Shown: positions 1 to 64,000 of the stretch, one piece after another
How the letters are laid out: the number at the start of each line of letters is the position of its first letter
Position numbering within the stretch: position 1 is the stretch's first letter
Assembly: GCA_024650045.1 (NCBI GenBank)
Contig: JANKMU010000006.1
Span: forward strand, 1 to 64,000
DNA length: 64,000 nt
From: Mycoplasmatota bacterium
Lineage (GTDB): Bacteria > Bacillota_I > Bacilli_A > Acholeplasmatales > Acholeplasmataceae
Reading direction: 5' to 3'
Made by a program: the position numbers and the translations under genes
Notes under the pieces: model-generated
What the model saw: the letters and a program-made list of their open reading frames with translations, nothing else
Told to the model about the DNA's origin: nothing
Database searches by the model: none

Positions 1-296
1 AATTCTTCTTCACCTATCCAACCATTCTTCTTAAGTACGTTGATAACGTGAACTGCTTTTTGTCGACTTGTTCGAGCTGGTTCATCATCTTCAGCATCAA
101 TGAAGTCTTCACTTGGCTGCTCATCGAAATAATCTATAAGCTTTTGAACAATATATTCTCTATCCCCTTGAAAAGCATCTTCTATTGTATCAATCGAGTG
201 ATAAATGATAAAAATACAGTCGATATATGTCTTTTTATTCGGGGAGGAAAGCACACTAAAAAAATTGCTGTTGATTCTATCGAACAAATGTGCCAT
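1..296 (-). CDS. jetA: Wadjet JetA-like protein (DUF5716), N-terminal part only
   Basis: This gene runs off the left edge; 98 codons are visible. The ATG at 296 follows a strong AGGAGG site (301-306). The protein begins MAHLFDRINSNFFSVLSS and later reads KAVHVINVLKKNGWIGEEE, which resembles the winged-helix start of the JetA family (DUF5716), the kleisin-like subunit of Wadjet. Wadjet systems (JetABCD) combine an SMC-like complex with a nuclease and cut plasmid DNA. The stretch DAEDDEPARTSRQKA lies between the helices. The jetB, jetC and jetD genes would be expected beyond position 1 and cannot be seen. Recognition is from remembered family features, so a related MukF-like kleisin remains possible. 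It follows the DEAD-box gene by 87 bases. Confidence 0.72.
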   Translation of the reverse strand, partial: MAHLFDRINSNFFSVLSSPNKKTYIDCIFIIYHSIDTIEDAFQGDREYIVQKLIDYFDEQPSEDFIDAEDDEPARTSRQKAVHVINVLKKNGWIGEEE

Positions 297-314
297 TTGA
301 TCCTCCTTTATTTT

Positions 315-342
315 AAAAAAATAAAAAATATGAATTTCATAT
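315..342 (-). terminator. Weak AT-rich hairpin with T-run between helicase gene and jetA
   Basis: ATATGAA-T-TTCATAT at 328-342 is a perfect 7-1-7 inverted repeat. On the minus strand it is followed by TTTTTATTTTTTT. It could end the DEAD-box transcript. The stem is all A/T except one pair per arm, so termination may be weak. Confidence 0.4.
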
Positions 343-383
343 TTATTGTAACATGAATTAGACATATTTTCTATTTTTTTTGA

Positions 384-2000
384 TTATTTGTTTCTAAGAA
401 TTATAATCTTTATTTTTTTGTTATTAAACATTTTGTTATTCAATTCATCAAGCCGTTTAATTGCTGCTGGATGAATTTGAAACTCTGTTTCTTTTGGATA
501 GATGACAATGTCACCTATGTTTTTAGGGTACAAGTCAACATGTTTTTTAAAATAATCAAGTAAAGTTACTGGTCTGATCCCATCTTCTTTACCTAAATTA
601 ATAAGTACATTTTTATAAGCACCAGTACGTTTTCTTTTCCCATCATTTGTTTTTTCTCGTCGATCTGAATCATCAGCTTTTCTCTTCACTGGGACTATTA
701 CTGAGTCATATGATTTCTTTTCATCCATAACTTTTGATAATAATGCAGAAATAATTTGTTGATCTTCAAAACCATCTTTATGAAGTTGAGAAATAATTTC
801 ATCGAAATTTTCTTCATTATGAGAAACCATTTCCATAATTTTCGTGTAATTTCTTTGTTCTCTTCTTATATTGATTTCTTCTTCTGTTGGTATTTCTTTT
901 TCTACCATCTTCGTTTTAATAAAACGTTCAATCATAGCAAGCTTTCCGCGCATACTTGGATAAACAAGTGAGATCGATACACCTGAAGCTCCTGCACGAC
1001 CAGTACGACCGATTCTATGGACATATATTTCATCTTCAAATGGTAATTCGTAATTAATGACCATATCAACATGGGATATGTCTAGTCCTCTTGCTGCAAC
1101 ATCTGTAGCAATTAAGAATTTTAATCTTTTTGATCTAAAACGCCCCATAACATAATCTCTTTGGCTTTGCTTTAAATCTCCATGTAGTGCATCTGCTTCA
1201 TAATTGTGTTTTTGTAAGTAAGCAGATAACGCATCAACATCTTTTTTTGTATTCGCAAAAATAATGGCTGATGCAGGATCATAAAGATCTAAAATACGAA
1301 CTAAGAGTTGATCACGGTCTGACTTTTTCACATTGTAGTAAAGTTGATCTGTTTTTGATACAGTTAGTGTTGGTGTTTCAATCTTAATGATTTCAGGATT
1401 CTTTTGGTAACGTTGCGCAACTTTTCTAATAAATGGTGGGATTGTTGCAGAAAATAATGCTGTTTGTCTTTCTTTAGGTGTATCTTTTAAAATGGTTTCT
1501 AAGTCTTCTTGGAAACCCATTTTAAGCATTTCATCTGCTTCATCCATAACAAGTACTTTAAGTGAACTAAAATCGATTGTTTTACGTTGTAAATGGTCGA
1601 TAGTTCTACCTGGTGTAGCAACAACAATATGTGGGTGTTCTGATAAAGCTTTAAATTGCTTGTTATAAGATTCTCCACCGTAAATAGATGTAATTCTTAC
1701 ACCCTTGCTAAACTTGATGAGTTTAATAAACTCTTTATAAACCTGAAGCGTTAGCTCTCTCGTAGGACAAATCACTAATGCTTGAACTGTTTTTTCATTG
1801 ACATTGATTTGTTCTAAAATAGGTATAGCAAATGCAAATGTTTTGCCCGTACCTGTTTGCGCTTGACCGATAAGATCTCTTCCTTCTAACATCTTTGGAA
1901 TTGCATGATGTTGGATGGCTGTAGTCTCTACTAATCCTAAGGATTCAATTGCTTGTTTTGTTTCTTGTAAAATTTCTAACTCATTAAATAAAATATTCAT
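384..2000 (-). CDS. DEAD-box ATP-dependent RNA helicase with DbpA-like RNA-binding tail
   Basis: RNA helicase of about 538 residues. Visible motifs in order: Q motif (AIQHHAIP, residues 28-35), Walker A AQTGTGKT (47-54), PTREL, TPGR, DEAD, SAT and HRIGRTGR. After the two RecA-like domains comes a basic linker (KRKADDSDRREK) and a C-terminal domain of about 80 residues resembling the DbpA/YxiN RNA-binding domain. That would fit a role in 23S rRNA or ribosome assembly, but it could equally be a CshA-type general helicase. The start chosen is ATG 2000; an in-frame TTG at 2012 overlaps the GAGG ribosome binding site and is unlikely. The gene is alone in its transcription unit as far as can be seen. 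Confidence 0.92.
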   Translation of the reverse strand: MNILFNELEILQETKQAIESLGLVETTAIQHHAIPKMLEGRDLIGQAQTGTGKTFAFAIPILEQINVNEKTVQALVICPTRELTLQVYKEFIKLIKFSKGVRITSIYGGESYNKQFKALSEHPHIVVATPGRTIDHLQRKTIDFSSLKVLVMDEADEMLKMGFQEDLETILKDTPKERQTALFSATIPPFIRKVAQRYQKNPEIIKIETPTLTVSKTDQLYYNVKKSDRDQLLVRILDLYDPASAIIFANTKKDVDALSAYLQKHNYEADALHGDLKQSQRDYVMGRFRSKRLKFLIATDVAARGLDISHVDMVINYELPFEDEIYVHRIGRTGRAGASGVSISLVYPSMRGKLAMIERFIKTKMVEKEIPTEEEINIRREQRNYTKIMEMVSHNEENFDEIISQLHKDGFEDQQIISALLSKVMDEKKSYDSVIVPVKRKADDSDRREKTNDGKRKRTGAYKNVLINLGKEDGIRPVTLLDYFKKHVDLYPKNIGDIVIYPKETEFQIHPAAIKRLDELNNKMFNNKKIKIIILRNK

Positions 2001-2066
2001 TTTTTTCCTCAATTCTTTAAACCTTATACACTATACCATATAAATGATAAAAATACTATTAAATCA

Positions 2067-2091
2067 TTAAAAAAAGACTCACCGAGTCTTC
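2067..2091 (-). terminator. Intrinsic terminator of the DsbA-like gene
   Basis: AAGACTC-ACC-GAGTCTT at 2074-2090 forms a stem that, on the minus strand, is followed by seven Ts. The TGA stop codon of the DsbA-like gene (2079-2081) lies in the loop. Confidence 0.85.
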
Positions 2092-2726
2092 TTTCTATCA
2101 CAATTCTCACCTTCACAGTAATCCGTCTTGTTAAACTGCGCAGATGACTTCATTAAAGCTTCTAGAATTTGTAAATCGTCATGATAACCGCTTAGGCGTA
2201 TTTTTCCATCGATACGAATATGTGGAAGTTCAAAAATGCCTTTTAAAATTGCATTTTCACGGTTTAAATTCACTGTTTCAAGAAACATGTTTGATGCTAA
2301 AACTTCTTCAACTTGACTTTGATCTAAGCCAATAGATAAAGCTATATCCATTAAAACATCTTGATTGCTAATATCTAGTTTATGTTCATAATAGGATTTG
2401 AAAACTTTTTGATTAAACTCAAATGCTTTATCACTTTTCTTAGCAAGATGAGAAAGTCTATGAACATCAGTAACCTTAACAGGTTTAAGTGATTCGCCAA
2501 TATGAGGACAAATATCTTTAGCTTCTTCAACAGAAATGACGTGATGTTTTGCTAAAACATCATAAAATGTACACCCTTCATCTGGTTCAAATTGAGGTAT
2601 CATTTCGTAGCTTCGATATAGCAATTCAAGATCATTAAATTGATATTTTTTGAACAATAATTCGATACTTTGATGTTGCTGATAACAAAGTGGACTTAAG
2701 TAGTCTAACCAAAATTCAAGCTTCAT
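2079..2726 (-). CDS. DsbA-family (FrnE-like) thioredoxin-fold protein without a CXXC pair
   Basis: A 215-residue protein starting MKLEFWLDYLSPLCYQQ. The beta strand followed by xxSPLCY is the usual active-site position of DsbA/FrnE-family proteins, but the first cysteine of CPxC is replaced by serine, leaving a single cysteine. The cis-proline region is recognisable as GIFELPHIRIDGK near residue 165. It has no signal peptide, so it is probably cytosolic. FrnE-like relatives are often annotated as dithiol-disulfide isomerases; with one active-site cysteine a glutathione-transferase-like or chaperone-type role is also possible. The tail CEGENCDRKKTR carries two more cysteines. The gene ends in TGA. 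Confidence 0.8.
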   Translation of the reverse strand: MKLEFWLDYLSPLCYQQHQSIELLFKKYQFNDLELLYRSYEMIPQFEPDEGCTFYDVLAKHHVISVEEAKDICPHIGESLKPVKVTDVHRLSHLAKKSDKAFEFNQKVFKSYYEHKLDISNQDVLMDIALSIGLDQSQVEEVLASNMFLETVNLNRENAILKGIFELPHIRIDGKIRLSGYHDDLQILEALMKSSAQFNKTDYCEGENCDRKKTR

Positions 2727-2800
2727 TTATATTCCATCCCTTATGTCTAACTTATGCTGTTATTTTAGCAATTTTTAAGCCTTAAAATCAAATGTTACGC

Positions 2801-4285
2801 CTAGACAAATTGCTTTCTATAAACGATTTGTTCATCAACAACAGTCATTTCAACGATATCTTTTTTATAGTTTTCGATATCTGTTGTGAGCAAATCATAT
2901 GTAAAGACTGATAAATCAGCAATATAACCACTTTTTAAATAACCACGATTAAGATGTTGTGTCGAATAATTAGCATTGATAGTATATAAAGATATCGCAT
3001 CAAAACGGTTTAATTTTTCTGATTCAAAATACGTTTTTCCATCATGATCTGATTTTCTTTCGATTGCTGCGTAAATACCTAATAACGGATTAGGTATTTC
3101 AACTGGTGCATCACTACTACCTGCTTGATTGATTCCATTTTCTTTTAATGTCTTCCAAGGAAAACATAACTCTGGTGTTTCACTTAAATATTGAAGTGCC
3201 CAAGGTAGATCACTTGAAAGAAACTGTGGTTGGATATCAAGTGATATCGGTAATTTTTTCATTAAATCAATCGTTGATTTTGCAAGCCATGGTGTGTGAA
3301 TCAAACGATCATGCAAACCTTCATCTACTGGATATTTTTCTAATAATTGACATACATCTTCAGTCGCTTGATCTCCGATCACATGAACTGCAACCGGTAA
3401 ATGATGTTTTCTTGCTTTTTTAATCATTTTAACGAATTGTTGATCAGTTTGTACTTTGAGTCCAAACTCATCTGTATTTTTATATGGTTTTTTCATCCAT
3501 GCTGTCTTTGAAGATAAGGTGCCATCATAAAACATTTTAACTGCACCAAGTTGTAAATATTTATTTTGGTCTAAAAATGGTCTTTTAGACTTAATAAAAT
3601 CATTTAACGTTAAATGATGCATTAATAAATGCGCTCTAAAAGGTAGGGTTTCTAATGTTTTCTCAAAGACAAATACCGTTTCATCAAATCCATTAAAATA
3701 ATATAGATCATCACTATGCCCACCGGTAATACCATATTGATGAAGACTTTGAATAGATTCAATCAAAATTTCTTGTATTTTTTCTTTGGTGTATTTAGGA
3801 AAACTATCAATAGCCTTTTGTGCCTCATCTTCTGTTAGTACACCTGATAAGGATTTAATTTTTGCTTGTGTTAAAACAAAATCATTTACCGTTAAACTAT
3901 GATAATCATTGTGTCTGAGTAATATAGGATGTTCGTTTGAGATAGCATTTAAGTCATCTTTTGTTAAGCCACACTCAAAATAACCTTCAACAAACAAAGG
4001 TGCATCGCTATATATTTTCTTTATTTCTTTGATGATTTGATTTTTCTTTTTTAAATGAGAAAAATTAGGTCTCAATAGTTTTTGTCCATATCCTAATAAA
4101 TGTAGATGAGCATCAACAAATCCTGGATAGACATGTCCTTGATTCATATCAATGATTTCATCGAATGCCAATTCTTTGATCTCATCATCAAATCCGATAA
4201 TAATGCCATCTTGTGTGGCCATTTGCGTATAGACAGTTGTTTGGTCTTCCATTGTATGAAAAAACCCATTGGTCCATAGTTTCAT
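2801..4285 (-). CDS. YtcJ-like metal-dependent amidohydrolase
   Basis: Amidohydrolase-superfamily enzyme of about 494 residues. The metal-binding HxH lies in GFVDAHLHLLGYG near residue 60, the second conserved histidine region in VAVHVIGDQA near residue 300, and the late aspartate in GSSDAPVE near residue 390. The long insertion-rich TIM barrel fits the YtcJ/AepA group, whose members hydrolyse amides such as formamide derivatives; the substrate here is unknown. ATG 4285 is preferred over the in-frame GTG at 4294, because the GGGG ribosome binding site overlaps that GTG but sits 8 bases before the ATG. No obvious operon partner. Confidence 0.87.
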   Translation of the reverse strand: MKLWTNGFFHTMEDQTTVYTQMATQDGIIIGFDDEIKELAFDEIIDMNQGHVYPGFVDAHLHLLGYGQKLLRPNFSHLKKKNQIIKEIKKIYSDAPLFVEGYFECGLTKDDLNAISNEHPILLRHNDYHSLTVNDFVLTQAKIKSLSGVLTEDEAQKAIDSFPKYTKEKIQEILIESIQSLHQYGITGGHSDDLYYFNGFDETVFVFEKTLETLPFRAHLLMHHLTLNDFIKSKRPFLDQNKYLQLGAVKMFYDGTLSSKTAWMKKPYKNTDEFGLKVQTDQQFVKMIKKARKHHLPVAVHVIGDQATEDVCQLLEKYPVDEGLHDRLIHTPWLAKSTIDLMKKLPISLDIQPQFLSSDLPWALQYLSETPELCFPWKTLKENGINQAGSSDAPVEIPNPLLGIYAAIERKSDHDGKTYFESEKLNRFDAISLYTINANYSTQHLNRGYLKSGYIADLSVFTYDLLTTDIENYKKDIVEMTVVDEQIVYRKQFV

Positions 4286-4340
4286 TATTTTCACCCCTGA
4301 ATGATAACTTTATCTTGATTTTACCACATATTAATAAAGG

Positions 4341-5096
4341 CTATGATTTAACAACTTTTTTAATATCATCAATTGGATAACCTTTTGCATATAATTTTTG
4401 AATGATTTCATATTGGATATTGTGTTGATCTACTTTTGATTGATATTTTTTAAGAAGTTTTTGGTAGTCTTTTTCTATAAGACTTAATTCATTACCTATG
4501 TAATAATCTAAAGCATTTTTTAAGGCTTGATCAACAATATCCATATGAAATCCTTTTCTGATAAAAAAACCTTTGACTGTCTGTAGTGCTTGTTTTTTTG
4601 ATTTTTTACTTACCGATTTCATTTTCTTAGGAATGAGTTCTAAAAGAATTTGTAGCTCATCATTTTTTTCAAGTAAGGATTGAATAACTGCTGGATCAAT
4701 TCCTTTTTCTCTTAATTTATGTTCAATCACTAAAGGTCCATCACTATATTTTTTTTGTGCAATATAATCTTTAGCATAGAGGTTATCATCAACATATTTT
4801 CTTTCTACATACTTTTGAACCACTTGTTTGGCAATAGAATCTGACGCGCCTTTAGACAGCAAAAAATCTTTAATTTCTTTTCTTGTTAACATGCGCTTTA
4901 ATTTAATGATACCTAGTTTATAAAAATAGATGTATTCATTCTCTTTGATTAATTCATGAAAAGTTTTTATATCGATTTCTTTACCTGGACTTAAGCGATA
5001 TTTTAAAAAAACTTCTGGTTCTATGACCAAAAGTTCTCCATTAAAGAAGACTTCATAATTTTTTGATTTTTTTGTTATTTCTGTAATAGTTTTCAT
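4341..5096 (-). CDS. recX: Regulatory protein RecX
   Basis: RecX-family protein of 251 residues with the characteristic three-helix tandem repeats (LTRKEIKDFLLSKGAS, VQKYVERKYVDDNLYAKDY, LREKGIDPAVI). RecX binds RecA filaments and modulates recombination and SOS induction. No recA is in the window. Its ATG lies 3 bases after the S41 protease stop codon, so the two are probably co-transcribed and translationally coupled. The N-terminal 60 residues and long C-terminus are typical of the Bacillota form. Confidence 0.9.
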   Translation of the reverse strand: MKTITEITKKSKNYEVFFNGELLVIEPEVFLKYRLSPGKEIDIKTFHELIKENEYIYFYKLGIIKLKRMLTRKEIKDFLLSKGASDSIAKQVVQKYVERKYVDDNLYAKDYIAQKKYSDGPLVIEHKLREKGIDPAVIQSLLEKNDELQILLELIPKKMKSVSKKSKKQALQTVKGFFIRKGFHMDIVDQALKNALDYYIGNELSLIEKDYQKLLKKYQSKVDQHNIQYEIIQKLYAKGYPIDDIKKVVKS

Positions 5097-5099
5097 ATT

Positions 5100-6611
5100 T
5101 TATGGGTTTTTAATTATATCAATGAGACTTTGTAGTTGAACATCTTTTTGGATATCTTGTTTGTCACTCATATAAATTTGATGAATACGAATCGCTGTTT
5201 CTCTGCTTAATACTGCTTCATTATCTACATCATTTATAGTGTTAAATGCGATAATGGCATTTTCTGTTGCTAAATCAAAATATCCATCAGTTCTTAATAA
5301 GTCATCACCTGAAAAATCAAAGAAGTAATTCAAAAAGTGCTGATAATTGATTAATGATTGTGATAATTGATTAAATGATACTTCACCATCATAAATAGGC
5401 ATATCTACCATATGTATCCCACCTTGATCGATTGGTTCAACATCTAGCGGATCTGTACTTACATTTTTACCATCATCATAAAACCATTCACCTTCAGTAT
5501 AAGCTAGTGAATATCTGATTCCACCAATATCAGTTATATAGATATAGTTTTGATAAACACCTTTGCCATAAGTTTGATTGCCATAAAGCGTATATCCACC
5601 TCTTGTGTTTAGCACAGCAGCTAAAACTTCTGCAGCTGATGCAGAGTTTTCATTCACAAGGACTTTGATATCATATGGTTTCGATGTGTTTTGTCCACCA
5701 AAAAAGTAATTGATTTCACCACTTTTTGGAATCATCGTAAATAAAGGATTTTCCAAATCTCTTCTTAAGAGTTGTTGCGTAATACCTTGGAAATCTTCAG
5801 AATTACTATTTTTTTGATTATGTAATGCTGATAAAGAACCTCCTGGATTATCTCTTAAATCTAAAATAAGTGTTTTATTTTCAGGATTCTCATTTAATAT
5901 TGTTGACTCTAGTTCTACTAATCGATCATAAAATACGCGATCAGTTCCAGCTGTTATACCTTCTTGATATCCAGAAAACTGAGTAATTCTAAGATATGCA
6001 ATACCATCTTCTACTAAATCTTTTGTATATGCAGTTGGTGTGTCTATTTCTTTATAGATAATGGTTACATTCGATATAACACCATCTGGGTCTTCAACAA
6101 TTAAGATTTTTTCATCATCAATATTGCCTACTAGATATGTTGATGATTCAAAACTAGAACTTAAATCTTCAAAATAAATAGCTTCATCTTCTAAAACACC
6201 AATGATTAAATCATTAGGATAAAGTTTGTTTTCTGCAGCACTGTTTGGATAAACATATTGAACACGATATAGATTATCCTCTGTAGATACATTAACACCT
6301 ATTCCAACAAACTTCTCATCACTTCTAGGTTCAACATTAAGTGGTGAGGAGACTAATCTTGTATATGGATCATTATTTGCTAATGCATAGCTATTTATTG
6401 CTGATTCAATTGATGCGATTAATGCATTTTGCTCATCGACATCATTTAAATCATAATAGTAATACTCATCCATGATTCGAGTGACATAATTAAATAAGTC
6501 ATTTCGATTGGTTGGTGAAGGTTGTTCAACAACATTAGATGCATAATATCCTGCAAAGAAAGCTAATACAACACTAATAAGAAATAAAATACCTAATTTT
6601 CTACTTACCAT
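5100..6611 (-). CDS. S41 family C-terminal processing protease (CtpA-like)
   Basis: A 503-residue membrane-anchored protease. Residues 7-25 are a single hydrophobic anchor (signal anchor, no lipobox). A PDZ domain spans roughly 85-175. The catalytic serine is in NSASAAEVL near residue 323 and the catalytic lysine in YGKGVYQ near residue 348, so the serine/lysine dyad is intact. The C-terminus (about 450-485, FDLATENAIIAFN) looks like a peptidoglycan-binding PG_1 module as in Bacillus CtpA, which is odd if the host lacks a cell wall. The start overlaps the end of the YitT gene by 7 bases (AAATGGTAA). Likely acts on exported or membrane proteins. Confidence 0.9.
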   Translation of the reverse strand: MVSRKLGILFLISVVLAFFAGYYASNVVEQPSPTNRNDLFNYVTRIMDEYYYYDLNDVDEQNALIASIESAINSYALANNDPYTRLVSSPLNVEPRSDEKFVGIGVNVSTEDNLYRVQYVYPNSAAENKLYPNDLIIGVLEDEAIYFEDLSSSFESSTYLVGNIDDEKILIVEDPDGVISNVTIIYKEIDTPTAYTKDLVEDGIAYLRITQFSGYQEGITAGTDRVFYDRLVELESTILNENPENKTLILDLRDNPGGSLSALHNQKNSNSEDFQGITQQLLRRDLENPLFTMIPKSGEINYFFGGQNTSKPYDIKVLVNENSASAAEVLAAVLNTRGGYTLYGNQTYGKGVYQNYIYITDIGGIRYSLAYTEGEWFYDDGKNVSTDPLDVEPIDQGGIHMVDMPIYDGEVSFNQLSQSLINYQHFLNYFFDFSGDDLLRTDGYFDLATENAIIAFNTINDVDNEAVLSRETAIRIHQIYMSDKQDIQKDVQLQSLIDIIKNP

Positions 6612-7465
6612 TTGGCTTCCTCCCGACTAAATCCTTGTCCCAATGCTTCTTTTGTTTTGGTAACAAATGTAAATGCATTCGGATCAGTATTTTTAATAAT
6701 CATTTTAAAATGGTAGAGTTGTTGACGATCAACTGTACAAATAATCATCTCTTTTTCTAAATTTGAATAGCCTCCAACAACTCTTAATTTTGTAATACCA
6801 CGCTCTAATTTTTTATAAATTTGTTCTTTCATGAGTTCGCAATAATCAGTGACAATGAAAACTGTATAACCTGATCGTCCTTCAATGGCTAATCGATCAA
6901 CGATTAGTCCACTGATTAGCATCGCACCTAATGCATATAATCCTAATTGGAAATTAATGAGCATTGCTGTAAAGATAATCGCTCCATCGGTTAGATAGAT
7001 TGCTGTTGAAAAAGGAATATTTAAGTATTTACTCATTATTCTTTGAATGACATCAATACCACCAGTAGTTGCATTGTTTCTTAAAACGATACCTAAGCCA
7101 ATACCTACAAATAAACCACCAAAAGCTGATGCTACAAGTAATGGACTTTCTGTCATATGTTGCATAAAAAAGTTTTTATCAATCGTTAATTCTAAAACCC
7201 AAATAATCGTCGGAGATAAAAGTGTTGCATAAACAGTTTTATAAAAAAACACCTTACCCAAGACTATTGCTCCAATGATTAAAAGAATAATATTAACGAT
7301 ATACATAAATAAACTTACAGATATAAAATCTTGAACTAGTACTGCAACCCCCATCACACCACCAATAACTAAACTAAGTGGTAATAAGAAAAAATAGAAA
7401 CCTAAGGACAGAAGGATGATACCTACTGTGATTTCTAATATTTCTCTACGTTTTGCTTTATTCAT
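6605..7465 (-). CDS. YitT family membrane protein (DUF161/DUF2179)
   Basis: A 286-residue membrane protein with about five or six hydrophobic segments (residues 10-200), glycine-rich loops such as GGLFVGIGLGIVLRNNATTGGIDVI, and a C-terminal soluble DUF2179 domain (about 205-280, VDRQQLYHFKMIIKNTDPNAF). Transport has been proposed for the family but no substrate is established. Its ATG overlaps the prfB stop by 8 bases, and its own end overlaps the protease start, so secA-prfB-yitT-ctpA-recX read as one operon. Confidence 0.88.
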   Translation of the reverse strand: MNKAKRREILEITVGIILLSLGFYFFLLPLSLVIGGVMGVAVLVQDFISVSLFMYIVNIILLIIGAIVLGKVFFYKTVYATLLSPTIIWVLELTIDKNFFMQHMTESPLLVASAFGGLFVGIGLGIVLRNNATTGGIDVIQRIMSKYLNIPFSTAIYLTDGAIIFTAMLINFQLGLYALGAMLISGLIVDRLAIEGRSGYTVFIVTDYCELMKEQIYKKLERGITKLRVVGGYSNLEKEMIICTVDRQQLYHFKMIIKNTDPNAFTFVTKTKEALGQGFSREEAKW

Positions 7466-8558
7466 CTAGATCACCTGCTTTTAAATAAGCATTGATAAAT
7501 CCGTCAAGTTCCCCGTCCATCACAAGATCAACATTACCAACTTCATAGTTGGTTCTATGATCTTTTACCATTTGATAAGGATGGAAGACATAAGACCTTA
7601 TTTGGGAACCCCAAGCAATATCTTTTTGTTCACCTTTAATATCTTTTAAAATTGCTTCTTGTTTTTTGATTTCTTCTTGTGCTAATTTAGATTTTAATAC
7701 GCTCATAGCTGATTCTTTATTTTTTAATTGACTGCGTTCATTTTGACATGTGACAACAATATTTGTTGGTAAATGAGTGATTCTTACGGCTGAATCGGTT
7801 GTATTAACTGATTGTCCACCTGCACCACCACTTCTGTAAACGTCAATCTTTAAATCTTCATCTTTAATTTCTATATCGACTTCGTCAATAATTTCAGGCA
7901 TGATATCTACAGATGCAAAAGATGTATGTCTTCTGGCATTTGAATCAAATGGAGAAATACGGACAAGTCTGTGAACGCCTCGTTCAGCTTTTAAATATCC
8001 ATAAGCATAATCGCCTTTAATCATCATGGTCACACTTTTAATACCTGCTTCATCCCCTGCTTGATAATCAAGAAGTTCTATTTTAAAGTTTTTCTTTTGT
8101 GCATATCTATTATACATACGATATAACATATCACACCAGTCTTGGGATTCTGTTCCTCCAGCACCGGGGTGAAGTTCTACGATTGCATTATTAGAATCAT
8201 AAGGTTCATTTAATAACGTTTTAATTTCAAAGGCTTTGAGTTTGGTTTGTAGTGTTTCTAAGTCTGTTTCGAGTACATCCCATTCTTCTGTTCCTTCTTC
8301 ACTGATTTCAAACCAATCGACTAAATTTTGATATTGTTTTTCTAAGTCAGAAAATTCGTCAAGTTTTTGACGAATTTCTGTAGCTTGTTTAGTTATTTTT
8401 TTAGCTTGATTTGTATCTGACCAAAAATTAGGTTGTTGCATCAAATCATTCAACTCGCGATATTGACTTTCTAATTTTTGTGGATTCAAAGCTTTATTTA
8501 AATCTTGAATACTTTCTTTCATACTAGATATGGTTTTATTAACTTCATATGTTTCCAC
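7458..8558 (-). CDS. prfB: Peptide chain release factor 2, no programmed frameshift
   Basis: Release factor 2 of 366 residues with the UGA-recognising SPF tripeptide (ISPFDSNARRH, near residue 203) and the catalytic GGQ (GAGGQSVN, near residue 247). The start is GTG 8558 behind AAGGAGGTG. In most bacteria prfB contains an in-frame UGA with a +1 frameshift near codon 25; here that region (KALNPQKLESQYREL) is read in one frame without interruption. A working RF2 means UGA is a stop codon in this organism, which separates it from Mycoplasma and Spiroplasma. It lies 12 bases downstream of secA. Confidence 0.96.
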   Translation of the reverse strand: METYEVNKTISSMKESIQDLNKALNPQKLESQYRELNDLMQQPNFWSDTNQAKKITKQATEIRQKLDEFSDLEKQYQNLVDWFEISEEGTEEWDVLETDLETLQTKLKAFEIKTLLNEPYDSNNAIVELHPGAGGTESQDWCDMLYRMYNRYAQKKNFKIELLDYQAGDEAGIKSVTMMIKGDYAYGYLKAERGVHRLVRISPFDSNARRHTSFASVDIMPEIIDEVDIEIKDEDLKIDVYRSGGAGGQSVNTTDSAVRITHLPTNIVVTCQNERSQLKNKESAMSVLKSKLAQEEIKKQEAILKDIKGEQKDIAWGSQIRSYVFHPYQMVKDHRTNYEVGNVDLVMDGELDGFINAYLKAGDLDE

Positions 8559-8570
8559 AAAAACACCTCC

Positions 8571-11039
8571 TTATCGCCAAGGCAAATTGCGTTGTCCTCT
8601 ATTTTTTCTTACTTTCGGTCTTTTCGGTCTTTGATCAGTTGTTCCTTGATTGGTTGAAGTGTTTTTAACAACTGCTTCTCTTTCTACGTTATATTGGATT
8701 TGCGCACGTATTGCATATCTTGTGACATCATTAGAAATATTTCTAATCATGTCATTAAACATTCTCAATCCTTCTTTTTGGTAAATCACAAGAGGGCTTT
8801 GTTGAGCGTATGCTTGAAGTGATACACCTTGTCTTAGCTCACTCATCGCATCAATATGACGCATCCAATAGGTATCAATAACACGCAGCATAACAACCTT
8901 TAAAAATTCATTAAAGATCTCAGGTGGTACAGCTTCTTTTTTACGATCAAGTTCCTGATTTGCTATGTTTAAAATATATTCTAATAACTCTTTTTCATCC
9001 ATTTTCTCAATGGTTTCTTTAACTAATGTTTCTGGTTGAAAAATATTACCGTTGAAAGTTGCGATAATGTTATCATCATCAATTTCAAATTGGTTTTTAC
9101 CAACTTGATGAACAAATTGTTGAACAGTACTGGTAATGCTGTTTGTCATTGTCGTTCTAACTTGATCTTCAATTGATTCTAAAACTAAAACATCACGACG
9201 TTCTTTATAAATAATTTCTCGTTGTTTGCGGAGTACATCATCATATTTTAAAACGTTTTTACGTGAATCATAGTTATTACCTTCGATTCGCTTTTGTGCA
9301 CTTGTTACAAATCTAGAAAACAATTTTGATGATAATGCTTCACCAGAAGTATTAAGTCTTTCAAGCATTTCTATACGGCGTTTAAAGCTTTCGCCACCAA
9401 ATCTAAGCATCAGTTCATCTTCAGCTGACAAATAGAATCTAGAGTAACCTGGGTCACCTTGACGTCCACTACGACCTCTTAACTGATTATCAATACGTCT
9501 AGATTCATGACGTTCACTACCAATAACAGCTAAACCACCTAGTCCAACGACACCTTGACCAAGTTTAATATCGGTACCACGACCAGCCATATTGGTTGCG
9601 ATGGTAACAGATCCTTGTAAACCTGCTTTAGCAACTATTTCAGCTTCTCTTTCATGATTTTTCGCATTTAACACTTCATGCGGTATGCGTCTTGCTTTGA
9701 GCATTCTTGAAATGTCTTCTGATGTTTCAACGGCTACTGTACCAACTAAAACTGGTTGTCCATTTTGATATCTTCTTTCGACTTCATCAACTAAAGCATT
9801 AAATTTATCTTTTAAATTTGCATAAATATAATCTGGTGCATCATCTCTAATGACTGGTGCATTGGTTGGAATTTCGATAACATCCATATTATAAATATCG
9901 CGGAATTCTTCTTCCTCAGTTTTTGCAGTACCTGTCATCCCTGATAATTTCTTATACATTCTAAAAAAGTTTTGATATGTAATCGTTGCTACGGTTACAG
10001 TTTCTTTTTTAACTTTAACGCCTTCTTTAGCTTCTAGAGCTTGATGAAGCCCTTCAGAAAACTGGCGTCCTCTTAAAACACGACCTGTAAATTGATCAAC
10101 GATTAAAACTTCATCATTATCGACCATATATTCTTTATCTCTAGACATAATATGTACAGCACGAAGTGCGTTGTTAATATGATGTACTAAAGTAACATGT
10201 TTTAAATCATATAAGTTTTCGAGTTGGAAAATCTGTTCTGCTTTTCTAATCCCTGATGGTGTTAAAGCAATACTTCTTGACTCTAGGTCAATTTCAAAAT
10301 CTTCATCACGGAGTGATTTCGAAAATCTATCTGCTGCTTGATAAAGATTATGATTATTTTTAGATCCACCAGAAATAATAAGTGGTGTTCTAGCTTCATC
10401 AATTAAAATTGAGTCAACCTCATCAATAATTGCGAAATTTAGTCCACGTTGAGCAACCATATCTTTTGCATATAAAACCATATGGTCACGCAAATAATCA
10501 AATCCTAGTTCACTATTTGTTGAATAAAGCACATCACAATCATATGCTTCTTTTTTCTGTTCACGAGTGATGTCTCTTAAATTAAGACCGACTGTTAAAC
10601 CTAAAAAACGGAAAAGATCACCGATCTCTCCTTCCGCCTCACGTTTAGCCAAATATTCGTTCACGGTAACGATATGAACCCCTTCACCATTAATTGCACT
10701 TAAATAGGCAGGCATCACTGCTGTCAGTGTTTTACCTTCACCAGTCTTCATTTCTGCAATGTTCCCGTGGAAGATTGCAACTGCACCTAAGACTTGTACA
10801 TAATATGGAAAAAGTTTTGTTACTCGACGGGAAGATTCTCTAACAACAGCATATGCTTCTGCCATAATTGAATCTAATGTCTCACCGTTTTCATAACGTT
10901 CTTTAAACTCGTTAAATTTATTTTTTAATTCTTCGTCTGTTTTTTGGGTCATTTCTTCTTCTAGAGAAAAAACGACATCAGCTATTTTTTTGGCTTCTTT
11001 CAGTTCTTTTTTACTTGGGTCAAACCACTTTTTTAGCAT
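8571..11039 (-). CDS. secA: Preprotein translocase ATPase SecA
   Basis: Motor of the Sec export pathway, 822 residues. Walker A is MKTGEGKTL (near residue 100), Walker B is IIDEVDSILIDEART (near 205), and the second nucleotide-binding fold contains IATNMAGRGTDIKLG. Helical wing and scaffold domains are complete (RVIDTYWMRHIDAMSELRQG). The C-terminus ends in a basic tail (RPKVRKNRGQRNLPWR) without the cysteine-rich zinc site that binds SecB in many bacteria, as is common in Tenericutes. It heads the secA-prfB-yitT-ctpA-recX cluster. Confidence 0.97.
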   Translation of the reverse strand: MLKKWFDPSKKELKEAKKIADVVFSLEEEMTQKTDEELKNKFNEFKERYENGETLDSIMAEAYAVVRESSRRVTKLFPYYVQVLGAVAIFHGNIAEMKTGEGKTLTAVMPAYLSAINGEGVHIVTVNEYLAKREAEGEIGDLFRFLGLTVGLNLRDITREQKKEAYDCDVLYSTNSELGFDYLRDHMVLYAKDMVAQRGLNFAIIDEVDSILIDEARTPLIISGGSKNNHNLYQAADRFSKSLRDEDFEIDLESRSIALTPSGIRKAEQIFQLENLYDLKHVTLVHHINNALRAVHIMSRDKEYMVDNDEVLIVDQFTGRVLRGRQFSEGLHQALEAKEGVKVKKETVTVATITYQNFFRMYKKLSGMTGTAKTEEEEFRDIYNMDVIEIPTNAPVIRDDAPDYIYANLKDKFNALVDEVERRYQNGQPVLVGTVAVETSEDISRMLKARRIPHEVLNAKNHEREAEIVAKAGLQGSVTIATNMAGRGTDIKLGQGVVGLGGLAVIGSERHESRRIDNQLRGRSGRQGDPGYSRFYLSAEDELMLRFGGESFKRRIEMLERLNTSGEALSSKLFSRFVTSAQKRIEGNNYDSRKNVLKYDDVLRKQREIIYKERRDVLVLESIEDQVRTTMTNSITSTVQQFVHQVGKNQFEIDDDNIIATFNGNIFQPETLVKETIEKMDEKELLEYILNIANQELDRKKEAVPPEIFNEFLKVVMLRVIDTYWMRHIDAMSELRQGVSLQAYAQQSPLVIYQKEGLRMFNDMIRNISNDVTRYAIRAQIQYNVEREAVVKNTSTNQGTTDQRPKRPKVRKNRGQRNLPWR

Positions 11040-11148
11040 AGATACACATCCTTTACGTTCTTTATTATATTACTATAATAAGGCCGTTTTTACAAGCGAT
11101 TTCAATGTTTATGGTATTTTAACATAATTTTCAAATCGCATTATAAAA

Positions 11149-11185
11149 ATAGAAATGATCGATGAGTTAAATCCATCATTTCTAT
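11149..11185 (-). terminator. Second terminator-like hairpin between lemA and secA
   Basis: ATAGAAATGAT (11149-11159) pairs perfectly with ATCATTTCTAT (11175-11185). On the minus strand the stem is followed by TTTTTATAA. It lies downstream of the lemA terminator and upstream of secA, so it may back up termination or be part of the secA leader. Confidence 0.55.
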
Positions 11186-11210
11186 AGCATTCAAATCTAA
11201 TTGATTATCA

Positions 11211-11240
11211 TAAAAAAAATAGAACGCTTTAGCGTCCTAT
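11211..11240 (-). terminator. Intrinsic terminator after lemA
   Basis: On the minus strand GGACGC-TAAA-GCGTTC is followed by ATTTTTTTTA. It begins immediately after the lemA stop codon. Confidence 0.82.
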
Positions 11241-11803
11241 TAGAAATCAAACTTAACGTCTTCTCTTTTAAGTGGTTCTGCTTCAAAGAATGCACGTTTT
11301 TCAAATTTTTTCCAGTTCGCAACGATGTTGCTTGGGAAAACGACAACTTTTTGGTTGTAATATGAAACATTGGCGTTATAAACTCTTCTTGATGCTTGAA
11401 GGTTTTCTTCAACTTCCATAGAAGCATCTTGGAGTTTACTTATGTTTTGTGATGCTTTTAGGTCTGGATATTGTTCAACAACTACATTGATTGCTGATAA
11501 ACCTTTTGCAACCTCATTCGCAAATTCTTGTTTTTCTGCAATTGGTGCACCATGAGAAGGTTGTCTCATTGCAACGACCTTAGTTAATGTTTCTTGCTCA
11601 TGTTTCATATAGCCTTTTGCTGCAGAAAACATTTTACTCAATAAATCAAAACGTTTTGTTAAAGCAACATCGATACTTGATTCTGATTCATCGATTTTGA
11701 TTAACATTCTTCTAAATGTATTGATGGTACTGATCAGCCATCCTACAATAAGAAGTAATAATATACCTACTACAATTAAAATAATTTGATAAGGTTCTAA
11801 CAT
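11240..11803 (-). CDS. lemA: LemA family membrane protein
   Basis: LemA-type protein of about 187 residues: a single N-terminal membrane helix (residues 5-27, IILIVVGILLLLIVGWLIS) with a very short outside part, then a four-helix coiled domain containing the conserved LxKRFDLL and YPDLKAS motifs and the C-terminal FYNxxV-like region (VYNANVSYYN, VVVFPSNIVA). The function of LemA is not established. ATG 11803 is favoured; the ATG at 11809 lies only 2 bases from the AAAGGAG site. It sits 9-15 bases downstream of a DUF3137-like gene, a pairing commonly seen for lemA. Confidence 0.92.
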   Translation of the reverse strand: MLEPYQIILIVVGILLLLIVGWLISTINTFRRMLIKIDESESSIDVALTKRFDLLSKMFSAAKGYMKHEQETLTKVVAMRQPSHGAPIAEKQEFANEVAKGLSAINVVVEQYPDLKASQNISKLQDASMEVEENLQASRRVYNANVSYYNQKVVVFPSNIVANWKKFEKRAFFEAEPLKREDVKFDF

Positions 11804-11818
11804 AATCATTTCTCCTTT

Positions 11819-12718
11819 CTAGAGTGAACTTTTGAATTTAGAACTATCTAACCGCAATTCATTAATGATTGCGGGAATTAGATCAATATCTGAGATAAAG
11901 GATTTAAGTGCTTCTTCATTGATCGGTGTTTTTAATGATAGCTCCATATAATCCTTACGATCATTTACACCTATGTGAAGTTCATTTCCTTCATAATAAT
12001 ATAAAATGGATCCACGGTGTAATTTTTCTAGTTCAAGTAGTTTTTCTATCATACTTGATGTAATATGGTAAAATCCATATTCTTGAGTTGAAGCATAGAT
12101 GGAAAACTTTTTATTAAATTCAATACTTTCTGTATCGATTTTAACGAGTCCTCTTGTGTTAACTTGATACCCTCTACCTTCAACAATTTTTAACACTTCT
12201 TTAAATCTTCTTTCGAATTGGTAAACATACCATCTGCCTTTAAAATAGGTTTGATATGAAACTGATACATTACCTTTAGAATCTCTGGTTTCAACACGTT
12301 CTTTTAATTCAACATCAGAAACTTCAAATTGAACTCCTTTATAAGTTCCTTTAATATAGTCTTCACCATGAAAACGGTCAGGTCTTTTTACCATTCCTGT
12401 TTGAACAATTCTTGAGCTAGGAATATAATCTTTGTGGTTATAATAGACATCATCAAACTGTTGTTTTAATAACATCAAGATCAGTTCTTCTTTAACTATT
12501 TTTTTAAATTTATTTAAATGAAGATTTGCTCTACCAAAGAAAATAATTGCAATTAAAAAAGTAATGATGGCTAATATAAAAAAGAATGTTTCTGTAAAAT
12601 ATCCTAGTGCTCCAAATGCAATTGTTACAACAAATAAAATAATTGCAACTTTTAGTTCTTTTTGATAGTCAACTAGTATTTTTTGACGTTTTTCTTCAAG
12701 TATTATTAATTCTTTCAT
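11819..12718 (-). CDS. DUF3137-like membrane protein
   Basis: A 299-residue protein with a short N-terminal cytosolic stretch, two hydrophobic helices (about residues 23-42 and 45-65), and a soluble C-terminal domain (ESIEFNKKFSIYASTQEYGFYHITSSMIEKL). This layout, the FNKKF motif and the partner lemA match DUF3137 proteins, whose role is unknown. It is co-oriented with lemA, probably in one transcript. Confident about being a real gene; moderately confident about the family. Confidence 0.78.
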   Translation of the reverse strand: MKELIILEEKRQKILVDYQKELKVAIILFVVTIAFGALGYFTETFFFILAIITFLIAIIFFGRANLHLNKFKKIVKEELILMLLKQQFDDVYYNHKDYIPSSRIVQTGMVKRPDRFHGEDYIKGTYKGVQFEVSDVELKERVETRDSKGNVSVSYQTYFKGRWYVYQFERRFKEVLKIVEGRGYQVNTRGLVKIDTESIEFNKKFSIYASTQEYGFYHITSSMIEKLLELEKLHRGSILYYYEGNELHIGVNDRKDYMELSLKTPINEEALKSFISDIDLIPAIINELRLDSSKFKSSL

Positions 12719-12736
12719 ATCATCACCGATACTATT

Positions 12737-13885
12737 TTATAACAGTTCTCTAAAGAAAGCAATCTTATCGATTTTTTCCCATGTAAAAGTATCTTCATTT
12801 CGCCCAAAATGACCATATGCCGCTGTTTGTGCAAAGATAGGTTTTTTAAGGTCAAGTGCTTCGATAATTGCTTTTGGTCTTAAGTCAAAATGTTTATGAA
12901 TAACTTCATAAATTTTTTCTACTGGTACACGTTCAGTTCCAAATGTATCAACTAATACACTAACAGGTTTAGCAACACCGATTGCGTATGCTATTTGAAT
13001 TTCACATTGATCAGCTACACCTGATGCAACAACATTTTTGGCAATATATCTCGCCATATATGCAGCACTGCGATCAACTTTTGATGCATCTTTACCTGAA
13101 AATGCTCCACCACCATGACGAGCATACCCACCATATGTATCAACAATAATTTTTCTACCTGTAAGTCCGGCATCTCCATCTGGTCCACCGATAACAAATC
13201 TACCGGTTGGATTAATTTGATAAATTGTATTTGATGTATCATAATATTTTAAGATAGGTTCTAATACATGTTTGTGAATTTCTTTTTTAAGGTCTTCTAA
13301 TTTCCATGATGGTTCATGTTGTGTTGATAAAACGACTGTATGAATACTTTCTGGTTGATTTTTTTCATTATATTCAACAGTCACTTGAGTCTTCCCATCT
13401 GGTCTAAGACCTTGGATAATGTTGTTTTTTCTAACATATGTCAACCGTTCAGCTAAACGATGTGCTAAATGAATAGGTAGTGGCATTAAAGTATTTGTTT
13501 CATTGGTAGCATAACCAAATGTTAAACCTTGATCACCAGCACCTTGTTCTTTAACATCACTTTCATCAACACCTAAAGCAATATCTTCTGATTGACGCTT
13601 TAAGCGAATATCAATTTCTACTTCATGTGTATTAAAACCATATTCAGGCTTATCATAGCCTATATAACGGATTGCATCTTTAATGATCTTTTTATAATCA
13701 ATTTTTGCGTTGGTGGTAATTTCACCAAGCAATAATGCATAATGTGTTGTTACTGCAGTCTCACATGCAACTCTTGAATTTGGATCTTGTGCCAATGCGG
13801 CATCTAAAACAGAATCTGAAATAAAGTCTGCAACTTTATCTGGATGTCCTTCTGTTACGGACTCACTACTAAATAATCTTCTCAT
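12737..13885 (-). CDS. metK: S-adenosylmethionine synthetase
   Basis: MetK makes S-adenosylmethionine from methionine and ATP. The 382-residue protein has all three signature regions: [12 protein letters not shown] near the N-terminus, [15 protein letters not shown] near residue 115, and [19 protein letters not shown] near residue 258. The length is normal. The start codon follows AAAGGAAG with 8-base spacing. Upstream is a SAM-I riboswitch and intrinsic terminator, so expression should fall when SAM is abundant. Confidence 0.97.
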
Positions 13886-13903
13886 CTTTTATCTTCCTTT
13901 CAT

Positions 13904-13933
13904 AAAAAAATGCGCATTCCTAAGGAATAGCGC
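13904..13933 (-). terminator. Riboswitch-controlled terminator before metK
   Basis: On the minus strand GCGC-T-ATTCC / GGAAT-GCGC (3-base loop TTA) is followed by ATTTTTTTA. It lies between the SAM-I aptamer and the metK start, the standard position for the expression platform. Confidence 0.85.
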
Positions 13934-13947
13934 CTATTTTGACTTTC

Positions 13948-14046
13948 TTCCTTATTGATGGGTTTTTACCCCTCGTGATAAGCACCTAATTGAATAGGTT
14001 GCTGCTACTTCGTCGGTCACTTGCCTCCATAGCTCTGAATAAGTGA
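13948..14046 (-). ncRNA. SAM-I riboswitch (S box) aptamer upstream of metK
   Basis: On the minus strand the aptamer core is recognisable in order: CTTATTCAGAG, then GGAGGCAAGTGACC, GACGAAG, AGCAACC, GGTGCT, and a closing AATAAG. The P1 stem pairs 14038-14043 (CTTATT) with 13951-13956 (AATAAG). These are the conserved SAM-I elements. The downstream terminator and metK make the regulatory logic clear: SAM binding favours termination. Confidence 0.93.
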
Positions 14047-14131
14047 AACTTATTATTTTTTGTATTTCTAATTTATATTACAGGATTATAGACTAAAAGT
14101 CAACAGTTAGATGTTAGTTTTTAATGATATT

Positions 14132-15442
14132 TTAGAAATTATTGTACATATCAGCAAACTCATCATGGAACTTTAAAAATCTTTCTTTTAGATCATAATC
14201 AAAATAATTAACTAATTCTGATTGGAATGACTTTAAAACAATACTATGAGCCATCGGTCTTTTATAAGATTTAGGACCACGCATCGTGATATATAAATCT
14301 GCTAATAAAATGATTTGTGCTTCAATTTCAGGTTGAATAATTAACATTTCTTTTAGAAATTTTTCATTTGCTGTATCTTCAATATGTGCACGTGCAATGT
14401 CTTCACATTTTTGAGCAAGTTGAAGTCTTTTAGCAATTTGTGATCCAAGTTCTGTTTTTTCCTTTAAGACATCATATTCTTTCTCATCAAAGCTGTTTTT
14501 ATCATTTAGTAAGTTTTTAATTTCTTGATATTGAAGATGTATCATTGCATAGTGATTCATATCTTCAATTTTGTATTGTGCTAAACCATAATAATGACCT
14601 AGTTTTTCTGCCATTTGTTGCACCTGGTATGCATGTCTTTTATCCATTAATGTATAAGAACTAGAAAATACGACTGAAAATAGATCACCTACAATATGAG
14701 AAAAATCACTTTGAACTTGTCTTCTTTTAATTAATTCTAATTTTCTTTCTTCTTGCATATATTGTCCCATGGAGACAATCGCATAAACAACGAAGTAAAA
14801 TAGAATAAATAATAATGTTCTTAATAAAATATCACTAAATTCTGGTAAACGAATAAATCTAGGTATAAACTCAATAATCGTTTCTCCACCTACAAGCTGC
14901 TGGATATTATATGTCCATATGAAGTGAATAACCGTTAATAGTGCAAGTAATCCTTGGAAACTTGAACTCATCAACTTCTTTTCTTGGTATAACGAAATAA
15001 CAACTACTGCATAATACATTAAAATATATGCACCTGTTTCAAAATATTCTTTTTGATACAGTCTTGCATAAATTAAAATGGATGAAAAGAAAATATAAAA
15101 TGCGGAAACATACATTGCAACCGATTGTTTGGTTTTATCGTTTGGATCCATGTTAATTAATTTTCTTAGAAGCTTATTAATGACGTAAGTTAGCGGAAAA
15201 GCGATAAATGCTACAACCCAATCAGAGACTTCACCTTCTGTAGAAAGCGATAGAATAAATAAAATGATTGAGTACATAATGTTGGATACGAAAACAATGT
15301 TTTTAATAACAACATTTCTTCGATACAATACAGCAACATCATTGGTAATATCTACACCTTGTTCAAAACCAAAAAACTTAGCAAAAATATTTTTACCAAG
15401 TAATTTTATATTCCAAATGCTAGGTTTTTTGTTGTTTGCCAC
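14132..15442 (-). CDS. Membrane protein with degenerate HD-GYP-like domain
   Basis: A 436-residue protein with about six hydrophobic segments (residues 45-235) and a soluble C-terminal domain (about 250-436). The C-terminal part follows the HD-GYP helical pattern: HAYQVQQMAEKLGHYYGL, an ELGSQIAKRL helix, LLADLYITMRGPKSYKRPMA, and a final FDYDLKERFLKF. The metal-binding HD dyad and the HHE/GYP motif are absent (AMIHLQYQEIK replaces LHDIGK). If related, it is catalytically dead and would act as a sensor or binder. GTG 15442 is the start. It follows the yutG-like gene by 15 bases, probably at the end of the priA-fmt cluster. Family assignment is by pattern only. Confidence 0.6.
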   Translation of the reverse strand: MANNKKPSIWNIKLLGKNIFAKFFGFEQGVDITNDVAVLYRRNVVIKNIVFVSNIMYSIILFILSLSTEGEVSDWVVAFIAFPLTYVINKLLRKLINMDPNDKTKQSVAMYVSAFYIFFSSILIYARLYQKEYFETGAYILMYYAVVVISLYQEKKLMSSSFQGLLALLTVIHFIWTYNIQQLVGGETIIEFIPRFIRLPEFSDILLRTLLFILFYFVVYAIVSMGQYMQEERKLELIKRRQVQSDFSHIVGDLFSVVFSSSYTLMDKRHAYQVQQMAEKLGHYYGLAQYKIEDMNHYAMIHLQYQEIKNLLNDKNSFDEKEYDVLKEKTELGSQIAKRLQLAQKCEDIARAHIEDTANEKFLKEMLIIQPEIEAQIILLADLYITMRGPKSYKRPMAHSIVLKSFQSELVNYFDYDLKERFLKFHDEFADMYNNF

Positions 15443-15457
15443 GAACCATCATCCTTT

Positions 15458-16027
15458 TTATAAGTCAAATATACTAAAACGTTTTACCCCAATATCTTCA
15501 TGTGCTATTTCTTCATTTGTCACCTGTGCAACTCTTGTTGATGCTGCTGCAGCGATAGCTCCAACAATATCGTCTAAGAAAGTATGACAAATGCCTTCTT
15601 CTTTACCTGCATCATTTAAACGTTGAACAATACCATGTTTATTGACATCGATATCGCCAAAATTCGTTTGACCGATGGTGCCATATAGACCAGCTACATC
15701 TAATCCCATTGTTTCATCAATTCCAAATAATCCCAAATCTTCTAAAATAATATCTTGAATTGGTCCTTGAAACATCTTTTGTTCTGCTAAACGATCTATT
15801 TCAGCAGCAAGCTGAACATGATGGAATACATCACGTAGTGATAATATTTTTTCTACAGATTCTTGACAAAGTTCTCTTGTAATGTTTTCTGTGTATTTCG
15901 CTTGTTGTTGAAAACTGATTTCAGCGATTGATTCTATTGAAACACCACGTTTTAATAAAACCTTTTTATTTAATTCAAACATTTCTTGTCTTGTAAACAA
16001 CAATTTTTTAGCTTTTTTTTCTGCCAT
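15458..16027 (-). CDS. YutG/PgpA-like phosphatidylglycerophosphatase A family protein
   Basis: About 189 residues. The C-terminal segment HTFLDDIVGAIAAAASTRVA and the mid region GLYGTIGQTNFGDIDVNKHGI match the YutG branch of the PgpA family. PgpA removes phosphate from phosphatidylglycerophosphate; the soluble YutG branch is not proven to do so. The N-terminus is lysine-rich (MAEKKAKKLLFTRQEM). ATG 16027 is favoured, because the GAAGGG site is about 10 bases upstream of it but nearly touches the alternative ATG at 16036. It overlaps or abuts the fmt stop codon. Confidence 0.82.
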   Translation of the reverse strand: MAEKKAKKLLFTRQEMFELNKKVLLKRGVSIESIAEISFQQQAKYTENITRELCQESVEKILSLRDVFHHVQLAAEIDRLAEQKMFQGPIQDIILEDLGLFGIDETMGLDVAGLYGTIGQTNFGDIDVNKHGIVQRLNDAGKEEGICHTFLDDIVGAIAAAASTRVAQVTNEEIAHEDIGVKRFSIFDL

Positions 16028-16028
16028 C

Positions 16029-16958
16029 CTATTCATTCCCTTCTATAAACACATCACCTTGATCCATGATGGTTTGACCATTAAGAAAATCTTTTGCAAG
16101 CATTTGTTTTTTTCCTGGAGATTGGACGATAAGCATTTCAACTGAACCATCTAATGTCTTTATAACAAGTTTTTTCTTTGTGCTAAGTACCGTTCCAGGC
16201 GTTGCCTTACTGTCTATTATATCACTTTTTTGTGCTTGATAGAATTTGATGATTTGCCCATGAATATAAGCATGTGCTCCAGGTTCTGGAGACAGTCCTC
16301 GAATTCTATTGATCACTTGTTTAGTGGTTTGATGAAATGATAGATATTCATCTTCTCTTTTTAATGTATATGCAAATGTTACTTCATCTACGTTTTGGGG
16401 GATGCGATCTATTTTACCAATAGCTATATCAGATAATACTTTATCTAGTAAACGTGTTCCAACTTGACTCAGTTTAATACTGAGTGATTGATAGTTATCA
16501 TCGCTTGAGATTGGAACAACTTCTTGATCAATGATATCACCACTATCCATTTTGTATGCCATATACATAATGGTGACGCCAGTTTCCTCTAATCCATCAA
16601 ATAATGCATATTGTATTGGTGCTCCACCTCTATATTTAGGTAATAATGAGCCATGAACATTAATGGCTTCTATTTGATCTAATAAATCTTTAGGAAGCAT
16701 TTGACCATATGCAGCAGTAATTATATAATTGGGCTTTAAATCGATGATTGTTTGATAATTATTTGTTAATTTTTCAGGTTGAAAAACTGGCAATCCAAGT
16801 TCGATTGCTTTATTTTTAACTGGGGATTGTGTCATTGTTTTTTTTCTACCGACTGGTTTATCTGGTTGTGTAACAACAAGTAAAACATCATGCTTGAAGT
16901 TAAGCATTTCTAAAATTGGCACTGCAAATTCTGGAGTTCCCATAAATACTATTTTCAT
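16029..16958 (-). CDS. fmt: Methionyl-tRNA formyltransferase
   Basis: Formylates initiator Met-tRNA. The 309-residue protein has MGTPEFAVPIL at the N-terminus, the catalytic region HGSLLPKYRGGAPIQ (near residue 107), the conserved D in YMAYKMDSGDI, and the C-terminal tRNA-binding domain (RIRGLSPEPGAHA onward). It sits 8 bases after priA, the arrangement common in Bacillota. Confidence 0.96.
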   Translation of the reverse strand: MKIVFMGTPEFAVPILEMLNFKHDVLLVVTQPDKPVGRKKTMTQSPVKNKAIELGLPVFQPEKLTNNYQTIIDLKPNYIITAAYGQMLPKDLLDQIEAINVHGSLLPKYRGGAPIQYALFDGLEETGVTIMYMAYKMDSGDIIDQEVVPISSDDNYQSLSIKLSQVGTRLLDKVLSDIAIGKIDRIPQNVDEVTFAYTLKREDEYLSFHQTTKQVINRIRGLSPEPGAHAYIHGQIIKFYQAQKSDIIDSKATPGTVLSTKKKLVIKTLDGSVEMLIVQSPGKKQMLAKDFLNGQTIMDQGDVFIEGNE

Positions 16959-16966
16959 ATCATCAC

Positions 16967-19291
16967 CTACACAATATCCAAATATGGAAAATATCTAATC
17001 TTGATATCATCAAATTCATATGCTTCTAAAATACCGAAAAGCTCTTGTTTCTCTATTGTTTCATATTTTAGCGTAATTGTAAATCGATAATAGTCTTTAA
17101 TTTTAGTAATTAAAGCTTGTGATGGTCCTAAGACATCACAAGATAAACCTAACAATGCTTTTTTAAGCATAAAAGCTCGTTGATAAGTCTTTAAATAACT
17201 CTTTCCTGAAATTAAGATTTGTGATGTGTTTTTAAATGGAGGATAATTCATTAATTTACGGTTATATAAAGCTTCTTGATAAAAAGTCTCATAGGTTTGA
17301 TTTACACTCCTAATCGCGAAATGATCGACATCATATCCTTGAATAATCGCTTCACCTGGGTAAAATCTGCCTGACCTACCGGTAACTTGTGCTAAAAGCA
17401 TATAAGCATTTTCCGTAGATTTATAAGATGGAACTTTTAATAATAAATCAGCCATTAATACACCAACTAAAGTGACTTTAGGAAAATCCAAACCTTTAGC
17501 AATCATTTGGGTACCTAACAAAATATCAGCTTCTTCATTTAAAAAATCATTCCAAATAATTTCATGACTACCTTTAGTTTGTGTTGTATTTTTATCCATA
17601 CGAAGTACTCTTGCATGTGGGATATGTTTTTTTAGAAAGTGTTCAACATATTCGATACCCGTTCCCACTTCTTTAACTTTTGGTTCTTGGCATACTGAAC
17701 ATGTACTATCAAATGGTTTTTCATAGCCACAATAATGACACTTTAAAGTTTGTTTATCTTTATAATATGTCAAAGATATATCACAATGCGGACACTTTGG
17801 AACATCACCACATGAGCGACATAACACAAAAGGAGCATACCCTTTCCTATTAAATAACAAAATGGTTTGTTCCTTTCTTTCAAGTCTTTGATGCATCGCA
17901 TCTAATAATGTTTTCGAAAAAATAGATGTATTATTGTTTTTTAATTCTTTTCTCATATCAACAAACTCAATTGAAGGAATGGATAAATCAAATGGTCTTT
18001 TCGTTAATTCTAAAAGTGTATATTTTTGATTGTTAGCTTGATACATCGACGTAATACTTGGTGTAGCACTACCTAATACAACCGGAATATGATGGTGTTT
18101 AGCACGCTCAAATGCGATTTCTTTAGCATCATAGATGACTTGCTCTTTTTGGATGTATGAATCATCATGTTCTTCATCAATAACGATTAACCCTAAATCA
18201 TCCATTGGTAAAAAGACAGCACTTCTCGTTCCTAAAACAATTGAAGCTTTTCTAGATTGAATTTTTTTGTATTGATCAAAGCGTTCACCAGTTGATAATG
18301 CACTATGATAAATAGCAACATCACTAAATCTTGATTTAAGTCTTTTTGCCATTGGTGCTATTAAAGTGATTTCTGGTACTAAAACTAATACTTGTTTTTG
18401 TTGTTCTATAACTTTAGAGATAACTTCTAAATAAACTTCTGTCTTCCCTGATCCTGTAATCCCTTTTAATAAGAAAACTTCTTGCTTATCCAAACGATTA
18501 ACGATTTGATGGGTTGCATTTTGTTGTTCATCTGTTAAAACAATTTTCTTATCCTCAAGGTTAAAATGATGTTGTATCTCTCTAATGACTTCTTTTTCTT
18601 TTTCTATTAAAACGTCATGCTTAACAAGTGTGTTTAAGTTACTTGAAGTTAACCCTTGATCAAGAAGTTCTTTTCTTGTATACTCTTTTTTCATATTGAA
18701 TAAATCAACAACCATCTCATAATGATAAATCCGTTTATATTGATGGTTTTCGTTGTATTGATATGTTTTATCTATTTTAGGTGTTCCTTTTTCTTTAATG
18801 ATTGTTTTGATTCTAATAATCTCATTTTTCTTGGAGTCTCGTAAGTATTTTAATCTAGGGTATAGAACCTGATCTTTTCTTTTTAACTTCCAAATACCTT
18901 TTTTATTAAAATAGGGTTTCAAATCATCAGGAATTAAATCAGCATTAACCATTTCAATAACTTTTGTATAATTAACCGATAGCTCAGGTGGTATAACCGT
19001 TGAAAAAATTGAACTATAAAGTGCTGGAACATGGTTTTTAATATAATTCATCAGATTAAATAGTTCTTCATTAATCGATGGTATGACATCTAATACTTCA
19101 ATTATTTCTTTGGTAGCATCCTTACTTTCACTAGTTATTTCAGTCACGTAACCCATTCTTGTTTGGCTACCAAATGGAACAACTACACGCATACCACGCT
19201 CTAAAAAATCCTCAAATTTTTGAGGAACGATATAATCAAAAAAGCGATTTACATCTTCATGTTTAATATCAATTATAACCTTTGCATACAT
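16967..19291 (-). CDS. priA: Primosomal helicase PriA
   Basis: Replication-restart helicase of about 774 residues. It has Walker A GITGSGKTEVY (near residue 270), a DEEHDDSYIQ motif II, an eight-cysteine zinc-binding region (CRSCGDVPKCPHC through CHYCGY to CSVC, about residues 475-515), and helicase motifs GTQMIAKGLDFPKVTLV and QVTGRSGR. ATG 19291 is chosen: it follows GGGTGAAAAC, whereas the upstream in-frame extension to 19327 lies in the promoter region. Own promoter likely (TATAAT at 19308-19313), just after the rbfA terminator. Confidence 0.96.
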   Translation of the reverse strand: MYAKVIIDIKHEDVNRFFDYIVPQKFEDFLERGMRVVVPFGSQTRMGYVTEITSESKDATKEIIEVLDVIPSINEELFNLMNYIKNHVPALYSSIFSTVIPPELSVNYTKVIEMVNADLIPDDLKPYFNKKGIWKLKRKDQVLYPRLKYLRDSKKNEIIRIKTIIKEKGTPKIDKTYQYNENHQYKRIYHYEMVVDLFNMKKEYTRKELLDQGLTSSNLNTLVKHDVLIEKEKEVIREIQHHFNLEDKKIVLTDEQQNATHQIVNRLDKQEVFLLKGITGSGKTEVYLEVISKVIEQQKQVLVLVPEITLIAPMAKRLKSRFSDVAIYHSALSTGERFDQYKKIQSRKASIVLGTRSAVFLPMDDLGLIVIDEEHDDSYIQKEQVIYDAKEIAFERAKHHHIPVVLGSATPSITSMYQANNQKYTLLELTKRPFDLSIPSIEFVDMRKELKNNNTSIFSKTLLDAMHQRLERKEQTILLFNRKGYAPFVLCRSCGDVPKCPHCDISLTYYKDKQTLKCHYCGYEKPFDSTCSVCQEPKVKEVGTGIEYVEHFLKKHIPHARVLRMDKNTTQTKGSHEIIWNDFLNEEADILLGTQMIAKGLDFPKVTLVGVLMADLLLKVPSYKSTENAYMLLAQVTGRSGRFYPGEAIIQGYDVDHFAIRSVNQTYETFYQEALYNRKLMNYPPFKNTSQILISGKSYLKTYQRAFMLKKALLGLSCDVLGPSQALITKIKDYYRFTITLKYETIEKQELFGILEAYEFDDIKIRYFPYLDIV

Positions 19292-19307
19292 GTTTTCACC
19301 CACTCTT

Positions 19308-19336
19308 ATTATACACTTAAACGACAAAAAAAGTAA
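19308..19336 (-). promoter_or_regulatory. priA: Probable priA promoter
   Basis: A TATAAT -10 box (19308-19313) with a 17-base spacer to TTACTT (19331-19336). The -35 overlaps the rbfA terminator stem. Confidence 0.55.
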
Positions 19337-19350
19337 CCAGTGGTTACTTT
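19325..19350 (-). terminator. Terminator of the rimP-rbfA operon
   Basis: AAAGTAACCA-G-TGGTTACTTT at 19330-19350 is a perfect 10-1-10 stem followed on the minus strand by a T-run. The rbfA stop codon TAA lies inside the stem. Confidence 0.9.
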
Positions 19351-19685
19351 ATTGTTTTAAGAATTTTATCAATGTTATTTCCATATGCAAGAGCTTCATC
19401 GTATTTAAAGATTAAATCTGGAATCTTTCGAATGTTTCTAATTTTCTTTGCAAGTTCCATTCTAATCGTTTGTTTACTTTTATCGATTGCATCTTTTGCT
19501 TTATCAATGACTTCAGGTTCATCACTTAAAATCGTATAATAAACAGTTGCATATGACATATCTTTGGTGACTTTGACTTCTGTTAAGTTGATATAGCCAA
19601 AGCTTTTATCTTTGACTTCTGCATTAACAATTGATGCAAGTTCTCTTTGAATTAAACTCGCTAAACGGTCTGTCGTAACTGACAT
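19344..19685 (-). CDS. rbfA: 30S ribosome-binding factor A
   Basis: RbfA, 113 residues, a KH-fold factor for 16S rRNA 5' end maturation. Visible: RLASLIQRELASIV, the YVTILSD-like strand VYYTILSDE, and IRKIPDLIFKYDEAL. It is the last gene of the rimP-nusA-ylxR-ylxQ-infB-rbfA operon, one base after infB. Its stop codon is embedded in the terminator stem. Confidence 0.95.
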   Translation of the reverse strand: MSVTTDRLASLIQRELASIVNAEVKDKSFGYINLTEVKVTKDMSYATVYYTILSDEPEVIDKAKDAIDKSKQTIRMELAKKIRNIRKIPDLIFKYDEALAYGNNIDKILKTIK

Positions 19686-19686
19686 G

Positions 19687-21543
19687 TTAATCCACCTCGA
19701 CTTCTTTCATTTGTGAAGCTTCAATGATATCTCCAACTTTAATATCGTTAAAGTTTTCAATAGATAGCCCACATTCATATCCTTGTCTGACTTCTTTTGC
19801 ATCATCTTTAAATCTCTTTAATGATGCGAGTTTGCCTTCATAGACAACAATACCATCTCTTAGTACTCTAACTAAAGCATCTCTTTTAATTAAACCATCT
19901 GTTACATAACATCCGGCAATCGTACCGATTCTTGATACTTTAAATGTGTCTCTAACTTCTGCTTGACCTGTTACGATTTCTTCAAATGTAGGCTCAAGCA
20001 TACCTTTAAGTGCTGCTTCAATATCTTCAGCAACTCTATAGATAATTTTGTATAATCTAATTTCAACACCTTCAGCATCTGCAACTTGTTTAACAGCTGC
20101 AGTTGGTCTAACGTTAAAACCGATAACAACCGCATTTGATGCGCTTGCTAAGGTCACATCGTTTTCTGTAATCGCACCAACACTTGAACGTACAACATTA
20201 ACATGGAACCCATCAATATCTATTTTTTCAAGCATGTTTTTTAATGCTTCGATGGAACCTTGGACATCACCTTTAATAATAATATTAAGTTCTTTTCCAA
20301 CGCTTTCTATTTGATCAAACATGGAATCAAGTGATGTTTTTTTAACAGCTTTTAGTTCGCCTTCTTTATGTCTCGATTGACGCTCATCAGCGATCTGTCT
20401 GGTCACTTTTTCATCATCAAATGCCATGAAAATGTCACCAGCTTGAGGAACTTCGTTTAAACCTGTAACTTCAATAGGCTGTGATGGAAGTGCTTCTTGA
20501 TAACGCTTCTTTAAATCATCTTGCATCGTACGTACTTTACCGTATGTATTACCAATAACGATGAAGTCACCTACGCGAAGTGTTCCAGTTTCAACAATTA
20601 GGGTTGCTACAGCTCCTCTTCCTTTATCTAAGCTAGCTTCAATAACTGTACCTTTAGCTAGACGTTTAGGATTTGCTTTAAATTCTTCTATTTCACTAAT
20701 TAATTGTAATACATCTAATAATTGATCAATACCTTGATTTTTTAAAGCTGACACATTAACGAATGGTGTGTTGCCACCCCATGCTTCTGGTATTAATCCT
20801 TTTTCGGATAATTCATTCATAACACGTTCTGGATTTGCTGATGCTTTATCCATTTTGTTGACTGCAACAACGATTGGTACTTTGGCTGCTTTCGCATGAT
20901 CGAGTGCTTCAATAGTTTGTGGCATGACGCCATCATCTGCAGCAACGACTAAAATAACGATGTCTGTAACTTTCGCACCACGAGCACGCATTTCTGTAAA
21001 TGCGGCATGTCCTGGTGTGTCAATAAAAGTAATTGGATCCCCATTTTTTATAACTTGGTATGCACCAATATGTTGCGTAATTCCACCTGCTTCACCTTCA
21101 ACGACTCTTGATTTTCTAATGGCATCCAATAGTGTTGTTTTCCCATGATCAACGTGACCCATAACTGTAACAATCGGAGGTCTTTTAACCATATCTTTTG
21201 GATCATCAACAATTTGAAATTCATCATATCTAGTAACATCAGTAACAACTTCGTCTTTGACTTCATATCCTTCATCTAATGCGATGACTTCAATGGTGTC
21301 ACGATCGATGATTTGATTAATACTAGCCATCAATCCTAATTGCATTAATTTTTTTACCATTGCAGCATTACTAAGGCCTAAACCTTCAGCTACTTGGGCA
21401 ACATTCATATCAGGTTTATATGTAAATATTTTTTCGCCAACATCTTTAACAACTTTCTTTGGTACATTTGGTTTTCTGTGTTCATGTCTTTGATTATTGT
21501 TTTGTTGTGGCTTTTTTTTGACAAACTTTTTGTTTGCAGGCAT
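19687..21543 (-). CDS. infB: Translation initiation factor IF-2
   Basis: GTPase that brings fMet-tRNA to the 30S subunit. At 618 residues it is a short form: a lysine/asparagine-rich start, one IF2-N module ([21 protein letters not shown]), then the G domain with [26 protein letters not shown] and NKMDK, followed by domains II-IV ([27 protein letters not shown]). Long N-terminal repeats seen in larger bacteria are absent. The ylxQ stop is 4 bases upstream. Confidence 0.97.
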
Positions 21544-21547
21544 ACAA

Positions 21548-21838
21548 TCACTTCCTTCTTTGATTCATCAGTAATTGACTAAACCCCCTGTCGGTTATAC
21601 CAATAACTTTGATGTTTTGTTTTCCTATTGCATTAGATAGATCTATAGATGCGAATTCTTCAATGACTTCAACTTGATAAGTTTTTGCTTTATCATAAAC
21701 TTGTTTTTTAGTTGGGTCAGAAGCATCCGTTGCTAAAAAGATGAGAAATACTTTTTTGTTGCGTAGTTCAGAAATGGTGATGTCAGTTCCGACTGTCACT
21801 TTTCTAGCACGATACGCAAGTCCGATGTTGTTAATCAT
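21548..21838 (-). CDS. ylxQ: YlxQ, L7Ae-family putative RNA-binding protein
   Basis: A 96-residue L7Ae/L30e-fold protein with the typical start [15 protein letters not shown] and [17 protein letters not shown]. Located between ylxR and infB as in Bacillota. Kink-turn RNA binding is the family expectation; the cellular role is not settled. Overlaps ylxR by 8 bases. Confidence 0.9.
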
Positions 21839-22097
21839 TTGCGATTTTTAACAATTCTTCATAGATTTCATCTGGTACAGCAACTTCGAGTTTTCGATCT
21901 AATGCTTTATTTTTTTTTGCTAACATAATAACTTCCTTACTTAGTTTCAAGTATGCACCTCGACCTGGAGCTTTTCCTTTTAAATCGATAGATACAACAC
22001 CTTCTTTGGTTGCAGCGATGCGCACTAAAGATTGCTTAGGAAGCACTTCTTTTGTGACAACACATGTTCTAAGTGGAGTTTTTTTGACTTTTGCCAT
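21831..22097 (-). CDS. ylxR: YlxR (RnpM-like) RNA-binding protein
   Basis: An 88-residue protein with the hallmark RTCVVTKEVLPKQSLVRI and GKAPGRGAYLKLS motifs. YlxR in Bacillus has been described as an RNase P modulator (RnpM). It lies between nusA and ylxQ. Confidence 0.92.
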   Translation of the reverse strand: MAKVKKTPLRTCVVTKEVLPKQSLVRIAATKEGVVSIDLKGKAPGRGAYLKLSKEVIMLAKKNKALDRKLEVAVPDEIYEELLKIAND

Positions 22098-22119
22098 TGA
22101 ATCACCTCTTATTGATTAA

Positions 22120-23190
22120 TTAATATAAGATGCCTTCGCCTTGTGCCATGGTTTCTGACTTGATATCAATACTCCATCCACATGCTTGAACAGCAAGTTT
22201 TACATTTTGTCCAAGTTTACCGATGGCTAAAGATAATTGATTATCAGGTACAATTGCAAGTGCATTTTTATCTTTAGGATTAACTCTTGTAACTGCTATA
22301 ACTTCTGCAGGTTGTAATGCATTTGCGATTAATTCTTTTTCGTTGTCACTCCAACGGAATAAATCAATTTTTTCATCACTTAACGATTTCACGATTTCAC
22401 GAATACGTGATCCACCTTCACCAACGCATGCTCCAATTGGATCAACTTTAGGATCATTTGATTTAACACCAATTTTAGAACGGTCACCTGGATCACGAGA
22501 AATACCCATGATTTCAATAACACCGTCTTTAATTTCTGGAATAAAGCTTTCAAGTAGTCTAATAATTAATGATGGATGTGAACGAGAGACAAATACTTTT
22601 GGCCATTTGGTCTTCATTTCAACATCAGATACATAAACTCTCACATAATCTCCTACATGGAAATTATCTTTAGGTAATGCTTCTTTCTTAGGTAGTAAAG
22701 TTGTTAAGTCTTTACCAATATCTAAGCGATAATGATCATCAGCAATATCAATAACTCTTGCTGAAATCATTTCATGCTCAAATGCTTTGAAATGTTTGTA
22801 TAGGTTTTCTTTTTGCATACTGATTAAAGTTTCATTTAATCTGCTCTTGAAATCACGAACAGCAAAATGTCCAAAATCTTTTGGATCAATTTTTTGTTCT
22901 AGAATATCTCCTACTTTTATGCGTGAGTTGACCTGTTTCGCTTCACCTAAAAGCATTTGTGTATAGTTTTTATCAGCATCAATGCTGTATTCTTCAACAA
23001 CTAGATGTTGTTTATAAACTAAAATTTCGCTTTTCTCTTCTTTTATCTCCACACGACAAGAACGAACGTCATGTGCTTTTTTGCAACCAGCAATCATCCC
23101 TTGAACGAATGCTTCAAGCACTTGATCATGTGTTAGTTCTTTTTCTTCAGCAACTGCTTCAATGTTTTTAAAAAATTCTTTACTTATCAT
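22120..23190 (-). CDS. nusA: Transcription termination/antitermination factor NusA
   Basis: About 356 residues: N-terminal RNA-polymerase-binding domain, S1 domain (ARVIDIADDHYRLDIGKDL), and two KH domains (DPIGACVGEGGSRIREIVKSL; LSLAIGKLGQNVKLA). It lacks the acidic C-terminal repeats of E. coli NusA, as usual in Bacillota. Start ATG 23190 has an excellent AGGAGG site; the upstream in-frame extension is rejected. Confidence 0.97.
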   Translation of the reverse strand: MISKEFFKNIEAVAEEKELTHDQVLEAFVQGMIAGCKKAHDVRSCRVEIKEEKSEILVYKQHLVVEEYSIDADKNYTQMLLGEAKQVNSRIKVGDILEQKIDPKDFGHFAVRDFKSRLNETLISMQKENLYKHFKAFEHEMISARVIDIADDHYRLDIGKDLTTLLPKKEALPKDNFHVGDYVRVYVSDVEMKTKWPKVFVSRSHPSLIIRLLESFIPEIKDGVIEIMGISRDPGDRSKIGVKSNDPKVDPIGACVGEGGSRIREIVKSLSDEKIDLFRWSDNEKELIANALQPAEVIAVTRVNPKDKNALAIVPDNQLSLAIGKLGQNVKLAVQACGWSIDIKSETMAQGEGILY

Positions 23191-23200
23191 GTGTATCCTC

Positions 23201-23641
23201 CTAAAACTTGACAGCGGTGCGCATTTTTCTTGCGTCGTCAAATTTGATTTCTATTTTTCTAAACTGACCTTTTTGGTTAATCTCTAACAATATTATATCA
23301 TCATCAAATGATATCAGTGTACCATTACCTTTATATTTAGGTGATTCCAAATAGATATACTTTGAAACAACTTTTTTGAGTTCCTCTTTTGTTTTTAAAG
23401 GACGCTCAGCACCTAATGATGAAAGTTCTAAGAAATATGCTGGATCTAGGTCATCATCTGTTAATGTTTCAACATAAGCTAAATGAATTTTTTCAAGCTC
23501 ATTGATATCCATAGTTTCAGCATCTAATAGGATTTCAACTATCTTTTCACCAAACTCTCTTTTGGTACGTATGCTGTAGATGGTTAGACTATGTTTTTCA
23601 ATAATCGGTATTAACTTTTCTTTTAATTTTTCTAGATTCAT
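23201..23641 (-). CDS. rimP: Ribosome maturation factor RimP
   Basis: About 146 residues, first gene of the operon. It shows the RimP pattern of an N-terminal domain (IYSIRTKREFGEKIVEILLD) with the LDPAYFLELSSLGAERPL motif and a C-terminal SH3-like domain. ATG 23641 follows GAGG; the in-frame upstream ATGs have no ribosome binding site. Needed for 30S assembly. Confidence 0.93.
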   Translation of the reverse strand: MNLEKLKEKLIPIIEKHSLTIYSIRTKREFGEKIVEILLDAETMDINELEKIHLAYVETLTDDDLDPAYFLELSSLGAERPLKTKEELKKVVSKYIYLESPKYKGNGTLISFDDDIILLEINQKGQFRKIEIKFDDARKMRTAVKF

Positions 23642-23704
23642 GTTGACCTCAATAAAATGAGTGGAAATCATCATCCCACTCTGTTTAGACTTATATTCTA
23701 ATGT

Positions 23705-23733
23705 ATTATATCATTATTTATCATTTATTTCAA
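23705..23733 (-). promoter_or_regulatory. Promoter of the rimP-nusA-infB-rbfA operon
   Basis: TTGAAA (23728-23733), 17-base spacer, TATAAT (23705-23710) on the minus strand, about 65 bases before the rimP start. Confidence 0.8.
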
Positions 23734-23783
23734 TTTATTTAAGTGCTTTTTTTATCTAAATCGAAGTAGATTAACATATTTAT

Positions 23784-23841
23784 TGCGAATGATTTGCAAA
23801 TAGGAAATAATATGCTATACTTTAAATGCGAATGATTTGCA
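23784..23841 (+). promoter_or_regulatory. Zinc-uptake promoter with two Fur-family-like operators
   Basis: Two identical copies of TGCGAATGATTTGCA (23784-23798 and 23827-23841) are near-perfect 7-1-7 inverted repeats, the form bound by Fur-family repressors. The first overlaps the -35 (TTGCAA, 23794-23799); the -10 is TATACT (23816-23821), spacer 16. The second lies at the transcript start and touches the ribosome binding site. A third copy with one change lies at sodA (40373-40387). Confidence 0.8.
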
Positions 23842-23857
23842 AAAGGAGAATATGTAT

Positions 23858-24832
23858 ATGAAAAAATTTGCATCTATTATTATTTTATTATTTGTTTTAA
23901 TTTTTGTTTCTGCTTGTACGGATGATAAGCGTGCTGATATTGTGACAACAATGTTTCCACAATACGATTTTGCTAAACACATTGTACAAGATAAAATGAC
24001 AGTTAGTATTTTAATTCCACCTGGGGCTGAAATTCATGATTATGAGGCGACGAGTAAAGATATGGTTGCGATTAATGAATCTAAACTATTTATTTTTACA
24101 AGTTTTGAAATTGATACATGGATAAAAGATATTAGCTCGTTTGGTGGCGAACATACGGTTATATTAAACTTATCTGAATCCTACACACTAGCTGATGATG
24201 AACATGAAGATGACGACGATCATCTAAACTATCAAGACATAACGACATTAGAGACACATGATCACGACCATGAAGAGGATATCCATTTTTGGACAGATCC
24301 AACGACAGCGATTCAATTAATCGAAGCTATATTAGAAAAGATATTATTGATTGACCCTGATAACGCTAGTTTTTATGAAGCAAATGCTCATGATTACATT
24401 CATGAATTAGAGGAGTTGCACCATGAGATTGATGAATTCTTTGAGCAAGAACAATATCATGATGTAGATATCTTCTTTGCTGGACATAATGCTATGGAAT
24501 CTTTTGCTGACAGATATCATATTCACATTAACTCTTTATTTCCTGATTTTAAACCAGATGCTCAATTAACAAGTGCTGATCGTATCCAATTTGTCAATGA
24601 AGTAAAAGCAACAGGTTCAGAGTATTTATTTATAGAAGAGCTTGTTGAACCAAGAGCAGCAAAAGCCATTCAAGAAGAGTTGGCAAAAGAAAACTATACA
24701 TTAATTCTATTAGAGTTACATGGTTACCATAATGTATCAAAAACTGATATGGAGGATGGAGTTACCTATTTGGAATTACTTTCAAGAAATTTTGAAAACT
24801 TGAAAATCGCGTTAGGTGCCCCAACAGAGTAA
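23858..24832 (+). CDS. Zinc ABC transporter substrate-binding lipoprotein (ZnuA/AdcA type)
   Basis: About 324 residues. Lipoprotein signal: KKFASIIILLFVLIFVSAC, lipobox cysteine near residue 20. It is a cluster A-I metal-binding protein with a long acidic/histidine-rich loop (DDEHEDDDDHL, THDHDHEEDIHFW, about 110-145), typical of zinc rather than manganese carriers. Metal ligand histidines occur at EIHDYE, HFW, and the GHNAMESFA motif. ATG 23858 is 9 bases after AAGGAG; the ATG at 23852 is only 3 bases away. It heads a four-gene operon ending in the Fur-family regulator. Confidence 0.92.
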   Translation: MKKFASIIILLFVLIFVSACTDDKRADIVTTMFPQYDFAKHIVQDKMTVSILIPPGAEIHDYEATSKDMVAINESKLFIFTSFEIDTWIKDISSFGGEHTVILNLSESYTLADDEHEDDDDHLNYQDITTLETHDHDHEEDIHFWTDPTTAIQLIEAILEKILLIDPDNASFYEANAHDYIHELEELHHEIDEFFEQEQYHDVDIFFAGHNAMESFADRYHIHINSLFPDFKPDAQLTSADRIQFVNEVKATGSEYLFIEELVEPRAAKAIQEELAKENYTLILLELHGYHNVSKTDMEDGVTYLELLSRNFENLKIALGAPTE

Positions 24833-24834
24833 AG

Positions 24835-25503
24835 ATGATTAAATATCAAGATGTTGCAGTATCCTTTGGAAAATTTAATGCACTACATGATATTAATTTT
24901 GAAATCAAACCTGGTCAGTTTTTACATATAATCGGTCCTAATGGTTCCGGAAAAACAACTTTAGTTAAACTTTTGGTTGGCTTACTTAAACCAACAGAAG
25001 GTGACATTTATTTAAAAGATGTAACGATGGGATACTTGCCACAAAAATTAAACACGAAAACTAATTTACCAATGACAGTTAAAGAAGTTATCTATAGTGG
25101 TTTCAAGAAACAAAAGTTAATGCTTACTTCATCTGATTGCGAACTCATTAAGTTCTGGTTAGAAAAAATGGAGATTCCTCAACTTTTTAATGAAAGTATG
25201 ATGCATCTTTCTGGTGGACAGCAACAACGTGTCTTTTTAATTAGAGCACTCATTGCTGAACCTGAATTACTCATCCTTGATGAACCTACTTCTGCTTTAG
25301 ACCCATCATTTAGAGAAAAGTTTTATCACTTATTATATGAACTTCAACAAAAGAAAAACATGACGATTATCCATGTCACACATGACTTAACCGATGCAGT
25401 TAAAGATGATTGTTTAACGATGTATGTTGATCAAACAATAAAATTCTTTGGAACTTATAGAGATTATCATGAATTTGAGCATAGGGGGCATTCACATGAT
25501 TGA
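24835..25503 (+). CDS. Zinc ABC transporter ATP-binding protein (ZnuC type)
   Basis: A 222-residue ATPase with Walker A IIGPNGSGKTTL, signature LSGGQQQRVF, Walker B LLILDEPTSALD and the H-loop HVTHD. It starts 2 bases after the binding-protein stop with little ribosome binding site of its own, so it is probably translationally coupled. Powers the permease encoded next. Confidence 0.94.
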   Translation: MIKYQDVAVSFGKFNALHDINFEIKPGQFLHIIGPNGSGKTTLVKLLVGLLKPTEGDIYLKDVTMGYLPQKLNTKTNLPMTVKEVIYSGFKKQKLMLTSSDCELIKFWLEKMEIPQLFNESMMHLSGGQQQRVFLIRALIAEPELLILDEPTSALDPSFREKFYHLLYELQQKKNMTIIHVTHDLTDAVKDDCLTMYVDQTIKFFGTYRDYHEFEHRGHSHD

Positions 25504-26302
25504 ACTATTGCAATATGAATTCATTCAAAATGCAATTATTATCGGTTTAGCGCTTGCTTTATCTGCTGCTTTATTAAGCCCATATTTGGTCTTAAATCAA
25601 CAAGCAATGATTGCTGATGGTCTAGCTCATGTAAGTTTTGCTGGTCTTATTTTAGGGATATTATTATCTGGTGAGCCATTAATTATAGCAATACCATTTG
25701 TTATGCTTGCATCACTCATGATTAAATATTTATCAACTACAAAAACGATTAATGGTGATGCAGCGATTGGATTAGTTTCTGCAGTAGCTTTTGCAATTGG
25801 TTTGATTTTAGTTAAAAAAGGTCGAGGGTTTAATATATCCATTGAAAGCATGCTTGTCGGTAATATCTTTACAGCAACTTCTATTGATATGATTTTATCA
25901 ATTGTAGTTACATTATTAATCGTTACATTCATTTTAATATTTTATAGAAAGCTTTTCTTAATGACTTATGATCAAGATTATGCTAAATTCTCAAAAATCA
26001 ATGTTCAACTCTTAGGCTATTTGTTAGCTGGACTTACTGCATTTTTTATCGTCGTAGGTGTTAGAACCATTGGAACACTATTAATTTCTGCACTTGTTAT
26101 CTTTCCATCGGTGATTGCTAGTCAATTAACAAAAAGTTTTAAAAACACGATTTTACTAGGCATTCTATCATCACTAGTTATTATTATATTTGGTATCTTT
26201 ATTGCACATCCACTAGAGATACCAGTAGGATCTACGATCGTTGTTTTATATGCTATACTACTTTTAGGATTATTAGTATTAAAACCTTTATTTAGGAGAT
26301 GA
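25496..26302 (+). CDS. Zinc ABC transporter permease (ZnuB type)
   Basis: About 268 residues with eight or so hydrophobic helices and the ABC-3 family pattern (LSPYLVLNQQAMIADGLAHVSFAG; VGVRTIGTLLISALVIFPSVIA). ATG 25496 follows AGGGGG and overlaps the ATPase gene by 8 bases; an upstream in-frame start would bury too much of that gene. Confidence 0.93.
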   Translation: MIELLQYEFIQNAIIIGLALALSAALLSPYLVLNQQAMIADGLAHVSFAGLILGILLSGEPLIIAIPFVMLASLMIKYLSTTKTINGDAAIGLVSAVAFAIGLILVKKGRGFNISIESMLVGNIFTATSIDMILSIVVTLLIVTFILIFYRKLFLMTYDQDYAKFSKINVQLLGYLLAGLTAFFIVVGVRTIGTLLISALVIFPSVIASQLTKSFKNTILLGILSSLVIIIFGIFIAHPLEIPVGSTIVVLYAILLLGLLVLKPLFRR

Positions 26303-26306
26303 TACC

Positions 26307-26678
26307 ATGAGAATGACGAAACAAAGAAAATCTATATTAAAACTATTAAGTCAATCAAATCAGCCAAAAAGTGCTGAAATGATTTTATTAGAACTTCCTG
26401 ATGACACGATGAATTTATCAACTGTCTATCGGACTTTGGATACTTTTTTTGCACAAGGTCTTATATCTAAAAGTACGATGAAAAATACAGCTTACTATTA
26501 TATCAACAAAAAAGATCACCATCATTATATGATCTGTTTAGGATGTCAAAAAATGTATGAAATAGACTGTCATCTAGATCATATTGCTGAACATGTAGCT
26601 AAAGATCATCATTTTAAGATTACACATCATGATATGACAGTTTATGGATATTGTGAAACCTGTCAAAACAATATGTAA
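26307..26678 (+). CDS. Fur-family metal regulator (Zur-like)
   Basis: A 123-residue Fur-family repressor: winged helix with LSTVYRTLDTFFAQGLI, histidine cluster KKDHHHYMICLGC, and two CxxC pairs (CLGC, CETC) forming the structural zinc site. Last gene of the zinc importer operon, so it probably autoregulates through the 23784/23827 operators. Zinc is inferred from the partner binding protein; a manganese or peroxide sensor (Mur/PerR) is a possible alternative because of the sodA site. Confidence 0.9.
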   Translation: MRMTKQRKSILKLLSQSNQPKSAEMILLELPDDTMNLSTVYRTLDTFFAQGLISKSTMKNTAYYYINKKDHHHYMICLGCQKMYEIDCHLDHIAEHVAKDHHFKITHHDMTVYGYCETCQNNM

Positions 26679-26685
26679 AAAAGAT

Positions 26686-26714
26686 AAGGAGCTGAAATTT
26701 CAGCTCCTTTTTTT
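26686..26714. terminator. Bidirectional terminator between the zinc operon and the aldo/keto reductase
   Basis: AAGGAGCTGAAATTTCAGCTCCTT (26686-26709) is fully self-complementary, with T-runs on both strands, between convergent genes. Confidence 0.92.
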
Positions 26715-26720
26715 ATCTTA

Positions 26721-27551
26721 TTATTCCCATTTTCTCGGATCATCTTGAATCTTATCTAATTCTTTCATATCCTTTTCATTAATTTCAAAGTCAAGTTTAG
26801 AGTTTTCGATTATGCGTGATTCATGTGTTGACTTAGGTAGTGGTGCTGTCCCTTTTTGTATACAATATCTTAAGCAAATTTGTGCTGGTGTAACATCATA
26901 TTTCTTCGCCATTTTTTGAATCTGATTATTTGATAATGCATGACCTATAGCAAGTGGTGAATAAGCTTCAATTAAGATATTTTTTTCTTTGCAGTAATCA
27001 TCTGTTTCTTTTTGATTGTGTCCAATAAAGAAAGCGATTTGATTCGCATGAGGAACAATTTCACAATTATTAATGATGTTATCTAGTTCTTTAGGACCAA
27101 AATTAGATACACCTATCGCTTTAACTCTACCTTCTTTATATACCATTTCCATCGCCTTGAATGCTTCTACATTGCCAACACTACAATCTTTGCCTATCTC
27201 GTTCCATGGCCATGGAGCATGGATTAAGTATAAATCTAGATAATCTAGTCCAAGCTCTTCCATCGTCTTATCAAATGCAGCAAGTGCTTCATCATAGTTT
27301 TTAATGTGTGATTGAAGTTTAGAAGTTACAAATATCTCTTCTCTTGGAATCTTTGAATCTCGTATTGCTTTTCCTACACTCGCTTCATTTTTGTATGCTG
27401 CAGCTGTATCAATATGTCTATATCCATTTTTTAATGCTAATGATACAGATTGATATGCAACATCTCCATCTGGAACTTGCCATGTGCCAAATCCTAGTTT
27501 AGGGATTTTAACACCATTGCTTAATGTGTAAAAATCATTTAATACTTTCAT
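26721..27551 (-). CDS. Aldo/keto reductase
   Basis: NADPH-dependent reductase of 276 residues. The catalytic tetrad is visible: D and Y in HIDTAAAYKNE, K in VTSKL, H in LIHAPWP. The signature GVSNFGPKELDNI and the C-terminal PLPKSTHESRI cofactor motif are present. Substrate unknown; similar enzymes reduce glyoxals and other carbonyls. It lies 13 bases downstream of the otsAB gene. Confidence 0.93.
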   Translation of the reverse strand: MKVLNDFYTLSNGVKIPKLGFGTWQVPDGDVAYQSVSLALKNGYRHIDTAAAYKNEASVGKAIRDSKIPREEIFVTSKLQSHIKNYDEALAAFDKTMEELGLDYLDLYLIHAPWPWNEIGKDCSVGNVEAFKAMEMVYKEGRVKAIGVSNFGPKELDNIINNCEIVPHANQIAFFIGHNQKETDDYCKEKNILIEAYSPLAIGHALSNNQIQKMAKKYDVTPAQICLRYCIQKGTAPLPKSTHESRIIENSKLDFEINEKDMKELDKIQDDPRKWE

Positions 27552-27564
27552 TTTTAAATTCCTC

Positions 27565-29718
27565 CTATTTTTTTATATGATTCAATTGATCAAGAACTGC
27601 TCTAAAGTCCTTGACTGACTCTAATCTTTTTTTCGCTAATGTAACGCCATACCCAATTTTCACCGAGAATGCATTTTGTTGTTCTTTAAACATATCTTCA
27701 TCTGTTGTATCATCACCAGCAACTAAGATAAAATCATAATCTTTTTGACTTGAGTAAAGTTGGGATGCAATACCTTTGTTCACTCGTTGGTCTTTAATCT
27801 CAATGACTTTATTGCCTTGTTGAATTTCTAATGATGTAGAACCTTTTAGTGAAAACAATGCATCTTTAATTTCATTAATCTTCATTGATATCATTTCAGG
27901 TTCTGAACCGCGATAATGAAGCGCAATCGAATATGATTTTTCTTCAATAAATGATCCAGGCATCCGATCAACAAATCGCTCTAATACATTAAAGACTGCA
28001 GGCTTCCATGAATTATCGATTGTTAATGTTTTTTTCCATGTATCACCTTTAGCGCGATGCCACAAACCATGGTCTCCGACCAAGTTGACAGGTAAGTCAC
28101 CTAACCATCTTTCTAATGTTTCGTGATCTCTACCTGAAATAACAACTAAATCATTTTTTTCGTTATTTGCTAAATCAATTAATAAGTTTTTTAATTTCTT
28201 ACTTGGGTAGGCTTGTGATGGTGTTTTAGTAAAACTTACCAAAGTACCATCATAATCTAAAAGAATTAAACGCTTATTTGCTTTTTGATAATGTTGTTTT
28301 AAGTCATTAATATCTAAATATTCATCATCATCTTTAGAAATGACTTGGTGTTCAACAGCATTTAATCTTGTTAAGAACTCTTTAGCCCAAAACTCAACAT
28401 TATAACGCTTCAAGCGATCATGCATAATCCTATTTCTAGTCACCATATCTTCTAGATCCATTTCTAATGCTTCTTTAATGCCTAAAGCGATATTTTCAGC
28501 ATCATTAGGATTAACAATAATAGCTTCACTTAACTCACTTGCTGCACCTGCTGTTTCACTAATAATCAGCATACCTTTATAATCACTACTTGATGCAATA
28601 TATTCTTTAGCTATTAAATTCATCCCATCTCTTAAAGGTGTAACAAGTAAGATATCTGCTTGTTTATAATAAGAAATCAAATCTTCTTGATCAAAGGATT
28701 GATATAAATACCAAATCGGCATCCACTCAAAAGTTCCATATTGTCCATTAATTTCACTCACTAACTTCTCAATTTGTCGATGTAGAAGATCATATGTCTC
28801 TAAATTAGCTCTAGAGGGAGCTACAATAAGGTGTAGTTTCACTTTTGAACGATATTTGGGGTATCTTTTCAAGAATGTTTGAAAAGCCTTTAAACGCTCA
28901 ACAATACCTTTGGTATAATCTAAGCGATCGACTGATAATATAATTTTTTCTTTTGGTTTTTTATGTTTTGAGTTTTTTTGATTCGCAAAAAACTCATAAT
29001 CAATTCCCATTGGAAATGCATCTACTGAAATTGTTCGATGATTATATTGAATACGGTAAAACTGATGCGTGACATTTAAAATGCGTCTAATACTACTCAT
29101 AAAGTGTCTGACATAATCATAGGTGTGAAAACCAATTAAGTCAGCACCTAAAAGTCCTTCTAATATTTCTGTTTTCCAAATTAACAATCTAAATATTTCA
29201 TAAGATGGAAAAGGAATATGCAAAAAGAACCCTATTTTGACTTTTGGAAAATCCTTGCGGATCAGTTGCGGTAGCAACATCAACTGATAATCATGAATCC
29301 AAATGACAGTATCTTCTTCTAAATAAGGTTTTATATTCTTATAGAAAAATTGATTGACCTTTTGATATCTTTGCCATGTTTTAATGTCATGTTCTGTCTT
29401 TTCAGCAAAATAATGAAAAAGTGGCCAAATTGTGCGATTTGAAAAACCCTCATAATAAAGGTCTATATCTTTTTGTGATAAAAATACTGGATGGCAGTTA
29501 TAGTTACTAATCAAATGTTTTTGAATATCTTTTTGTTCATCAAGACTTGTTTTATCAGATGAAAGTCCTGGCCAGCCAATCCAAAGATTATCAGCTTGTT
29601 CATGAAAACTCTTTAAACCAGTTGCTAGACCACCGATGCTCTTTGAGTAAATCATCTCCTCGCCTTTTTTAGAAACAGTTACTGGAAGACGATTAGAAAC
29701 AAAGATTGTTTTACCCAT
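27565..29718 (-). CDS. Bifunctional trehalose-6-phosphate synthase/phosphatase (OtsA-OtsB fusion)
   Basis: A 717-residue fusion. Residues 1-460 are a GT20 trehalose-phosphate synthase (FVSNRLPVTV, SIGGLATGLKSF, WIGWPG, VWIHDYQLMLLPQLIR, FLHIPFPSYEIFR, LRDGMNLIAKEYI). Residues 480-715 are a HAD phosphatase (LLDYDGTLVSF near 485, ISGRDHETLERWL, VAGDDTTDEDMF). It would make trehalose from UDP- or GDP-glucose and glucose-6-phosphate in one polypeptide. Bacterial otsA and otsB are usually separate; fusions are more typical of eukaryotes but occur in some bacteria. Start behind AAAGGGTG. It shares its transcript with the aldo/keto reductase. Confidence 0.93.
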   Translation of the reverse strand: MGKTIFVSNRLPVTVSKKGEEMIYSKSIGGLATGLKSFHEQADNLWIGWPGLSSDKTSLDEQKDIQKHLISNYNCHPVFLSQKDIDLYYEGFSNRTIWPLFHYFAEKTEHDIKTWQRYQKVNQFFYKNIKPYLEEDTVIWIHDYQLMLLPQLIRKDFPKVKIGFFLHIPFPSYEIFRLLIWKTEILEGLLGADLIGFHTYDYVRHFMSSIRRILNVTHQFYRIQYNHRTISVDAFPMGIDYEFFANQKNSKHKKPKEKIILSVDRLDYTKGIVERLKAFQTFLKRYPKYRSKVKLHLIVAPSRANLETYDLLHRQIEKLVSEINGQYGTFEWMPIWYLYQSFDQEDLISYYKQADILLVTPLRDGMNLIAKEYIASSSDYKGMLIISETAGAASELSEAIIVNPNDAENIALGIKEALEMDLEDMVTRNRIMHDRLKRYNVEFWAKEFLTRLNAVEHQVISKDDDEYLDINDLKQHYQKANKRLILLDYDGTLVSFTKTPSQAYPSKKLKNLLIDLANNEKNDLVVISGRDHETLERWLGDLPVNLVGDHGLWHRAKGDTWKKTLTIDNSWKPAVFNVLERFVDRMPGSFIEEKSYSIALHYRGSEPEMISMKINEIKDALFSLKGSTSLEIQQGNKVIEIKDQRVNKGIASQLYSSQKDYDFILVAGDDTTDEDMFKEQQNAFSVKIGYGVTLAKKRLESVKDFRAVLDQLNHIKK

Positions 29719-29793
29719 ATTTTCACCCTTTCATGATGTTATATTATACCATATCAAGCCATTTGATTAAAGGATGCGCACTTGGTTATTAAT

Positions 29794-29820
29794 AAAAAAG
29801 GTGCGAGATTCGCACCTTTC
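29794..29820 (-). terminator. Terminator of the small membrane-protein gene
   Basis: AAAGGTGCGA-GAT-TCGCACCTTT (29797-29819) followed on the minus strand by six Ts; ten-base stem. Confidence 0.9.
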
Positions 29821-29824
29821 ATTG

Positions 29825-30214
29825 TTATTTAACTCTTAACACTTTGTATTGAATCCAAGCGCCATATAATGCGATTCCCATCAAGATAACACCTGTAGCA
29901 ATATTGAGAAGTTCTTTATCGATTGTTGCTACATTTGATAAAACCATCTGCAAGATGTAGATAAAGAAATATCCATATAACAAGTAACGTATTGTTTTAA
30001 CTTCTTGTTCGGTAATAATTGAAATTCTTGGATCTTCTTTTTTATATAAAATAAATCCTACAATACCAAATAAAACTAAAATGCCTAATAAAACGTAAGC
30101 CAACCAAGGCATAGACTCTCTAAAGTAATGTGTGATAATAACATTACCTCCCATTAAGAAAAACACGATAAACAATAAAAACTGAATAAATAAACTTTTG
30201 CGATAAACTTTCAT
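29825..30214 (-). CDS. Small four-helix membrane protein, unknown function
   Basis: A 129-residue protein with four predicted membrane helices (about residues 9-28, 38-57, 77-95, 104-122) and a short charged loop (KKEDPRISIITEQEVKT). No family recognised. Its ribosome binding site AAGGAG is good, and it has its own terminator, so it is a real monocistronic gene. It diverges from coaD. Confidence 0.75.
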   Translation of the reverse strand: MKVYRKSLFIQFLLFIVFFLMGGNVIITHYFRESMPWLAYVLLGILVLFGIVGFILYKKEDPRISIITEQEVKTIRYLLYGYFFIYILQMVLSNVATIDKELLNIATGVILMGIALYGAWIQYKVLRVK

Positions 30215-30280
30215 TTTGTATCTCCTTATATTATTTTTTATTTTTTAATGATATACTAAAAAGTGAAATGAGGTAATATT

Positions 30281-30769
30281 ATGAAAAAAGCTGTATACCC
30301 TGGTACATTTGACCCTCTAACGATTGGACATTTGGATATTATCAAACGCGCTTCAAGATTAGTAGATGAACTACATGTTGTGGTTGCTGATAATTACAAG
30401 AAGGTTCCAACATTTTCAACAGATGAACGACTTGATATGATCAAACGTGTCATTGGAGATATACCTAATGTCGTGATTACATCAACTGAAGACTTAATTG
30501 TTCGTTATGCTGAAAAAAATGATATTGGCTTAATGGTGAGGGGTTTAAGAAACATTCCTGATTATGAAAATGAATATGCTTTATATCAATTTAACAGAAA
30601 CTTAAATCGTAATATTGAAACGATTATTTTATTTCCATCCTCAAGAAATCACTTTGTCTCATCTTCTGCAATTAAAGAGCTTGTCGTTCATCATGCAGAT
30701 ATTTCTCCATATGTTCCAAAAGAAATTATTAAAGATATTCAAGATAAAATTAGAACTAAATTAGATTGA
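30281..30769 (+). CDS. coaD: Phosphopantetheine adenylyltransferase
   Basis: CoaD makes dephospho-CoA. The 162-residue protein has the nucleotidyltransferase motif YPGTFDPLTIGHLDII, the catalytic region MVRGLRNIPDYENEYAL and the VSSSAIKEL variant of ISSTxIR. Ribosome binding site GAGG. Its end overlaps the convergent HAD gene by 14 bases. Confidence 0.96.
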   Translation: MKKAVYPGTFDPLTIGHLDIIKRASRLVDELHVVVADNYKKVPTFSTDERLDMIKRVIGDIPNVVITSTEDLIVRYAEKNDIGLMVRGLRNIPDYENEYALYQFNRNLNRNIETIILFPSSRNHFVSSSAIKELVVHHADISPYVPKEIIKDIQDKIRTKLD

Positions 30770-31532
30770 TTGATTTAAAAAATGCGTAAAGCTGATCTTC
30801 CTTAATATGAGGAGCTATATGATCGGCTTTTTCTTTTAATTCATTAAACCTTGTATTATCCATAGCAATCCCAATATCTGCCATTTCAATCATTTGAATG
30901 TCATTGGCACCATCACCAACACAAATTAATCTAGATTTACCTTCATGCTCAAGTGCTTTTTTGATCCCAAATGCTTTGTTCATCATTGGATAAACAAAGT
31001 CTGCACCACCTTTATGCCACGGATATAATCTAAACTTAGGCATTTTCTTAGCAATCTCAACGATAGCTTCTTCATGATCTGCAAATAACCATAATTGGTA
31101 AACTTGATTGTTTTTGTAAAAATCAGGATCCACTTTAGGAAATATTCCCCTTAATGCTTTCATACCGTAACTTACGCGTTCATCCCAATAATTAACTGCT
31201 TCATCATAAATACCAACCATACCTACGTTAAAATCATTACCTTTTGTGATTTCAAATACTTCTAAAATATCTTCAGTTTTAATCGGATGATCAAAAATCT
31301 TTTCATCATCCTTAAAAACAACAGACCCATTGATTAATACTTTATAAGTAAACAGATGTAAAACATCTTGTATAATCTCTAGTTTCCTAAGACCTCTACC
31401 TGTTGCTAACCCTAAAATAATATCTTCTTTTTCATGTAGCTCTTGTAGAAGTTTTAAGGTTTGTTCAGGTATTTTTCCTAACTGATTATTATACAGTGTA
31501 TTATCGACATCAAAAAAGATAATTGTTTTCAT
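30756..31532 (-). CDS. Cof-type HAD hydrolase
   Basis: About 258 residues. HAD motif I is FFDVDNTLYN, motif II/III region includes the LINGSVVF pattern of the Cof subfamily and a lysine-containing cap, and motif IV is VGDGANDIQMIEMADIGIAM. Probably dephosphorylates small metabolites; substrate unknown. ATG 31532 or 31535 follows GAGGTGG. Convergent overlap with coaD. Confidence 0.88.
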   Translation of the reverse strand: MKTIIFFDVDNTLYNNQLGKIPEQTLKLLQELHEKEDIILGLATGRGLRKLEIIQDVLHLFTYKVLINGSVVFKDDEKIFDHPIKTEDILEVFEITKGNDFNVGMVGIYDEAVNYWDERVSYGMKALRGIFPKVDPDFYKNNQVYQLWLFADHEEAIVEIAKKMPKFRLYPWHKGGADFVYPMMNKAFGIKKALEHEGKSRLICVGDGANDIQMIEMADIGIAMDNTRFNELKEKADHIAPHIKEDQLYAFFKSINLI

Positions 31533-31636
31533 CATCCACCTCAAAGATAATTATAACATAATAAGTATTCTACTATCATTTTTCACGATTTTATTATACA
31601 ATAGAAATGAAATAATCGTTGCTGGAGGATTTATCA

Positions 31637-33319
31637 ATGAAAAATCCATTACTTAATACCGGTGAACTCGGCATTTTTGCACTAGGGGGACTCGGCGAAG
31701 TTGGAAAAAACATGTACATATATGAGATTGAAGATCAAATATTTATTGTCGATTCAGGCATTCTTTTTCCTGATGAACATCTATTAGGAATCGACTATGT
31801 CATCCCTGATTATTCATATGTCATTGAAAACCAAGAAAGAGTTGTTGGTTTATTTATTACGCATGCACATGAAGATCATATCGGTGGTATTCCTTATTTA
31901 TTAAAAAAAGTAGAAATACCAAAAATATATGCTGCAGGTATTGCAGTTGATATGATTGAATATAAACTGATGGAGCATAAAGATATTAAAGCTCCTCAAA
32001 TTGTAGAATATAAGAGTTATTACAAATATAATTTTAAAAATGTTGAAATGTCATTCATTAGAATGAATCATTCGATTCCTGATATGTTTGGTATTGTTTT
32101 TAGAACTAAGCAAGGCATTTTATTCCATACAGGAGACTTTAAAGTCGATTATACGCCTGTTGGACCATCTGCTGAATATGATAAATTGGCAGCAATCGGT
32201 AGTGAAGGTGTCTTATGTTTGATGTCGGATTCAACCAATGCTGAACGAGATGAACTTATTCAATCAGATAGTAGAATCGGTAAATCAATCAATGAATTGT
32301 TCTCAAGACTACCTGGTCGCGTTTTAATTGCAACATTCGCATCTAATATGTATCGTATCCAACAAATCATTGAAGCATCTGTTCTAAACAATAGAAAAGT
32401 TGCTGTATTTGGTAGAAGTATGGAACGTGCCATTGAAATTGGTATGCAAACCGGTTATATTAAAGCACCGAAAGATACGATCATTACAGGTGAACAAGTC
32501 AATCGTATGAAACCACATGAACTAACAATCTTAGTTACTGGTTCTCAAGGTGAACCTTTGGCTGCATTAAGTAGAATAGCAAACGGTTCACATAGACAAG
32601 TTAAAGCACTACCTGGTGATACAGTCATTTTCTCTTCTTCTCCTATTCCAGGAAATCAAGAAGGTGTTAATAGAACCATTAATAAACTATTTAGATTAGA
32701 TATTGATGTGATTACACATGGACCTTTAGCAGATACACATACTTCTGGTCACGGAGCACAACAAGACCTAAAATTAATCTTAAGCTTAACAAAACCAAAA
32801 ATGTTTATTCCAGTACATGGTGAACATAGAATGTTAAAGCATCATAGAGATTTAGCAATTGAATGTGGTGTAGATCCTAAAAATATCTTAGTTATGGATA
32901 ATGGGGATGTTGCTGCACTAACAGACTCATCGATCAGATTAGCAGGACAAGTAACAAGCGGCGAAGTTTATATTGATGGTACAGGTATCGGTGATATCGG
33001 TAGTCAAGTGATTAAAGAACGTAAGTTATTAAGTGAAGAAGGATTATTCTCTGTTATTTTATCCATTAATTCAGAAACCAAAAAACTCATAAATGATCCT
33101 ACCATTATTTCTAGAGGATTTATCTATATGAAGGGTAATGAAGAGATTACCGCATCACTTGCAAATGAAGCTAAAAAAATAGCTGTTGCAGAACTGGGTA
33201 AAAAACTCTATAATGAGTTAAACTTGAAACAAGCAATTATCGATCATTTAAATCATCAGATTTTTGAATTAACGCAAAGAAGACCTTTGGTTATTCCGGT
33301 TGTTGTTGATTTAAAATAA
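31637..33319 (+). CDS. rnj: Ribonuclease J
   Basis: Metallo-beta-lactamase/beta-CASP ribonuclease of 560 residues. Metal motif HAHEDHIGGIPYL (near residue 76), MNHSIPDMFGIVF, HTGDFKVDYTP, beta-CASP region with GSQGEPLAALSRI and HTSGHGAQQDL, and a C-terminal domain ending RRPLVIPVVVDL. RNase J processes and degrades RNA from 5' ends in Bacillota. ATG 31637 follows GGAGG; the upstream TTG at 31619 precedes that site. J1 versus J2 cannot be decided here. Confidence 0.94.
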   Translation: MKNPLLNTGELGIFALGGLGEVGKNMYIYEIEDQIFIVDSGILFPDEHLLGIDYVIPDYSYVIENQERVVGLFITHAHEDHIGGIPYLLKKVEIPKIYAAGIAVDMIEYKLMEHKDIKAPQIVEYKSYYKYNFKNVEMSFIRMNHSIPDMFGIVFRTKQGILFHTGDFKVDYTPVGPSAEYDKLAAIGSEGVLCLMSDSTNAERDELIQSDSRIGKSINELFSRLPGRVLIATFASNMYRIQQIIEASVLNNRKVAVFGRSMERAIEIGMQTGYIKAPKDTIITGEQVNRMKPHELTILVTGSQGEPLAALSRIANGSHRQVKALPGDTVIFSSSPIPGNQEGVNRTINKLFRLDIDVITHGPLADTHTSGHGAQQDLKLILSLTKPKMFIPVHGEHRMLKHHRDLAIECGVDPKNILVMDNGDVAALTDSSIRLAGQVTSGEVYIDGTGIGDIGSQVIKERKLLSEEGLFSVILSINSETKKLINDPTIISRGFIYMKGNEEITASLANEAKKIAVAELGKKLYNELNLKQAIIDHLNHQIFELTQRRPLVIPVVVDLK

Positions 33320-33338
33320 AACAAGCAAGCAAATAAAT

Positions 33339-33394
33339 AAAGGACTGTTATGCCCATAAAGATCTCACATCTCCATGGTAACAGTCCTTTTTTC
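33339..33394. terminator. Long terminator hairpin between rnj and abiEii
   Basis: AAAGGACTGTTA (33339-33350) pairs with TAACAGTCCTTT (33379-33390), with an inner CCAT/ATGG pairing; followed by TTTTTT on the plus strand. It can serve both convergent genes. Confidence 0.85.
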
Positions 33395-33427
33395 TATCAA
33401 TCAACTATATTGACTTAATCATGGCTA

Positions 33428-34300
33428 TCATTCTCTTGATTTGCTTTTAATGCTTTCTGTTATTGATTTAAAAAAATCACTACTCCATAATTCTAATGTG
33501 TTTACATCTTTAATAAATGGTTTAAAATCTAACTTAGCCTTTCCATAATCGATATTGTCAAATTTATCGTTTAATAGTTCAATTAAAAGCTCTTTAGTCA
33601 AAACTTTATCAGAATCAATTGTATTTGTTTGCTTAAGTCTTGCTTCTAAGTGTTTTAAATTAACTTTTGTATTTAGACTTATATAGAAAAGGTAGTCGTA
33701 TAGATCTCTTCCTTTAACTCTGTTTTTCCAACTTCTGGCTATTATAGCATGAATTTTATCAGCAAATAAGGATTCTTTATCATAAACTCTTATTTGATAA
33801 GGAAATGGCAACAATCGATATTTCAACTCTGTGTTAGCATAAAGTGGAGGATTAATGTCAACTTCAAACTTAATGATTATTTTTTCATTGTGGATGATTT
33901 GTTTATAATCTTCAGTATTTGGATATATAGTTATAAAAGTTTCTTTAGTATTACCCTTAATAAATGCTGATTCAATGCTTGTCTTATTTGTTTTTTCCTT
34001 TTTTTCAATATCAAAATCTAAACCGATTGAATTAATGATGTCACCAATTGAATTGAAATACTTATCTAGACTAAATCTTTCATCTCTCGTTACTAAAGAA
34101 AAATCTAAATCTTCACTAAATCTATCAATACCATAAAATATTCTTAATGCAGTTCCACCATAAAATGCAGCATGATTAAAAAAATCTGTTTTTGATAAAG
34201 CAGCCAAAACAACTTCTTGCAATACTTCCTTGATTGCGTTCTTCTTATCTTCTATCGTTTTTAGGTCATATTTTTTTATCATTTGATGAATAATTGTCAT
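33428..34300 (-). CDS. AbiEii/AbiGii-type nucleotidyltransferase toxin
   Basis: A 290-residue toxin of the AbiE system. The nucleotidyltransferase core is FYGGTALRIFYGIDRFSEDLDFSL (metal aspartates in EDLD, near residue 65) and the later DKIHAIIARSWKNRVKGRDLYDYLFY motif is typical. Family members add nucleotides to tRNA or other targets when not restrained, and can cause abortive phage infection. It overlaps the antitoxin gene by 4 bases (34297-34300), so expression is coupled. Confidence 0.92.
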   Translation of the reverse strand: MTIIHQMIKKYDLKTIEDKKNAIKEVLQEVVLAALSKTDFFNHAAFYGGTALRIFYGIDRFSEDLDFSLVTRDERFSLDKYFNSIGDIINSIGLDFDIEKKEKTNKTSIESAFIKGNTKETFITIYPNTEDYKQIIHNEKIIIKFEVDINPPLYANTELKYRLLPFPYQIRVYDKESLFADKIHAIIARSWKNRVKGRDLYDYLFYISLNTKVNLKHLEARLKQTNTIDSDKVLTKELLIELLNDKFDNIDYGKAKLDFKPFIKDVNTLELWSSDFFKSITESIKSKSRE

Positions 34301-34887
34301 TGTTCATACTCACTTTCTATTACTTTAACTAATATATTTATATTGTTAGAAATATACTTCTTTGATAAAAATAAAATGTTTTCGAAATTTAGTTCATTAA
34401 ATGCACTATTATCTATTCTTAAATCTTCAAATAATAATGTTTTAAACTCTTTAACACTTCTAACAGGAGGAAGTATATAGAGCATATCACATAAAGCTTT
34501 TTCCGGACTCGCTATAAAGTATGCATATGTATCATGCTCATACGCTTTAACAAAGTAAGGAAAAGCATCTTTAGGTACATCTCTATAGGTGAATAAACCA
34601 AAACGGTTTTCATATTGTTTGCTTTTTCTTTTATTAAAAGTCGCATTCGTATATGTAACTACTCTTTCTGGTATTAAATTATGAAATGACAAAGCATACT
34701 CAAAAGATAAATATGAAGGGCCATATATATAAGATGCAAGTAAATATCCACTTGTGTGTTTGTTTGTTTCATATATACCTCTAACAACAGGAAACAAGAT
34801 ATTCTCATCTACATCTCTTTTAATTTTTCCATTGATATCTGAATAATTTTTATACTTTTCTTTTAGATCCATCATTGTAACAATCAT
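34297..34887 (-). CDS. AbiEi-type antitoxin
   Basis: A 196-residue AbiEi-family antitoxin. Recognisable features are PVVRGIYETN at residues 33-42 (winged-helix wing), YLLASYIYGPSYLSFEYAL and the ASPEKALCDMLYI segment. AbiEi proteins neutralise AbiEii without direct stable binding (type IV) and repress their own promoter. ATG 34887 with an AGGAGG-like site 6 bases upstream. First gene of the pair. Confidence 0.9.
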   Translation of the reverse strand: MIVTMMDLKEKYKNYSDINGKIKRDVDENILFPVVRGIYETNKHTSGYLLASYIYGPSYLSFEYALSFHNLIPERVVTYTNATFNKRKSKQYENRFGLFTYRDVPKDAFPYFVKAYEHDTYAYFIASPEKALCDMLYILPPVRSVKEFKTLLFEDLRIDNSAFNELNFENILFLSKKYISNNINILVKVIESEYEQ

Positions 34888-34909
34888 ATGTTTTCCTCCA
34901 CTTAATTGT

Positions 34910-34938
34910 ATTATACACTATTTTAAGGAGCAAATCAA
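34910..34938 (-). promoter_or_regulatory. abiE promoter
   Basis: TTGATT (34933-34938), 17-base spacer, TATAAT (34910-34915), about 22 bases before the antitoxin ATG. Confidence 0.8.
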
Positions 34939-35019
34939 CATTTTTTGATGAATTATACTATTTTCCTGTACTTAGTGTCTATGCGTATACAGTTCTATAA
35001 AATAATTAAATGTAATTGA

Positions 35020-35062
35020 AATAAAGAAAGATGATCCACCTTATTAAAAGGCATGAATCATC
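35020..35062 (-). terminator. Terminator-like hairpin downstream of the exonuclease gene
   Basis: AGATGAT and ATCATCT arms enclose CCACCTT/AAGGC. The minus-strand continuation is TTTCTTTATTTC. On the plus strand the hairpin is followed by eight Ts. The remaining intergenic bases (34940-35136) hold nothing else I recognise. Confidence 0.6.
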
Positions 35063-35136
35063 TCATATTTTTTTTAATAATAATTTTAAATATCCAATAC
35101 ACATAATTTATGTTATTGTTATATGATCTTTATTTG

Positions 35137-35967
35137 TTACATATAATCTAGAAATGCATCAAATACATATTTCGTAACAAGCGCATCATCTTTAGCATCA
35201 TGTGCTTGTTCAAAATCAACTTGATAATATGTTTTATATGCCTTAAACAACCCTAAGTCATCTCTTAAATTGAAATAGTCTTTATGCAGTTTAAGCAAAT
35301 CAATAAAATCTTGATCAAGTGTTAATCTTTTTTTATCATGAAACTCATAAGAATCATTTAATGCAGTAACATCATTTTTTCCCCAACAAACAAACTTCGG
35401 TTGATAAATGTTAATAATGTCTTGAAGTTTTTGATAGAAATTTTCATATTCGGTTGCTTCATTGAAAAACGTTTCTTCTTCAAGCTTTAAAAATCTCTTC
35501 GTTCTTCTACTTAATGTTCGACGTTCTTTAGGCAATATATAATATCCATCCTGTAAGATAATATTTCCTTTGGCTTCAGATAAAACATAACCGACTTGAA
35601 TAATTTCTGATTTAAAACAATCTCTGTCTCGATATCCTGGCATAGTCATTTCAAAGTCAATAAATAAATAATACTTATTTGATGCAAGCACAGTTCTCAT
35701 ATCTTCTCTAAGTTTATATAAGTCATAATGAACGACATAAGGTTGTAGTGAAATAATTTGATTAAAATGAGCCACTTGGTAATACTTCATATTTCCAATT
35801 TTCTTCATTCTTGCTGTAATTTCAAAATCAATTAAAACACCTTTTCTTAAATAAGGAAAAAATGTTTTCGATAAACGGTTGGTCATATAAAATCCAAGTT
35901 TACGTCCATTGAATATCATATAAAATATCTTAAGTTTTGGGTCAACGCTGTGTATTATTTTTCTCAT
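35137..35967 (-). CDS. DEDDh 3'-5' exonuclease (KapD/ERI-like)
   Basis: A 276-residue protein with a C-terminal exonuclease fold starting near residue 100: Exo I FIDFEMTMPG (D and E), Exo II region FVCWGKNDVTAL, and Exo III HDAKDDALVTKYV. The N-terminal 95 residues (FYMIFNGRKLGFYM, LRKGVLIDFEITARMKKIGN) look like an extra beta-rich domain that I cannot name. It probably trims RNA or DNA ends. Overlaps uvrC by 4 bases, so co-expressed with it. Confidence 0.85.
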   Translation of the reverse strand: MRKIIHSVDPKLKIFYMIFNGRKLGFYMTNRLSKTFFPYLRKGVLIDFEITARMKKIGNMKYYQVAHFNQIISLQPYVVHYDLYKLREDMRTVLASNKYYLFIDFEMTMPGYRDRDCFKSEIIQVGYVLSEAKGNIILQDGYYILPKERRTLSRRTKRFLKLEEETFFNEATEYENFYQKLQDIINIYQPKFVCWGKNDVTALNDSYEFHDKKRLTLDQDFIDLLKLHKDYFNLRDDLGLFKAYKTYYQVDFEQAHDAKDDALVTKYVFDAFLDYM

Positions 35968-37694
35968 GATAAATCCTCTTTAATCTTGATGATGACTGAC
36001 TTTGGAATCCCCAAGGACATAAGTTCTTCATCAGATGCATTTTTAATATCTTCAATACTTGTGAAATGGCTAAGTAATGCCTTTTTTCTTTTATCCCCAA
36101 TACCTTCAATATAATCCAATGGTGATGAGATGGATTTCTTGTTTCTTGTTGATCTATGGAAGTCAATCGCGAATCGATGCACTTCTTCAGAAATCTTTAA
36201 AAGTAGTTTATAGAGTTCACTTTGTTTTAATAAGGGAATGACTTCACTTTCATAAACAATCGCTTCGAGCGTATGTTTATTATTTTTCTTTAACCCTGCC
36301 ATTTTAATATCTAATCCTAGATTATCTAAAACTTCTTTGGCAGCGTTTAATTGTCCTTTACCACCATCGACTAAGATTAAATCAGGAAAAGTACCTTGTT
36401 CCATTAATAGCTTTTGATATCTTCGATAAGTGACTTCTTTCATCGCTTGATAATCATCATTGGTTGTTGTTTTTAGATGATACTTCCTGTAACTCTTTCT
36501 TTCAAACTTGCCATCCTTAAAAACAACAAGTGCTGAAATTGGAGCTGTACCAAAGAGTTGTGCGTTATCAAAGATTTCGATATGATTGACATTATAATTC
36601 ACAAGTTCACTTAAATCATCTAATGCTTTTTGTCTTTGCTCATCTTTATGACGATAAAGCATAAAGTGATGCTCTAAATCATAATCAGCATTCTTAGATG
36701 CAAGATCTATTAATTTCTTCTTATCCCCTTTTTGAGGTATAAAGACTTTATTTCCAAATAAAGGTTCTATATCTTCTAACTTAAATCGATTACTAAACAA
36801 TAATTCATCAGGAACAACAGTTTCATAAAATTGTTGAATATAACTTATTACAGAATCCATCATATCACCAACATATGAAAAGACGATTTGATGATGGTCA
36901 ACAATTTTTCCTTGACGCATCATTAAGATCTGTAAAGCAATATCATCTTTATTATATGCAAAACTGATTGCGTCTCGATCTTTAAAGTCATTTAAGTTAA
37001 TAATCTGTTTTTCAGTGGTTGCTTCAATATGATTAATCATATCTCTAAATTCTGCAGCTTTTTCATAAGCCATCTCTTGACTTGCATCAACCATTTCTTG
37101 ATTTAATTTCGATAAGACTTCTTTGGTATCACCTTTTAAAAACTTTGTAATCTCTGGAATAATATTGCCATAAGAAACATCTGGTTTAATACAAGGTGCT
37201 AAACATTGCCCAATATGATAATACAAACAAGCTTGTTTAGGCATTGTTTCACATTTTCTTAATGGATATAAGCGGTTTAACAATCTAACAGTTTCTCTTG
37301 CACTATAAACGTTAGGATAAGGTCCAAAAACTCTTCCTTTAATATCTTTTTGTCTAACGACTTGAAGTTTTGGATGTTCTTCTTCAGTTATTTCTATATA
37401 TGGATATGTCTTGTCATCAACAAGTCTTATATTATATTTAGGTAAATATTGTTTAATCAAATTGATTTCTAAGATTAAAGATTCATGTTCACTATTGGTA
37501 AGAACATAAGAAAAATCACGAATCTCTGAAACAAGACGTGTGGTTTTTTCGTTGTGTGCACCTGTGAAATAGGTTTTCACACGATTCTTGAGATTTTTCG
37601 CTTTTCCTACATAGATGACTTCATCTTTATCATTTTTCATTAAGTAACAGCCAGGTTCAGTAGGAACTAAAGCAATTTTATCTTTTAAATTCAA
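35964..37694 (-). CDS. uvrC: Excinuclease ABC subunit C
   Basis: Nucleotide-excision repair nuclease of 576 residues. GIY-YIG domain at the start (EPGCYLMKNDKDEVIYVGKAKNLKNRV), a UVR region near 200, a C-terminal RNase-H-like nuclease (LVDGGKGQLNAAKEVL) and helix-hairpin-helix motifs (SPLDYIEGIGDKRKKALLSHF). It is slightly shorter than Bacillus UvrC (about 590-600). No UvrA or UvrB in the window. Confidence 0.95.
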   Translation of the reverse strand: MNLKDKIALVPTEPGCYLMKNDKDEVIYVGKAKNLKNRVKTYFTGAHNEKTTRLVSEIRDFSYVLTNSEHESLILEINLIKQYLPKYNIRLVDDKTYPYIEITEEEHPKLQVVRQKDIKGRVFGPYPNVYSARETVRLLNRLYPLRKCETMPKQACLYYHIGQCLAPCIKPDVSYGNIIPEITKFLKGDTKEVLSKLNQEMVDASQEMAYEKAAEFRDMINHIEATTEKQIINLNDFKDRDAISFAYNKDDIALQILMMRQGKIVDHHQIVFSYVGDMMDSVISYIQQFYETVVPDELLFSNRFKLEDIEPLFGNKVFIPQKGDKKKLIDLASKNADYDLEHHFMLYRHKDEQRQKALDDLSELVNYNVNHIEIFDNAQLFGTAPISALVVFKDGKFERKSYRKYHLKTTTNDDYQAMKEVTYRRYQKLLMEQGTFPDLILVDGGKGQLNAAKEVLDNLGLDIKMAGLKKNNKHTLEAIVYESEVIPLLKQSELYKLLLKISEEVHRFAIDFHRSTRNKKSISSPLDYIEGIGDKRKKALLSHFTSIEDIKNASDEELMSLGIPKSVIIKIKEDLS

Positions 37695-37753
37695 TCAAAT
37701 CACCATTTATATTGTATCACAATTTAAACTTAGAAAAAAAACTAGGAAACATC

Positions 37754-37778
37754 AAAAAAATAAAGCGTTTCCGCTTTA
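37754..37778 (-). terminator. Terminator after rpoZ
   Basis: TAAAGCG-TTTC-CGCTTTA (37761-37778) followed on the minus strand by seven Ts. Confidence 0.88.
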
Positions 37779-37781
37779 TCA

Positions 37782-37997
37782 CTAGGATTCAAAATCAACT
37801 TTTACTTTTCCATCTAGAATTTCTTCTAATGCAATACCAATACTTTTAACACATTGTGCATCTTCTACTTGAAGTTTTTCAGCTTCTAAGATCTGTGCAA
37901 CTTTACTTGCTGCATAAACTAATTTATATTTGGAATCAATCTTTGACAACAATTTGTCAATCGATGGGTAACGCATACCGTCTTTGTTCTTTACCAT
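37782..37997 (-). CDS. rpoZ: RNA polymerase omega subunit
   Basis: A 71-residue omega subunit. MRYPSIDKLLSKIDSKYKLVYAASKVAQIL matches the conserved N-terminal helix, although the usual A-R-Q-I pattern is KVAQI. It follows gmk by 2 bases, the classic gmk-rpoZ pairing. Confidence 0.9.
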   Translation of the reverse strand: MVKNKDGMRYPSIDKLLSKIDSKYKLVYAASKVAQILEAEKLQVEDAQCVKSIGIALEEILDGKVKVDFES

Positions 37998-37999
37998 TT

Positions 38000-38620
38000 T
38001 TATTTCTCTCCGATCATCTTAATATAGTTATGAATTGTTCTTTCTGTTTTCGCATGTTCAGCACGAATGATTGCCATAATACGATCTGCAGCGTTATTGA
38101 CTTCGTCATTAACGACGATGTAATCATATTTATGAGCAAGTAAAAATTCTGATTCTGCTTTCTTCATGCGTTTATTAATTAAGTCAATAGATTCTGTACC
38201 TCTACTAACTAATCGTTCGTATAATGCTTTCTTGCCTGGTGGTACTAAGAAGACAAACACTGCTTCTTTCATTTGTTTTCTAACCTGTAGTGCGCCTTCA
38301 ACTTCAATTTCTAAAACAACTTCTTTTCCTTTATCAAGTTGTTCATCAACTTTATCACGTGGCGTACCATAATAATTGCCTACAAATTCTGCCCATTCAA
38401 GAAATTTATTTTCCTTAATGCGTTGTAAGAATGTTTCTTTGTCAACAAAGTAATAATCAACACCTTCAACTTCACCTGGTCTTGGTGGTCTAGTTGTCAT
38501 TGAGACCGAATAAACAAGATCATGATGCGGCATTTGGAATAAGGCTCTTCTTACAGTACCTTTTCCAACACCTGAAGGTCCAGAAATTACGACTAACAGT
38601 CCACGCTCATTTAATTTCAT
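38000..38620 (-). CDS. gmk: Guanylate kinase
   Basis: GMP to GDP kinase, 206 residues. P-loop VISGPSGVGKGTV, then SVSMTTRPPRPGEVEGVDYYFV, and the LLEIEVEGALQV-like segment VVLEIEVEGALQVRKQ. Start behind a GGAGGAGC-type site. Operon with rpoZ. Confidence 0.96.
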   Translation of the reverse strand: MKLNERGLLVVISGPSGVGKGTVRRALFQMPHHDLVYSVSMTTRPPRPGEVEGVDYYFVDKETFLQRIKENKFLEWAEFVGNYYGTPRDKVDEQLDKGKEVVLEIEVEGALQVRKQMKEAVFVFLVPPGKKALYERLVSRGTESIDLINKRMKKAESEFLLAHKYDYIVVNDEVNNAADRIMAIIRAEHAKTERTIHNYIKMIGEK

Positions 38621-38767
38621 GGGCTCCTCCTTTGGCTTTGATATTACATTCTATTATATATGATAATAGGTGCGGTGTAAATAGTTTTAGTTATATTTAC
38701 TTCATTATTGTGATAAATGGCTAAATAATGAGATATAAATGTGATAAAATGGATAAAGAGGTGGATT

Positions 38768-40339
38768 ATGGTTTTTGATGGCTTTTTTATTTATCATTTG
38801 ATTAAAGAACTTAATAACGAACTAGAAAAATCAAGACTAGAAAAAGTATATCAAAATGATGAGACGTCATTTGTTTTTGCTTTTTATGCTAAAGGCACAA
38901 GAAAGTTTATGAACTTAAGTCTTTCTCCCCATCGATTCGGACTTCATATAACTCAAAACAAAGAACATGGAAATGCTACTTCTCAGTTTTTAATTACTTT
39001 AAAAAAACATTTAGAAGGTGCTATATTAGATAACATCACTCAATATGAAACTGATCGTGTTATTATTTTAAATTTCACATCTTATGACTTTATTGATGGT
39101 CCTGTATCTAAAAAACTCATTTTTGAAGCTATGGGTAGGCATTCTAATTTATTGTTAATTAAAAATGATGTCATTGTTGATACTTATAAAAAGATGTTTT
39201 TCGATGAAGGTAGACAGTTATTGCCACAAGCCAAGTTTGAGTTTTTCCCTTCAGATAAAAAATCATTTCTTGAAATCGATTATAACAATATTGAATCACC
39301 AAAAGATTTGGTTGATGGATATTTAGGTGTTTCACCTTTTTTAAGCAAGTACTTATATGAAAAGAAAATCGATATAGCATCCATTGATGTTAAACCTACT
39401 AGAAATATAACAACCGGTAAATCATATGTTGCAGATATTTTTAGTGATCAAGCAAAAAAGGAGTTCTATGAAACTATTTCAGAAATGATGGATCATAAAA
39501 AAGAAGAAAAACGAGCGTCTTTTACATCACATAAACAATTTATTGATAGACAATTAGCAAAATATGAAAAACGCTATGCTCAAAATGAACTATTACTTCA
39601 AAATGCTAAGGAAAATCTAGACAACAGAATTTATGGAGATATGATTTATCAATCAGGAATATCTTTAGATGAAAAAAGATCATCAATTGATGTTGATGAA
39701 AAACATATTGTCTTAGATCCAACAAAAACATTAAACGAAAATGCACAATTATATTATAAAGCTTATCAAAAAGCGAAGCGAAGCATCAATCATATATCAA
39801 AACAGTTGGCAGAAAATAAAGAAATGATCGATTTGTTTAATGAGTTTAAAACATATATTGAATTTGCAAGTCATGATAACATTAAAGATTTAGAAACTGA
39901 ATTAAGCAATTATGGTTATCAAAAAGGATTAAAAACGAAGAAAGTTAATAAGAAACAAGAGAAAAAACCAAATATAATTAAACTAATTGATGATGAAGCA
40001 ACTTATACGATTGGCAAAAATAGTTTACAAAACGAATATATAACACACGTTTTAGCGAATAAAGATGATTATTGGTTTCACGTCAAAGATGCACCTGGAG
40101 GACATATCGTTGTAACAACTGATGAGCTAACTGAACATGTCTTAAGAAAATCAGCAATGTTAGCTGCATATTTCTCTGGAATGCGTCAATCATCATCAAT
40201 TCCTGTAGATTACACATTTGTCAAAAATATTAAGAAAATACCAAAAACACCTGGATATCGTGTTACCTACCGCAACCATCAAACCATTTATATCGATATC
40301 GATGAAGAAAAAATAAATAGTTATTTAAAAAATGTCTAA
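38768..40339 (+). CDS. rqcH: RqcH / NFACT ribosome quality-control protein
   Basis: About 523 residues with an NFACT-N domain (FDGFFIYHLIKELN), a long helical middle, and the NFACT-R domain (DDYWFHVKDAPGGHIVV, near residue 435). RqcH binds stalled 50S subunits and adds C-terminal alanine tails with tRNA-Ala; the same family was earlier called FbpA/fibronectin-binding. ATG 38768 follows AGAGGTGG. Stop codon lies in its terminator stem. Confidence 0.93.
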   Translation: MVFDGFFIYHLIKELNNELEKSRLEKVYQNDETSFVFAFYAKGTRKFMNLSLSPHRFGLHITQNKEHGNATSQFLITLKKHLEGAILDNITQYETDRVIILNFTSYDFIDGPVSKKLIFEAMGRHSNLLLIKNDVIVDTYKKMFFDEGRQLLPQAKFEFFPSDKKSFLEIDYNNIESPKDLVDGYLGVSPFLSKYLYEKKIDIASIDVKPTRNITTGKSYVADIFSDQAKKEFYETISEMMDHKKEEKRASFTSHKQFIDRQLAKYEKRYAQNELLLQNAKENLDNRIYGDMIYQSGISLDEKRSSIDVDEKHIVLDPTKTLNENAQLYYKAYQKAKRSINHISKQLAENKEMIDLFNEFKTYIEFASHDNIKDLETELSNYGYQKGLKTKKVNKKQEKKPNIIKLIDDEATYTIGKNSLQNEYITHVLANKDDYWFHVKDAPGGHIVVTTDELTEHVLRKSAMLAAYFSGMRQSSSIPVDYTFVKNIKKIPKTPGYRVTYRNHQTIYIDIDEEKINSYLKNV

Positions 40340-40363
40340 GTTAACATAATTTAGACTTTTTTT
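40334..40363 (+). terminator. Terminator after rqcH
   Basis: GTCTAA (40334-40339) and TTAGAC (40351-40356) flank an 11-base loop, then TTTTTTT. The rqcH TAA stop is in the left arm. Confidence 0.75.
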
Positions 40364-40372
40364 AATCAAAGG

Positions 40373-40411
40373 TGCGAATGATTTGAAAATTAGTATAAAA
40401 AGAGTTATGAT
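40373..40411 (+). promoter_or_regulatory. sodA promoter overlapped by a Zur-type operator
   Basis: TTGAAA (40383-40388), 17-base spacer, TATGAT (40406-40411). TGCGAATGATTTGAA (40373-40387) differs by one base from the two operators of the zinc importer and covers the -35 box. Confidence 0.75.
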
Positions 40412-40439
40412 AAAGGTATAAATCTTAGGAGGTAATATT

Positions 40440-41048
40440 ATGAAATTCGAACTACCAAAATTAAACTATGCATATGATGCTTTAGAACCATTTATCGATG
40501 CTAGAACTATGGAAATTCACTACACTAAACACCATAATGGTTATGTTAACAATTTAAATGCAGCACTAGAAAAACATTCTGAACTAGATACTCCGCTTGA
40601 AACTTTACTTGCAGATCTATCTCAAGTTCCTGCTGACATTCGTACAGCAGTACAAAACAATGGTGGTGGACATTTTAACCACTCACTATTTTGGAGCATT
40701 CTTAAAGTTAATAATGGTGCTACACCAAAAGGTGCTTTAGCAAAAGCAATTGAAAAAGATTTTAAATCTTTTGATGAATTCAAAGAAGCATTTGGTACAG
40801 CAGCAAAAACAAGATTCGGTAGTGGTTGGGCTTGGTTAATCGTAACATCTGATAAAAAATTAAAAGTTTTATCTACACCAAATCAAGATACTCCACTCGC
40901 AGAAGGTACTCCAATTCTAGGTTTAGATGTATGGGAACATGCTTATTACCTAAACTATCAAAACCGTCGCCCTGATTATGTTTCAGCATTCTTTAGTGTT
41001 GTAAACTGGGACAAAGTTTCTGAATTATATGAAGCAGCTGTAAAATAA
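40440..41048 (+). CDS. sodA: Superoxide dismutase, Mn/Fe type
   Basis: A 202-residue dismutase. Metal ligands are visible: first histidine in [15 protein letters not shown], second in HFNHSLFW, aspartate and third histidine in [11 protein letters not shown]. The GGGHFNHS motif (Gly-Gly-His before the second ligand) points to a manganese-type or cambialistic enzyme rather than the iron-type AAQ pattern. Good AGGAGG site. The promoter carries a site matching the zinc regulon operator. Confidence 0.96.
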
Positions 41049-41056
41049 ACATGTAG

Positions 41057-41088
41057 AAAACAGGTTCGTTTTGAACCTGTTTTTTTTT
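41057..41088 (+). terminator. Terminator after sodA
   Basis: AAAACAGGTTC-GTTTT-GAACCTGTTTT stem followed by a T-run. Confidence 0.92.
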
Positions 41089-41113
41089 ACTTTGATATAT
41101 GGGAGGTTATTCG

Positions 41114-41626
41114 ATGATCAAACTTAGGCATTTAATCATTGTAATCGCATTGATGCCAGTCATTATTGTATCAGCAATGAATGGAGTTTTATTTATAACA
41201 CATCCAGAATTAACATATGGTACTCCTGGTATGTATCATATTGCAGTTATTTTTATGTTGGTTGCAATTGGTCTTGTTTACTTATTATCTAGAATTGAAC
41301 TCAAATATATTGAATCTCAATCGAATGATAAGAATGTGTGGTCATTTATATTTAGTCATCAGACTATTTTAGTAAATGTTGTTACTCAATTTGTACTTTA
41401 CTTAATTCTAGCTGGATTAGATGTTTTTACGGATATTAAAGCTGTTTTGATTCCATTTATTATTTTGTTGATTACATTTTTATGGATCAGAACAACCAAA
41501 ATGCTTTATTTGAGAACAGATAGGTATCTACCTAGTATCTATATTCATTTTTTTACGTATCTTATTTTTATAGGTTATACGGCTTATTTAACCATTAAAC
41601 TTTTCTTATTTATGAATATAAACTAA
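41114..41626 (+). CDS. Five-helix membrane protein, unknown function
   Basis: A 170-residue protein with about five membrane segments and no recognised family. ATG 41114 follows GGGAGG with good spacing; the upstream ATG at 41099 is itself next to that site. It has its own terminator and is otherwise isolated. Confidence 0.7.
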   Translation: MIKLRHLIIVIALMPVIIVSAMNGVLFITHPELTYGTPGMYHIAVIFMLVAIGLVYLLSRIELKYIESQSNDKNVWSFIFSHQTILVNVVTQFVLYLILAGLDVFTDIKAVLIPFIILLITFLWIRTTKMLYLRTDRYLPSIYIHFFTYLIFIGYTAYLTIKLFLFMNIN

Positions 41627-41648
41627 ACTGCTTAGGCAGTTTTTTTTA
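41627..41648 (+). terminator. Terminator of the membrane-protein gene
   Basis: ACTGC-TTAG-GCAGT followed by eight Ts; placed directly after the stop codon. Confidence 0.85.
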
Positions 41649-41649
41649 T

Positions 41650-41675
41650 AAAAAAAAGGAAGCTTTCGCTTCCTT
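41650..41675 (-). terminator. Terminator after hpf
   Basis: AAGGAAGC-TTTC-GCTTCCTT; minus-strand T-run follows. Back-to-back with the plus-strand terminator at 41627. Confidence 0.9.
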
Positions 41676-42225
41676 ATAAAGGTTGAGTCTCAATGATTGC
41701 GTAATCCCCATCATCTCTTCTGTAAACTACATTTGTTTTAGAAGATTCTTTATCTAAGAACACATAGAAATCATGTCCTGATAATTCCATTGCTGCGATA
41801 GCTTCTTCAGATGACATAGGTTTTAAATCAACTTTTTTACTTTTAACTAGCTGACTTGCTAGAATATCTTTTTCTAATGATTCAGCATCGAACTCATGAC
41901 TATATGCTTGTTTGATGCCTTCTCTTTCAAGGTTTTTCTTCAGTTTATCTTTATGTCTTCTAATTTGTCCGACTAACTTGTCGTTAACACGATCGATAGC
42001 TGCATACATATCCATATCTGATACTTCTGCACGTAACACAGTTCCTTTAGCAGGAATGGTAACTTCTACTTTATGGTGGTCTTTGTAGACCTTACATACC
42101 ACCCGTACTTCGGAAATAACCTCTGGGCCGAAAAAGGATACGACCTTATATAATCGTTTTTCTGCATAATCTTTGATTGCCTTTGTTGGAACAAAACCAT
42201 TTTTACCTAACACTTCGAATTTCAT
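41674..42225 (-). CDS. hpf: Ribosome hibernation promoting factor, long form
   Basis: A long-form HPF of 183 residues when started at ATG 42225: MKFEVLGKNGFVPTKAIKDYAEKRLYKV (N-terminal 30S-binding domain) and a C-terminal dimerisation domain (ELSGHDFYVFLDKESSKTNVVYRRDDGDYAIIET). It dimerises 70S ribosomes into inactive 100S particles. ATG 42225 has its own strong GGAG site with 7-base spacing. The reading frame is open upstream without a stop to ATG 42600, making a 308-residue fusion possible (see next entry). Confidence 0.95.
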   Translation of the reverse strand: MKFEVLGKNGFVPTKAIKDYAEKRLYKVVSFFGPEVISEVRVVCKVYKDHHKVEVTIPAKGTVLRAEVSDMDMYAAIDRVNDKLVGQIRRHKDKLKKNLEREGIKQAYSHEFDAESLEKDILASQLVKSKKVDLKPMSSEEAIAAMELSGHDFYVFLDKESSKTNVVYRRDDGDYAIIETQPL

Positions 42226-42600
42226 AGTTTTTCTCCTTTTTTTTATATTATCATAAAGCGTGACCAAATAGATATCGCCATGCCTTAGAGAATCCAATAT
42301 TTCGTATAATTGATCATTTAACTCATCAAAGTATAACAAGACCTTATTTTTATGGTTCTTTAGGAAATCAATATAATATATCTTTAGAAACGACATATAA
42401 GCTCTTGGATAAATCTTATGATAGTTTGGTAATAAATAGTGATGATCAATTTTCCCGGTTTCTATCGGTATCATTTGATACTTAGGAACAATCGGGTATT
42501 GCTGAAAACATTTTTCACAAATGTGATGCTTTTCAGTTTGAAAGATATTGAAAATATTTAATTGTGTTCTTATTTTTTTCTTACACACCTCACAAAGCAT
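42226..42600 (-). CDS. ComF-like zinc-finger segment in frame with hpf
   Basis: A 125-codon segment starting ATG 42600 behind AGGAGGGC, running in frame with hpf. The N-terminus MLCEVCKKK...HHICEKCFQQ has the CxxC...CxxC zinc-finger pattern seen at the start of ComFC-family proteins, followed by PNYHKIYPRAYMSFLKIYY. The phosphoribosyltransferase domain of ComFC is missing. An A8 run (ATATAAAAAAAAGG) sits just before the hpf ribosome binding site; slipping one frame there would meet TAA about 13 codons later. Either a fused 308-residue protein, a truncated ComFC remnant, or a slippage-dependent product. Its ribosome binding site is in a hairpin. Confidence 0.6.
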
Positions 42601-42601
42601 A

Positions 42602-42635
42602 ACAAGCCCTCCTAATTGATATTAGAGGGGCTTGT
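42602..42635 (-). promoter_or_regulatory. Hairpin sequestering the ComF-like ribosome binding site
   Basis: ACAAGCCC (minus strand 42635-42628) pairs with GGGCTTGT (42609-42602); inner CTAAT/ATTAG pairing extends it to about 15 base pairs with one mismatch. The AGGAGGGC ribosome binding site lies in the 3' arm and no T-run follows. Confidence 0.65.
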
Positions 42636-42641
42636 GTCAGT

Positions 42642-44699
42642 TTACTTTTTATAAGCTTCTACGATTTTATCAATTAGGTTGTTCGGAACTTCTTCATATC
42701 TTAAGAATTCACGTGTGAACACACCACTACCTTGAGTCATAGCTTTTAAGTCAATCGCATATTTAACAATTTCTGCTTCTGGTACTTCAGCAATCACGAC
42801 TTGATATCCTTCAGTTTGATTCATACCAAGAACGCGTCCGCGTCTTTTATTCATATCACCCATAACATCTCCAACGAATTGATCTTTAACAGTGACTTCC
42901 ACTTTAACGATTGGTTCTAAGATTGTTGGTTGACAAGTTTTTACAGCATCTTTAAATGCTAATGAAGCAGCAAGTTTAAATGAAATTTCATTTGAATCAA
43001 CTGGATGGTAAGAACCATCATATAATGTAGCTTTAACATTAATCACAGGGAATCCTGCTAAAGGACCTGCTTCAAATGCTTCTATTAAGCCTTTTTCAAC
43101 TGCAGGGAAGTAGTTTCTAGGAACTGCTCCACCAAATACATCTTCTGAAAATTCAAATAGTTCTTTGGTTGGTTCAAATTTAATCCATACATGTCCGAAT
43201 TGTCCAGCTCCACCAGATTGTTTCTTATGTTTACCTTCTGCTTGAACTGCCTTTTTAATCGTTTCACGGTAGACGATTTTTTGTTCTTCAACATCAACGT
43301 CTACTTTAAACATATTTTTCATTCTTTCTAAAACGTAGTTTAAGTGTGTCATCCCTTGTCCACCTAAGAGGAGTTGAGCTGTTTCTTTATTACGTTTAAT
43401 TTCGAATGTTGGATCTTCTTGATTAATACGATGAAGTGCCATAGATATTTTATCTTCATCATTTTTATTTTTTGGATGAACAGCTATATAGATAACTGAT
43501 GTTGGAATTGGAACTGGTTCATAGATAATTGGACTCTTAGGGTCTGCAAGTGTATCTCCTGTTTCAATACCATCTAATTTAGCAACAGCTGCCATATCGC
43601 CAGCATGGAATGTTGTACATTCTATTTGTGTTCTACCACGAGGTGCAAATATATTCGTTATTTTTTTATTGTCACCTTTATTAGAAATAACAACTTCTTG
43701 TCCAAGTTTTAAAATACCTGAATTAATTTTTAAAATATTAACTGCACCTAAGAAAGGGTCAACTGTCGTCTTGAAGACATAAGCAGAAAATGGTTCATCG
43801 TCAGATGTTTGTCTAACGATTTCTGCACCAGTTTTTGCATCTTTACCTTTTAGTGGTGTTAGTTCGTTTGGTGCTGGTAAGTAATCAGTTAACATATTGA
43901 GTAATGTTCTTACACCAATTGTTTTAGTTGCACTACCAACGATTACTGGTGTTAATTCACCATCGATGATGCCTAAGCGAAGTGCGTCTTTAACTGTTTG
44001 TTCAGGAATTTCTTCTCCTGATAAATATAAATCTAATAATTCTTCTGATGTTTCAGCAACACTTTCTAAGATCATGTTGTGAAGTTCATCAACTTTAGGT
44101 TTTTTCTCGTCCCATATTTCAGCATCGTGACTTTCAACACCATCGAAAATTCTTGCTTTCATTTCGATAACATTAACGAAACCTTCAAAGTTTTCATCAT
44201 GTCCGATTGGCCAGCAGAATGGAACTGCTTTTTTCCCTAGTTTTTCACGGATATCATCAAGTACTTTTTCGAACTTGACATTTTCTTTATCCATTTTGTT
44301 TACAAAAATCATTGCAGGAATATGACGTTTTCTAATTTCTTGCCAAATACGTTCAGTTCCTACTTCCACACCTTTAGTTGCATCTATTAAGATGATTGCA
44401 CCTTTTACAACTTCCAATGCTTGTGTTAAATCTCCTACAAATTCATCACTACCAGGAACATCTATAAAGTTTAATTTATAGTTCTCCCATTCAACTGGTA
44501 AAACGCTGAGTGAAAGACTTGATTGTTTAATTTGTTCCTCAACCATATAGTCGGAAACAGTATTTTTTCTTTCAACCTCTCCCTTTTTATCAATTGCTTT
44601 ACTTGCGAAGAGCAATGCTTCAGAAATACTGGTTTTGCCTGATCCTTGGTGTCCTAAAACAGCAATGTTGCGTATCTCCTTGGTGGTATACTCCTTCAT
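42642..44699 (-). CDS. EF-G-like translation factor GTPase (EF-G2 type)
   Basis: A 685-residue EF-G paralogue with all five domains. The P-loop is GHQGSGKTS rather than GHIDAGKTT; switch II reads DVPGSDEFVGD where canonical EF-G has DTPGHVDF, so the GTPase-activating histidine is a serine. NKMDK is intact. Domain IV has GGAGQFGHVWIKFEP and the domain IV tip GSYHPVDSNEISFKLAA. Similar EF-G2 proteins in other bacteria are thought to act under stress, with weak GTPase activity. ATG 44699 follows AGGAGG. The normal fusA is not in the window. Confidence 0.88.
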   Translation of the reverse strand: MKEYTTKEIRNIAVLGHQGSGKTSISEALLFASKAIDKKGEVERKNTVSDYMVEEQIKQSSLSLSVLPVEWENYKLNFIDVPGSDEFVGDLTQALEVVKGAIILIDATKGVEVGTERIWQEIRKRHIPAMIFVNKMDKENVKFEKVLDDIREKLGKKAVPFCWPIGHDENFEGFVNVIEMKARIFDGVESHDAEIWDEKKPKVDELHNMILESVAETSEELLDLYLSGEEIPEQTVKDALRLGIIDGELTPVIVGSATKTIGVRTLLNMLTDYLPAPNELTPLKGKDAKTGAEIVRQTSDDEPFSAYVFKTTVDPFLGAVNILKINSGILKLGQEVVISNKGDNKKITNIFAPRGRTQIECTTFHAGDMAAVAKLDGIETGDTLADPKSPIIYEPVPIPTSVIYIAVHPKNKNDEDKISMALHRINQEDPTFEIKRNKETAQLLLGGQGMTHLNYVLERMKNMFKVDVDVEEQKIVYRETIKKAVQAEGKHKKQSGGAGQFGHVWIKFEPTKELFEFSEDVFGGAVPRNYFPAVEKGLIEAFEAGPLAGFPVINVKATLYDGSYHPVDSNEISFKLAASLAFKDAVKTCQPTILEPIVKVEVTVKDQFVGDVMGDMNKRRGRVLGMNQTEGYQVVIAEVPEAEIVKYAIDLKAMTQGSGVFTREFLRYEEVPNNLIDKIVEAYKK

Positions 44700-44738
44700 G
44701 CTTAACCTCCTGTAATCGTTTTCACATTCTATATAAAT

Positions 44739-44760
44739 ATTATAGCACATTTTTATGTGC
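44739..44760 (-). promoter_or_regulatory. EF-G2 -10 box with adjoining palindrome
   Basis: TATAAT (44739-44744) directly follows GCACAT-AAAA-ATGTGC (44745-44760, 6-4-6, perfect), which lies between -35 and -10. It is placed where a repressor would block the promoter. No -35 box with good match found. Confidence 0.55.
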
Positions 44761-44791
44761 AACAAATCGTTTTAATTAGAAAATATGAAAT

Positions 44792-44820
44792 TTAACATAA
44801 GTCTTAAAAAATGCTATAAT
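44792..44820 (+). promoter_or_regulatory. yidD: yidD promoter
   Basis: TTAACA (44792-44797), 17-base spacer, TATAAT (44815-44820), just before the yidD start. Confidence 0.78.
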
Positions 44821-44835
44821 AAAGACGGTGAAAAG

Positions 44836-45069
44836 ATGAAAAAATTAGCAATTCGATTGATCGAATGGTATCAAAGAGAGATTTCTCCAAATAGTAATCA
44901 TAAGTGCAGATATACACCAACATGTTCTGCATATGCAAAAGAATGTTATGTGAGGTTTAATTTTTTTAAAGCTTCTTTTTTAACAATAAGAAGAATTCTT
45001 AAGTGTAACCCTTTGTTTAAGCCTAAATATGATCCAGTTCCAGAAAAGAAAATTAAAAAGCATAAATGA
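44836..45069 (+). CDS. yidD: Membrane protein insertion efficiency factor YidD
   Basis: A 77-residue YidD with the family signature: RLIEWYQREISPNSNHKCRYTPTCSAYAKECYVRF, including the three cysteines (CRYTPTCS and the later C), and RRILKCNPLFK. ATG 44836 is chosen because upstream codons lie between the promoter and start. YidD assists YidC-dependent insertion. It diverges from the EF-G2 gene. Confidence 0.94.
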   Translation: MKKLAIRLIEWYQREISPNSNHKCRYTPTCSAYAKECYVRFNFFKASFLTIRRILKCNPLFKPKYDPVPEKKIKKHK

Positions 45070-45119
45070 GTAATAGAATATAAAGAAATAAAAATAGTTC
45101 AAGTTTAGATAAATAAATG

Positions 45120-45146
45120 TCACTCTAGAAGTCAGAGTGATTTTTT
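45120..45146 (+). terminator. Terminator after yidD
   Basis: TCACTCT-AGAAGTC-AGAGTGA followed by TTTTTT. Confidence 0.85.
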
Positions 45147-45182
45147 AAAGCGTTAATTAATGTCTGGATTAACACTTCTTTT

Positions 45183-45449
45183 TCACTTATAAATATCTCT
45201 TCGATGACCAGCATCAATAACCAGTATAACTATTCGATCATTAAAAATATGTGCCAGTAATCTGTAATCTCCAATCCTATATCTCCATATATCTTTTTTG
45301 TCAGCAGCTAATCCTTTCCCATGGACTCGTGGGTTTTCACAGTTCTCCAAATGCTTAGATATCCATGCAAAGATCAACGTTGTTATTTGCTTATCCATTT
45401 TTTTAAAGATCTTTAGTGCGTGATCACTTATCTCAACATGATACATCAT
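45183..45449 (-). CDS. RelE/ParE-superfamily toxin
   Basis: An 88-residue toxin: VEISDHALKIFKKMDKQ at the N-terminus, KGLAADKKDIWRYRIGDYRLLAHI in the core (R and Y typical of RelE-like mRNA interferases), and DAGHRRDIYK at the end, the usual H-R-xxxYK tail. It would cleave mRNA on the ribosome. It overlaps the antitoxin gene by 4 bases. Confidence 0.92.
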   Translation of the reverse strand: MMYHVEISDHALKIFKKMDKQITTLIFAWISKHLENCENPRVHGKGLAADKKDIWRYRIGDYRLLAHIFNDRIVILVIDAGHRRDIYK

Positions 45450-45667
45450 TTGATACCTAATAAAGTTTTTGCTTCTTCAATCGTATATGTTTTAGGGTTT
45501 TGCTCGTATGATTTAAATGCTTTTTCATACAGGAAAATATCGAACTCGTCTTCGATTTTTTCTAAGATAGCTTTTCGCATAACTTCTGAAACAGATGAAC
45601 CATTAAGTTCAGCATATTTTTTTATAAGTTCTAACTCTTTTTCGTTCATTCTAATTGATATAGACAT
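45446..45667 (-). CDS. RelB-like ribbon-helix-helix antitoxin (DUF6290-type)
   Basis: A 73-residue antitoxin: SISIRMNEKELELIKKYAELNGSSVSEVMRKAILE is a ribbon-helix-helix DNA-binding domain, and the C-terminal part (YEKAFKSYEQNPKTYTIEEAKTLLGIK) is the toxin-neutralising arm. It is transcribed first and is expected to autorepress through the two palindromic sites upstream. Confidence 0.92.
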   Translation of the reverse strand: MSISIRMNEKELELIKKYAELNGSSVSEVMRKAILEKIEDEFDIFLYEKAFKSYEQNPKTYTIEEAKTLLGIK

Positions 45668-45681
45668 ATAATCATCTCCTT

Positions 45682-45732
45682 TGTATTACATTGTACTACA
45701 AAAGAAAAAATAATGCAATACATTGTATTACA
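45682..45732 (-). promoter_or_regulatory. RelBE-type promoter with paired palindromic operators
   Basis: TGTATTACA-T-TGTACTACA (45682-45700) and TGCAATACA-T-TGTATTACA (45714-45732) are two copies of a palindromic nine-base motif pair. On the minus strand TTGCAT (45713-45718), 17-base spacer, TACAAT (45690-45695) form the promoter, so operators cover both boxes. Confidence 0.82.
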
Positions 45733-45809
45733 TTTGAGTTGTGGTGTAAACTTTCATTTCTTATTGTTAGTTAAGTTTCAATGAGGTTTTCTTATTTTAA
45801 AAAAATAAA

Positions 45810-45851
45810 AAAATGAAAAGCACTACTCCACTTATAGTGGAAATAGTGCTT
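45810..45851 (-). terminator. proS: Terminator after proS
   Basis: AAGCACTA / TAGTGCTT arms with an inner CCAC/GTGG stem, then a T-rich run on the minus strand. Confidence 0.85.
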
Positions 45852-45859
45852 AGATTCTT

Positions 45860-47293
45860 TTAATAAGCTCTCGCAAACCAAACGGTTTGAGTGGCTTTTT
45901 TATTGGTCACTGGACATACGTCTGTAATCAATGTTTGATCAAAAGGTAGAACTCTAGCTGAAGCTGTCGTATCTTGTTTGATGATTACTTCTGCTTCATC
46001 ACCAGAAATACTCATCGAAACATAACCACCTTTTTGAATATATTGTTTAAATTCATCATATGTTTTTGCTTGATATGTATTTGCTTGAACAAATGTTACA
46101 GCACGCTCATATAATGTATTGTGCATATCTTTTAAGATTTTAGGCATATCTTTAACGATTTTATCAATTGGATACGCTTGTTTTTCTCTATTGTATCTTG
46201 TTACCATGGTGACTTCATTTTTTTCTAAGTCGCGTGGTCCAATTTCAATACGAATTGGAACACCTTTCATTTCGTATTCACTAAACTTCCAACCTGGAGA
46301 TTTATTTGTATCATCAATTAAAACTCTAAAACCTGCATCTTTGAGTTCTTGATATAAGGTCTTGGTTGCTGTTTGAACAATTTCCTTATTGCCTTGGATT
46401 GGAATAATCACGATTTGAGTAGGTGCAATATAAGGAGGTAACACTAATCCTTCATCATCACCATGAACCATAATAACTGCACCAATTAAACGTGTTGATA
46501 CACCCCATGATGTTTGATGTACATATTGAAGTTTATTGTTTTCATCTTGGAACTTAATATCAAAAGCTTTCGCAAAGTCTTGACCAAAATAATGTGTCGT
46601 TCCTGATTGAAGTGCTTGTCCATCATGCATGAGTGCTTCAATACTATAAGTATCGATAGCTCCGGCAAACTTTTCTCTTTCCGTTTTCTTACCTGTGATA
46701 AAAGGAATTGCTAGTAATTCTTCACCTAATTTTCGATATATTTCTAAAATATCAAGTGTTTCTTTTCTAGCCTCTGCTTCATTAGCATGTGCAGTATGGC
46801 CTTCTTGCCATAAGAACTCTTTACCTCTTAAGAAAGGTCTAGTTGTTTTTTCCCATCGAACGACACTACACCATTGATTATATAGTTTAGGTAGATCGCG
46901 ATAAGAATTAATAATTTTATTATAGTGTGTACAAAACAATGTTTCTGATGTTGGGCGAATGATTAATCGTTCAGCCAAATCTTCAACACCTGTTGTTGTA
47001 ATCATAGCAGTTTCTGGAGCGAAACCTTCAACATGATCTTTTTCTTTTTGAAATAAAGATTCAGGGATGACTAAAGGCATATAGACATTTTGATGTCCAG
47101 TTTCTTTTAATCTCCGATTTAGATCATCTTGAATGCCTTCCCAAATGGCATAACCATAAGGACGGTAGATGATAAAACCTTTGACATCACTATAGTCCAT
47201 TAATTCAGCTTTTAAACATAAGTCTGTATACCATTGTGCAAAATCAGCATCTCTTGATGTGATTGCATCAACCATTTTTTTATTATTACTCAT
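45860..47293 (-). CDS. proS: Prolyl-tRNA synthetase, archaeal/eukaryotic type
   Basis: A 477-residue class II synthetase. Motif 2 and 3 regions include VVRWEKTTRPFLRGKEFLWQEGHTAHA and LIGAVIMVHGDDEGLVLPPYIAP, and the C-terminal zinc/tyrosine tail ends KKATQTVWFARAY. This is the ProS type found in archaea, eukaryotes and Mollicutes, without the editing insertion of the E. coli type. A small membrane protein gene ends 13 bases upstream. Confidence 0.95.
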   Translation of the reverse strand: MSNNKKMVDAITSRDADFAQWYTDLCLKAELMDYSDVKGFIIYRPYGYAIWEGIQDDLNRRLKETGHQNVYMPLVIPESLFQKEKDHVEGFAPETAMITTTGVEDLAERLIIRPTSETLFCTHYNKIINSYRDLPKLYNQWCSVVRWEKTTRPFLRGKEFLWQEGHTAHANEAEARKETLDILEIYRKLGEELLAIPFITGKKTEREKFAGAIDTYSIEALMHDGQALQSGTTHYFGQDFAKAFDIKFQDENNKLQYVHQTSWGVSTRLIGAVIMVHGDDEGLVLPPYIAPTQIVIIPIQGNKEIVQTATKTLYQELKDAGFRVLIDDTNKSPGWKFSEYEMKGVPIRIEIGPRDLEKNEVTMVTRYNREKQAYPIDKIVKDMPKILKDMHNTLYERAVTFVQANTYQAKTYDEFKQYIQKGGYVSMSISGDEAEVIIKQDTTASARVLPFDQTLITDVCPVTNKKATQTVWFARAY

Positions 47294-47305
47294 AAATACT
47301 CACCT

Positions 47306-47629
47306 TTATTTTGAATTTTTGTTATATGAATAGATGATAAAGCCGATCACACCAGCTGGAATGATCAAGTTCCAAAATGTAAATCTATTTGAAACAGCTA
47401 TCCCAATTACTGCAAAACTGGCAAATAATGCAATAAACATTCTGTAAACAGCCTTTTGATCACTATCAGTTGGCTTTGGGTGGTTTATTGGCTCTTTATC
47501 AGTTATTTTTTTAGGTGCTTTTGTAAGTTTATATCTTGAATTATTTTGTTTTTGATACTTTTTTTCTTGTTCTTCGAATAGATAATCATATTTGTCAAAT
47601 GGATCTTTTTCGAACTTATCGTTTGCCAT
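47306..47629 (-). CDS. Small membrane protein, unknown function
   Basis: A 107-residue protein: a charged N-terminal 60 residues (KFEKDPFDKYDYLFEEQEKKYQ) then two membrane helices (about 64-80 and 86-102). No family recognised. The TAATG junction links it to the cvfB stop, and proS follows 13 bases later, so the three genes are an operon. Confidence 0.75.
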   Translation of the reverse strand: MANDKFEKDPFDKYDYLFEEQEKKYQKQNNSRYKLTKAPKKITDKEPINHPKPTDSDQKAVYRMFIALFASFAVIGIAVSNRFTFWNLIIPAGVIGFIIYSYNKNSK

Positions 47630-48474
47630 TATTTTTTTACCAAAATTGTTTTGTCATCAACAAAATCAATTTTTCTTTCTCTATAGAGATTACCTATAGC
47701 ACGTTTAAACGCCTTCTTACTTAATTTAAAAACTTCATATATTTCTTCTGGAGTGCTATCTGATGTTAAGTTCATCTCTCCATCGTTTCTTATTAAATAA
47801 GATAAGATATAATTCGCATCATCATAGATTGCTACCTCTTTTTGAGGAGCAAGTGATCCTGTATAACCTTTTTCAGAATGATAAACAACTTTAACGGAAA
47901 CTTCTTGTCCATAGCGTAAAGGCTCTTTGTTTAAAGAATGATGAACAAATATCCAATGTCCATCAGGTGTTAATAAATTCACACCTTCTCTACCTATTCT
48001 TTGAACTCTAGCTAAAACTTTATCTTTAAGATTAAGAGGTTCAGTAGGTTTCAAATCGACTTCTTCTTTACTTGCTATTTTAGCAACAAATTTATTTTTA
48101 ATTTTTATAGTTACAAATAATTGATCACCGACACGCGGCCATTCGTCTTTATCAAGTGGTAAATCTTCATTCGATAAAAGTAATTCTTTAGCAATACCCA
48201 TATCTAGAAATACACCTAATGTTTCATGTACATCCGATACTGTTAAAAATCCTGGTTGACTAACAGTAATATATGGTGTCTTTAAGGTTGCTGCTAATCT
48301 TGCTTTTTGATCAAAGTATAAGAATGCATCAACTGCTTGACCAGGCTTTAAATCTTCATGTAGACTTTCGTTGTTATGCAAAAAAACTTCACCCTCGTCG
48401 GAGTCAAGCATATACCCAATATCTGTTTTTCTATTTACAACTAATTTGTTGACTTCACCAATATATAAACTCAT
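47629..48474 (-). CDS. cvfB: CvfB/YitL S1-domain RNA-binding protein
   Basis: A 281-residue protein with S1-like beta domains (GEVNKLVVNRKTDIGYMLDSDEGEVFLHNNE; LARVQRIGREGVNLLTPDGHWIFVHHS) and a C-terminal winged-helix (KRAIGNLYRERKIDFVDDKTILVK), matching the CvfB/YitL family. Staphylococcal CvfB affects virulence gene expression through RNA. ATG 48474 follows AAGGTGAT. Confidence 0.9.
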   Translation of the reverse strand: MSLYIGEVNKLVVNRKTDIGYMLDSDEGEVFLHNNESLHEDLKPGQAVDAFLYFDQKARLAATLKTPYITVSQPGFLTVSDVHETLGVFLDMGIAKELLLSNEDLPLDKDEWPRVGDQLFVTIKIKNKFVAKIASKEEVDLKPTEPLNLKDKVLARVQRIGREGVNLLTPDGHWIFVHHSLNKEPLRYGQEVSVKVVYHSEKGYTGSLAPQKEVAIYDDANYILSYLIRNDGEMNLTSDSTPEEIYEVFKLSKKAFKRAIGNLYRERKIDFVDDKTILVKK

Positions 48475-48520
48475 AGTATCACCTTCATTTATTTTAACAC
48501 AAAACATTCAAATCTACTAA

Positions 48521-48546
48521 TAAAAAAAGAGTGCAACTGCACTCTT
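48521..48546 (-). terminator. Terminator after the first Fic gene
   Basis: AAGAGTGCA-AC-TGCACTCTT (48527-48546), perfect 9-2-9, T-run on the minus strand. Confidence 0.9.
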
Positions 48547-49273
48547 ATAAATCTAATTCTTTTATTTCTTCTTCGTATCTCTTGATTAATAAAGCTTTGA
48601 AAAAATCTACAAGCGGTTTTAAATTTTTTTCAGATTTAAAAGCTTCTAATTTTTCAATATATGTTTCCCTTGACTCAAGCGGTATCGTGATAGGTAGATA
48701 ATCGCCTTTCATCAAAAAGTAGTTAAGTACTAATTTTGCTAAGCGTCCATTCGCATCTACAAATGGATGAATTTTCGCAATACTTGCGTGTGCATAAGTT
48801 GCTTTTTCAATGATGTTACCTTCGAATTGCTCTAAATTATTAAAGAATTTACTCATGCGGTCATAGACTTTAACATAATCTGGAGGTTGATGAGATGCTC
48901 CAAATATATTGATGTTTACATTTCTATAGATACCACCTTGAAAGATTCCATCAACTAACATTTCATGTATGTCTTTTAACTTGTCTTCATTAAACTTATG
49001 TAGTTCTTTTGCTTCTTTAACAACAAATTCAAATGCTTTTAAATGATTTAAAATTTCTTTTTGTTCTCTTTCGCTATACTCGAGTAGAGCTTTTGCTTGG
49101 CTCAGTCTTCTTACATCTTCATAAGGAATTCGGTTATGACCTTCCATACCAACAGCATCATAAGTGTACAATAAGGCAAATCTCTTTTCAACTTCTTCGA
49201 GTTGTTTAGAATCACAATCCTTAACGACATTTTTGAGGTGTTGGCGCTCTACCTCTAATAGATCTTTCTCCAT
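48545..49273 (-). CDS. Fic family protein with altered inhibition motif
   Basis: A 242-residue Fic-domain protein. Catalytic loop HPFVDANGRLAKL (near residue 166): the usual HPFxxGNGR has A for G (DANGR). The inhibitory helix region TYDAVGMEGHN (residues 37-47) keeps E-G but has A40 at the serine/threonine position. Fic enzymes transfer AMP (or other groups) to target hydroxyls. ATG 49273 chosen over TTG 49282. About 100 bases downstream of a second, unrelated Fic gene. Confidence 0.9.
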   Translation of the reverse strand: MEKDLLEVERQHLKNVVKDCDSKQLEEVEKRFALLYTYDAVGMEGHNRIPYEDVRRLSQAKALLEYSEREQKEILNHLKAFEFVVKEAKELHKFNEDKLKDIHEMLVDGIFQGGIYRNVNINIFGASHQPPDYVKVYDRMSKFFNNLEQFEGNIIEKATYAHASIAKIHPFVDANGRLAKLVLNYFLMKGDYLPITIPLESRETYIEKLEAFKSEKNLKPLVDFFKALLIKRYEEEIKELDL

Positions 49274-49375
49274 TATTATCAACGCTCCTATCTTTGAGGT
49301 TATTATATCATAGTAAAGGTTTCATAAACAATAGATATAATAAAATCACACAATGTCATTTATAATGATAAGCAT

Positions 49376-50425
49376 CTATTCTTTTACTAAATTAAATAGT
49401 TGAACGTTTTTGTATATAACTTCTTTCCCTACTTTTTCTGAAACAATAAACCCTTCTTTTTCAAGTGATTTTAAATACTTAGTAGCTGTAGCTCTTGCAA
49501 TCTTTAAGTCGTCTCTAAAAAATTCATTTTTCGTATACATAAAAGAAAACAAATGTTCAACAATCTCATGACTATATATTTCTGGTAACCTTTTCTTCAT
49601 TTCACTTTTAGTTAATTTTATAGCTTGATTAATTCTTAATATTAAATCCACCGTATATTTTGCTGTTTGTGAAATTCCTTTTAAGATATACATTATGAAT
49701 TCTTCGATATGCATAATGTCATCATTGCATTTCTTTAAAAGATTATAGTATTCATCCTTATGTTCAATAATATATTTGCTTAAATACAAAACTGGTTCCT
49801 GGATTTTATCTTTTAAAACAAGGTATAAAACATTTAATATTCTTCCAGTTCTGCCATTGCCATCATAAAAAGGATGGATACTCTCAAATTGAAAATGAAT
49901 CAATGCCATTTGAATAAGTGGATCATAATCTTCATTTTCATTGATAAACACTTCTAGATTAAACATTAAGTCTCTAATCTCTGACTCACTTTGTGGAGGT
50001 GTATGTACGATTTGATTCGTTTTGTCATTGATGATAACTGTACCTGGGAGTTTTCGAATGCCACCTTTATTCGGCTCAATTAAACCTTGAATCTCAACTA
50101 GACCATTTGTGCTGATATAACCTTTATCTTTTATATAATCAAATCCATAATCAATAGCATGTTTATATTTGATAACTTCTTTTGGTTTTCCATCTATTGA
50201 AACTTTTGAAACAATTTCCTTAAATATTTCATCATAAGATGTAATTATATTCTCAATTGCTGAAGAATCTTTTGATTCACTAATATTAATCAAACTTAAA
50301 ATAATTCTGGGATTTGGTAAAAGTTTTAGTATCCCTTTCAATTCACCGACATCACGGTTTGCAGTATTTAGTTGTTTCAATATTTCAATCTTATTCAAAT
50401 CTACAGCAAATGGTAATTTATTCAT
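49376..50425 (-). CDS. Fic/DOC protein with Fic_N domain and C-terminal winged helix
   Basis: A 349-residue Fic protein of the SoFic-like class. Inhibitory motif SSAIEN at residues 54-59 (canonical S-xxx-E-N), Fic motif HPFYDGNGRTGR near residue 183, and a C-terminal winged-helix (IARATATKYLKSLEKEGFIV, about 310-345). Such proteins AMPylate partners or themselves. Promoter and repeated CACGA(A/G)GTGTT boxes upstream suggest autoregulation. Confidence 0.92.
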   Translation of the reverse strand: MNKLPFAVDLNKIEILKQLNTANRDVGELKGILKLLPNPRIILSLINISESKDSSAIENIITSYDEIFKEIVSKVSIDGKPKEVIKYKHAIDYGFDYIKDKGYISTNGLVEIQGLIEPNKGGIRKLPGTVIINDKTNQIVHTPPQSESEIRDLMFNLEVFINENEDYDPLIQMALIHFQFESIHPFYDGNGRTGRILNVLYLVLKDKIQEPVLYLSKYIIEHKDEYYNLLKKCNDDIMHIEEFIMYILKGISQTAKYTVDLILRINQAIKLTKSEMKKRLPEIYSHEIVEHLFSFMYTKNEFFRDDLKIARATATKYLKSLEKEGFIVSEKVGKEVIYKNVQLFNLVKE

Positions 50426-50428
50426 TAT

Positions 50429-50509
50429 AACACCTCGTGACTATTTATTTGTATTTATTATCCTCGAATACATATTATCATAATCCATGAGTCATGTCAA
50501 CACTTCGTG
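50429..50509 (-). promoter_or_regulatory. Promoter of the larger Fic gene with a direct repeat
   Basis: TTGACA (50495-50500), 17-base spacer, TAATAT (50472-50477). CACGAAGTGTT (50499-50509) overlaps the -35 and CACGAGGTGTT (50429-50439) overlaps the ribosome binding site. AGTCACG and CGTGACT elements lie at 50436-50442 and 50530-50536. Confidence 0.7.
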
Positions 50510-50614
50510 GATATTATATTAGTTTTTTTAGTCACGTTGTTTAATGAATGCTTGTTATATCTGAAAGTACTTAGATTAAATGATTCAAAAAAGTAAAAGT
50601 TTTCATTTTTGATT

Positions 50615-51559
50615 TCAATACTCATAGACTTTAATAACTGTTTTGCCTTTAGCATGACCTTGTCTAAGATATTGCATTGCTTGTGGTGCATCTTTAAGAA
50701 GAACAACTTGTTCAATGATGGGTTTAATAAGTTTCTTGCTGCAAAGTTCTGCAACATATTTTAGATCCTCTTGATTAGGTTTTGCAGCGAGTGTTCTCAT
50801 TTTTTTATTTGTTAAAGACAATATTGGTCCAAAGATCATCGTTTTAAAAAGTTGCGAAAGTGCACCACCGACGACTACGAATGTTCCATTTTTACTTAGC
50901 ATGCGTCGATATGTAGATAGTTTGTTTTTCCCATTAATTGCTAGAATTAAATCAAACTTACCTTTTAGTTCTTTAAAATTGATGTCTTGATAATTATAAA
51001 TATGAGTTGCTCCTAAAGTTTTCATTAATTTGATATTATTAGGACCACAAACAACCGATACTTCTGCCATAAAGTGTTTTGCAAGTTGAACTGCAAATGT
51101 ACCAACTCCACCACCTGAACCATAGATCAATACTTTTTGATTCATTTTTATATTCCCTTTGTTTTTTAAAGCCTGAAGTGCAGTCACTCCAGACATGGGG
51201 ATTGCAGATGCATCATCAAAACTTAAATGTTTTGGTTTTAAGATCAAAGCTGATTCTTTAGTGGTAGTATACTCAGCAAGACCACCAAAGCCCATTGCTG
51301 ATAGGTCACCTATGACCTCATCACCAACTTTAAATTGATGACATGAACTTCCAACTTCTTCTATAACACCAGAAATATCTGATCCAAATATTTTGTTTTT
51401 TGGAATGATTCCCATGCTCATCGATCGATAATCAGCTGCATTTAATGAAACTGAATAAACTTTAACTAATACTTCATCATCTTTAGGTATTGGTTTTTCT
51501 ATGGTTTGATAAATTAATGGATTAGGTTTTGATTTCTTATGATAGACTACAGCATTCAT
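50615..51559 (-). CDS. NAD(P)H-dependent quinone oxidoreductase / MDR-family dehydrogenase
   Basis: A 314-residue medium-chain dehydrogenase of the quinone-oxidoreductase branch. GroES-like N-terminal part (DDEVLVKVYSVSLNAADYRSM; GSDISGVIEEVG), then Rossmann fold YGSGGGVGTFAVQLAKH. The catalytic zinc cysteines are absent. Substrate unknown. It overlaps the XRE regulator by 4 bases, so it is the last gene of a three-gene operon. Confidence 0.88.
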   Translation of the reverse strand: MNAVVYHKKSKPNPLIYQTIEKPIPKDDEVLVKVYSVSLNAADYRSMSMGIIPKNKIFGSDISGVIEEVGSSCHQFKVGDEVIGDLSAMGFGGLAEYTTTKESALILKPKHLSFDDASAIPMSGVTALQALKNKGNIKMNQKVLIYGSGGGVGTFAVQLAKHFMAEVSVVCGPNNIKLMKTLGATHIYNYQDINFKELKGKFDLILAINGKNKLSTYRRMLSKNGTFVVVGGALSQLFKTMIFGPILSLTNKKMRTLAAKPNQEDLKYVAELCSKKLIKPIIEQVVLLKDAPQAMQYLRQGHAKGKTVIKVYEY

Positions 51560-51786
51560 TTTGTTGATCCTTTCAAAGCGTATTCAAACACTTCAGTTAT
51601 TTGTACATCAAATGCTAATGCGATTTTAAATGCTAATTCTAAAGATGGGGAATATTTACCTGCTTCAATAGCAATAATGGTTTGTCTAGATGCACCCACT
51701 TTTTCAGCAAGTTCTTGTTGGGTCATTTCATTAGCAAAAAATCTTAATGTTCTTATATGATTTGTTACTTGATATAAATTAGCCAT
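51556..51786 (-). CDS. XRE-family HTH regulator
   Basis: A 76-residue Cro/CI-type regulator: MTQQELAEKVGASRQTIIAIEAGKYSPSLELAFKIALAFDVQITEVFEY. ATG 51786 follows GAGGG. It overlaps both neighbours, sitting between a membrane protein and an oxidoreductase. Probably binds the inverted repeat at 52305-52338. Confidence 0.93.
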   Translation of the reverse strand: MANLYQVTNHIRTLRFFANEMTQQELAEKVGASRQTIIAIEAGKYSPSLELAFKIALAFDVQITEVFEYALKGSTK

Positions 51787-52285
51787 GCTTGATCCCTCTT
51801 TTATAATAATATAACTGAGTGACGCCTTCAAAGATTGACCCTAAATGAAATGATATAAAAATAATATTAATCATAATGACTGGACTATAGTTTAATAAGA
51901 TTGAAATAAGAGCAAACATAAATCCTATACCTGCAGAAATAAATCCTATACGCATCGATTTAAGTTCAACAAGTTTATCCATTTCATCAGTAACCATTTG
52001 TGATTTGATTATTCTTTCAATATCTTTATCATCAATATCTGGATTTGCTGCTTTTTCTTTAATAGCAACAAGTATTGAATATCCAATATGGAATAGAATT
52101 TGTAAAAGTATAGCAGCAACAATACCAATACCAATAAAGATAAGTATTAATCTTGCCCAATAGCTAAGATCGTTTGTGATATTGATTTGATTTCGATATG
52201 TAGTAATAGCAAATGTAGCATATATAGTAAATAAGGTTAGGCTTGTAAAGATGGTTAACATGGTTCTTTTTTCTTGATATGACAT
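51779..52285 (-). CDS. Four-helix membrane protein, unknown function
   Basis: A 168-residue protein with four membrane helices (about 9-29, 43-66, 108-128, 132-152). First gene of an operon with an XRE regulator (overlap 8 bases) and an oxidoreductase. A membrane protein next to a small XRE regulator is a frequent pairing in Bacillota, but I cannot name the family. Good AAGGAG site. Confidence 0.78.
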   Translation of the reverse strand: MSYQEKRTMLTIFTSLTLFTIYATFAITTYRNQINITNDLSYWARLILIFIGIGIVAAILLQILFHIGYSILVAIKEKAANPDIDDKDIERIIKSQMVTDEMDKLVELKSMRIGFISAGIGFMFALISILLNYSPVIMINIIFISFHLGSIFEGVTQLYYYKRGIKHG

Positions 52286-52304
52286 AGTTTTTCTCCTTTA
52301 ATAT

Positions 52305-52344
52305 TTGATAATTTAACTATATATCAAAAAATTATCAATGTCAA
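52305..52344 (-). promoter_or_regulatory. Operon promoter with inverted repeat around the -10
   Basis: TTGACA (52339-52344), 17-base spacer, TATAGT (52316-52321). TTGATAATT (52305-52313) and AATTATCAA (52330-52338) are a perfect 9-base inverted repeat with 16-base spacing, flanking the -10 box; a candidate operator for the XRE regulator. Confidence 0.8.
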
Positions 52345-52388
52345 GTATTTTTTACATTTAGTATATTATTTTATACATTGTTTTTTGA

Positions 52389-52405
52389 CACATACTATGT
52401 ATGTG
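52389..52405. repeat. Perfect palindrome CACATAC-TAT-GTATGTG
   Basis: A 7-3-7 perfect inverted repeat immediately after a TTGACA. It looks like an operator, but no gene follows on the plus strand and it lies upstream of the XRE operon promoter on the minus strand. Confidence 0.6.
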
Positions 52406-52510
52406 ATGATCTACTGTGATTATATGTTGGTGACTTCACAAGGAGCGTGAGATTAAACTTTGTATAGAAGGTTATTTATTGTTTGCATTTTTACATTTAG
52501 GTGAATTAAA

Positions 52511-52549
52511 AAAACTGTAATACTTTAATTTCAAGTATTGCAGTTTTTA
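52511..52549. terminator. Hairpin terminator after the 52617 membrane protein gene
   Basis: AAACTGTAATACTT / AAGTATTGCAGTTT arms with one mismatch; T-runs on both strands. Confidence 0.75.
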
Positions 52550-52616
52550 TGGTCGATAAAAATATTATAAGAAGATGTGTGTTAGCAAAATGCATCTTTA
52601 TTCTAAACTGTGCTAA

Positions 52617-53078
52617 TTATCTCTTTGTTATAGTATTCAATATTTTTTGTATTTCGTTTTTTTTGATTGATACAATATAAACACTTGTCTTATCTTTAAA
52701 ATTTAAAAGGTACTCTATATAAAATAAATAATGATGACCAACTTGATAATTCATTAAATCATCTGTTTGATACTTAATTTGTTCATGTTTAATTTTAATT
52801 ATTATTTCATTATCAGTTATTTTAATTGATTGATTCAAATAATTCAGTTTCACAATTAAAATATTAAAAGATATAGCAGAGATCAAACATAATAAAGTAG
52901 ATATAAACTCTTCACCATTAGGTTGATAATACTCAGAAATCCAGGTAGGTTTAATAAAATGATAAATCACTATAGCGATAACACCTATAACAAAACCTAT
53001 ATAGAATAGTATAATGATTACCAGATAAAAACGTCTATACTTTTTTGTGTCTTCATAAAATAGATTTTTATTTTGCAT
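52617..53078 (-). CDS. Two-helix membrane protein at the Rhs scar
   Basis: A 153-residue protein: two membrane helices (about 17-40 and 58-80), then a beta-rich domain (SIKITDNEIIIKIKHEQIKYQTDDL) that resembles bacterial PH-like folds. ATG 53078 follows GGAGG by 11 bases. The open frame continues upstream into the YD-repeat scrap, so its 5' end was probably joined to an Rhs gene by recombination. It might be an orphan immunity-type protein; function not known. Confidence 0.65.
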   Translation of the reverse strand: MQNKNLFYEDTKKYRRFYLVIIILFYIGFVIGVIAIVIYHFIKPTWISEYYQPNGEEFISTLLCLISAISFNILIVKLNYLNQSIKITDNEIIIKIKHEQIKYQTDDLMNYQVGHHYLFYIEYLLNFKDKTSVYIVSIKKNEIQKILNTITKR

Positions 53079-53091
53079 TAAAATAATGACC

Positions 53092-53171
53092 TCCATCTCC
53101 ATATTGGGTAAGACCACTTCAGTTTCAACAATATTGCCATATGTATCATAATATAATAAAAAACTGCTGCA
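53092..53171 (-). pseudogene. Rhs/YD-repeat core scrap, frameshifted
   Basis: The minus strand reads LLYYDTYGNIVETEV, matching the YDAYGNI motif just before the Rhs core of the full gene (HYVYDAYGNIIKTDV). Upstream the frame runs into TAG, while the adjacent frame reads AVFYY, so one base has been lost or gained. It has no start or ribosome binding site and is directly followed by the 52617 membrane protein. Confidence 0.72.
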
Positions 53172-53281
53172 CTATACTAAGAGATTAGTTGAGATACTAA
53201 TATGAACTGAAATAATTCCTGTACATCTATAGACGGATTTATGCAAAGAAAATGTTGGTTTTATAAAAGTTCGATTTAATA

Positions 53282-53596
53282 CTATTCCAAATTTATTTTT
53301 AACACAAAAGTACTTTTTGACAAATATTCAATATTAACTTTATCTCCAATTGCAAAGTCACCTAAATAGTAAATATAAAATTTCTCATCTTCAATTGTAA
53401 CTATTTTAGCTCGGATGTTATTGTTACCCTCATAATAATATCTCGGTGAATTGTATGCATCTTCAATTAGAGTGATTTCACCAGATTTACTGATGACATT
53501 TGATTCCTTCTCAACTAACAAATAAACCGTTGGCCATATAAGTGCTTTTAATACATACTCTTTATACTGTAATATCATATTTTCAACTCCAATCAT
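53282..53596 (-). CDS. Small Rhs-tip partner (immunity candidate), copy 2
   Basis: A 104-residue protein with one short hydrophobic segment and a beta-rich domain. The C-terminal 70 residues match the copy at 54271 (SPRYYYEGNN vs PPRFYYEDQM; KIVTIEDEKFYIYYLGDFAIGDKVNIEYL vs KIITINEVEYYCMTIGTIEVGDNVEIYYL). It overlaps the orphan tip gene by 14 bases. Pairing with a tip copy, as at 54271/54728, is the reason to call it an immunity candidate; there is no functional proof. Confidence 0.7.
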   Translation of the reverse strand: MIGVENMILQYKEYVLKALIWPTVYLLVEKESNVISKSGEITLIEDAYNSPRYYYEGNNNIRAKIVTIEDEKFYIYYLGDFAIGDKVNIEYLSKSTFVLKINLE

Positions 53597-54107
53597 TTGT
53601 TAATTTTTCTAGATGCCAATAATAATCACCACCTACTCCAGCCATTGGACCACTTGAAAAAACTATTGATGATGATTTTGCATTGTTATTGATATCTCTC
53701 GGATCAAAACTATGGTTTATCCCAATAAAATATCCAACTTCACCACTAATGAATGCTCCCGAAAAGCCACCTTTACCATAATAATTATAAACTGTTCGTA
53801 TTGATAGTGAAACACCAGGAATACCTTTGTAACGACCACCATGAAAGTAGTACTCTACATACTCTTCTTGGAAATTTACTACTGCTGCTCCACCTGCTTT
53901 ATAACCAAAAATCGAAAACGAAACATCAATAACTACGGGTTTTTCACTTATGTATTCAGCAGAGGGACTTGTTGAAACAATCAGTGTTGTTGACATCACA
54001 AATATAACTGCTGTTAGAAACAATGTGAAGGAATAACCATTTTGATCAACATACATTACTGTAGTAACGTATTCAAAGATAAGCATTACGAGTGGAAAAA
54101 ACTTCAT
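53583..54107 (-). CDS. Orphan Rhs C-terminal tip gene
   Basis: A 174-residue protein. Near residue 20 it carries VMYVDQNGYS, the junction motif that separates Rhs core and tip (NPVMYTDITGH in the main gene). After it come a hydrophobic stretch and a glycine/tyrosine-rich domain related to the main gene's tip: VVNFQEEYVEYYFHGG vs VVNLEDEYLEFYPHIG, and SSGPMAGVGGDYYWHLEKLTNDW vs SSPNISYGRDYYYWNENLIIDW. The Rhs core is missing upstream. Ribosome binding site is weak. This fits a displaced, orphan tip left by recombination; the activity of the domain is unknown. Confidence 0.72.
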   Translation of the reverse strand: MKFFPLVMLIFEYVTTVMYVDQNGYSFTLFLTAVIFVMSTTLIVSTSPSAEYISEKPVVIDVSFSIFGYKAGGAAVVNFQEEYVEYYFHGGRYKGIPGVSLSIRTVYNYYGKGGFSGAFISGEVGYFIGINHSFDPRDINNNAKSSSIVFSSGPMAGVGGDYYWHLEKLTNDWS

Positions 54108-54111
54108 TCTA

Positions 54112-54207
54112 CATCTCTACCAAGGGGTTTCTTCGATGTACACCAAATTCAAGGGACAATTCACTTCCTTGGTTAAGTATCGGTATAGAAACTATGTCAT
54201 TATAATG
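54112..54207 (-). other. Unexplained open stretch between partner 1 and orphan tip
   Basis: A 32-codon open minus-strand stretch reading HYNDIVSIPILNQGSELSLE onward between two TAGs. It does not match anything I recognise and could be leftover coding DNA from the displaced element. Confidence 0.3.
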
Positions 54208-54270
54208 CTAGACATTACTATGACACTTGAGCATGTATAAAAGAATCAGGTGTAATTTCTTATTGTAGCT

Positions 54271-54726
54271 CTATTCAATAAGACTGATCGAAAGCACAAC
54301 TTTAGAGTTTTCCAGATAATATATCTCAACATTGTCCCCAACTTCGATAGTGCCAATGGTCATACAATAATACTCCACTTCATTTATCGTAATTATTTTC
54401 GGTATAACCATCTGATCCTCATAGTAGAATCTAGGTGGATCACTTACCGTCCTAATATCCGATATAACTCCTCTCAACTGAATAGATTCTGTTGGGTTAT
54501 CATGCTTGATCTCAGCATTGAAGCCGTTTACACCCGTTACCAACAAAATGGAGGAGAATATACAAGCAAGTAATAATCCAATAGCATATAAATTGACTTT
54601 GCGATGCTTATTGATATAAATCACTAGAACTGACAAAATTCCAAAAATCATGATTGCAGCAATAATTATTGTCATCAGGGGCATTTTATAGAGTTGATTG
54701 TAGTAATCGTTATATTCAAAGTTCAT
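54271..54726 (-). CDS. Rhs-tip partner (immunity candidate), copy 1
   Basis: A 151-residue protein with two membrane helices (about 14-36 and 45-65) and a C-terminal beta-rich domain (OB-like by eye: RGVISDIRTVSDPPRFYYE, KIITINEVEYYCMTIGTIEVGDNVEIYYLE). It begins 1 base after the Rhs stop and has a paralogue after the orphan tip. Position and paralogy suggest immunity to the adjacent tip domain. A regulator or unrelated passenger cannot be excluded. Confidence 0.68.
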   Translation of the reverse strand: MNFEYNDYYNQLYKMPLMTIIIAAIMIFGILSVLVIYINKHRKVNLYAIGLLLACIFSSILLVTGVNGFNAEIKHDNPTESIQLRGVISDIRTVSDPPRFYYEDQMVIPKIITINEVEYYCMTIGTIEVGDNVEIYYLENSKVVLSISLIE

Positions 54727-54727
54727 T

Positions 54728-57385
54728 TTAATTCCCCCAATCTATGATCAAGTTTTCATTCCAATAATAATAGTCTCTACCATAAGAGATGTTGGGACTT
54801 GAGAATTCAACATAATAAGCCTTAACAGCATTGGTATATTTCAAATCTTCATCGACCCCATAGCAATGACCACCACCTACCCAATAGCCTCCTTCGGTAT
54901 ATTCAAACCATTTTCTATAATCCCCAGGGTTATTGTAATTCTCAAGAACTCCAAGAGAAACTGCTGGACCTTTAGAATAACCAAATGATGGACCAATATG
55001 CGGATAGAACTCAAGGTATTCATCCTCTAGATTTACAACAATGGATATCCCTAATTTAACACTAAATCCTGGAATTATAGGAATACCAAAAGATAAATCG
55101 ACAACAAACTCTTCAGAAATACTTCTTCCAATAGATTTGTATCCATCGGCAACCCATTTCCAGTAATTATATAGCCATTCAGGTGCGTGTCCGGTTATGT
55201 CTGTATACATTACTGGATTGTTTTGACAATATGCATACATATTAGTAGACTGAATATCTCCAAATACTCCTAACAATCCATCACTACTAATAAATCTGCC
55301 AATCTCAGGATTATAATATCTACTATTCAAGTAATACATACCTATTTCAGAATCATATCGATAACCTCTATAGGTATAGGAATTGATTGCTGCTATATGT
55401 TCATAGCCAGATGTCACATCAGTTTTAATAATATTACCATAAGCATCGTAAACATAATGAACAACTGTTGTTCCATTTGCACTTATGATATGTGATATAT
55501 CCCCTAATTGATTTCTTAAATAGAAATAATCTTCTTCGTTACTACTTATATTCACATTTGGATCATATGAGAACCCAATGAGTGTTCCATCGTAGTCATA
55601 TGTATAAATTATAGCATAAGTTCCATTGGTTTCATAGATGACTTTGTCACCTATTAATGTATACTCAATGGTTTCCGTTAATGTAGGTGTGTAATATGAA
55701 AATGCATAAAACTCTTTTTGTATACGATATCCTTGATCATTATATTTGTATCTAATTTGGTAAGCAGGTGATGAACTTCCAGCCATAATCGTTATGTATG
55801 TTAATTCTCTACCATTCCAAGATAGATATGCTCCATAGTATATTGTTCCATTATAGAAAAAATTCTTTATATACGTAGGGTTACCTTGAGCATCATAGGT
55901 ATATTCTTGAAGAATTTCTTGTGTTTGAGGAACTCCATTGATATATTCTACTTCTCCATAACTTTCTAGTTGATCTTTCCATGTTGAATTATAGTTATAT
56001 TGAATATGCTCTTGTGGTGTAACAGATGTATCTGTAGGATTCCCAACTTTAAAAACAATTCTAAACTCTATATAATAATACATACCATCTGTTGCTGTAT
56101 AATCTCTATAGTAATAACCTTCTTGATTGACATCCAGATTAGAGTAGATCATATTAGTTGTCATACCTGTAGCAAAACATTGGTTGACAAAATCATAATA
56201 ACTAAATGATAGAGATGGGTTTTGTCCTATATTTAGTTCATATATGTCTTGATAGTCTTTAGATCCATTATAATACATCTTGACATCCCAATATCCATTA
56301 TTATACTGATAAAATGGTGGAATAACAATTGGTTCTGAGTCATTTTGTCCATATAAGAAGGTTTTTATATCAGTAATATTCCCCAAAGAATCATAATAAT
56401 AATATTTTGTGAAATTGGTATCGCTTAGTATGTTGATTTGATATGCATAATCTCTAGATTCTTCGACGACTAGCTGGTTAAGCGCATCATACTCATAATT
56501 CCTTTTTAATTTAATCGTAGATCCTTCGTAGTAGGATTCACTCGTAATGTTCCCAAGCGTATCATAATTATATGTGTATTTGTAGTCAACTCCAGCACCA
56601 TTAATTTCATATATGATTTGATTGATTCGGGTTGTGCTTCCTGAATAGATAAAGCTTTGTTTCGCATTAAATGTATTGATGGTTAAGTTTATGTATTCTA
56701 AACGATATAATGCACTAGATTCATAGTGATAATCCTTAGTAACTTGATTATTCGAACTTGTAGTATAATAGGTTTTATCATACAAACTAGATGTTTGAAC
56801 ACAAGTAGATCCATCATATTGAAAACATTCATTATGTGCATAGTTTGTCGCTGTGGAATTTCCATTAATTTCAAAGTATAGAGAAGTAAGATTACCCGTA
56901 TCATCATAAATGTATTTGACAATATTACCCTCATGATCAACGACCTGAGTTAAATTTCCGCTCGAATTATATGTGTAATATTCACTTGTTTTTATGACAC
57001 CGTTTTCTATTGTGTTATAAACTGCAATTCTACCATTTTGATCATGTTCATAAGAAAATTTTTCATTGAAAGATCCACCTGATTTTTTAAACTGGATAGA
57101 TGAGATTTGATTTTGTTCGTTATACTCAAACTTGATAGCATCTCCATTACCATATGTTTGTTCAGAAAGTTTACTTGTCTCATAATTGCTTTTACTCACA
57201 TAAGTATAGCTCATAAGTGTTTGATTGTTAACTGTAACACTTTCCATTCTTCCTTCTAAATCGTAATTTATCTCATAGTAATAGTTTGTACCTAAAATGA
57301 TTTTCCATAAACGGTCAGATGAATCATACATATACTCAACTAATGCATCCTCATCTCCGGAAGTATAATTTGTGTAGTCTTCCAC
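54728..57385 (-). CDS. Rhs/YD-repeat protein, distal part with core and C-terminal tip
   Basis: 885 codons from GTG 57385: many YD repeats (YDSSDRLWKIILG; YDLEGRMES), the Rhs core RGYRYDSEIGMYYLNSRYYN and NPEIGRFISSDG (near 672-702), the junction NPVMYTDITGH (near 722), and a 155-residue tip rich in G, Y and W. The frame is the same as 57674-61468 and open throughout from the TAA at 57674; no ATG lies between. It is therefore the rest of one gene, translated only if the stop is read through, if GTG 57385 is used (AAAGG upstream), or if the TAA is a sequencing error. No known nuclease or deaminase motif is visible in the tip. Confidence 0.82.
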   Translation of the reverse strand: MEDYTNYTSGDEDALVEYMYDSSDRLWKIILGTNYYYEINYDLEGRMESVTVNNQTLMSYTYVSKSNYETSKLSEQTYGNGDAIKFEYNEQNQISSIQFKKSGGSFNEKFSYEHDQNGRIAVYNTIENGVIKTSEYYTYNSSGNLTQVVDHEGNIVKYIYDDTGNLTSLYFEINGNSTATNYAHNECFQYDGSTCVQTSSLYDKTYYTTSSNNQVTKDYHYESSALYRLEYINLTINTFNAKQSFIYSGSTTRINQIIYEINGAGVDYKYTYNYDTLGNITSESYYEGSTIKLKRNYEYDALNQLVVEESRDYAYQINILSDTNFTKYYYYDSLGNITDIKTFLYGQNDSEPIVIPPFYQYNNGYWDVKMYYNGSKDYQDIYELNIGQNPSLSFSYYDFVNQCFATGMTTNMIYSNLDVNQEGYYYRDYTATDGMYYYIEFRIVFKVGNPTDTSVTPQEHIQYNYNSTWKDQLESYGEVEYINGVPQTQEILQEYTYDAQGNPTYIKNFFYNGTIYYGAYLSWNGRELTYITIMAGSSSPAYQIRYKYNDQGYRIQKEFYAFSYYTPTLTETIEYTLIGDKVIYETNGTYAIIYTYDYDGTLIGFSYDPNVNISSNEEDYFYLRNQLGDISHIISANGTTVVHYVYDAYGNIIKTDVTSGYEHIAAINSYTYRGYRYDSEIGMYYLNSRYYNPEIGRFISSDGLLGVFGDIQSTNMYAYCQNNPVMYTDITGHAPEWLYNYWKWVADGYKSIGRSISEEFVVDLSFGIPIIPGFSVKLGISIVVNLEDEYLEFYPHIGPSFGYSKGPAVSLGVLENYNNPGDYRKWFEYTEGGYWVGGGHCYGVDEDLKYTNAVKAYYVEFSSPNISYGRDYYYWNENLIIDWGN

Positions 57386-57673
57386 CGATACGACCTTTAT
57401 GAGTTTCCCTTCATTATCATAAATGTAGTGTGTGTCTTGCCCTTTAGCATTTTGAATTGCTTCTAAAAAACCATTTAAAGTGTTTTGGTGGTATGTTGTT
57501 GTATTTCCAAATTCATTGGTTATTGTTGAAACAAATTGACTTAAATGAGTATAAGTCGTTGAGGTTACAAAATAAGATGTCCAGTCTCCTACATATAAAT
57601 CTTGAATCTGCCCATAACTATTATAGAGAACAGCTGATGTAACATTGTTATAGGTTACCTCATTGATTCTATC

Positions 57674-60600
57674 TTATGAGTCTGTTGATATTTCCAATGT
57701 AGTCCCATCAAAAAACTGTACTTCGGTTGGTTTCGATGCATAATCTTTGGTTGCATCATAACTATATTCTGTTCTATCACCTCTAGATGTTTCAACCGCT
57801 GTTAAGTTCCCATAAATGCTATTGTATTCATAGTTTGTATATGCGTTTTCAAAGAACACTTGAAGACCGTCAAAATATACTGATTCTTCTCCTTTGTATT
57901 CAAAGAAAACATTAACCCAATATGTATCTACATCAGGTAAAGTAACCTCGCCATATTGATAATTCCAACCTTCAATTGTTGTGTCAAAGTCTATATATTC
58001 ACTTTTGATAATTGTAGCATCATACTCTGGACCCCAAACAAAAACTGCTTCAGAAACAAAATCAACTCTGATTCTGAAATGTCTATCGTTACCATTATCT
58101 AAATCTGATTGTGTTAATGTTGCTGGCACGCCTGATGATCTTGCCCAGGCACCTATGACTAGTTTTCCTTTTTCATCCAACATTGAAGTGTCTAAAAATT
58201 CAGAAATACTTGTTACTGCTGAACGTGATGCTGTGCTTGACCCTTCTATTTGAATTGCATGGTTTCCCAATATGCTTTTATACAAATCATCTATTGTATG
58301 CCCGATTTCCGTTCTATAAACATAATCAATATCACTATATGTCCATCCTGGTACATTGCCATAGGAGTCAGCATATTCAAAAGAAGGATTATCAATCATG
58401 TTCGTACGATTATCTACAAATCCTTCATATATTTGTATATTATCGAAAAATGCTCTACCATTTGCATGATTTATTAAAGAAATCGTAACTTCTGTATTAT
58501 CGTTAGAAACAACAAAAGTCATAGTAATTTTTGTCCATTTCTCACTTGGGCTTATATAAGTAACTGTTCCACCTTGATCATGTCCTTCAACATCAATCCA
58601 TACATTGCTTGAATTAGTTTCGTTTTTAACATACCCTGTAAGTGTATATGCGTTTGCATCTAAAATAATCGTTTGTTCAAAATGTCCAGTGTCAATAGCA
58701 TTTGCATTAATCATTGCAGAATAAGTTCCAAATAGGACTTCTCTTGTTGATTGAAGATCGCGATCTGGTTCTTGAATCTCTCCTGTATCATTGTAATATT
58801 TCCAATTCACGTCTTGATTGATTCCAGAATACTCAAATCCATGATTATTAATAGGATTGAACAAACTGCTTTGTGGACTCGATTGTGAAACTAAACGATG
58901 ATTATGAATGTAATTTGGTTCACCATCAATAAAAATATAGCTATTTTGTGTGGATTCTGGATTGCTAAATATGTTTGAGTACTTATAATATTGAATATTC
59001 CCATATTTATCTAGAATATTAACGGTATGGCCAAAATCATCAAACTTATACTGGACAAAATCGTTATTTTGATCAGTAATTATCGTTTTTCTCAATGAAT
59101 AGTCATAAGAAATTTCAGAAAATATACTTGCTCCATAAAAAGCCCTAATCCCTGCTATCTTGTTTGATGTATTATAATCATACTCAATTCGCTCATCATC
59201 TCCATCATAGGTTGCTAGAATTCTTCCATATGCATCATAGTCATACTTAAGTACTTCATCTACAGTCATCAATAATGTATCATCATAATTTTTACTATAC
59301 TCAACATTAAGTTCATACTGTCCAGAACCGTCTAGTTTAGCTACATAACTGTAATTGACTTCTTCAAGCAAATATGGATTTGTGCTACTATTTTGATAAA
59401 TATAAAGTTTAGATTTTGAAATATTACCATTTAAATATGTTATTTCAATTTTATTCCCAGAACTATCTGTAATCTTAGTTACTTTTTTAAGATCACTGGT
59501 ATCCCTGGTTATGTAAATCACCTGATTCGATTCTTCATTGGTTATTGATGCCAAATATCCAGAACTGTTATATTTTTGCTTTATATTGTTCTTTGTATAT
59601 ATATAATAACCTGATAAACTTCCGTATACAGTTGATTTATATAATACATTTCCTGAACCATCATCTGCCATATAGCATGTATAAACATATGGGTCAGGTG
59701 CAGTAATTCTGCTATCACAAGTCGTGGAATGGTAATATACGACATTTCCTGTTGAATCTGTAGATTTGTACAAGCCTATATAAGAGTCGAATTCAACATA
59801 AGAGTTATAAACAATATTCCATCCTTTGAAATATCCATAATTTGATGAGCGATCTTGAATATTGTATGAGAATCCTAAAGAAAGTGTTTGTCTTTGAGTT
59901 GAGTAATTCAAGTCACTTCTTACTATATTGAGTAATCCAGTGAAATCTGAAACATATCCTGTAGAATATTCTCCAATATGTTGTGAATTATATGTCCAAT
60001 AATCTTTTATACCTGCAGAATCTATGTAACCAATTTCAATCACAGGATGGTATGTTGAGTTACTATGATCCATAGATCTTACAGAATTATAAGCTCCAAC
60101 ATCGCTTTTATCCTTTATAGTAAACCCTGTTGTTCGTGTAACACCAGTTGCATGCCATTCTCTAACTGCCTTTGTTATATTAAACAAGTAAGTATTAGAA
60201 GTGCCTACAACATGATAATCTGTCATAGTTGTTGATATAGTCGGTTTATTGTTCCATGTTGCTGTATTTGAAGAAAAATTTGAATTGTTTTTATATAAAC
60301 CGATGGTTCTATCGATTGCACCAATGGATTTTGTTAATTTCAATGTTGAGTATGTGATTTGCTTATTCATGATATGACTTGGTAAATAAAAATACATTAA
60401 TCCTCGATACTCACTTGAAGAATTTGATAAAACCATGATTGTAGAAGTAGAATAGTTCGAAGTTGGATTGGCTTGGGATACATATGTATCAAAGATTGAT
60501 ATAGCCTGAGTCGAACTATTGATAGTGGGATCAATTGTCACCGGAAAACTTGCTTCTTTTAACCATTCATCATCAATTGTTACTGTGATTTGATATGTGT

Positions 60601-61468
60601 TCACCTTTGTGTTTTCAACTTTTAATTGAACTAAATCTGTTTCGTTTTCATTAGCGTCAAAAGCATAAAGATTACTAAAATTGAAGATTTCATCTCCATT
60701 ATCATTAATAAAAATCACCTGGTCATTTTCTTGAACAAGTGTCAGATTTTTCAGTGAGTATTCAAATGATATTGAGAAATTGTTTATATATTTTTCAAGA
60801 ATGATATTTTCTTTTACGTTAGTGCCATTAACTATATATTCTAGGTCAACTCCAGTCATAATATTTCGATATGTTACTTTTTGTGAAATGTCCGTTAGTT
60901 CTTTTAAGTTATTGGATTTAGCATCATTTTTCTCGATATCAATAGATGATTTGTTAATAGAAATAACTCGCCAATCTACTGAGTATTTATCTAACTCTAA
61001 TTTGATTCTCTTATTTTCATCAAGCTTTTTTGGTAACTTTATTTTGAAAGCATTTGCTTTATTTGTATATAAATCTGATTTGCTTTCATAACCAAGCGAG
61101 TTATCTATACTTTCAAATGTACCATTTTCATCGTAATGAACAGCATCATTGTAAATAGATACAACATAACTACCATCAACTCTTTGAAATGTCTTGGTAT
61201 TATTGGTTCTTAATGAATTCACTTCTCCTAATAATTTGATTTCTGAATAGTCGAAATTAGGATCTATTGTTGCTGGATAATCTTTCAATGTATCTTGAAC
61301 ATCTATTGGTTCAACAATGTCAGTTGATATTGCATGCAATGCATTCCATGGTACCAAACTTGAGATTTGTCCCAATAAAGCAAGAAAAACAAGAATCTTC
61401 TTGCTAGCATCAAGTAGTCTAACAAAAATTAAAATCTGTTTGTCACTCACAGTTCTTTTTTTGAACAT
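57674..61468 (-). CDS. Rhs/YD-repeat protein, proximal part with DNRLRE and carbohydrate-binding-like domains
   Basis: 1,264 codons. N-terminal export signal (KKILVFLALLGQISSLVPWNALHA). Residues about 310-470 form a DNRLRE-like domain (STQAISIFDTYVSQANPTSNY; LTKSIGAIDRTIGLYK). YD repeats lie around 690-840. Two jelly-roll, carbohydrate-binding-like domains follow (NVWIDVEGHDQGG, and GWTYSDIDYVYR to NVFFEYKG). It stops at TAA 57674-57676 in the middle of YD repeats. Very large, single-gene unit, 3,795 bases, next to nothing similar in the window. Confidence 0.85.
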   Translation of the reverse strand: MFKKRTVSDKQILIFVRLLDASKKILVFLALLGQISSLVPWNALHAISTDIVEPIDVQDTLKDYPATIDPNFDYSEIKLLGEVNSLRTNNTKTFQRVDGSYVVSIYNDAVHYDENGTFESIDNSLGYESKSDLYTNKANAFKIKLPKKLDENKRIKLELDKYSVDWRVISINKSSIDIEKNDAKSNNLKELTDISQKVTYRNIMTGVDLEYIVNGTNVKENIILEKYINNFSISFEYSLKNLTLVQENDQVIFINDNGDEIFNFSNLYAFDANENETDLVQLKVENTKVNTYQITVTIDDEWLKEASFPVTIDPTINSSTQAISIFDTYVSQANPTSNYSTSTIMVLSNSSSEYRGLMYFYLPSHIMNKQITYSTLKLTKSIGAIDRTIGLYKNNSNFSSNTATWNNKPTISTTMTDYHVVGTSNTYLFNITKAVREWHATGVTRTTGFTIKDKSDVGAYNSVRSMDHSNSTYHPVIEIGYIDSAGIKDYWTYNSQHIGEYSTGYVSDFTGLLNIVRSDLNYSTQRQTLSLGFSYNIQDRSSNYGYFKGWNIVYNSYVEFDSYIGLYKSTDSTGNVVYYHSTTCDSRITAPDPYVYTCYMADDGSGNVLYKSTVYGSLSGYYIYTKNNIKQKYNSSGYLASITNEESNQVIYITRDTSDLKKVTKITDSSGNKIEITYLNGNISKSKLYIYQNSSTNPYLLEEVNYSYVAKLDGSGQYELNVEYSKNYDDTLLMTVDEVLKYDYDAYGRILATYDGDDERIEYDYNTSNKIAGIRAFYGASIFSEISYDYSLRKTIITDQNNDFVQYKFDDFGHTVNILDKYGNIQYYKYSNIFSNPESTQNSYIFIDGEPNYIHNHRLVSQSSPQSSLFNPINNHGFEYSGINQDVNWKYYNDTGEIQEPDRDLQSTREVLFGTYSAMINANAIDTGHFEQTIILDANAYTLTGYVKNETNSSNVWIDVEGHDQGGTVTYISPSEKWTKITMTFVVSNDNTEVTISLINHANGRAFFDNIQIYEGFVDNRTNMIDNPSFEYADSYGNVPGWTYSDIDYVYRTEIGHTIDDLYKSILGNHAIQIEGSSTASRSAVTSISEFLDTSMLDEKGKLVIGAWARSSGVPATLTQSDLDNGNDRHFRIRVDFVSEAVFVWGPEYDATIIKSEYIDFDTTIEGWNYQYGEVTLPDVDTYWVNVFFEYKGEESVYFDGLQVFFENAYTNYEYNSIYGNLTAVETSRGDRTEYSYDATKDYASKPTEVQFFDGTTLEISTDS

Positions 61469-61769
61469 ATTTAATTACCCCCGCGTAATTTTATAAAACT
61501 CTATATTCTCATTTTATCATTATAAAATACTCATTAAAAGGGCGTATATGTCCTATGTTTTAGTCAATTAGTTCAAAAATCGTATCTTCTTATCACTTAA
61601 AAAACAAAAAAACTCATAACACAGCTAAACAGCTAACATTAAGAGTTTTACACGTTTTTCAACTTGAAATCCATAAATTAAATAATATTTATTTTCATGA
61701 TGATATATTCAATTGAAATCCCATAAAAATAGAAGGGGGACTCTTGCGAGTCCCCATTACCTTTTTAAA
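61469..61769. other. Intergenic stretch between Rhs gene and cspA
   Basis: Contains the cspA terminator (61735-61756) and a possible hairpin 61610-61650 (AAAACTC/GAGTTTT with AGCT/AGCT). Upstream of the Rhs start lies GGGGGT as ribosome binding site and TATAAT around 61524. No gene found. Confidence 0.6.
61735..61756 (-). terminator. Terminator after cspA
   Basis: GGGGACTC-TTGC-GAGTCCCC; followed on the minus strand by a T-rich stretch. Confidence 0.85.
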
Positions 61770-61967
61770 TTATACTTTAATTACGTTAGCCGCTTGTTGT
61801 CCGCGGTCGCCGTCTTTAACATCAAATTCTACTTGGTCGCCTTCTGCTAATGTTTTGTATCCTTCAGTTTGAATTGCACTAAAGTGTACAAAAATGTCTT
61901 TCCCGTCAGCTGATGAGATAAATCCATATCCCTTGTCAGCGTCAAACCATTTTACTACGCCTTTCAT
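61770..61967 (-). CDS. cspA: Cold-shock protein
   Basis: A 65-residue CSD protein with both RNA-binding motifs: [16 protein letters not shown] (RNP1) and DIFVHFSAI (RNP2). ATG 61967 follows AAAAGGAG. It would melt RNA secondary structure. Own promoter and terminator. Confidence 0.96.
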
Positions 61968-62013
61968 TTTGAATCTCCTTTTAATATAACTTAGCAACTT
62001 AATGCCTATTTAC

Positions 62014-62042
62014 ATTATACACAACCGAAGTATGAATTACAA
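62014..62042 (-). promoter_or_regulatory. cspA: cspA promoter
   Basis: TTGTAA (62037-62042), 17-base spacer, TATAAT (62014-62019); a leader of about 40 bases follows. Confidence 0.78.
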
Positions 62043-62066
62043 GGAAATAAGACAAATAAGTGAAGT

Positions 62067-63848
62067 TTACGCAAATTGACTTTGATATAACTCATTATAA
62101 AAGCCTTTTTTTGCAATCAACTCATCATGTGTGCCTTGTTCTATGATATTTCCTTCATGAACGACTAAAATAAGATCAGCTTTTTGGATTGTTGATAAGC
62201 GATGAGCAATCACAAAGCTTGTCTTATTTTCCATTAAAGCAAGCATCGCTTTTTGAATTTGTACCTCAGTATGTGTATCCACATTTGAAGTTGCTTCATC
62301 TAAGATAAGCATCTTAGTTCTTGATAGCATAGCTCTAGCAATAACTAACAATTGTTTTTGACCTTTTGATATGCTTAAGCCTTCATCAGTTAAGATTGTA
62401 TCGTATCCTTTAGGTAGATGCGATATAAACGTATGAATTCTAGCTTTCTTAGCTGCTTCTTCAACTTCTAATCGACTGACATCACCATTGCCATATGCAA
62501 TGTTTTCATAAACCGTTCCGTGGAAGATCCAAGTGTCTTGCAAGACCATTGAAAATGCCTTTCTAAGACTCTTTCTTGTTAAGTGTCTAATATCAATACC
62601 ATCTAAGTAAATATGGCCTTGATCGACATCATAGAAACGCATTAATAGATTCACAAGTGTTGTTTTACCACCACCTGTAGGTCCTACGATTGCGATGACA
62701 TTACCTTTAGGTGCTTTTAAATTCACGTTATTTAAGATGATTTGGTTTTCTAAGTATCCAAATGATACATCCTTAAATTCAATATCGCCTTTGATATCTT
62801 TAACTTCTAATGCATCTTCAATATCTTTAGGTTCTTCTTCGTGGTCTAGGACAAGGAAGACTCTTTCAGCAGCTGCGAGTGCACTTTGAATTTCTGCAAT
62901 AATATTAGACATTTGGTTAATCGGTCCAGAAAATCTTCTTGAATAAAGGGTAAAGGCTGTTAAGTTACCTAAAGTCATACTACCCATAAAATATAAGATA
63001 CCCCCAAAGACACCTACTAAAGCAACCGATAAGTTGGAAATAAAGTTAACAGCAGGTCCTACGGATGTTGCATAATATCCTGATTCGTATGAAGCAGTGG
63101 TTGCTGCTTCATTGATTTCATCGAATTTTTCCAATACTGCTTCTTCTTGTACATAAGATTGAATGGTACGTTGACCCGTAATCATTTCTTCAGCAAAACC
63201 ATTCATTTCACCTAATTTTTGGTTACGAATACGATATTTCTTTTTCACGATTTTTGATAATACTTTGGTGATAACAATCGAAATAGGAATCGTTAATACA
63301 AAGACTAATACTAATATAGGTGACATAATAAGCATCATCACAAACGAAATCGTTACTGTAATGACTGATGTAAAGATGTTAAAAACATCATGAGCTAATG
63401 ATGTATTAATCGTATCAATATCATAACTCATCTTACTAATAATATCACCGGTCTGATTTTGATCGAAATAAGATATTGATACATTATTTAATTTATCGAA
63501 TAAGTCTTGTCTCATTTTTTTGACAACACTTTGAGAGATCTTCACCATAGATATAGATAGCAAGTAGTTCAGTAATGCACTAATTAAATAGAACCCAACC
63601 ATAAGTCCAGCAAAGAAAAATACGCGTTCAAAATCAACACCATCTTCCATCGCACCAATCGTGCGACCTGTTAAGTAAGGTCCAATTAATGATAAAACAT
63701 TAGCAACAATCGTTAGAATTAATGCTAGAACTAACTTTGTTTTATAAAAATATAAGTAACTCCATAGTCTTTTTAAAACATAGGCTTTATTTTTAGCTTT
63801 TTGAGAACCGTCATTTCTGCCTCTGCCTTGTTTACCTGCATACATCAT
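62067..63848 (-). CDS. ABC exporter half-transporter, second subunit
   Basis: A 593-residue fused membrane/ATPase protein. Six membrane helices (about 38-330), then Walker A GPTGGGKTTLVNLL, a signature reading LSISKGQKQ, Walker B MLILDEATSNVD and H-loop AHRLSTIQKADLIL. It overlaps the preceding gene by 4 bases (ATGA), so the two subunits are probably a heterodimer of the multidrug/lipid exporter type. Cargo unknown. Confidence 0.93.
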   Translation of the reverse strand: MMYAGKQGRGRNDGSQKAKNKAYVLKRLWSYLYFYKTKLVLALILTIVANVLSLIGPYLTGRTIGAMEDGVDFERVFFFAGLMVGFYLISALLNYLLSISMVKISQSVVKKMRQDLFDKLNNVSISYFDQNQTGDIISKMSYDIDTINTSLAHDVFNIFTSVITVTISFVMMLIMSPILVLVFVLTIPISIVITKVLSKIVKKKYRIRNQKLGEMNGFAEEMITGQRTIQSYVQEEAVLEKFDEINEAATTASYESGYYATSVGPAVNFISNLSVALVGVFGGILYFMGSMTLGNLTAFTLYSRRFSGPINQMSNIIAEIQSALAAAERVFLVLDHEEEPKDIEDALEVKDIKGDIEFKDVSFGYLENQIILNNVNLKAPKGNVIAIVGPTGGGKTTLVNLLMRFYDVDQGHIYLDGIDIRHLTRKSLRKAFSMVLQDTWIFHGTVYENIAYGNGDVSRLEVEEAAKKARIHTFISHLPKGYDTILTDEGLSISKGQKQLLVIARAMLSRTKMLILDEATSNVDTHTEVQIQKAMLALMENKTSFVIAHRLSTIQKADLILVVHEGNIIEQGTHDELIAKKGFYNELYQSQFA

Positions 63849-64000
63849 TTTTGCTCACCTCCTAATTGGTAGTAAGCAATTTCTTGATACATGACTGATG
63901 ATTGCATTAACTCATCGTGGGTACCACTTGCTAGTATTCTTCCTTCATCAACCAATAAAATCATATCTGAGTTTCTTAAACTACTAATGCGTTGTGCAAT
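63845..64000 (-). CDS. ABC exporter half-transporter, C-terminal end only
   Basis: Only the last 51 residues are visible: IAQRISSLRNSDMILLVDEG and a C-terminus ending QLGGEQK, then TGA. The H-loop position is glutamine (AQRIS) rather than histidine, as in the degenerate-site subunit of heterodimeric exporters. The remainder lies off the right edge. Confidence 0.9.
   Translation of the reverse strand: MAQRISSLRNSDMILLVDEGRILASGTHDELMQSSVMYQEIAYYQLGGEQK

Follow-up and report, generated by a model that had tools for sequence, protein, structure and literature searches.

Wadjet type I, JetABCD, is the system also known as EptABCD and MksBEFG. According to PMC10123090, MksF (JetA) is the hub that holds the nuclease to the complex. 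The closest known system to the locus described here is MksBEF of Pseudomonas aeruginosa, which likewise has three Muk-like subunits and no MksG/JetD nuclease; P. aeruginosa, however, also possesses SMC (PMC7485682), whereas here ScpA is absent order-wide. Our JetABC fits MksBEF by description, being Muk-like and without a nuclease. In enterobacteria a Muk-like complex replaces Smc-ScpAB, as stated in PMC10586767, and the present locus resembles MukBEF in apparently standing in Smc-ScpAB’s stead and in a JetA model that resembles MukF; it differs in that JetC, at about 1100 residues, matches JetC1 models and is not of MukB length. With type I Wadjet it shares the JetA, JetB and JetC families, the order jetA-jetB-jetC and the ATPase motifs, but neither the locus nor the remainder of the genome contains JetD, and the genes belong to the core set of an order that lacks ScpA. 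The likeness to Smc-ScpAB is confined to the proposed job, since ScpA was found in none of the 160 genomes of the order and the SMC hinge is absent save for JetC’s own.

The window, the whole stretch of 64,000 nucleotides analysed here, comprises positions 1-64000 of contig C38 (84,182 bp) in a genome of 1.89 Mb and 41 contigs. Its position 1 is position 1 of C38, and the truncation of jetA at the left edge is therefore an assembly break. The features of the locus and its flank are as follows:

3 to 296, minus strand: jetA, N-terminal 98 residues (MukF-like kleisin, N-terminal winged-helix region); PADLOC JetA1 and identity to a complete JetA
302 to 309, minus strand: ribosome binding site AAAGGAGG, spaced five bases from the jetA ATG; direct sequence reading
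384 to 2012, minus strand: DEAD-box RNA helicase with a DbpA-type C-terminal domain; Pfam DEAD 6.8e-54, DbpA 2.1e-9
2079 to 8558, minus strand: housekeeping flank (DsbA-like, amidohydrolase, RecX, CtpA, YitT, PrfB, the last four presumed from translations); open reading frames and gene-order comparison of relatives
8571 to 11039, minus strand: presumed SecA, distal end of the conserved flank; 822-aa open reading frame
Contig C6 of the same genome (G000; locus L027), 15901 to 16998, minus strand: remainder of jetA; 82% identical to residues 96-460 of a complete 460-aa JetA

On the minus strand, the frame at 3-296 opens with an ATG at 296-294 and continues for 98 residues with no stop before the left edge. 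It was matched by the PADLOC JetA1 profile (PDLC00442) with an E-value of 1.7e-24 (84.5 bits, profile positions 4-97 of 467) and is 85% identical to residues 1-98 of the complete 460-aa JetA; the match is therefore not due to chance. The Pfam JetA score (25.9 bits, E 4.7e-6) lies just below the cut-off of 26.2 because only a fragment is present, and the ncbifam profiles gave no match to the 98 residues. The initial annotation had read this truncated protein as the start of JetA, preceded by a ribosome binding site, in an Acholeplasma-like host. The JetA assignment stands, AAAGGAGG lies five bases upstream of the ATG, and the guess at the host agrees with the closest named JetC, that of Peloplasma aerotolerans (96%).

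The remaining part of jetA (PF18982, E 1.7e-71) is cut by the end of contig C6 (40,999 bp). AATTCTTCTTCAC is common to the ends of both contigs, and the protein parts meet without a gap, sharing EEE; judging from these shared ends, the junction of C38 with C6 very probably lies inside jetA. The search for jetB and jetC past the left edge, which had been recommended on first reading, was successful: both follow the remainder of jetA at the end of C6, and together with the C38 fragment all three genes are intact. JetB was recognized by PF13835 (DUF4194; E 4.4e-25) and PADLOC JetB1 (E 1.1e-65), and the 1102-aa JetC by PADLOC JetC1 (1097 bits). The gene following jetC encodes a C1-family peptidase (Pfam Peptidase_C1_2, 1e-158), and beyond it lies a gene that we take, from its translation, to be isochorismatase-like.

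On the window side, the DEAD helicase gene is conserved in the genus as the neighbour upstream of jetA, an order kept in L031, L032, L033 and L046. Pfam was applied to the DsbA-like and amidohydrolase proteins of the flank, and an open reading frame of 820-825 residues, corresponding in position to the presumed SecA, adjoins PrfB in L029, L034 and L043. Across the family, synteny extends over PrfB, YitT, CtpA, RecX, amidohydrolase, DsbA, DEAD helicase, JetA, JetB, JetC and PepC, with local gains and losses.

The JetC profile matches the solved Wadjet JetC (8as8) with an E-value of 6.8e-35, and its match to a solved MukB head-domain chain (4e-12) is weaker. JetA had no sequence match in the PDB. 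Its model (pLDDT 75, pTM 0.45) aligned best with MukF (9gm7_D; Z 14.6, rmsd 4.7, 262 residues aligned) and nearly as well with the Wadjet-II JetA 9qe0_E (Z 13.5); long helical folds can score highly by chance, and it is MukF and JetA chains that lead the list. The model thus predicts a MukF-like kleisin fold for JetA, one that is common to Wadjet JetA and hence not discriminating.

The reading of the left edge as a Wadjet plasmid-defence system survives in part: jetA, jetB and jetC are present, but jetD is missing and plasmid defence is unsupported. No jetD was found beside jetC in the last 17 kb of C6 (L027), and JetD_C (PF09983) matched nothing in the genome at E-values up to 1, the same model matching in B. 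subtilis and C. glutamicum. Without jetD, the locus is by definition not Wadjet. Genome-wide, JetD_C exceeded its cut-off in only two of 41 relatives (G034 and the second copy of G030). Of 70 genomes of the order whose jetC regions were read, 62 have a JetD-less locus flanked by 1500 bp or more and seven a JetD-bearing locus, with five too short to tell; within this set, four of the seven carry a JetD-less copy as well, and strain MO-XQ is a fifth genome with both, its JetD-less copy (L068) having come from another search. Overall, 155 JetC loci were collected, of which 129 extend for 1500 bp or more downstream; JetD lies nearby in 28 of these and not in the other 101, in a count that is not redundancy-filtered and includes some genomes under two records.

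JetC itself is widespread, occurring in 132 of the 160 genomes of the order and in 74 of the 88 of high quality; its relatives include Acholeplasmataceae MAGs, Haploplasma modicum, Acholeplasma oculi, strain MO-XQ and eleven phytoplasma genomes. ScpA was absent from all 160, our own included, with nine of 14 control genomes positive. It was also found in none of the 41 relatives, and the SMC hinge was detected in two of these, in both cases at coordinates inside the genome’s own JetC. Among 49 named JetC-bearing genomes, drawn from 76 loci, ScpA was present in none of the 24 Acholeplasmatales (11 phytoplasmas included), a group delimited partly by the JetC clade, versus 24 of the 25 others, which carry JetABC or JetABCD. 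The one of these 25 without ScpA, G085 (locus L124), also has JetD-less JetABC. This JetABC (L124 and L140; Bacilli, horse faeces) has the altered signature VSGGEGQ and a long branch, and perhaps represents another independent nuclease-less case.

A JetABC that is core and syntenic in an order devoid of ScpA is more readily explained by a chromosomal role than as an accessory defence island, and its distribution is most simply read as meaning that the complex performs the chromosomal tasks of the Smc-ScpAB that these bacteria lack. We therefore think it likely that JetABC, derived from type I Wadjet and lacking JetD, acts as the chromosomal condensin of these bacteria. It would form a three-subunit SMC complex, with JetA as the kleisin, JetB as the KITE subunit and JetC as the SMC ATPase. 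Dimers of JetC, closed by JetA and JetB, would load onto chromosomal DNA, and loops would be extruded at the expense of ATP, as by Wadjet JetABC. With no nuclease attached, a finished or stalled loop would have no cutting outcome, and we propose that the motor thus compacts the chromosome and helps to separate the sisters, the usual job of Smc-ScpAB, which is vacant here. We infer both the extrusion of loops on the chromosome and the housekeeping role.

In family f3, sepF, a cell-division gene, directly follows jetC, in the slot of jetD, in all 21 JetD-less loci read; twenty of these calls were made with a profile built from four of the 21 loci and one with Pfam, and Pfam applied to three of the loci found SepF in each. 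No sepF occurs at the JetD-bearing copies, and four genomes of the family (G030, G160, G173 and G175) each carry one jetABC-sepF and one jetABC-jetD. Presumed co-transcription with sepF would couple JetABC to the FtsZ division ring in this family. The gene after jetC encodes Cpn10 in f4 and a beta-lactamase-fold protein in f2, and the linkage to sepF is thus confined to f3.

Phytoplasmas with genomes of 0.5-0.6 Mb have kept JetABC. Here jetA does not lie with jetBC, but of the 11 genomes with JetBC ten keep a complete or almost complete jetA elsewhere; the suggestion that JetA had been lost in phytoplasmas, made because it is not beside jetBC, was accordingly rejected. The jetBC loci are L083, L086, L088, L093, L096, L097 and L099, and the jetA loci L135-L139 and L141-L145. 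A HAD-family hydrolase occupies the expected place of jetA beside jetBC, and in L087 jetB is also apart from jetC.

These observations bear on the possibility that the complex is still a defence system, in which JetABC would sense small circular DNA and either recruit an unrelated nuclease from another locus or silence and sequester plasmids uncut. The three Wadjet core subunits are indeed present with their ATPase motifs intact, true JetABCD copies in the same order show that the defence niche is real there, and the part of JetD could be played by an unrelated nuclease. However, JetABC is core, syntenic and vertically kept, not patchy; it persists in the reduced phytoplasma genomes even with jetA unlinked; some genomes hold a JetD-bearing copy besides the JetD-less one; and in f3 the slot of JetD holds sepF, not a nuclease. 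Continued defence is thus an unlikely explanation.

A second alternative is that JetABC is an accessory SMC complex, engaged in repair, local segregation or plasmid copy control, and that these bacteria have no global condensin. Both JetC and ScpA are absent from 28 of the 160 genomes of the order, single-contig genomes among them, which suggests that a condensin is dispensable here. These comprise 11 of the 29 genomes of phytoplasma genus g21, the whole of g24 (five genomes), G106 and the greater part of f5, among them the single-contig G038; G028, G112, G115 and G129 also belong to the 28, of which eight are not individually named. The 28 are possibly naturally condensin-free bacteria. Neither JetC nor ScpA is thus indispensable in the order, which also counts against the condensin reading, and essentiality cannot be claimed. 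The accessory reading also draws on the Haloplasmataceae. In these and in Inordinaticella (L095, L098 and L108) JetD-less JetABC occurs together with ScpA, the Haloplasma MAG carrying JetABCD as well. This arrangement may be an intermediate state, and the Haloplasmataceae indicate that loss of JetD alone does not amount to replacement of Smc. Against an accessory role, no SMC-kleisin complex other than JetABC was found in most of the order, and JetABC is linked to sepF in f3 and under strong purifying selection; we regard this reading as rather improbable.

Purifying selection acts on JetABC: dN/dS between our genome and P. aerotolerans is 0.028 for JetC, 0.021 for JetB and 0.025 for the JetA part, and lies between 0.09 and 0.19 in phytoplasma pairs. 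In an aligned check of 53 JetD-less JetC rows, Walker A, the signature and Walker B are kept in nearly all, the deviations being the VSGGEGQ signature of L124, GKTT in L080 and truncation in L067, L115 and L119; nearly all of the motif failures seen under a first, stricter pattern disappeared in this check. Conservation of JetA is alike in 28 JetD-bearing and 75 JetD-less rows, so nothing follows as to decay of a JetD-docking surface. The idea that draft assemblies or weak models make JetD falsely appear absent, or that JetABC is a decaying relic, could draw on the splitting of our own jetA between contigs and on the many loci from drafts, but it is very improbable and already largely refuted, as JetD profiles match clearly where JetD exists (27 matches in the scanned JetC loci), JetD-less loci also occur in the single-contig genomes G021, G094, G098 and G109, and dN/dS values of 0.02-0.19 with intact motifs exclude decay.

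The history of the putative chromosomal JetABC was examined in midpoint-rooted JetC trees. In a 79-row tree, from which 16 JetC matches were omitted (ten too short and six same-genome duplicates), the JetD state needs five changes, versus 22 in shuffles. A 30-row tree separates the JetD-less JetC of f1, with the phytoplasmas, from that of f2-f4 by a branch with 100/100 support. AU tests on this hand-chosen 30-row subset rejected a single clade of the order’s JetD-less JetC (p 2e-9) and a single clade of all JetD-less rows (p 3e-14), and did not reject f1 and Haloplasmataceae as one clade (p 0.22). The JetD-less complexes of the order therefore do not go back to one simple ancestral replacement; on at least two occasions either the nuclease was lost or a complex without it was acquired. 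Loss is the simpler direction because jetD occupies the same place in JetD-bearing loci of several families; as the trees are midpoint-rooted, loss instead of gain of JetD is an inferred direction.

A fuller scenario, whose chances of being right and wrong we consider evenly balanced, would be that loss of JetD converted an anti-plasmid SMC nuclease into a housekeeping condensin on two or more occasions in a single order, following or accompanying the loss of Smc-ScpAB. In f3, sepF would have moved into the freed slot and linked the condensin to the division ring; the complex would be the missing chromosome-partitioning factor of many phytoplasmas; and sister lineages without even JetABC would have no known condensin.

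No report of JetABC, MksBEF or Wadjet as a condensin in Acholeplasmatales was found in the open-licence PMC literature, covered mostly at the level of listings, and no paper in that literature was found to treat phytoplasmas and Wadjet together. Section 3.2 of PMC3322544 describes the partitioning repertoire of phytoplasmas as sparse and expects conserved hypothetical proteins to take part. A text search of PMC4221730 and PMC10868615 returned no mention of smc or ScpA, and where smc is mentioned in PMC8632452 and PMC12843639 the proteins meant are mobile-unit or surface-like ones. JetABC is a candidate for chromosome partitioning in phytoplasmas. More generally, an order in which a nuclease-less type I JetABC is the sole SMC-kleisin complex found makes the conversion testable, and it spans genomes with JetD-less and JetD-bearing copies as well as genomes with neither. 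For annotation, JetD-less JetABC loci ought to be kept out of counts of Wadjet defence systems.

Elsewhere in the window, the minus strand at 54728-61468 encodes an 885-aa RHS-repeat protein beside a 1264-aa open reading frame without a Pfam match at an E-value of 1e-5. A SAM riboswitch (Rfam RF00162, 50.2 bits) at 13949-14045 on the minus strand precedes a 382-aa open reading frame at 12737-13885.

What the first reader, a model, noticed from the sequence alone, without database searches (positions are those of the whole stretch)
53583..55230. Unrecognised Rhs tip domain present in two diverged copies
The C-terminal 155 residues of the main Rhs protein and the 174-residue orphan protein share a glycine/tyrosine/tryptophan-rich domain ending in D-Y-Y-W-x(8-9)-D-W. 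I see no nuclease, deaminase or ADP-ribosyltransferase motif. It may be an undescribed polymorphic-toxin tip.
Basis: partly seen in the sequence, partly recalled or inferred. Interest (0 to 1): 0.8.

Follow-up and report, generated by a model that had tools for sequence, protein, structure and literature searches.

The report
New beta-barrel Rhs toxin tip family
A wall-less bacterium carries two diverged copies of a previously unnamed C-terminal toxin-like domain of an Rhs weapon protein, each followed by its own small partner gene; related pairs in seven other genomes suggest a toxin-and-immunity module that acts at the cell membrane.

Summary
The last ~153 residues of the Rhs distal ORF (54731-55189, -) and the 174-aa orphan (53583-54107, -) are homologous (BLASTP E=9e-15; shuffle z=17). 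The next genes (54271-54726 and 53282-53596) are homologous too, so a tip+partner module is present twice. The orphan is a displaced Rhs tip that still carries the end of an Rhs core; its partner lacks the membrane hairpin. Profiles found nine complete tips in eight genomes (four orders of one class). Each lies at, or is displaced from, an Rhs end, and is followed within -4 to +17 nt by a small, usually membrane, protein. No Pfam, NCBIfam, PHROG, PADLOC or PDB-sequence match was above noise. AlphaFold2 gives a confident all-beta barrel (pLDDT 90) whose only high-probability PDB matches are VapB/D/G; for the usual partner it gives two membrane helices plus an OB-like domain predicted to face outward. 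A relative has a decayed tip beside an intact partner; in another a near-identical Rhs core carries an unrelated tip. The C-terminal 'D-W' largely reflects the partner's Shine-Dalgarno sequence. Best reading: a new Rhs toxin/immunity family acting at the target membrane, probably by permeabilising it; toxicity is untested. The main Rhs here has an in-frame stop.

The parts
54731..55189 (-). Tip (C-terminal domain) of the main Rhs, residues 733-885 of the 885-aa ORF; barrel core 54731-55114
   Evidence: after RHS core TIGR03696 at residues 646-733; AF2 pLDDT 89.7 all-beta; coordinates
54271..54726 (-). Cognate partner, putative immunity protein: two TM helices plus OB-like domain, 151 aa
   Evidence: family A5/A7; AF2 pLDDT 89.3; OB-fold hits; starts 1 nt after the tip stop
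53583..54107 (-). Displaced ('orphan') tip: Rhs-core remnant VMYVDQNG (54036-54059), hydrophobic segment, barrel domain 53586-53942
   Evidence: E=9e-15 to the main tip; coordinates; arrays of the same kind in L015, L017
53282..53596 (-). Partner of the orphan, 104 aa (98 aa from the family-typical start at 53578); lacks the two-TM hairpin that relatives have
   Evidence: full-length relative in G028 (L042)
54728..57385 (-). Rhs distal ORF, 885 aa (RHS repeats, RHS core, tip); the open frame extends up to 57673
57674..61468 (-). Rhs proximal ORF, 1264 aa: signal-peptide-like start, DNRLRE domain, YD repeats; ends in TAA in the same frame as the distal ORF
52617..53117 (-). Third membrane-protein ORF, preceded in frame by an Rhs-repeat scrap (YYDTYGNIVETEV); probably another orphan immunity remnant of a different module
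   Evidence: not similar to the PH-like partner

Best explanation
A new family of Rhs C-terminal toxin tips with dedicated immunity proteins. Shown here: the tip is an exchangeable module at the Rhs core end, its gene is tightly coupled to a small membrane-protein gene, and the module is present twice in this window, once displaced and partly decayed. Predicted: the tip folds as a compact beta-barrel and the usual partner as a two-helix membrane anchor with an OB-like domain on the outer face. Inferred: the Rhs protein is exported by a Sec-type signal, the tip is released at a neighbouring cell and attacks the outer face of the cytoplasmic membrane, which is bare in these wall-less bacteria, most likely by permeabilising or depolarising it, while the partner of the producer and its kin binds the barrel at the membrane and blocks it. 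My estimates: toxin/immunity pair 0.85; acts at the membrane given that 0.65; by permeabilisation rather than lipid chemistry given both about 0.65.
For: Tip directly after the RHS core. Identical-core/different-tip exchange in G022 (258/276 core identity, tips unrelated). Nine complete tips in eight genomes, each followed by a small partner gene; in 10 of 10 pairs (a truncated tip included) the partner starts -4 to +17 nt from the tip stop. The partner family also occurs as orphan genes without a tip, and in G028 a tip with four stops precedes an intact partner, the signature of selection for immunity. Tip and partner distances correlate (Mantel r=0.42, p=0.03). AF2 barrel; the only listed Foldseek PDB hits with probability 0.99 are VapB, VapD, VapG; Vap proteins bind and permeabilise liposomes (PMC10100859). 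Two unrelated partner families (hhalign E=0.12) both look like membrane proteins. In all 14 full-length OB-type partners the inter-helix loop is the most positive segment, which puts the OB domain outside. No transpeptidase PF00905 in this 99.9% complete genome while it rings in 10 of 14 controls.
Against: No toxicity data. Foldseek E-values for Vap are weak (about 0.05) and TM normalised by the query is below 0.5. Seven polar or aromatic residues are invariant in all nine complete tips (D763, Y794, H796, N816, Y817, H840, Y873), which could mean an enzyme. The PH-like partners of G110 and G117 look cytoplasm-facing by eye. In this genome the main Rhs is interrupted by a stop codon and the orphan partner lacks its membrane hairpin, so the window copies may not be active. 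The Mantel signal is modest.
Confidence: 0.5

Rival explanations
1. The tip is an enzyme (an all-beta nuclease, lipase or envelope-modifying enzyme) whose active site is built from the invariant Asp, His, Asn and Tyr residues; the membrane partner only anchors an inhibitor domain.
For: D763, H796, N816, Y817, H840 and Y873 are invariant in nine domains that are only about 25-62% identical; several predicted all-beta Ntox families have D/H motifs (PMC3482391).
Against: No catalytic motif or family match; both partner families look membrane-embedded, unlike the usual soluble immunity proteins of nucleases (general knowledge).
Confidence: 0.25
2. The domain is a structural or adhesive cap of the Rhs shell, not a toxin, and the partner is a chaperone or anchor.
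For: Toxicity is not shown; beta-barrels are also binding domains (VapB resembles avidin, PMC4089522).
Against: Tip swapping on a near-identical core, orphan tip-partner modules, and partner genes that outlive their tip are expected of toxin/immunity pairs and not of a structural cap.
Confidence: 0.1
3. The tip is a member of the Ntox25/Tse4-type beta-barrel ionophores.
For: One member matches Pfam Ntox25 at E=0.59; Ntox25 domains disrupt membrane potential and are predicted to form a tapered beta-barrel (PMC11630599).
Against: The match is noise: 10.4 bits against a cut-off of 25, one member of the family only, and stretches in unrelated genomes score up to 16 bits.
Confidence: 0.15

Closest known systems
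Rhs/WapA polymorphic toxins with orphan rhs-CT/rhsI modules
   Same: Sec-type start, YD/RHS repeats, RHS core, exchangeable C-terminal tip, adjacent small gene, displaced orphan tip plus partner downstream (described in PMC3967940)
   Different: tip and partner families have no curated model; host is a wall-less member of an Acholeplasma-like order; partners are membrane proteins
R. equi Vap family (PF05526) beta-barrels
   Same: closest solved folds to the AF2 model (probability 0.99, TMt 0.56-0.59); about 110-residue barrel; Vap proteins are membrane-active (PMC10100859)
   Different: no sequence match; the single helix precedes the barrel here, whereas Vaps have it between strands 4 and 5; R. 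equi Vaps are separate secreted proteins, not Rhs tips with an immunity gene
Ntox25 / Tse4 beta-barrel ionophores
   Same: toxins predicted as beta-barrels that depolarise membranes (PMC11630599)
   Different: sequence match at noise level only
EsxX with ExiAB and ExiCD
   Same: one toxin family met by distinct immunity families, including membrane proteins that also occur as orphans (PMC12744356)
   Different: EsxX is a glycine-zipper toxin of the T7SS; here each tip has a single partner of one family or the other

Membership tests
Rhs/WapA polymorphic toxin system | RHS core immediately upstream of a variable C-terminal domain | tested here: met
   TIGR03696 at residues 646-733 (E=3e-20), tip 733-885
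Rhs/WapA polymorphic toxin system | different tips on the same core | tested here: met
   G022: core 258/276 identical, tips unrelated
Rhs/WapA polymorphic toxin system | small partner gene directly downstream, as for cognate immunity | tested here: met
   10 of 10 pairs, -4 to +17 nt; protective function itself not tested
Rhs/WapA polymorphic toxin system | orphan tip/immunity modules downstream with core remnant | tested here: met
   window 53282-54107; arrays in L015 and L017
Rhs/WapA polymorphic toxin system | tip is toxic and the partner neutralises it | not testable with these tools
   needs expression
R. equi Vap family (PF05526) | match to the family profile | tested here: not met
   no hit for any member at E<=1 or E<=10 for the seven scanned
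R. equi Vap family (PF05526) | eight-stranded barrel, strand order 1-2-3-8-5-6-7-4 | tested here: inconclusive
   Foldseek probability 0.99 but E about 0.05; DSSP lists seven strands, two of them long; coordinates not available to trace the topology
Ntox25 (PF15530) | match to the family profile above cut-off | tested here: not met
   one member, 10.4 bits against 25
Known immunity or membrane families (Pfam, NCBIfam) for the partner | hit above curated cut-off | tested here: not met
   only weak hits to membrane segments

The most novel reading that the evidence does not exclude
A Vap-like beta-barrel fold, known as a membrane-active virulence factor of an actinobacterial pathogen, serves as an interbacterial Rhs warhead in wall-less bacteria, permeabilising the naked membrane from outside, and is met by two unrelated families of membrane immunity proteins, one presenting an outward-facing OB domain.
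Probability: 0.27. Interest if true: 0.68.

Novelty: new member of a known kind. Interest (0 to 1): 0.5.

Why it matters
It adds an unnamed toxin-tip family and two unnamed membrane partner families to the Rhs repertoire, in wall-less bacteria; a library search for Rhs, Acholeplasma and toxin together found no paper. If the membrane reading is right, it joins interbacterial barrel toxins (Ntox25, Tse4) and the Vap barrels in one testable question: does this kind of barrel permeabilise membranes by itself? It also offers a clean case of an immunity gene whose ribosome-binding site is written into the last codons of the toxin.

Tried and rejected
Scans of viral contigs, plasmids and phages for the tip: nothing. 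PDB sequence profile: noise. PHROG hits (one at 0.006, one member) judged noise. The partner's PDB hits to choline-binding and large-toxin repeats are short aromatic-repeat matches, rejected. Profile hits in G423, G424, G543, G619 near E=1e-4 to 1e-3 rejected: the one read (G424, L012/L025) is an aminotransferase-like protein, the locus read for G543 (L026) shows no Rhs context, and none of the four returned with the fuller profile in the order-level search. Another beta-rich Rhs tip (L049) is not related by hhalign. Ntox25 and PF05526 searches of the class/phylum: nothing above cut-off; the PF05526 search rang in no control either, so it does not prove absence. The idea that D-W is a functional motif of the domain was dropped in favour of the Shine-Dalgarno reading.

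Full report
WHAT IS THERE. On the minus strand lie a 1264-aa ORF (57674-61468) with a signal-peptide-like start, a DNRLRE domain and YD repeats, and an 885-aa ORF (54728-57385) with RHS repeats, an RHS core (residues 646-733) and a 153-residue tip. The two ORFs are in the same frame, separated by one TAA; intact relatives exist, for example one open frame of 2111 codons in G022. Downstream come the partner (151 aa), the displaced tip (174 aa) and its partner (104 aa), then a further membrane-protein ORF with an Rhs-repeat scrap in front of it. Genes here end in TGA, TAG or TAA and use TGG for Trp, so the ordinary code applies.

IS IT MORE THAN CHANCE. Tip versus orphan: 32% identity over 170 columns, E=9e-15, z=17 against shuffles. 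Partner versus partner: E=9e-12, z=14.6. The two window tips are not each other's closest relatives: in the core domain the orphan is 42% identical to the G042 tip and 36% to the main tip, so they need not come from a local duplication; separate acquisition is as likely.

THE FAMILY. Profiles found complete tips in eight genomes in four orders of one class: the window genome (two copies), G022, G042, G110, G117, G288, G268 and G532, plus a truncated copy in G288 and a decayed one in G028. The named records behind four of them are an uncultured Mollicutes MAG, an Anaeroplasma MAG, an Acholeplasmataceae MAG and Inordinaticella fortuita 4B. Within the window's order 6 of 160 genomes carry it, the decayed one included; the distribution is patchy, as expected of exchanged tips. 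All lie at the end of an Rhs protein or begin with the remnant of an Rhs core, except the truncated and decayed pieces, which have lost that part. Invariant in all nine complete domains: D763, G779, Y794, H796, G798, N816, Y817, F827, G837, H840, Y873 (window numbering). In six of the nine, by eye, a strongly hydrophobic segment lies between core and barrel (alignment).

THE PARTNERS. Eight of the ten pairs have a partner of one family (A5; A7 adds seven further partner genes): two TM helices followed by a small beta domain. AF2 gives pLDDT 89, and Foldseek matches the beta domain to OB folds. Positive residues concentrate in the loop between the helices in all 14 full-length members, which predicts N-out, loop-in, OB domain out. 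G110 and G117 instead have a partner of another family (the two are related to each other at E=5e-4), unrelated to the first (hhalign E=0.12); by eye it looks like two TM helices plus a PH-like domain. One tip family with two unrelated membrane partners resembles the situation of EsxX (PMC12744356).

EVIDENCE FOR TOXIN AND IMMUNITY. (a) Partner start within -4 to +17 nt of the tip stop in 10 of 10. (b) Partner genes without tips in G028, G038, G149 and G150, some beside other Rhs fragments; upstream of these no tip remnant is detectable except in G028 contig 63, where a tip with four stops precedes an intact partner. (c) Tip swap on a 93% identical core in G022. (d) Correlated divergence of tips and partners (Mantel r=0.42, p=0.03), modest. 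Orphan modules of this kind are known from enterobacterial rhs loci, where recombination with the main gene can bring them into use (PMC3967940).

THE D-W ENDING. The last tip codons contain the Shine-Dalgarno sequence of the partner: GATTGGGGGAATTAAAATG (main), GATTGGAGTTGAAAATATG (orphan), TGGAGGAATTAATG (G110), TTGGAGGGATTAA (G288), GATTGGAGTAAAAAGTAATG (G288, second copy). In G042 the same nucleotides CGATTGGAGTGATG are read in another frame as R-L-E-stop, and the tip-less partners of G028 keep GATTGGAG in front of their start. The nucleotides are thus kept where the amino acids are not, so the terminal D-W is largely a ribosome-binding site, which would couple immunity to toxin in translation. 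The D-Y-Y-W part lies in the last long strand of the barrel and is a genuine feature of the domain.

FOLD AND MECHANISM. AF2 with ten sequences gives pLDDT 89.7 and pTM 0.84: an N-terminal helix and long beta-strands. Against the PDB no hit reaches E 0.001; the only high-probability ones listed are VapB, VapD and VapG (probability 0.99, TMt 0.56-0.59), all other listed hits being at 0.44 or below. Vap barrels are eight-stranded with an unusual strand order (PMC4118825, PMC4089522) and permeabilise liposomes (PMC10100859). Interbacterial beta-barrel ionophores exist (Ntox25, Tse4; PMC11630599), but the sequence link to Ntox25 is noise. The host genome lacks penicillin-binding transpeptidases while 10 of 14 control genomes show them, so a kin cell probably exposes its membrane directly. 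Taken together, a toxin acting at the outer face of the membrane is the best reading; the step from barrel to permeabilisation is inferred, and an enzymatic role for the invariant Asp/His/Asn/Tyr set is the main rival.

STATE IN THIS GENOME. The main Rhs carries an in-frame stop and the orphan partner has lost its two membrane helices, while its full-length relative in G028 keeps them. The window copies may therefore be a partly decayed locus, and tests are better done on intact relatives.

VERDICT. A real, unnamed Rhs tip family with dedicated membrane partners: a new member of a known kind, with a plausible but unproven membrane-acting mechanism.

Noticed in passing
window 57674-57676: In-frame TAA splits the main Rhs gene into a 1264-aa and an 885-aa ORF of the same frame; relatives in G022 and G117 have long unbroken frames.
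   Followed up: partly
window 54728-54745 and 53581-53612: The Shine-Dalgarno sequence of the partner gene is written in the last codons of the tip (GATTGG(A/G)G, read as D-W); in G042 the same nucleotides are read in another frame.
   Followed up: yes
window 52617-53165: A third membrane-protein ORF is preceded in frame by a scrap of Rhs repeat (YYDTYGNIVETEV), probably the remains of another displaced module.
   Followed up: partly
L049 1950-2627: In G149 a different beta-rich Rhs tip (GGGISAQLSLDKKGNLGFQYS...TTNAPTIYDLNG) follows an orphan partner gene; no Pfam match and not related by hhalign.
   Followed up: partly
L015 5380-7764 and L017 639-4800: Arrays of displaced Rhs tips that each begin with TPVMYxDxxGH or a variant, with unidentified small genes behind them.
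   Followed up: no
G000 (whole genome): No penicillin-binding transpeptidase (PF00905) in a 99.9% complete genome, consistent with a wall-less bacterium.
   Followed up: partly
G015:C1 around 1562287-1566222: A 6245-codon open frame with at least three repeats spaced 1.9 kb apart, seen through sub-threshold Ntox25 matches.
   Followed up: no
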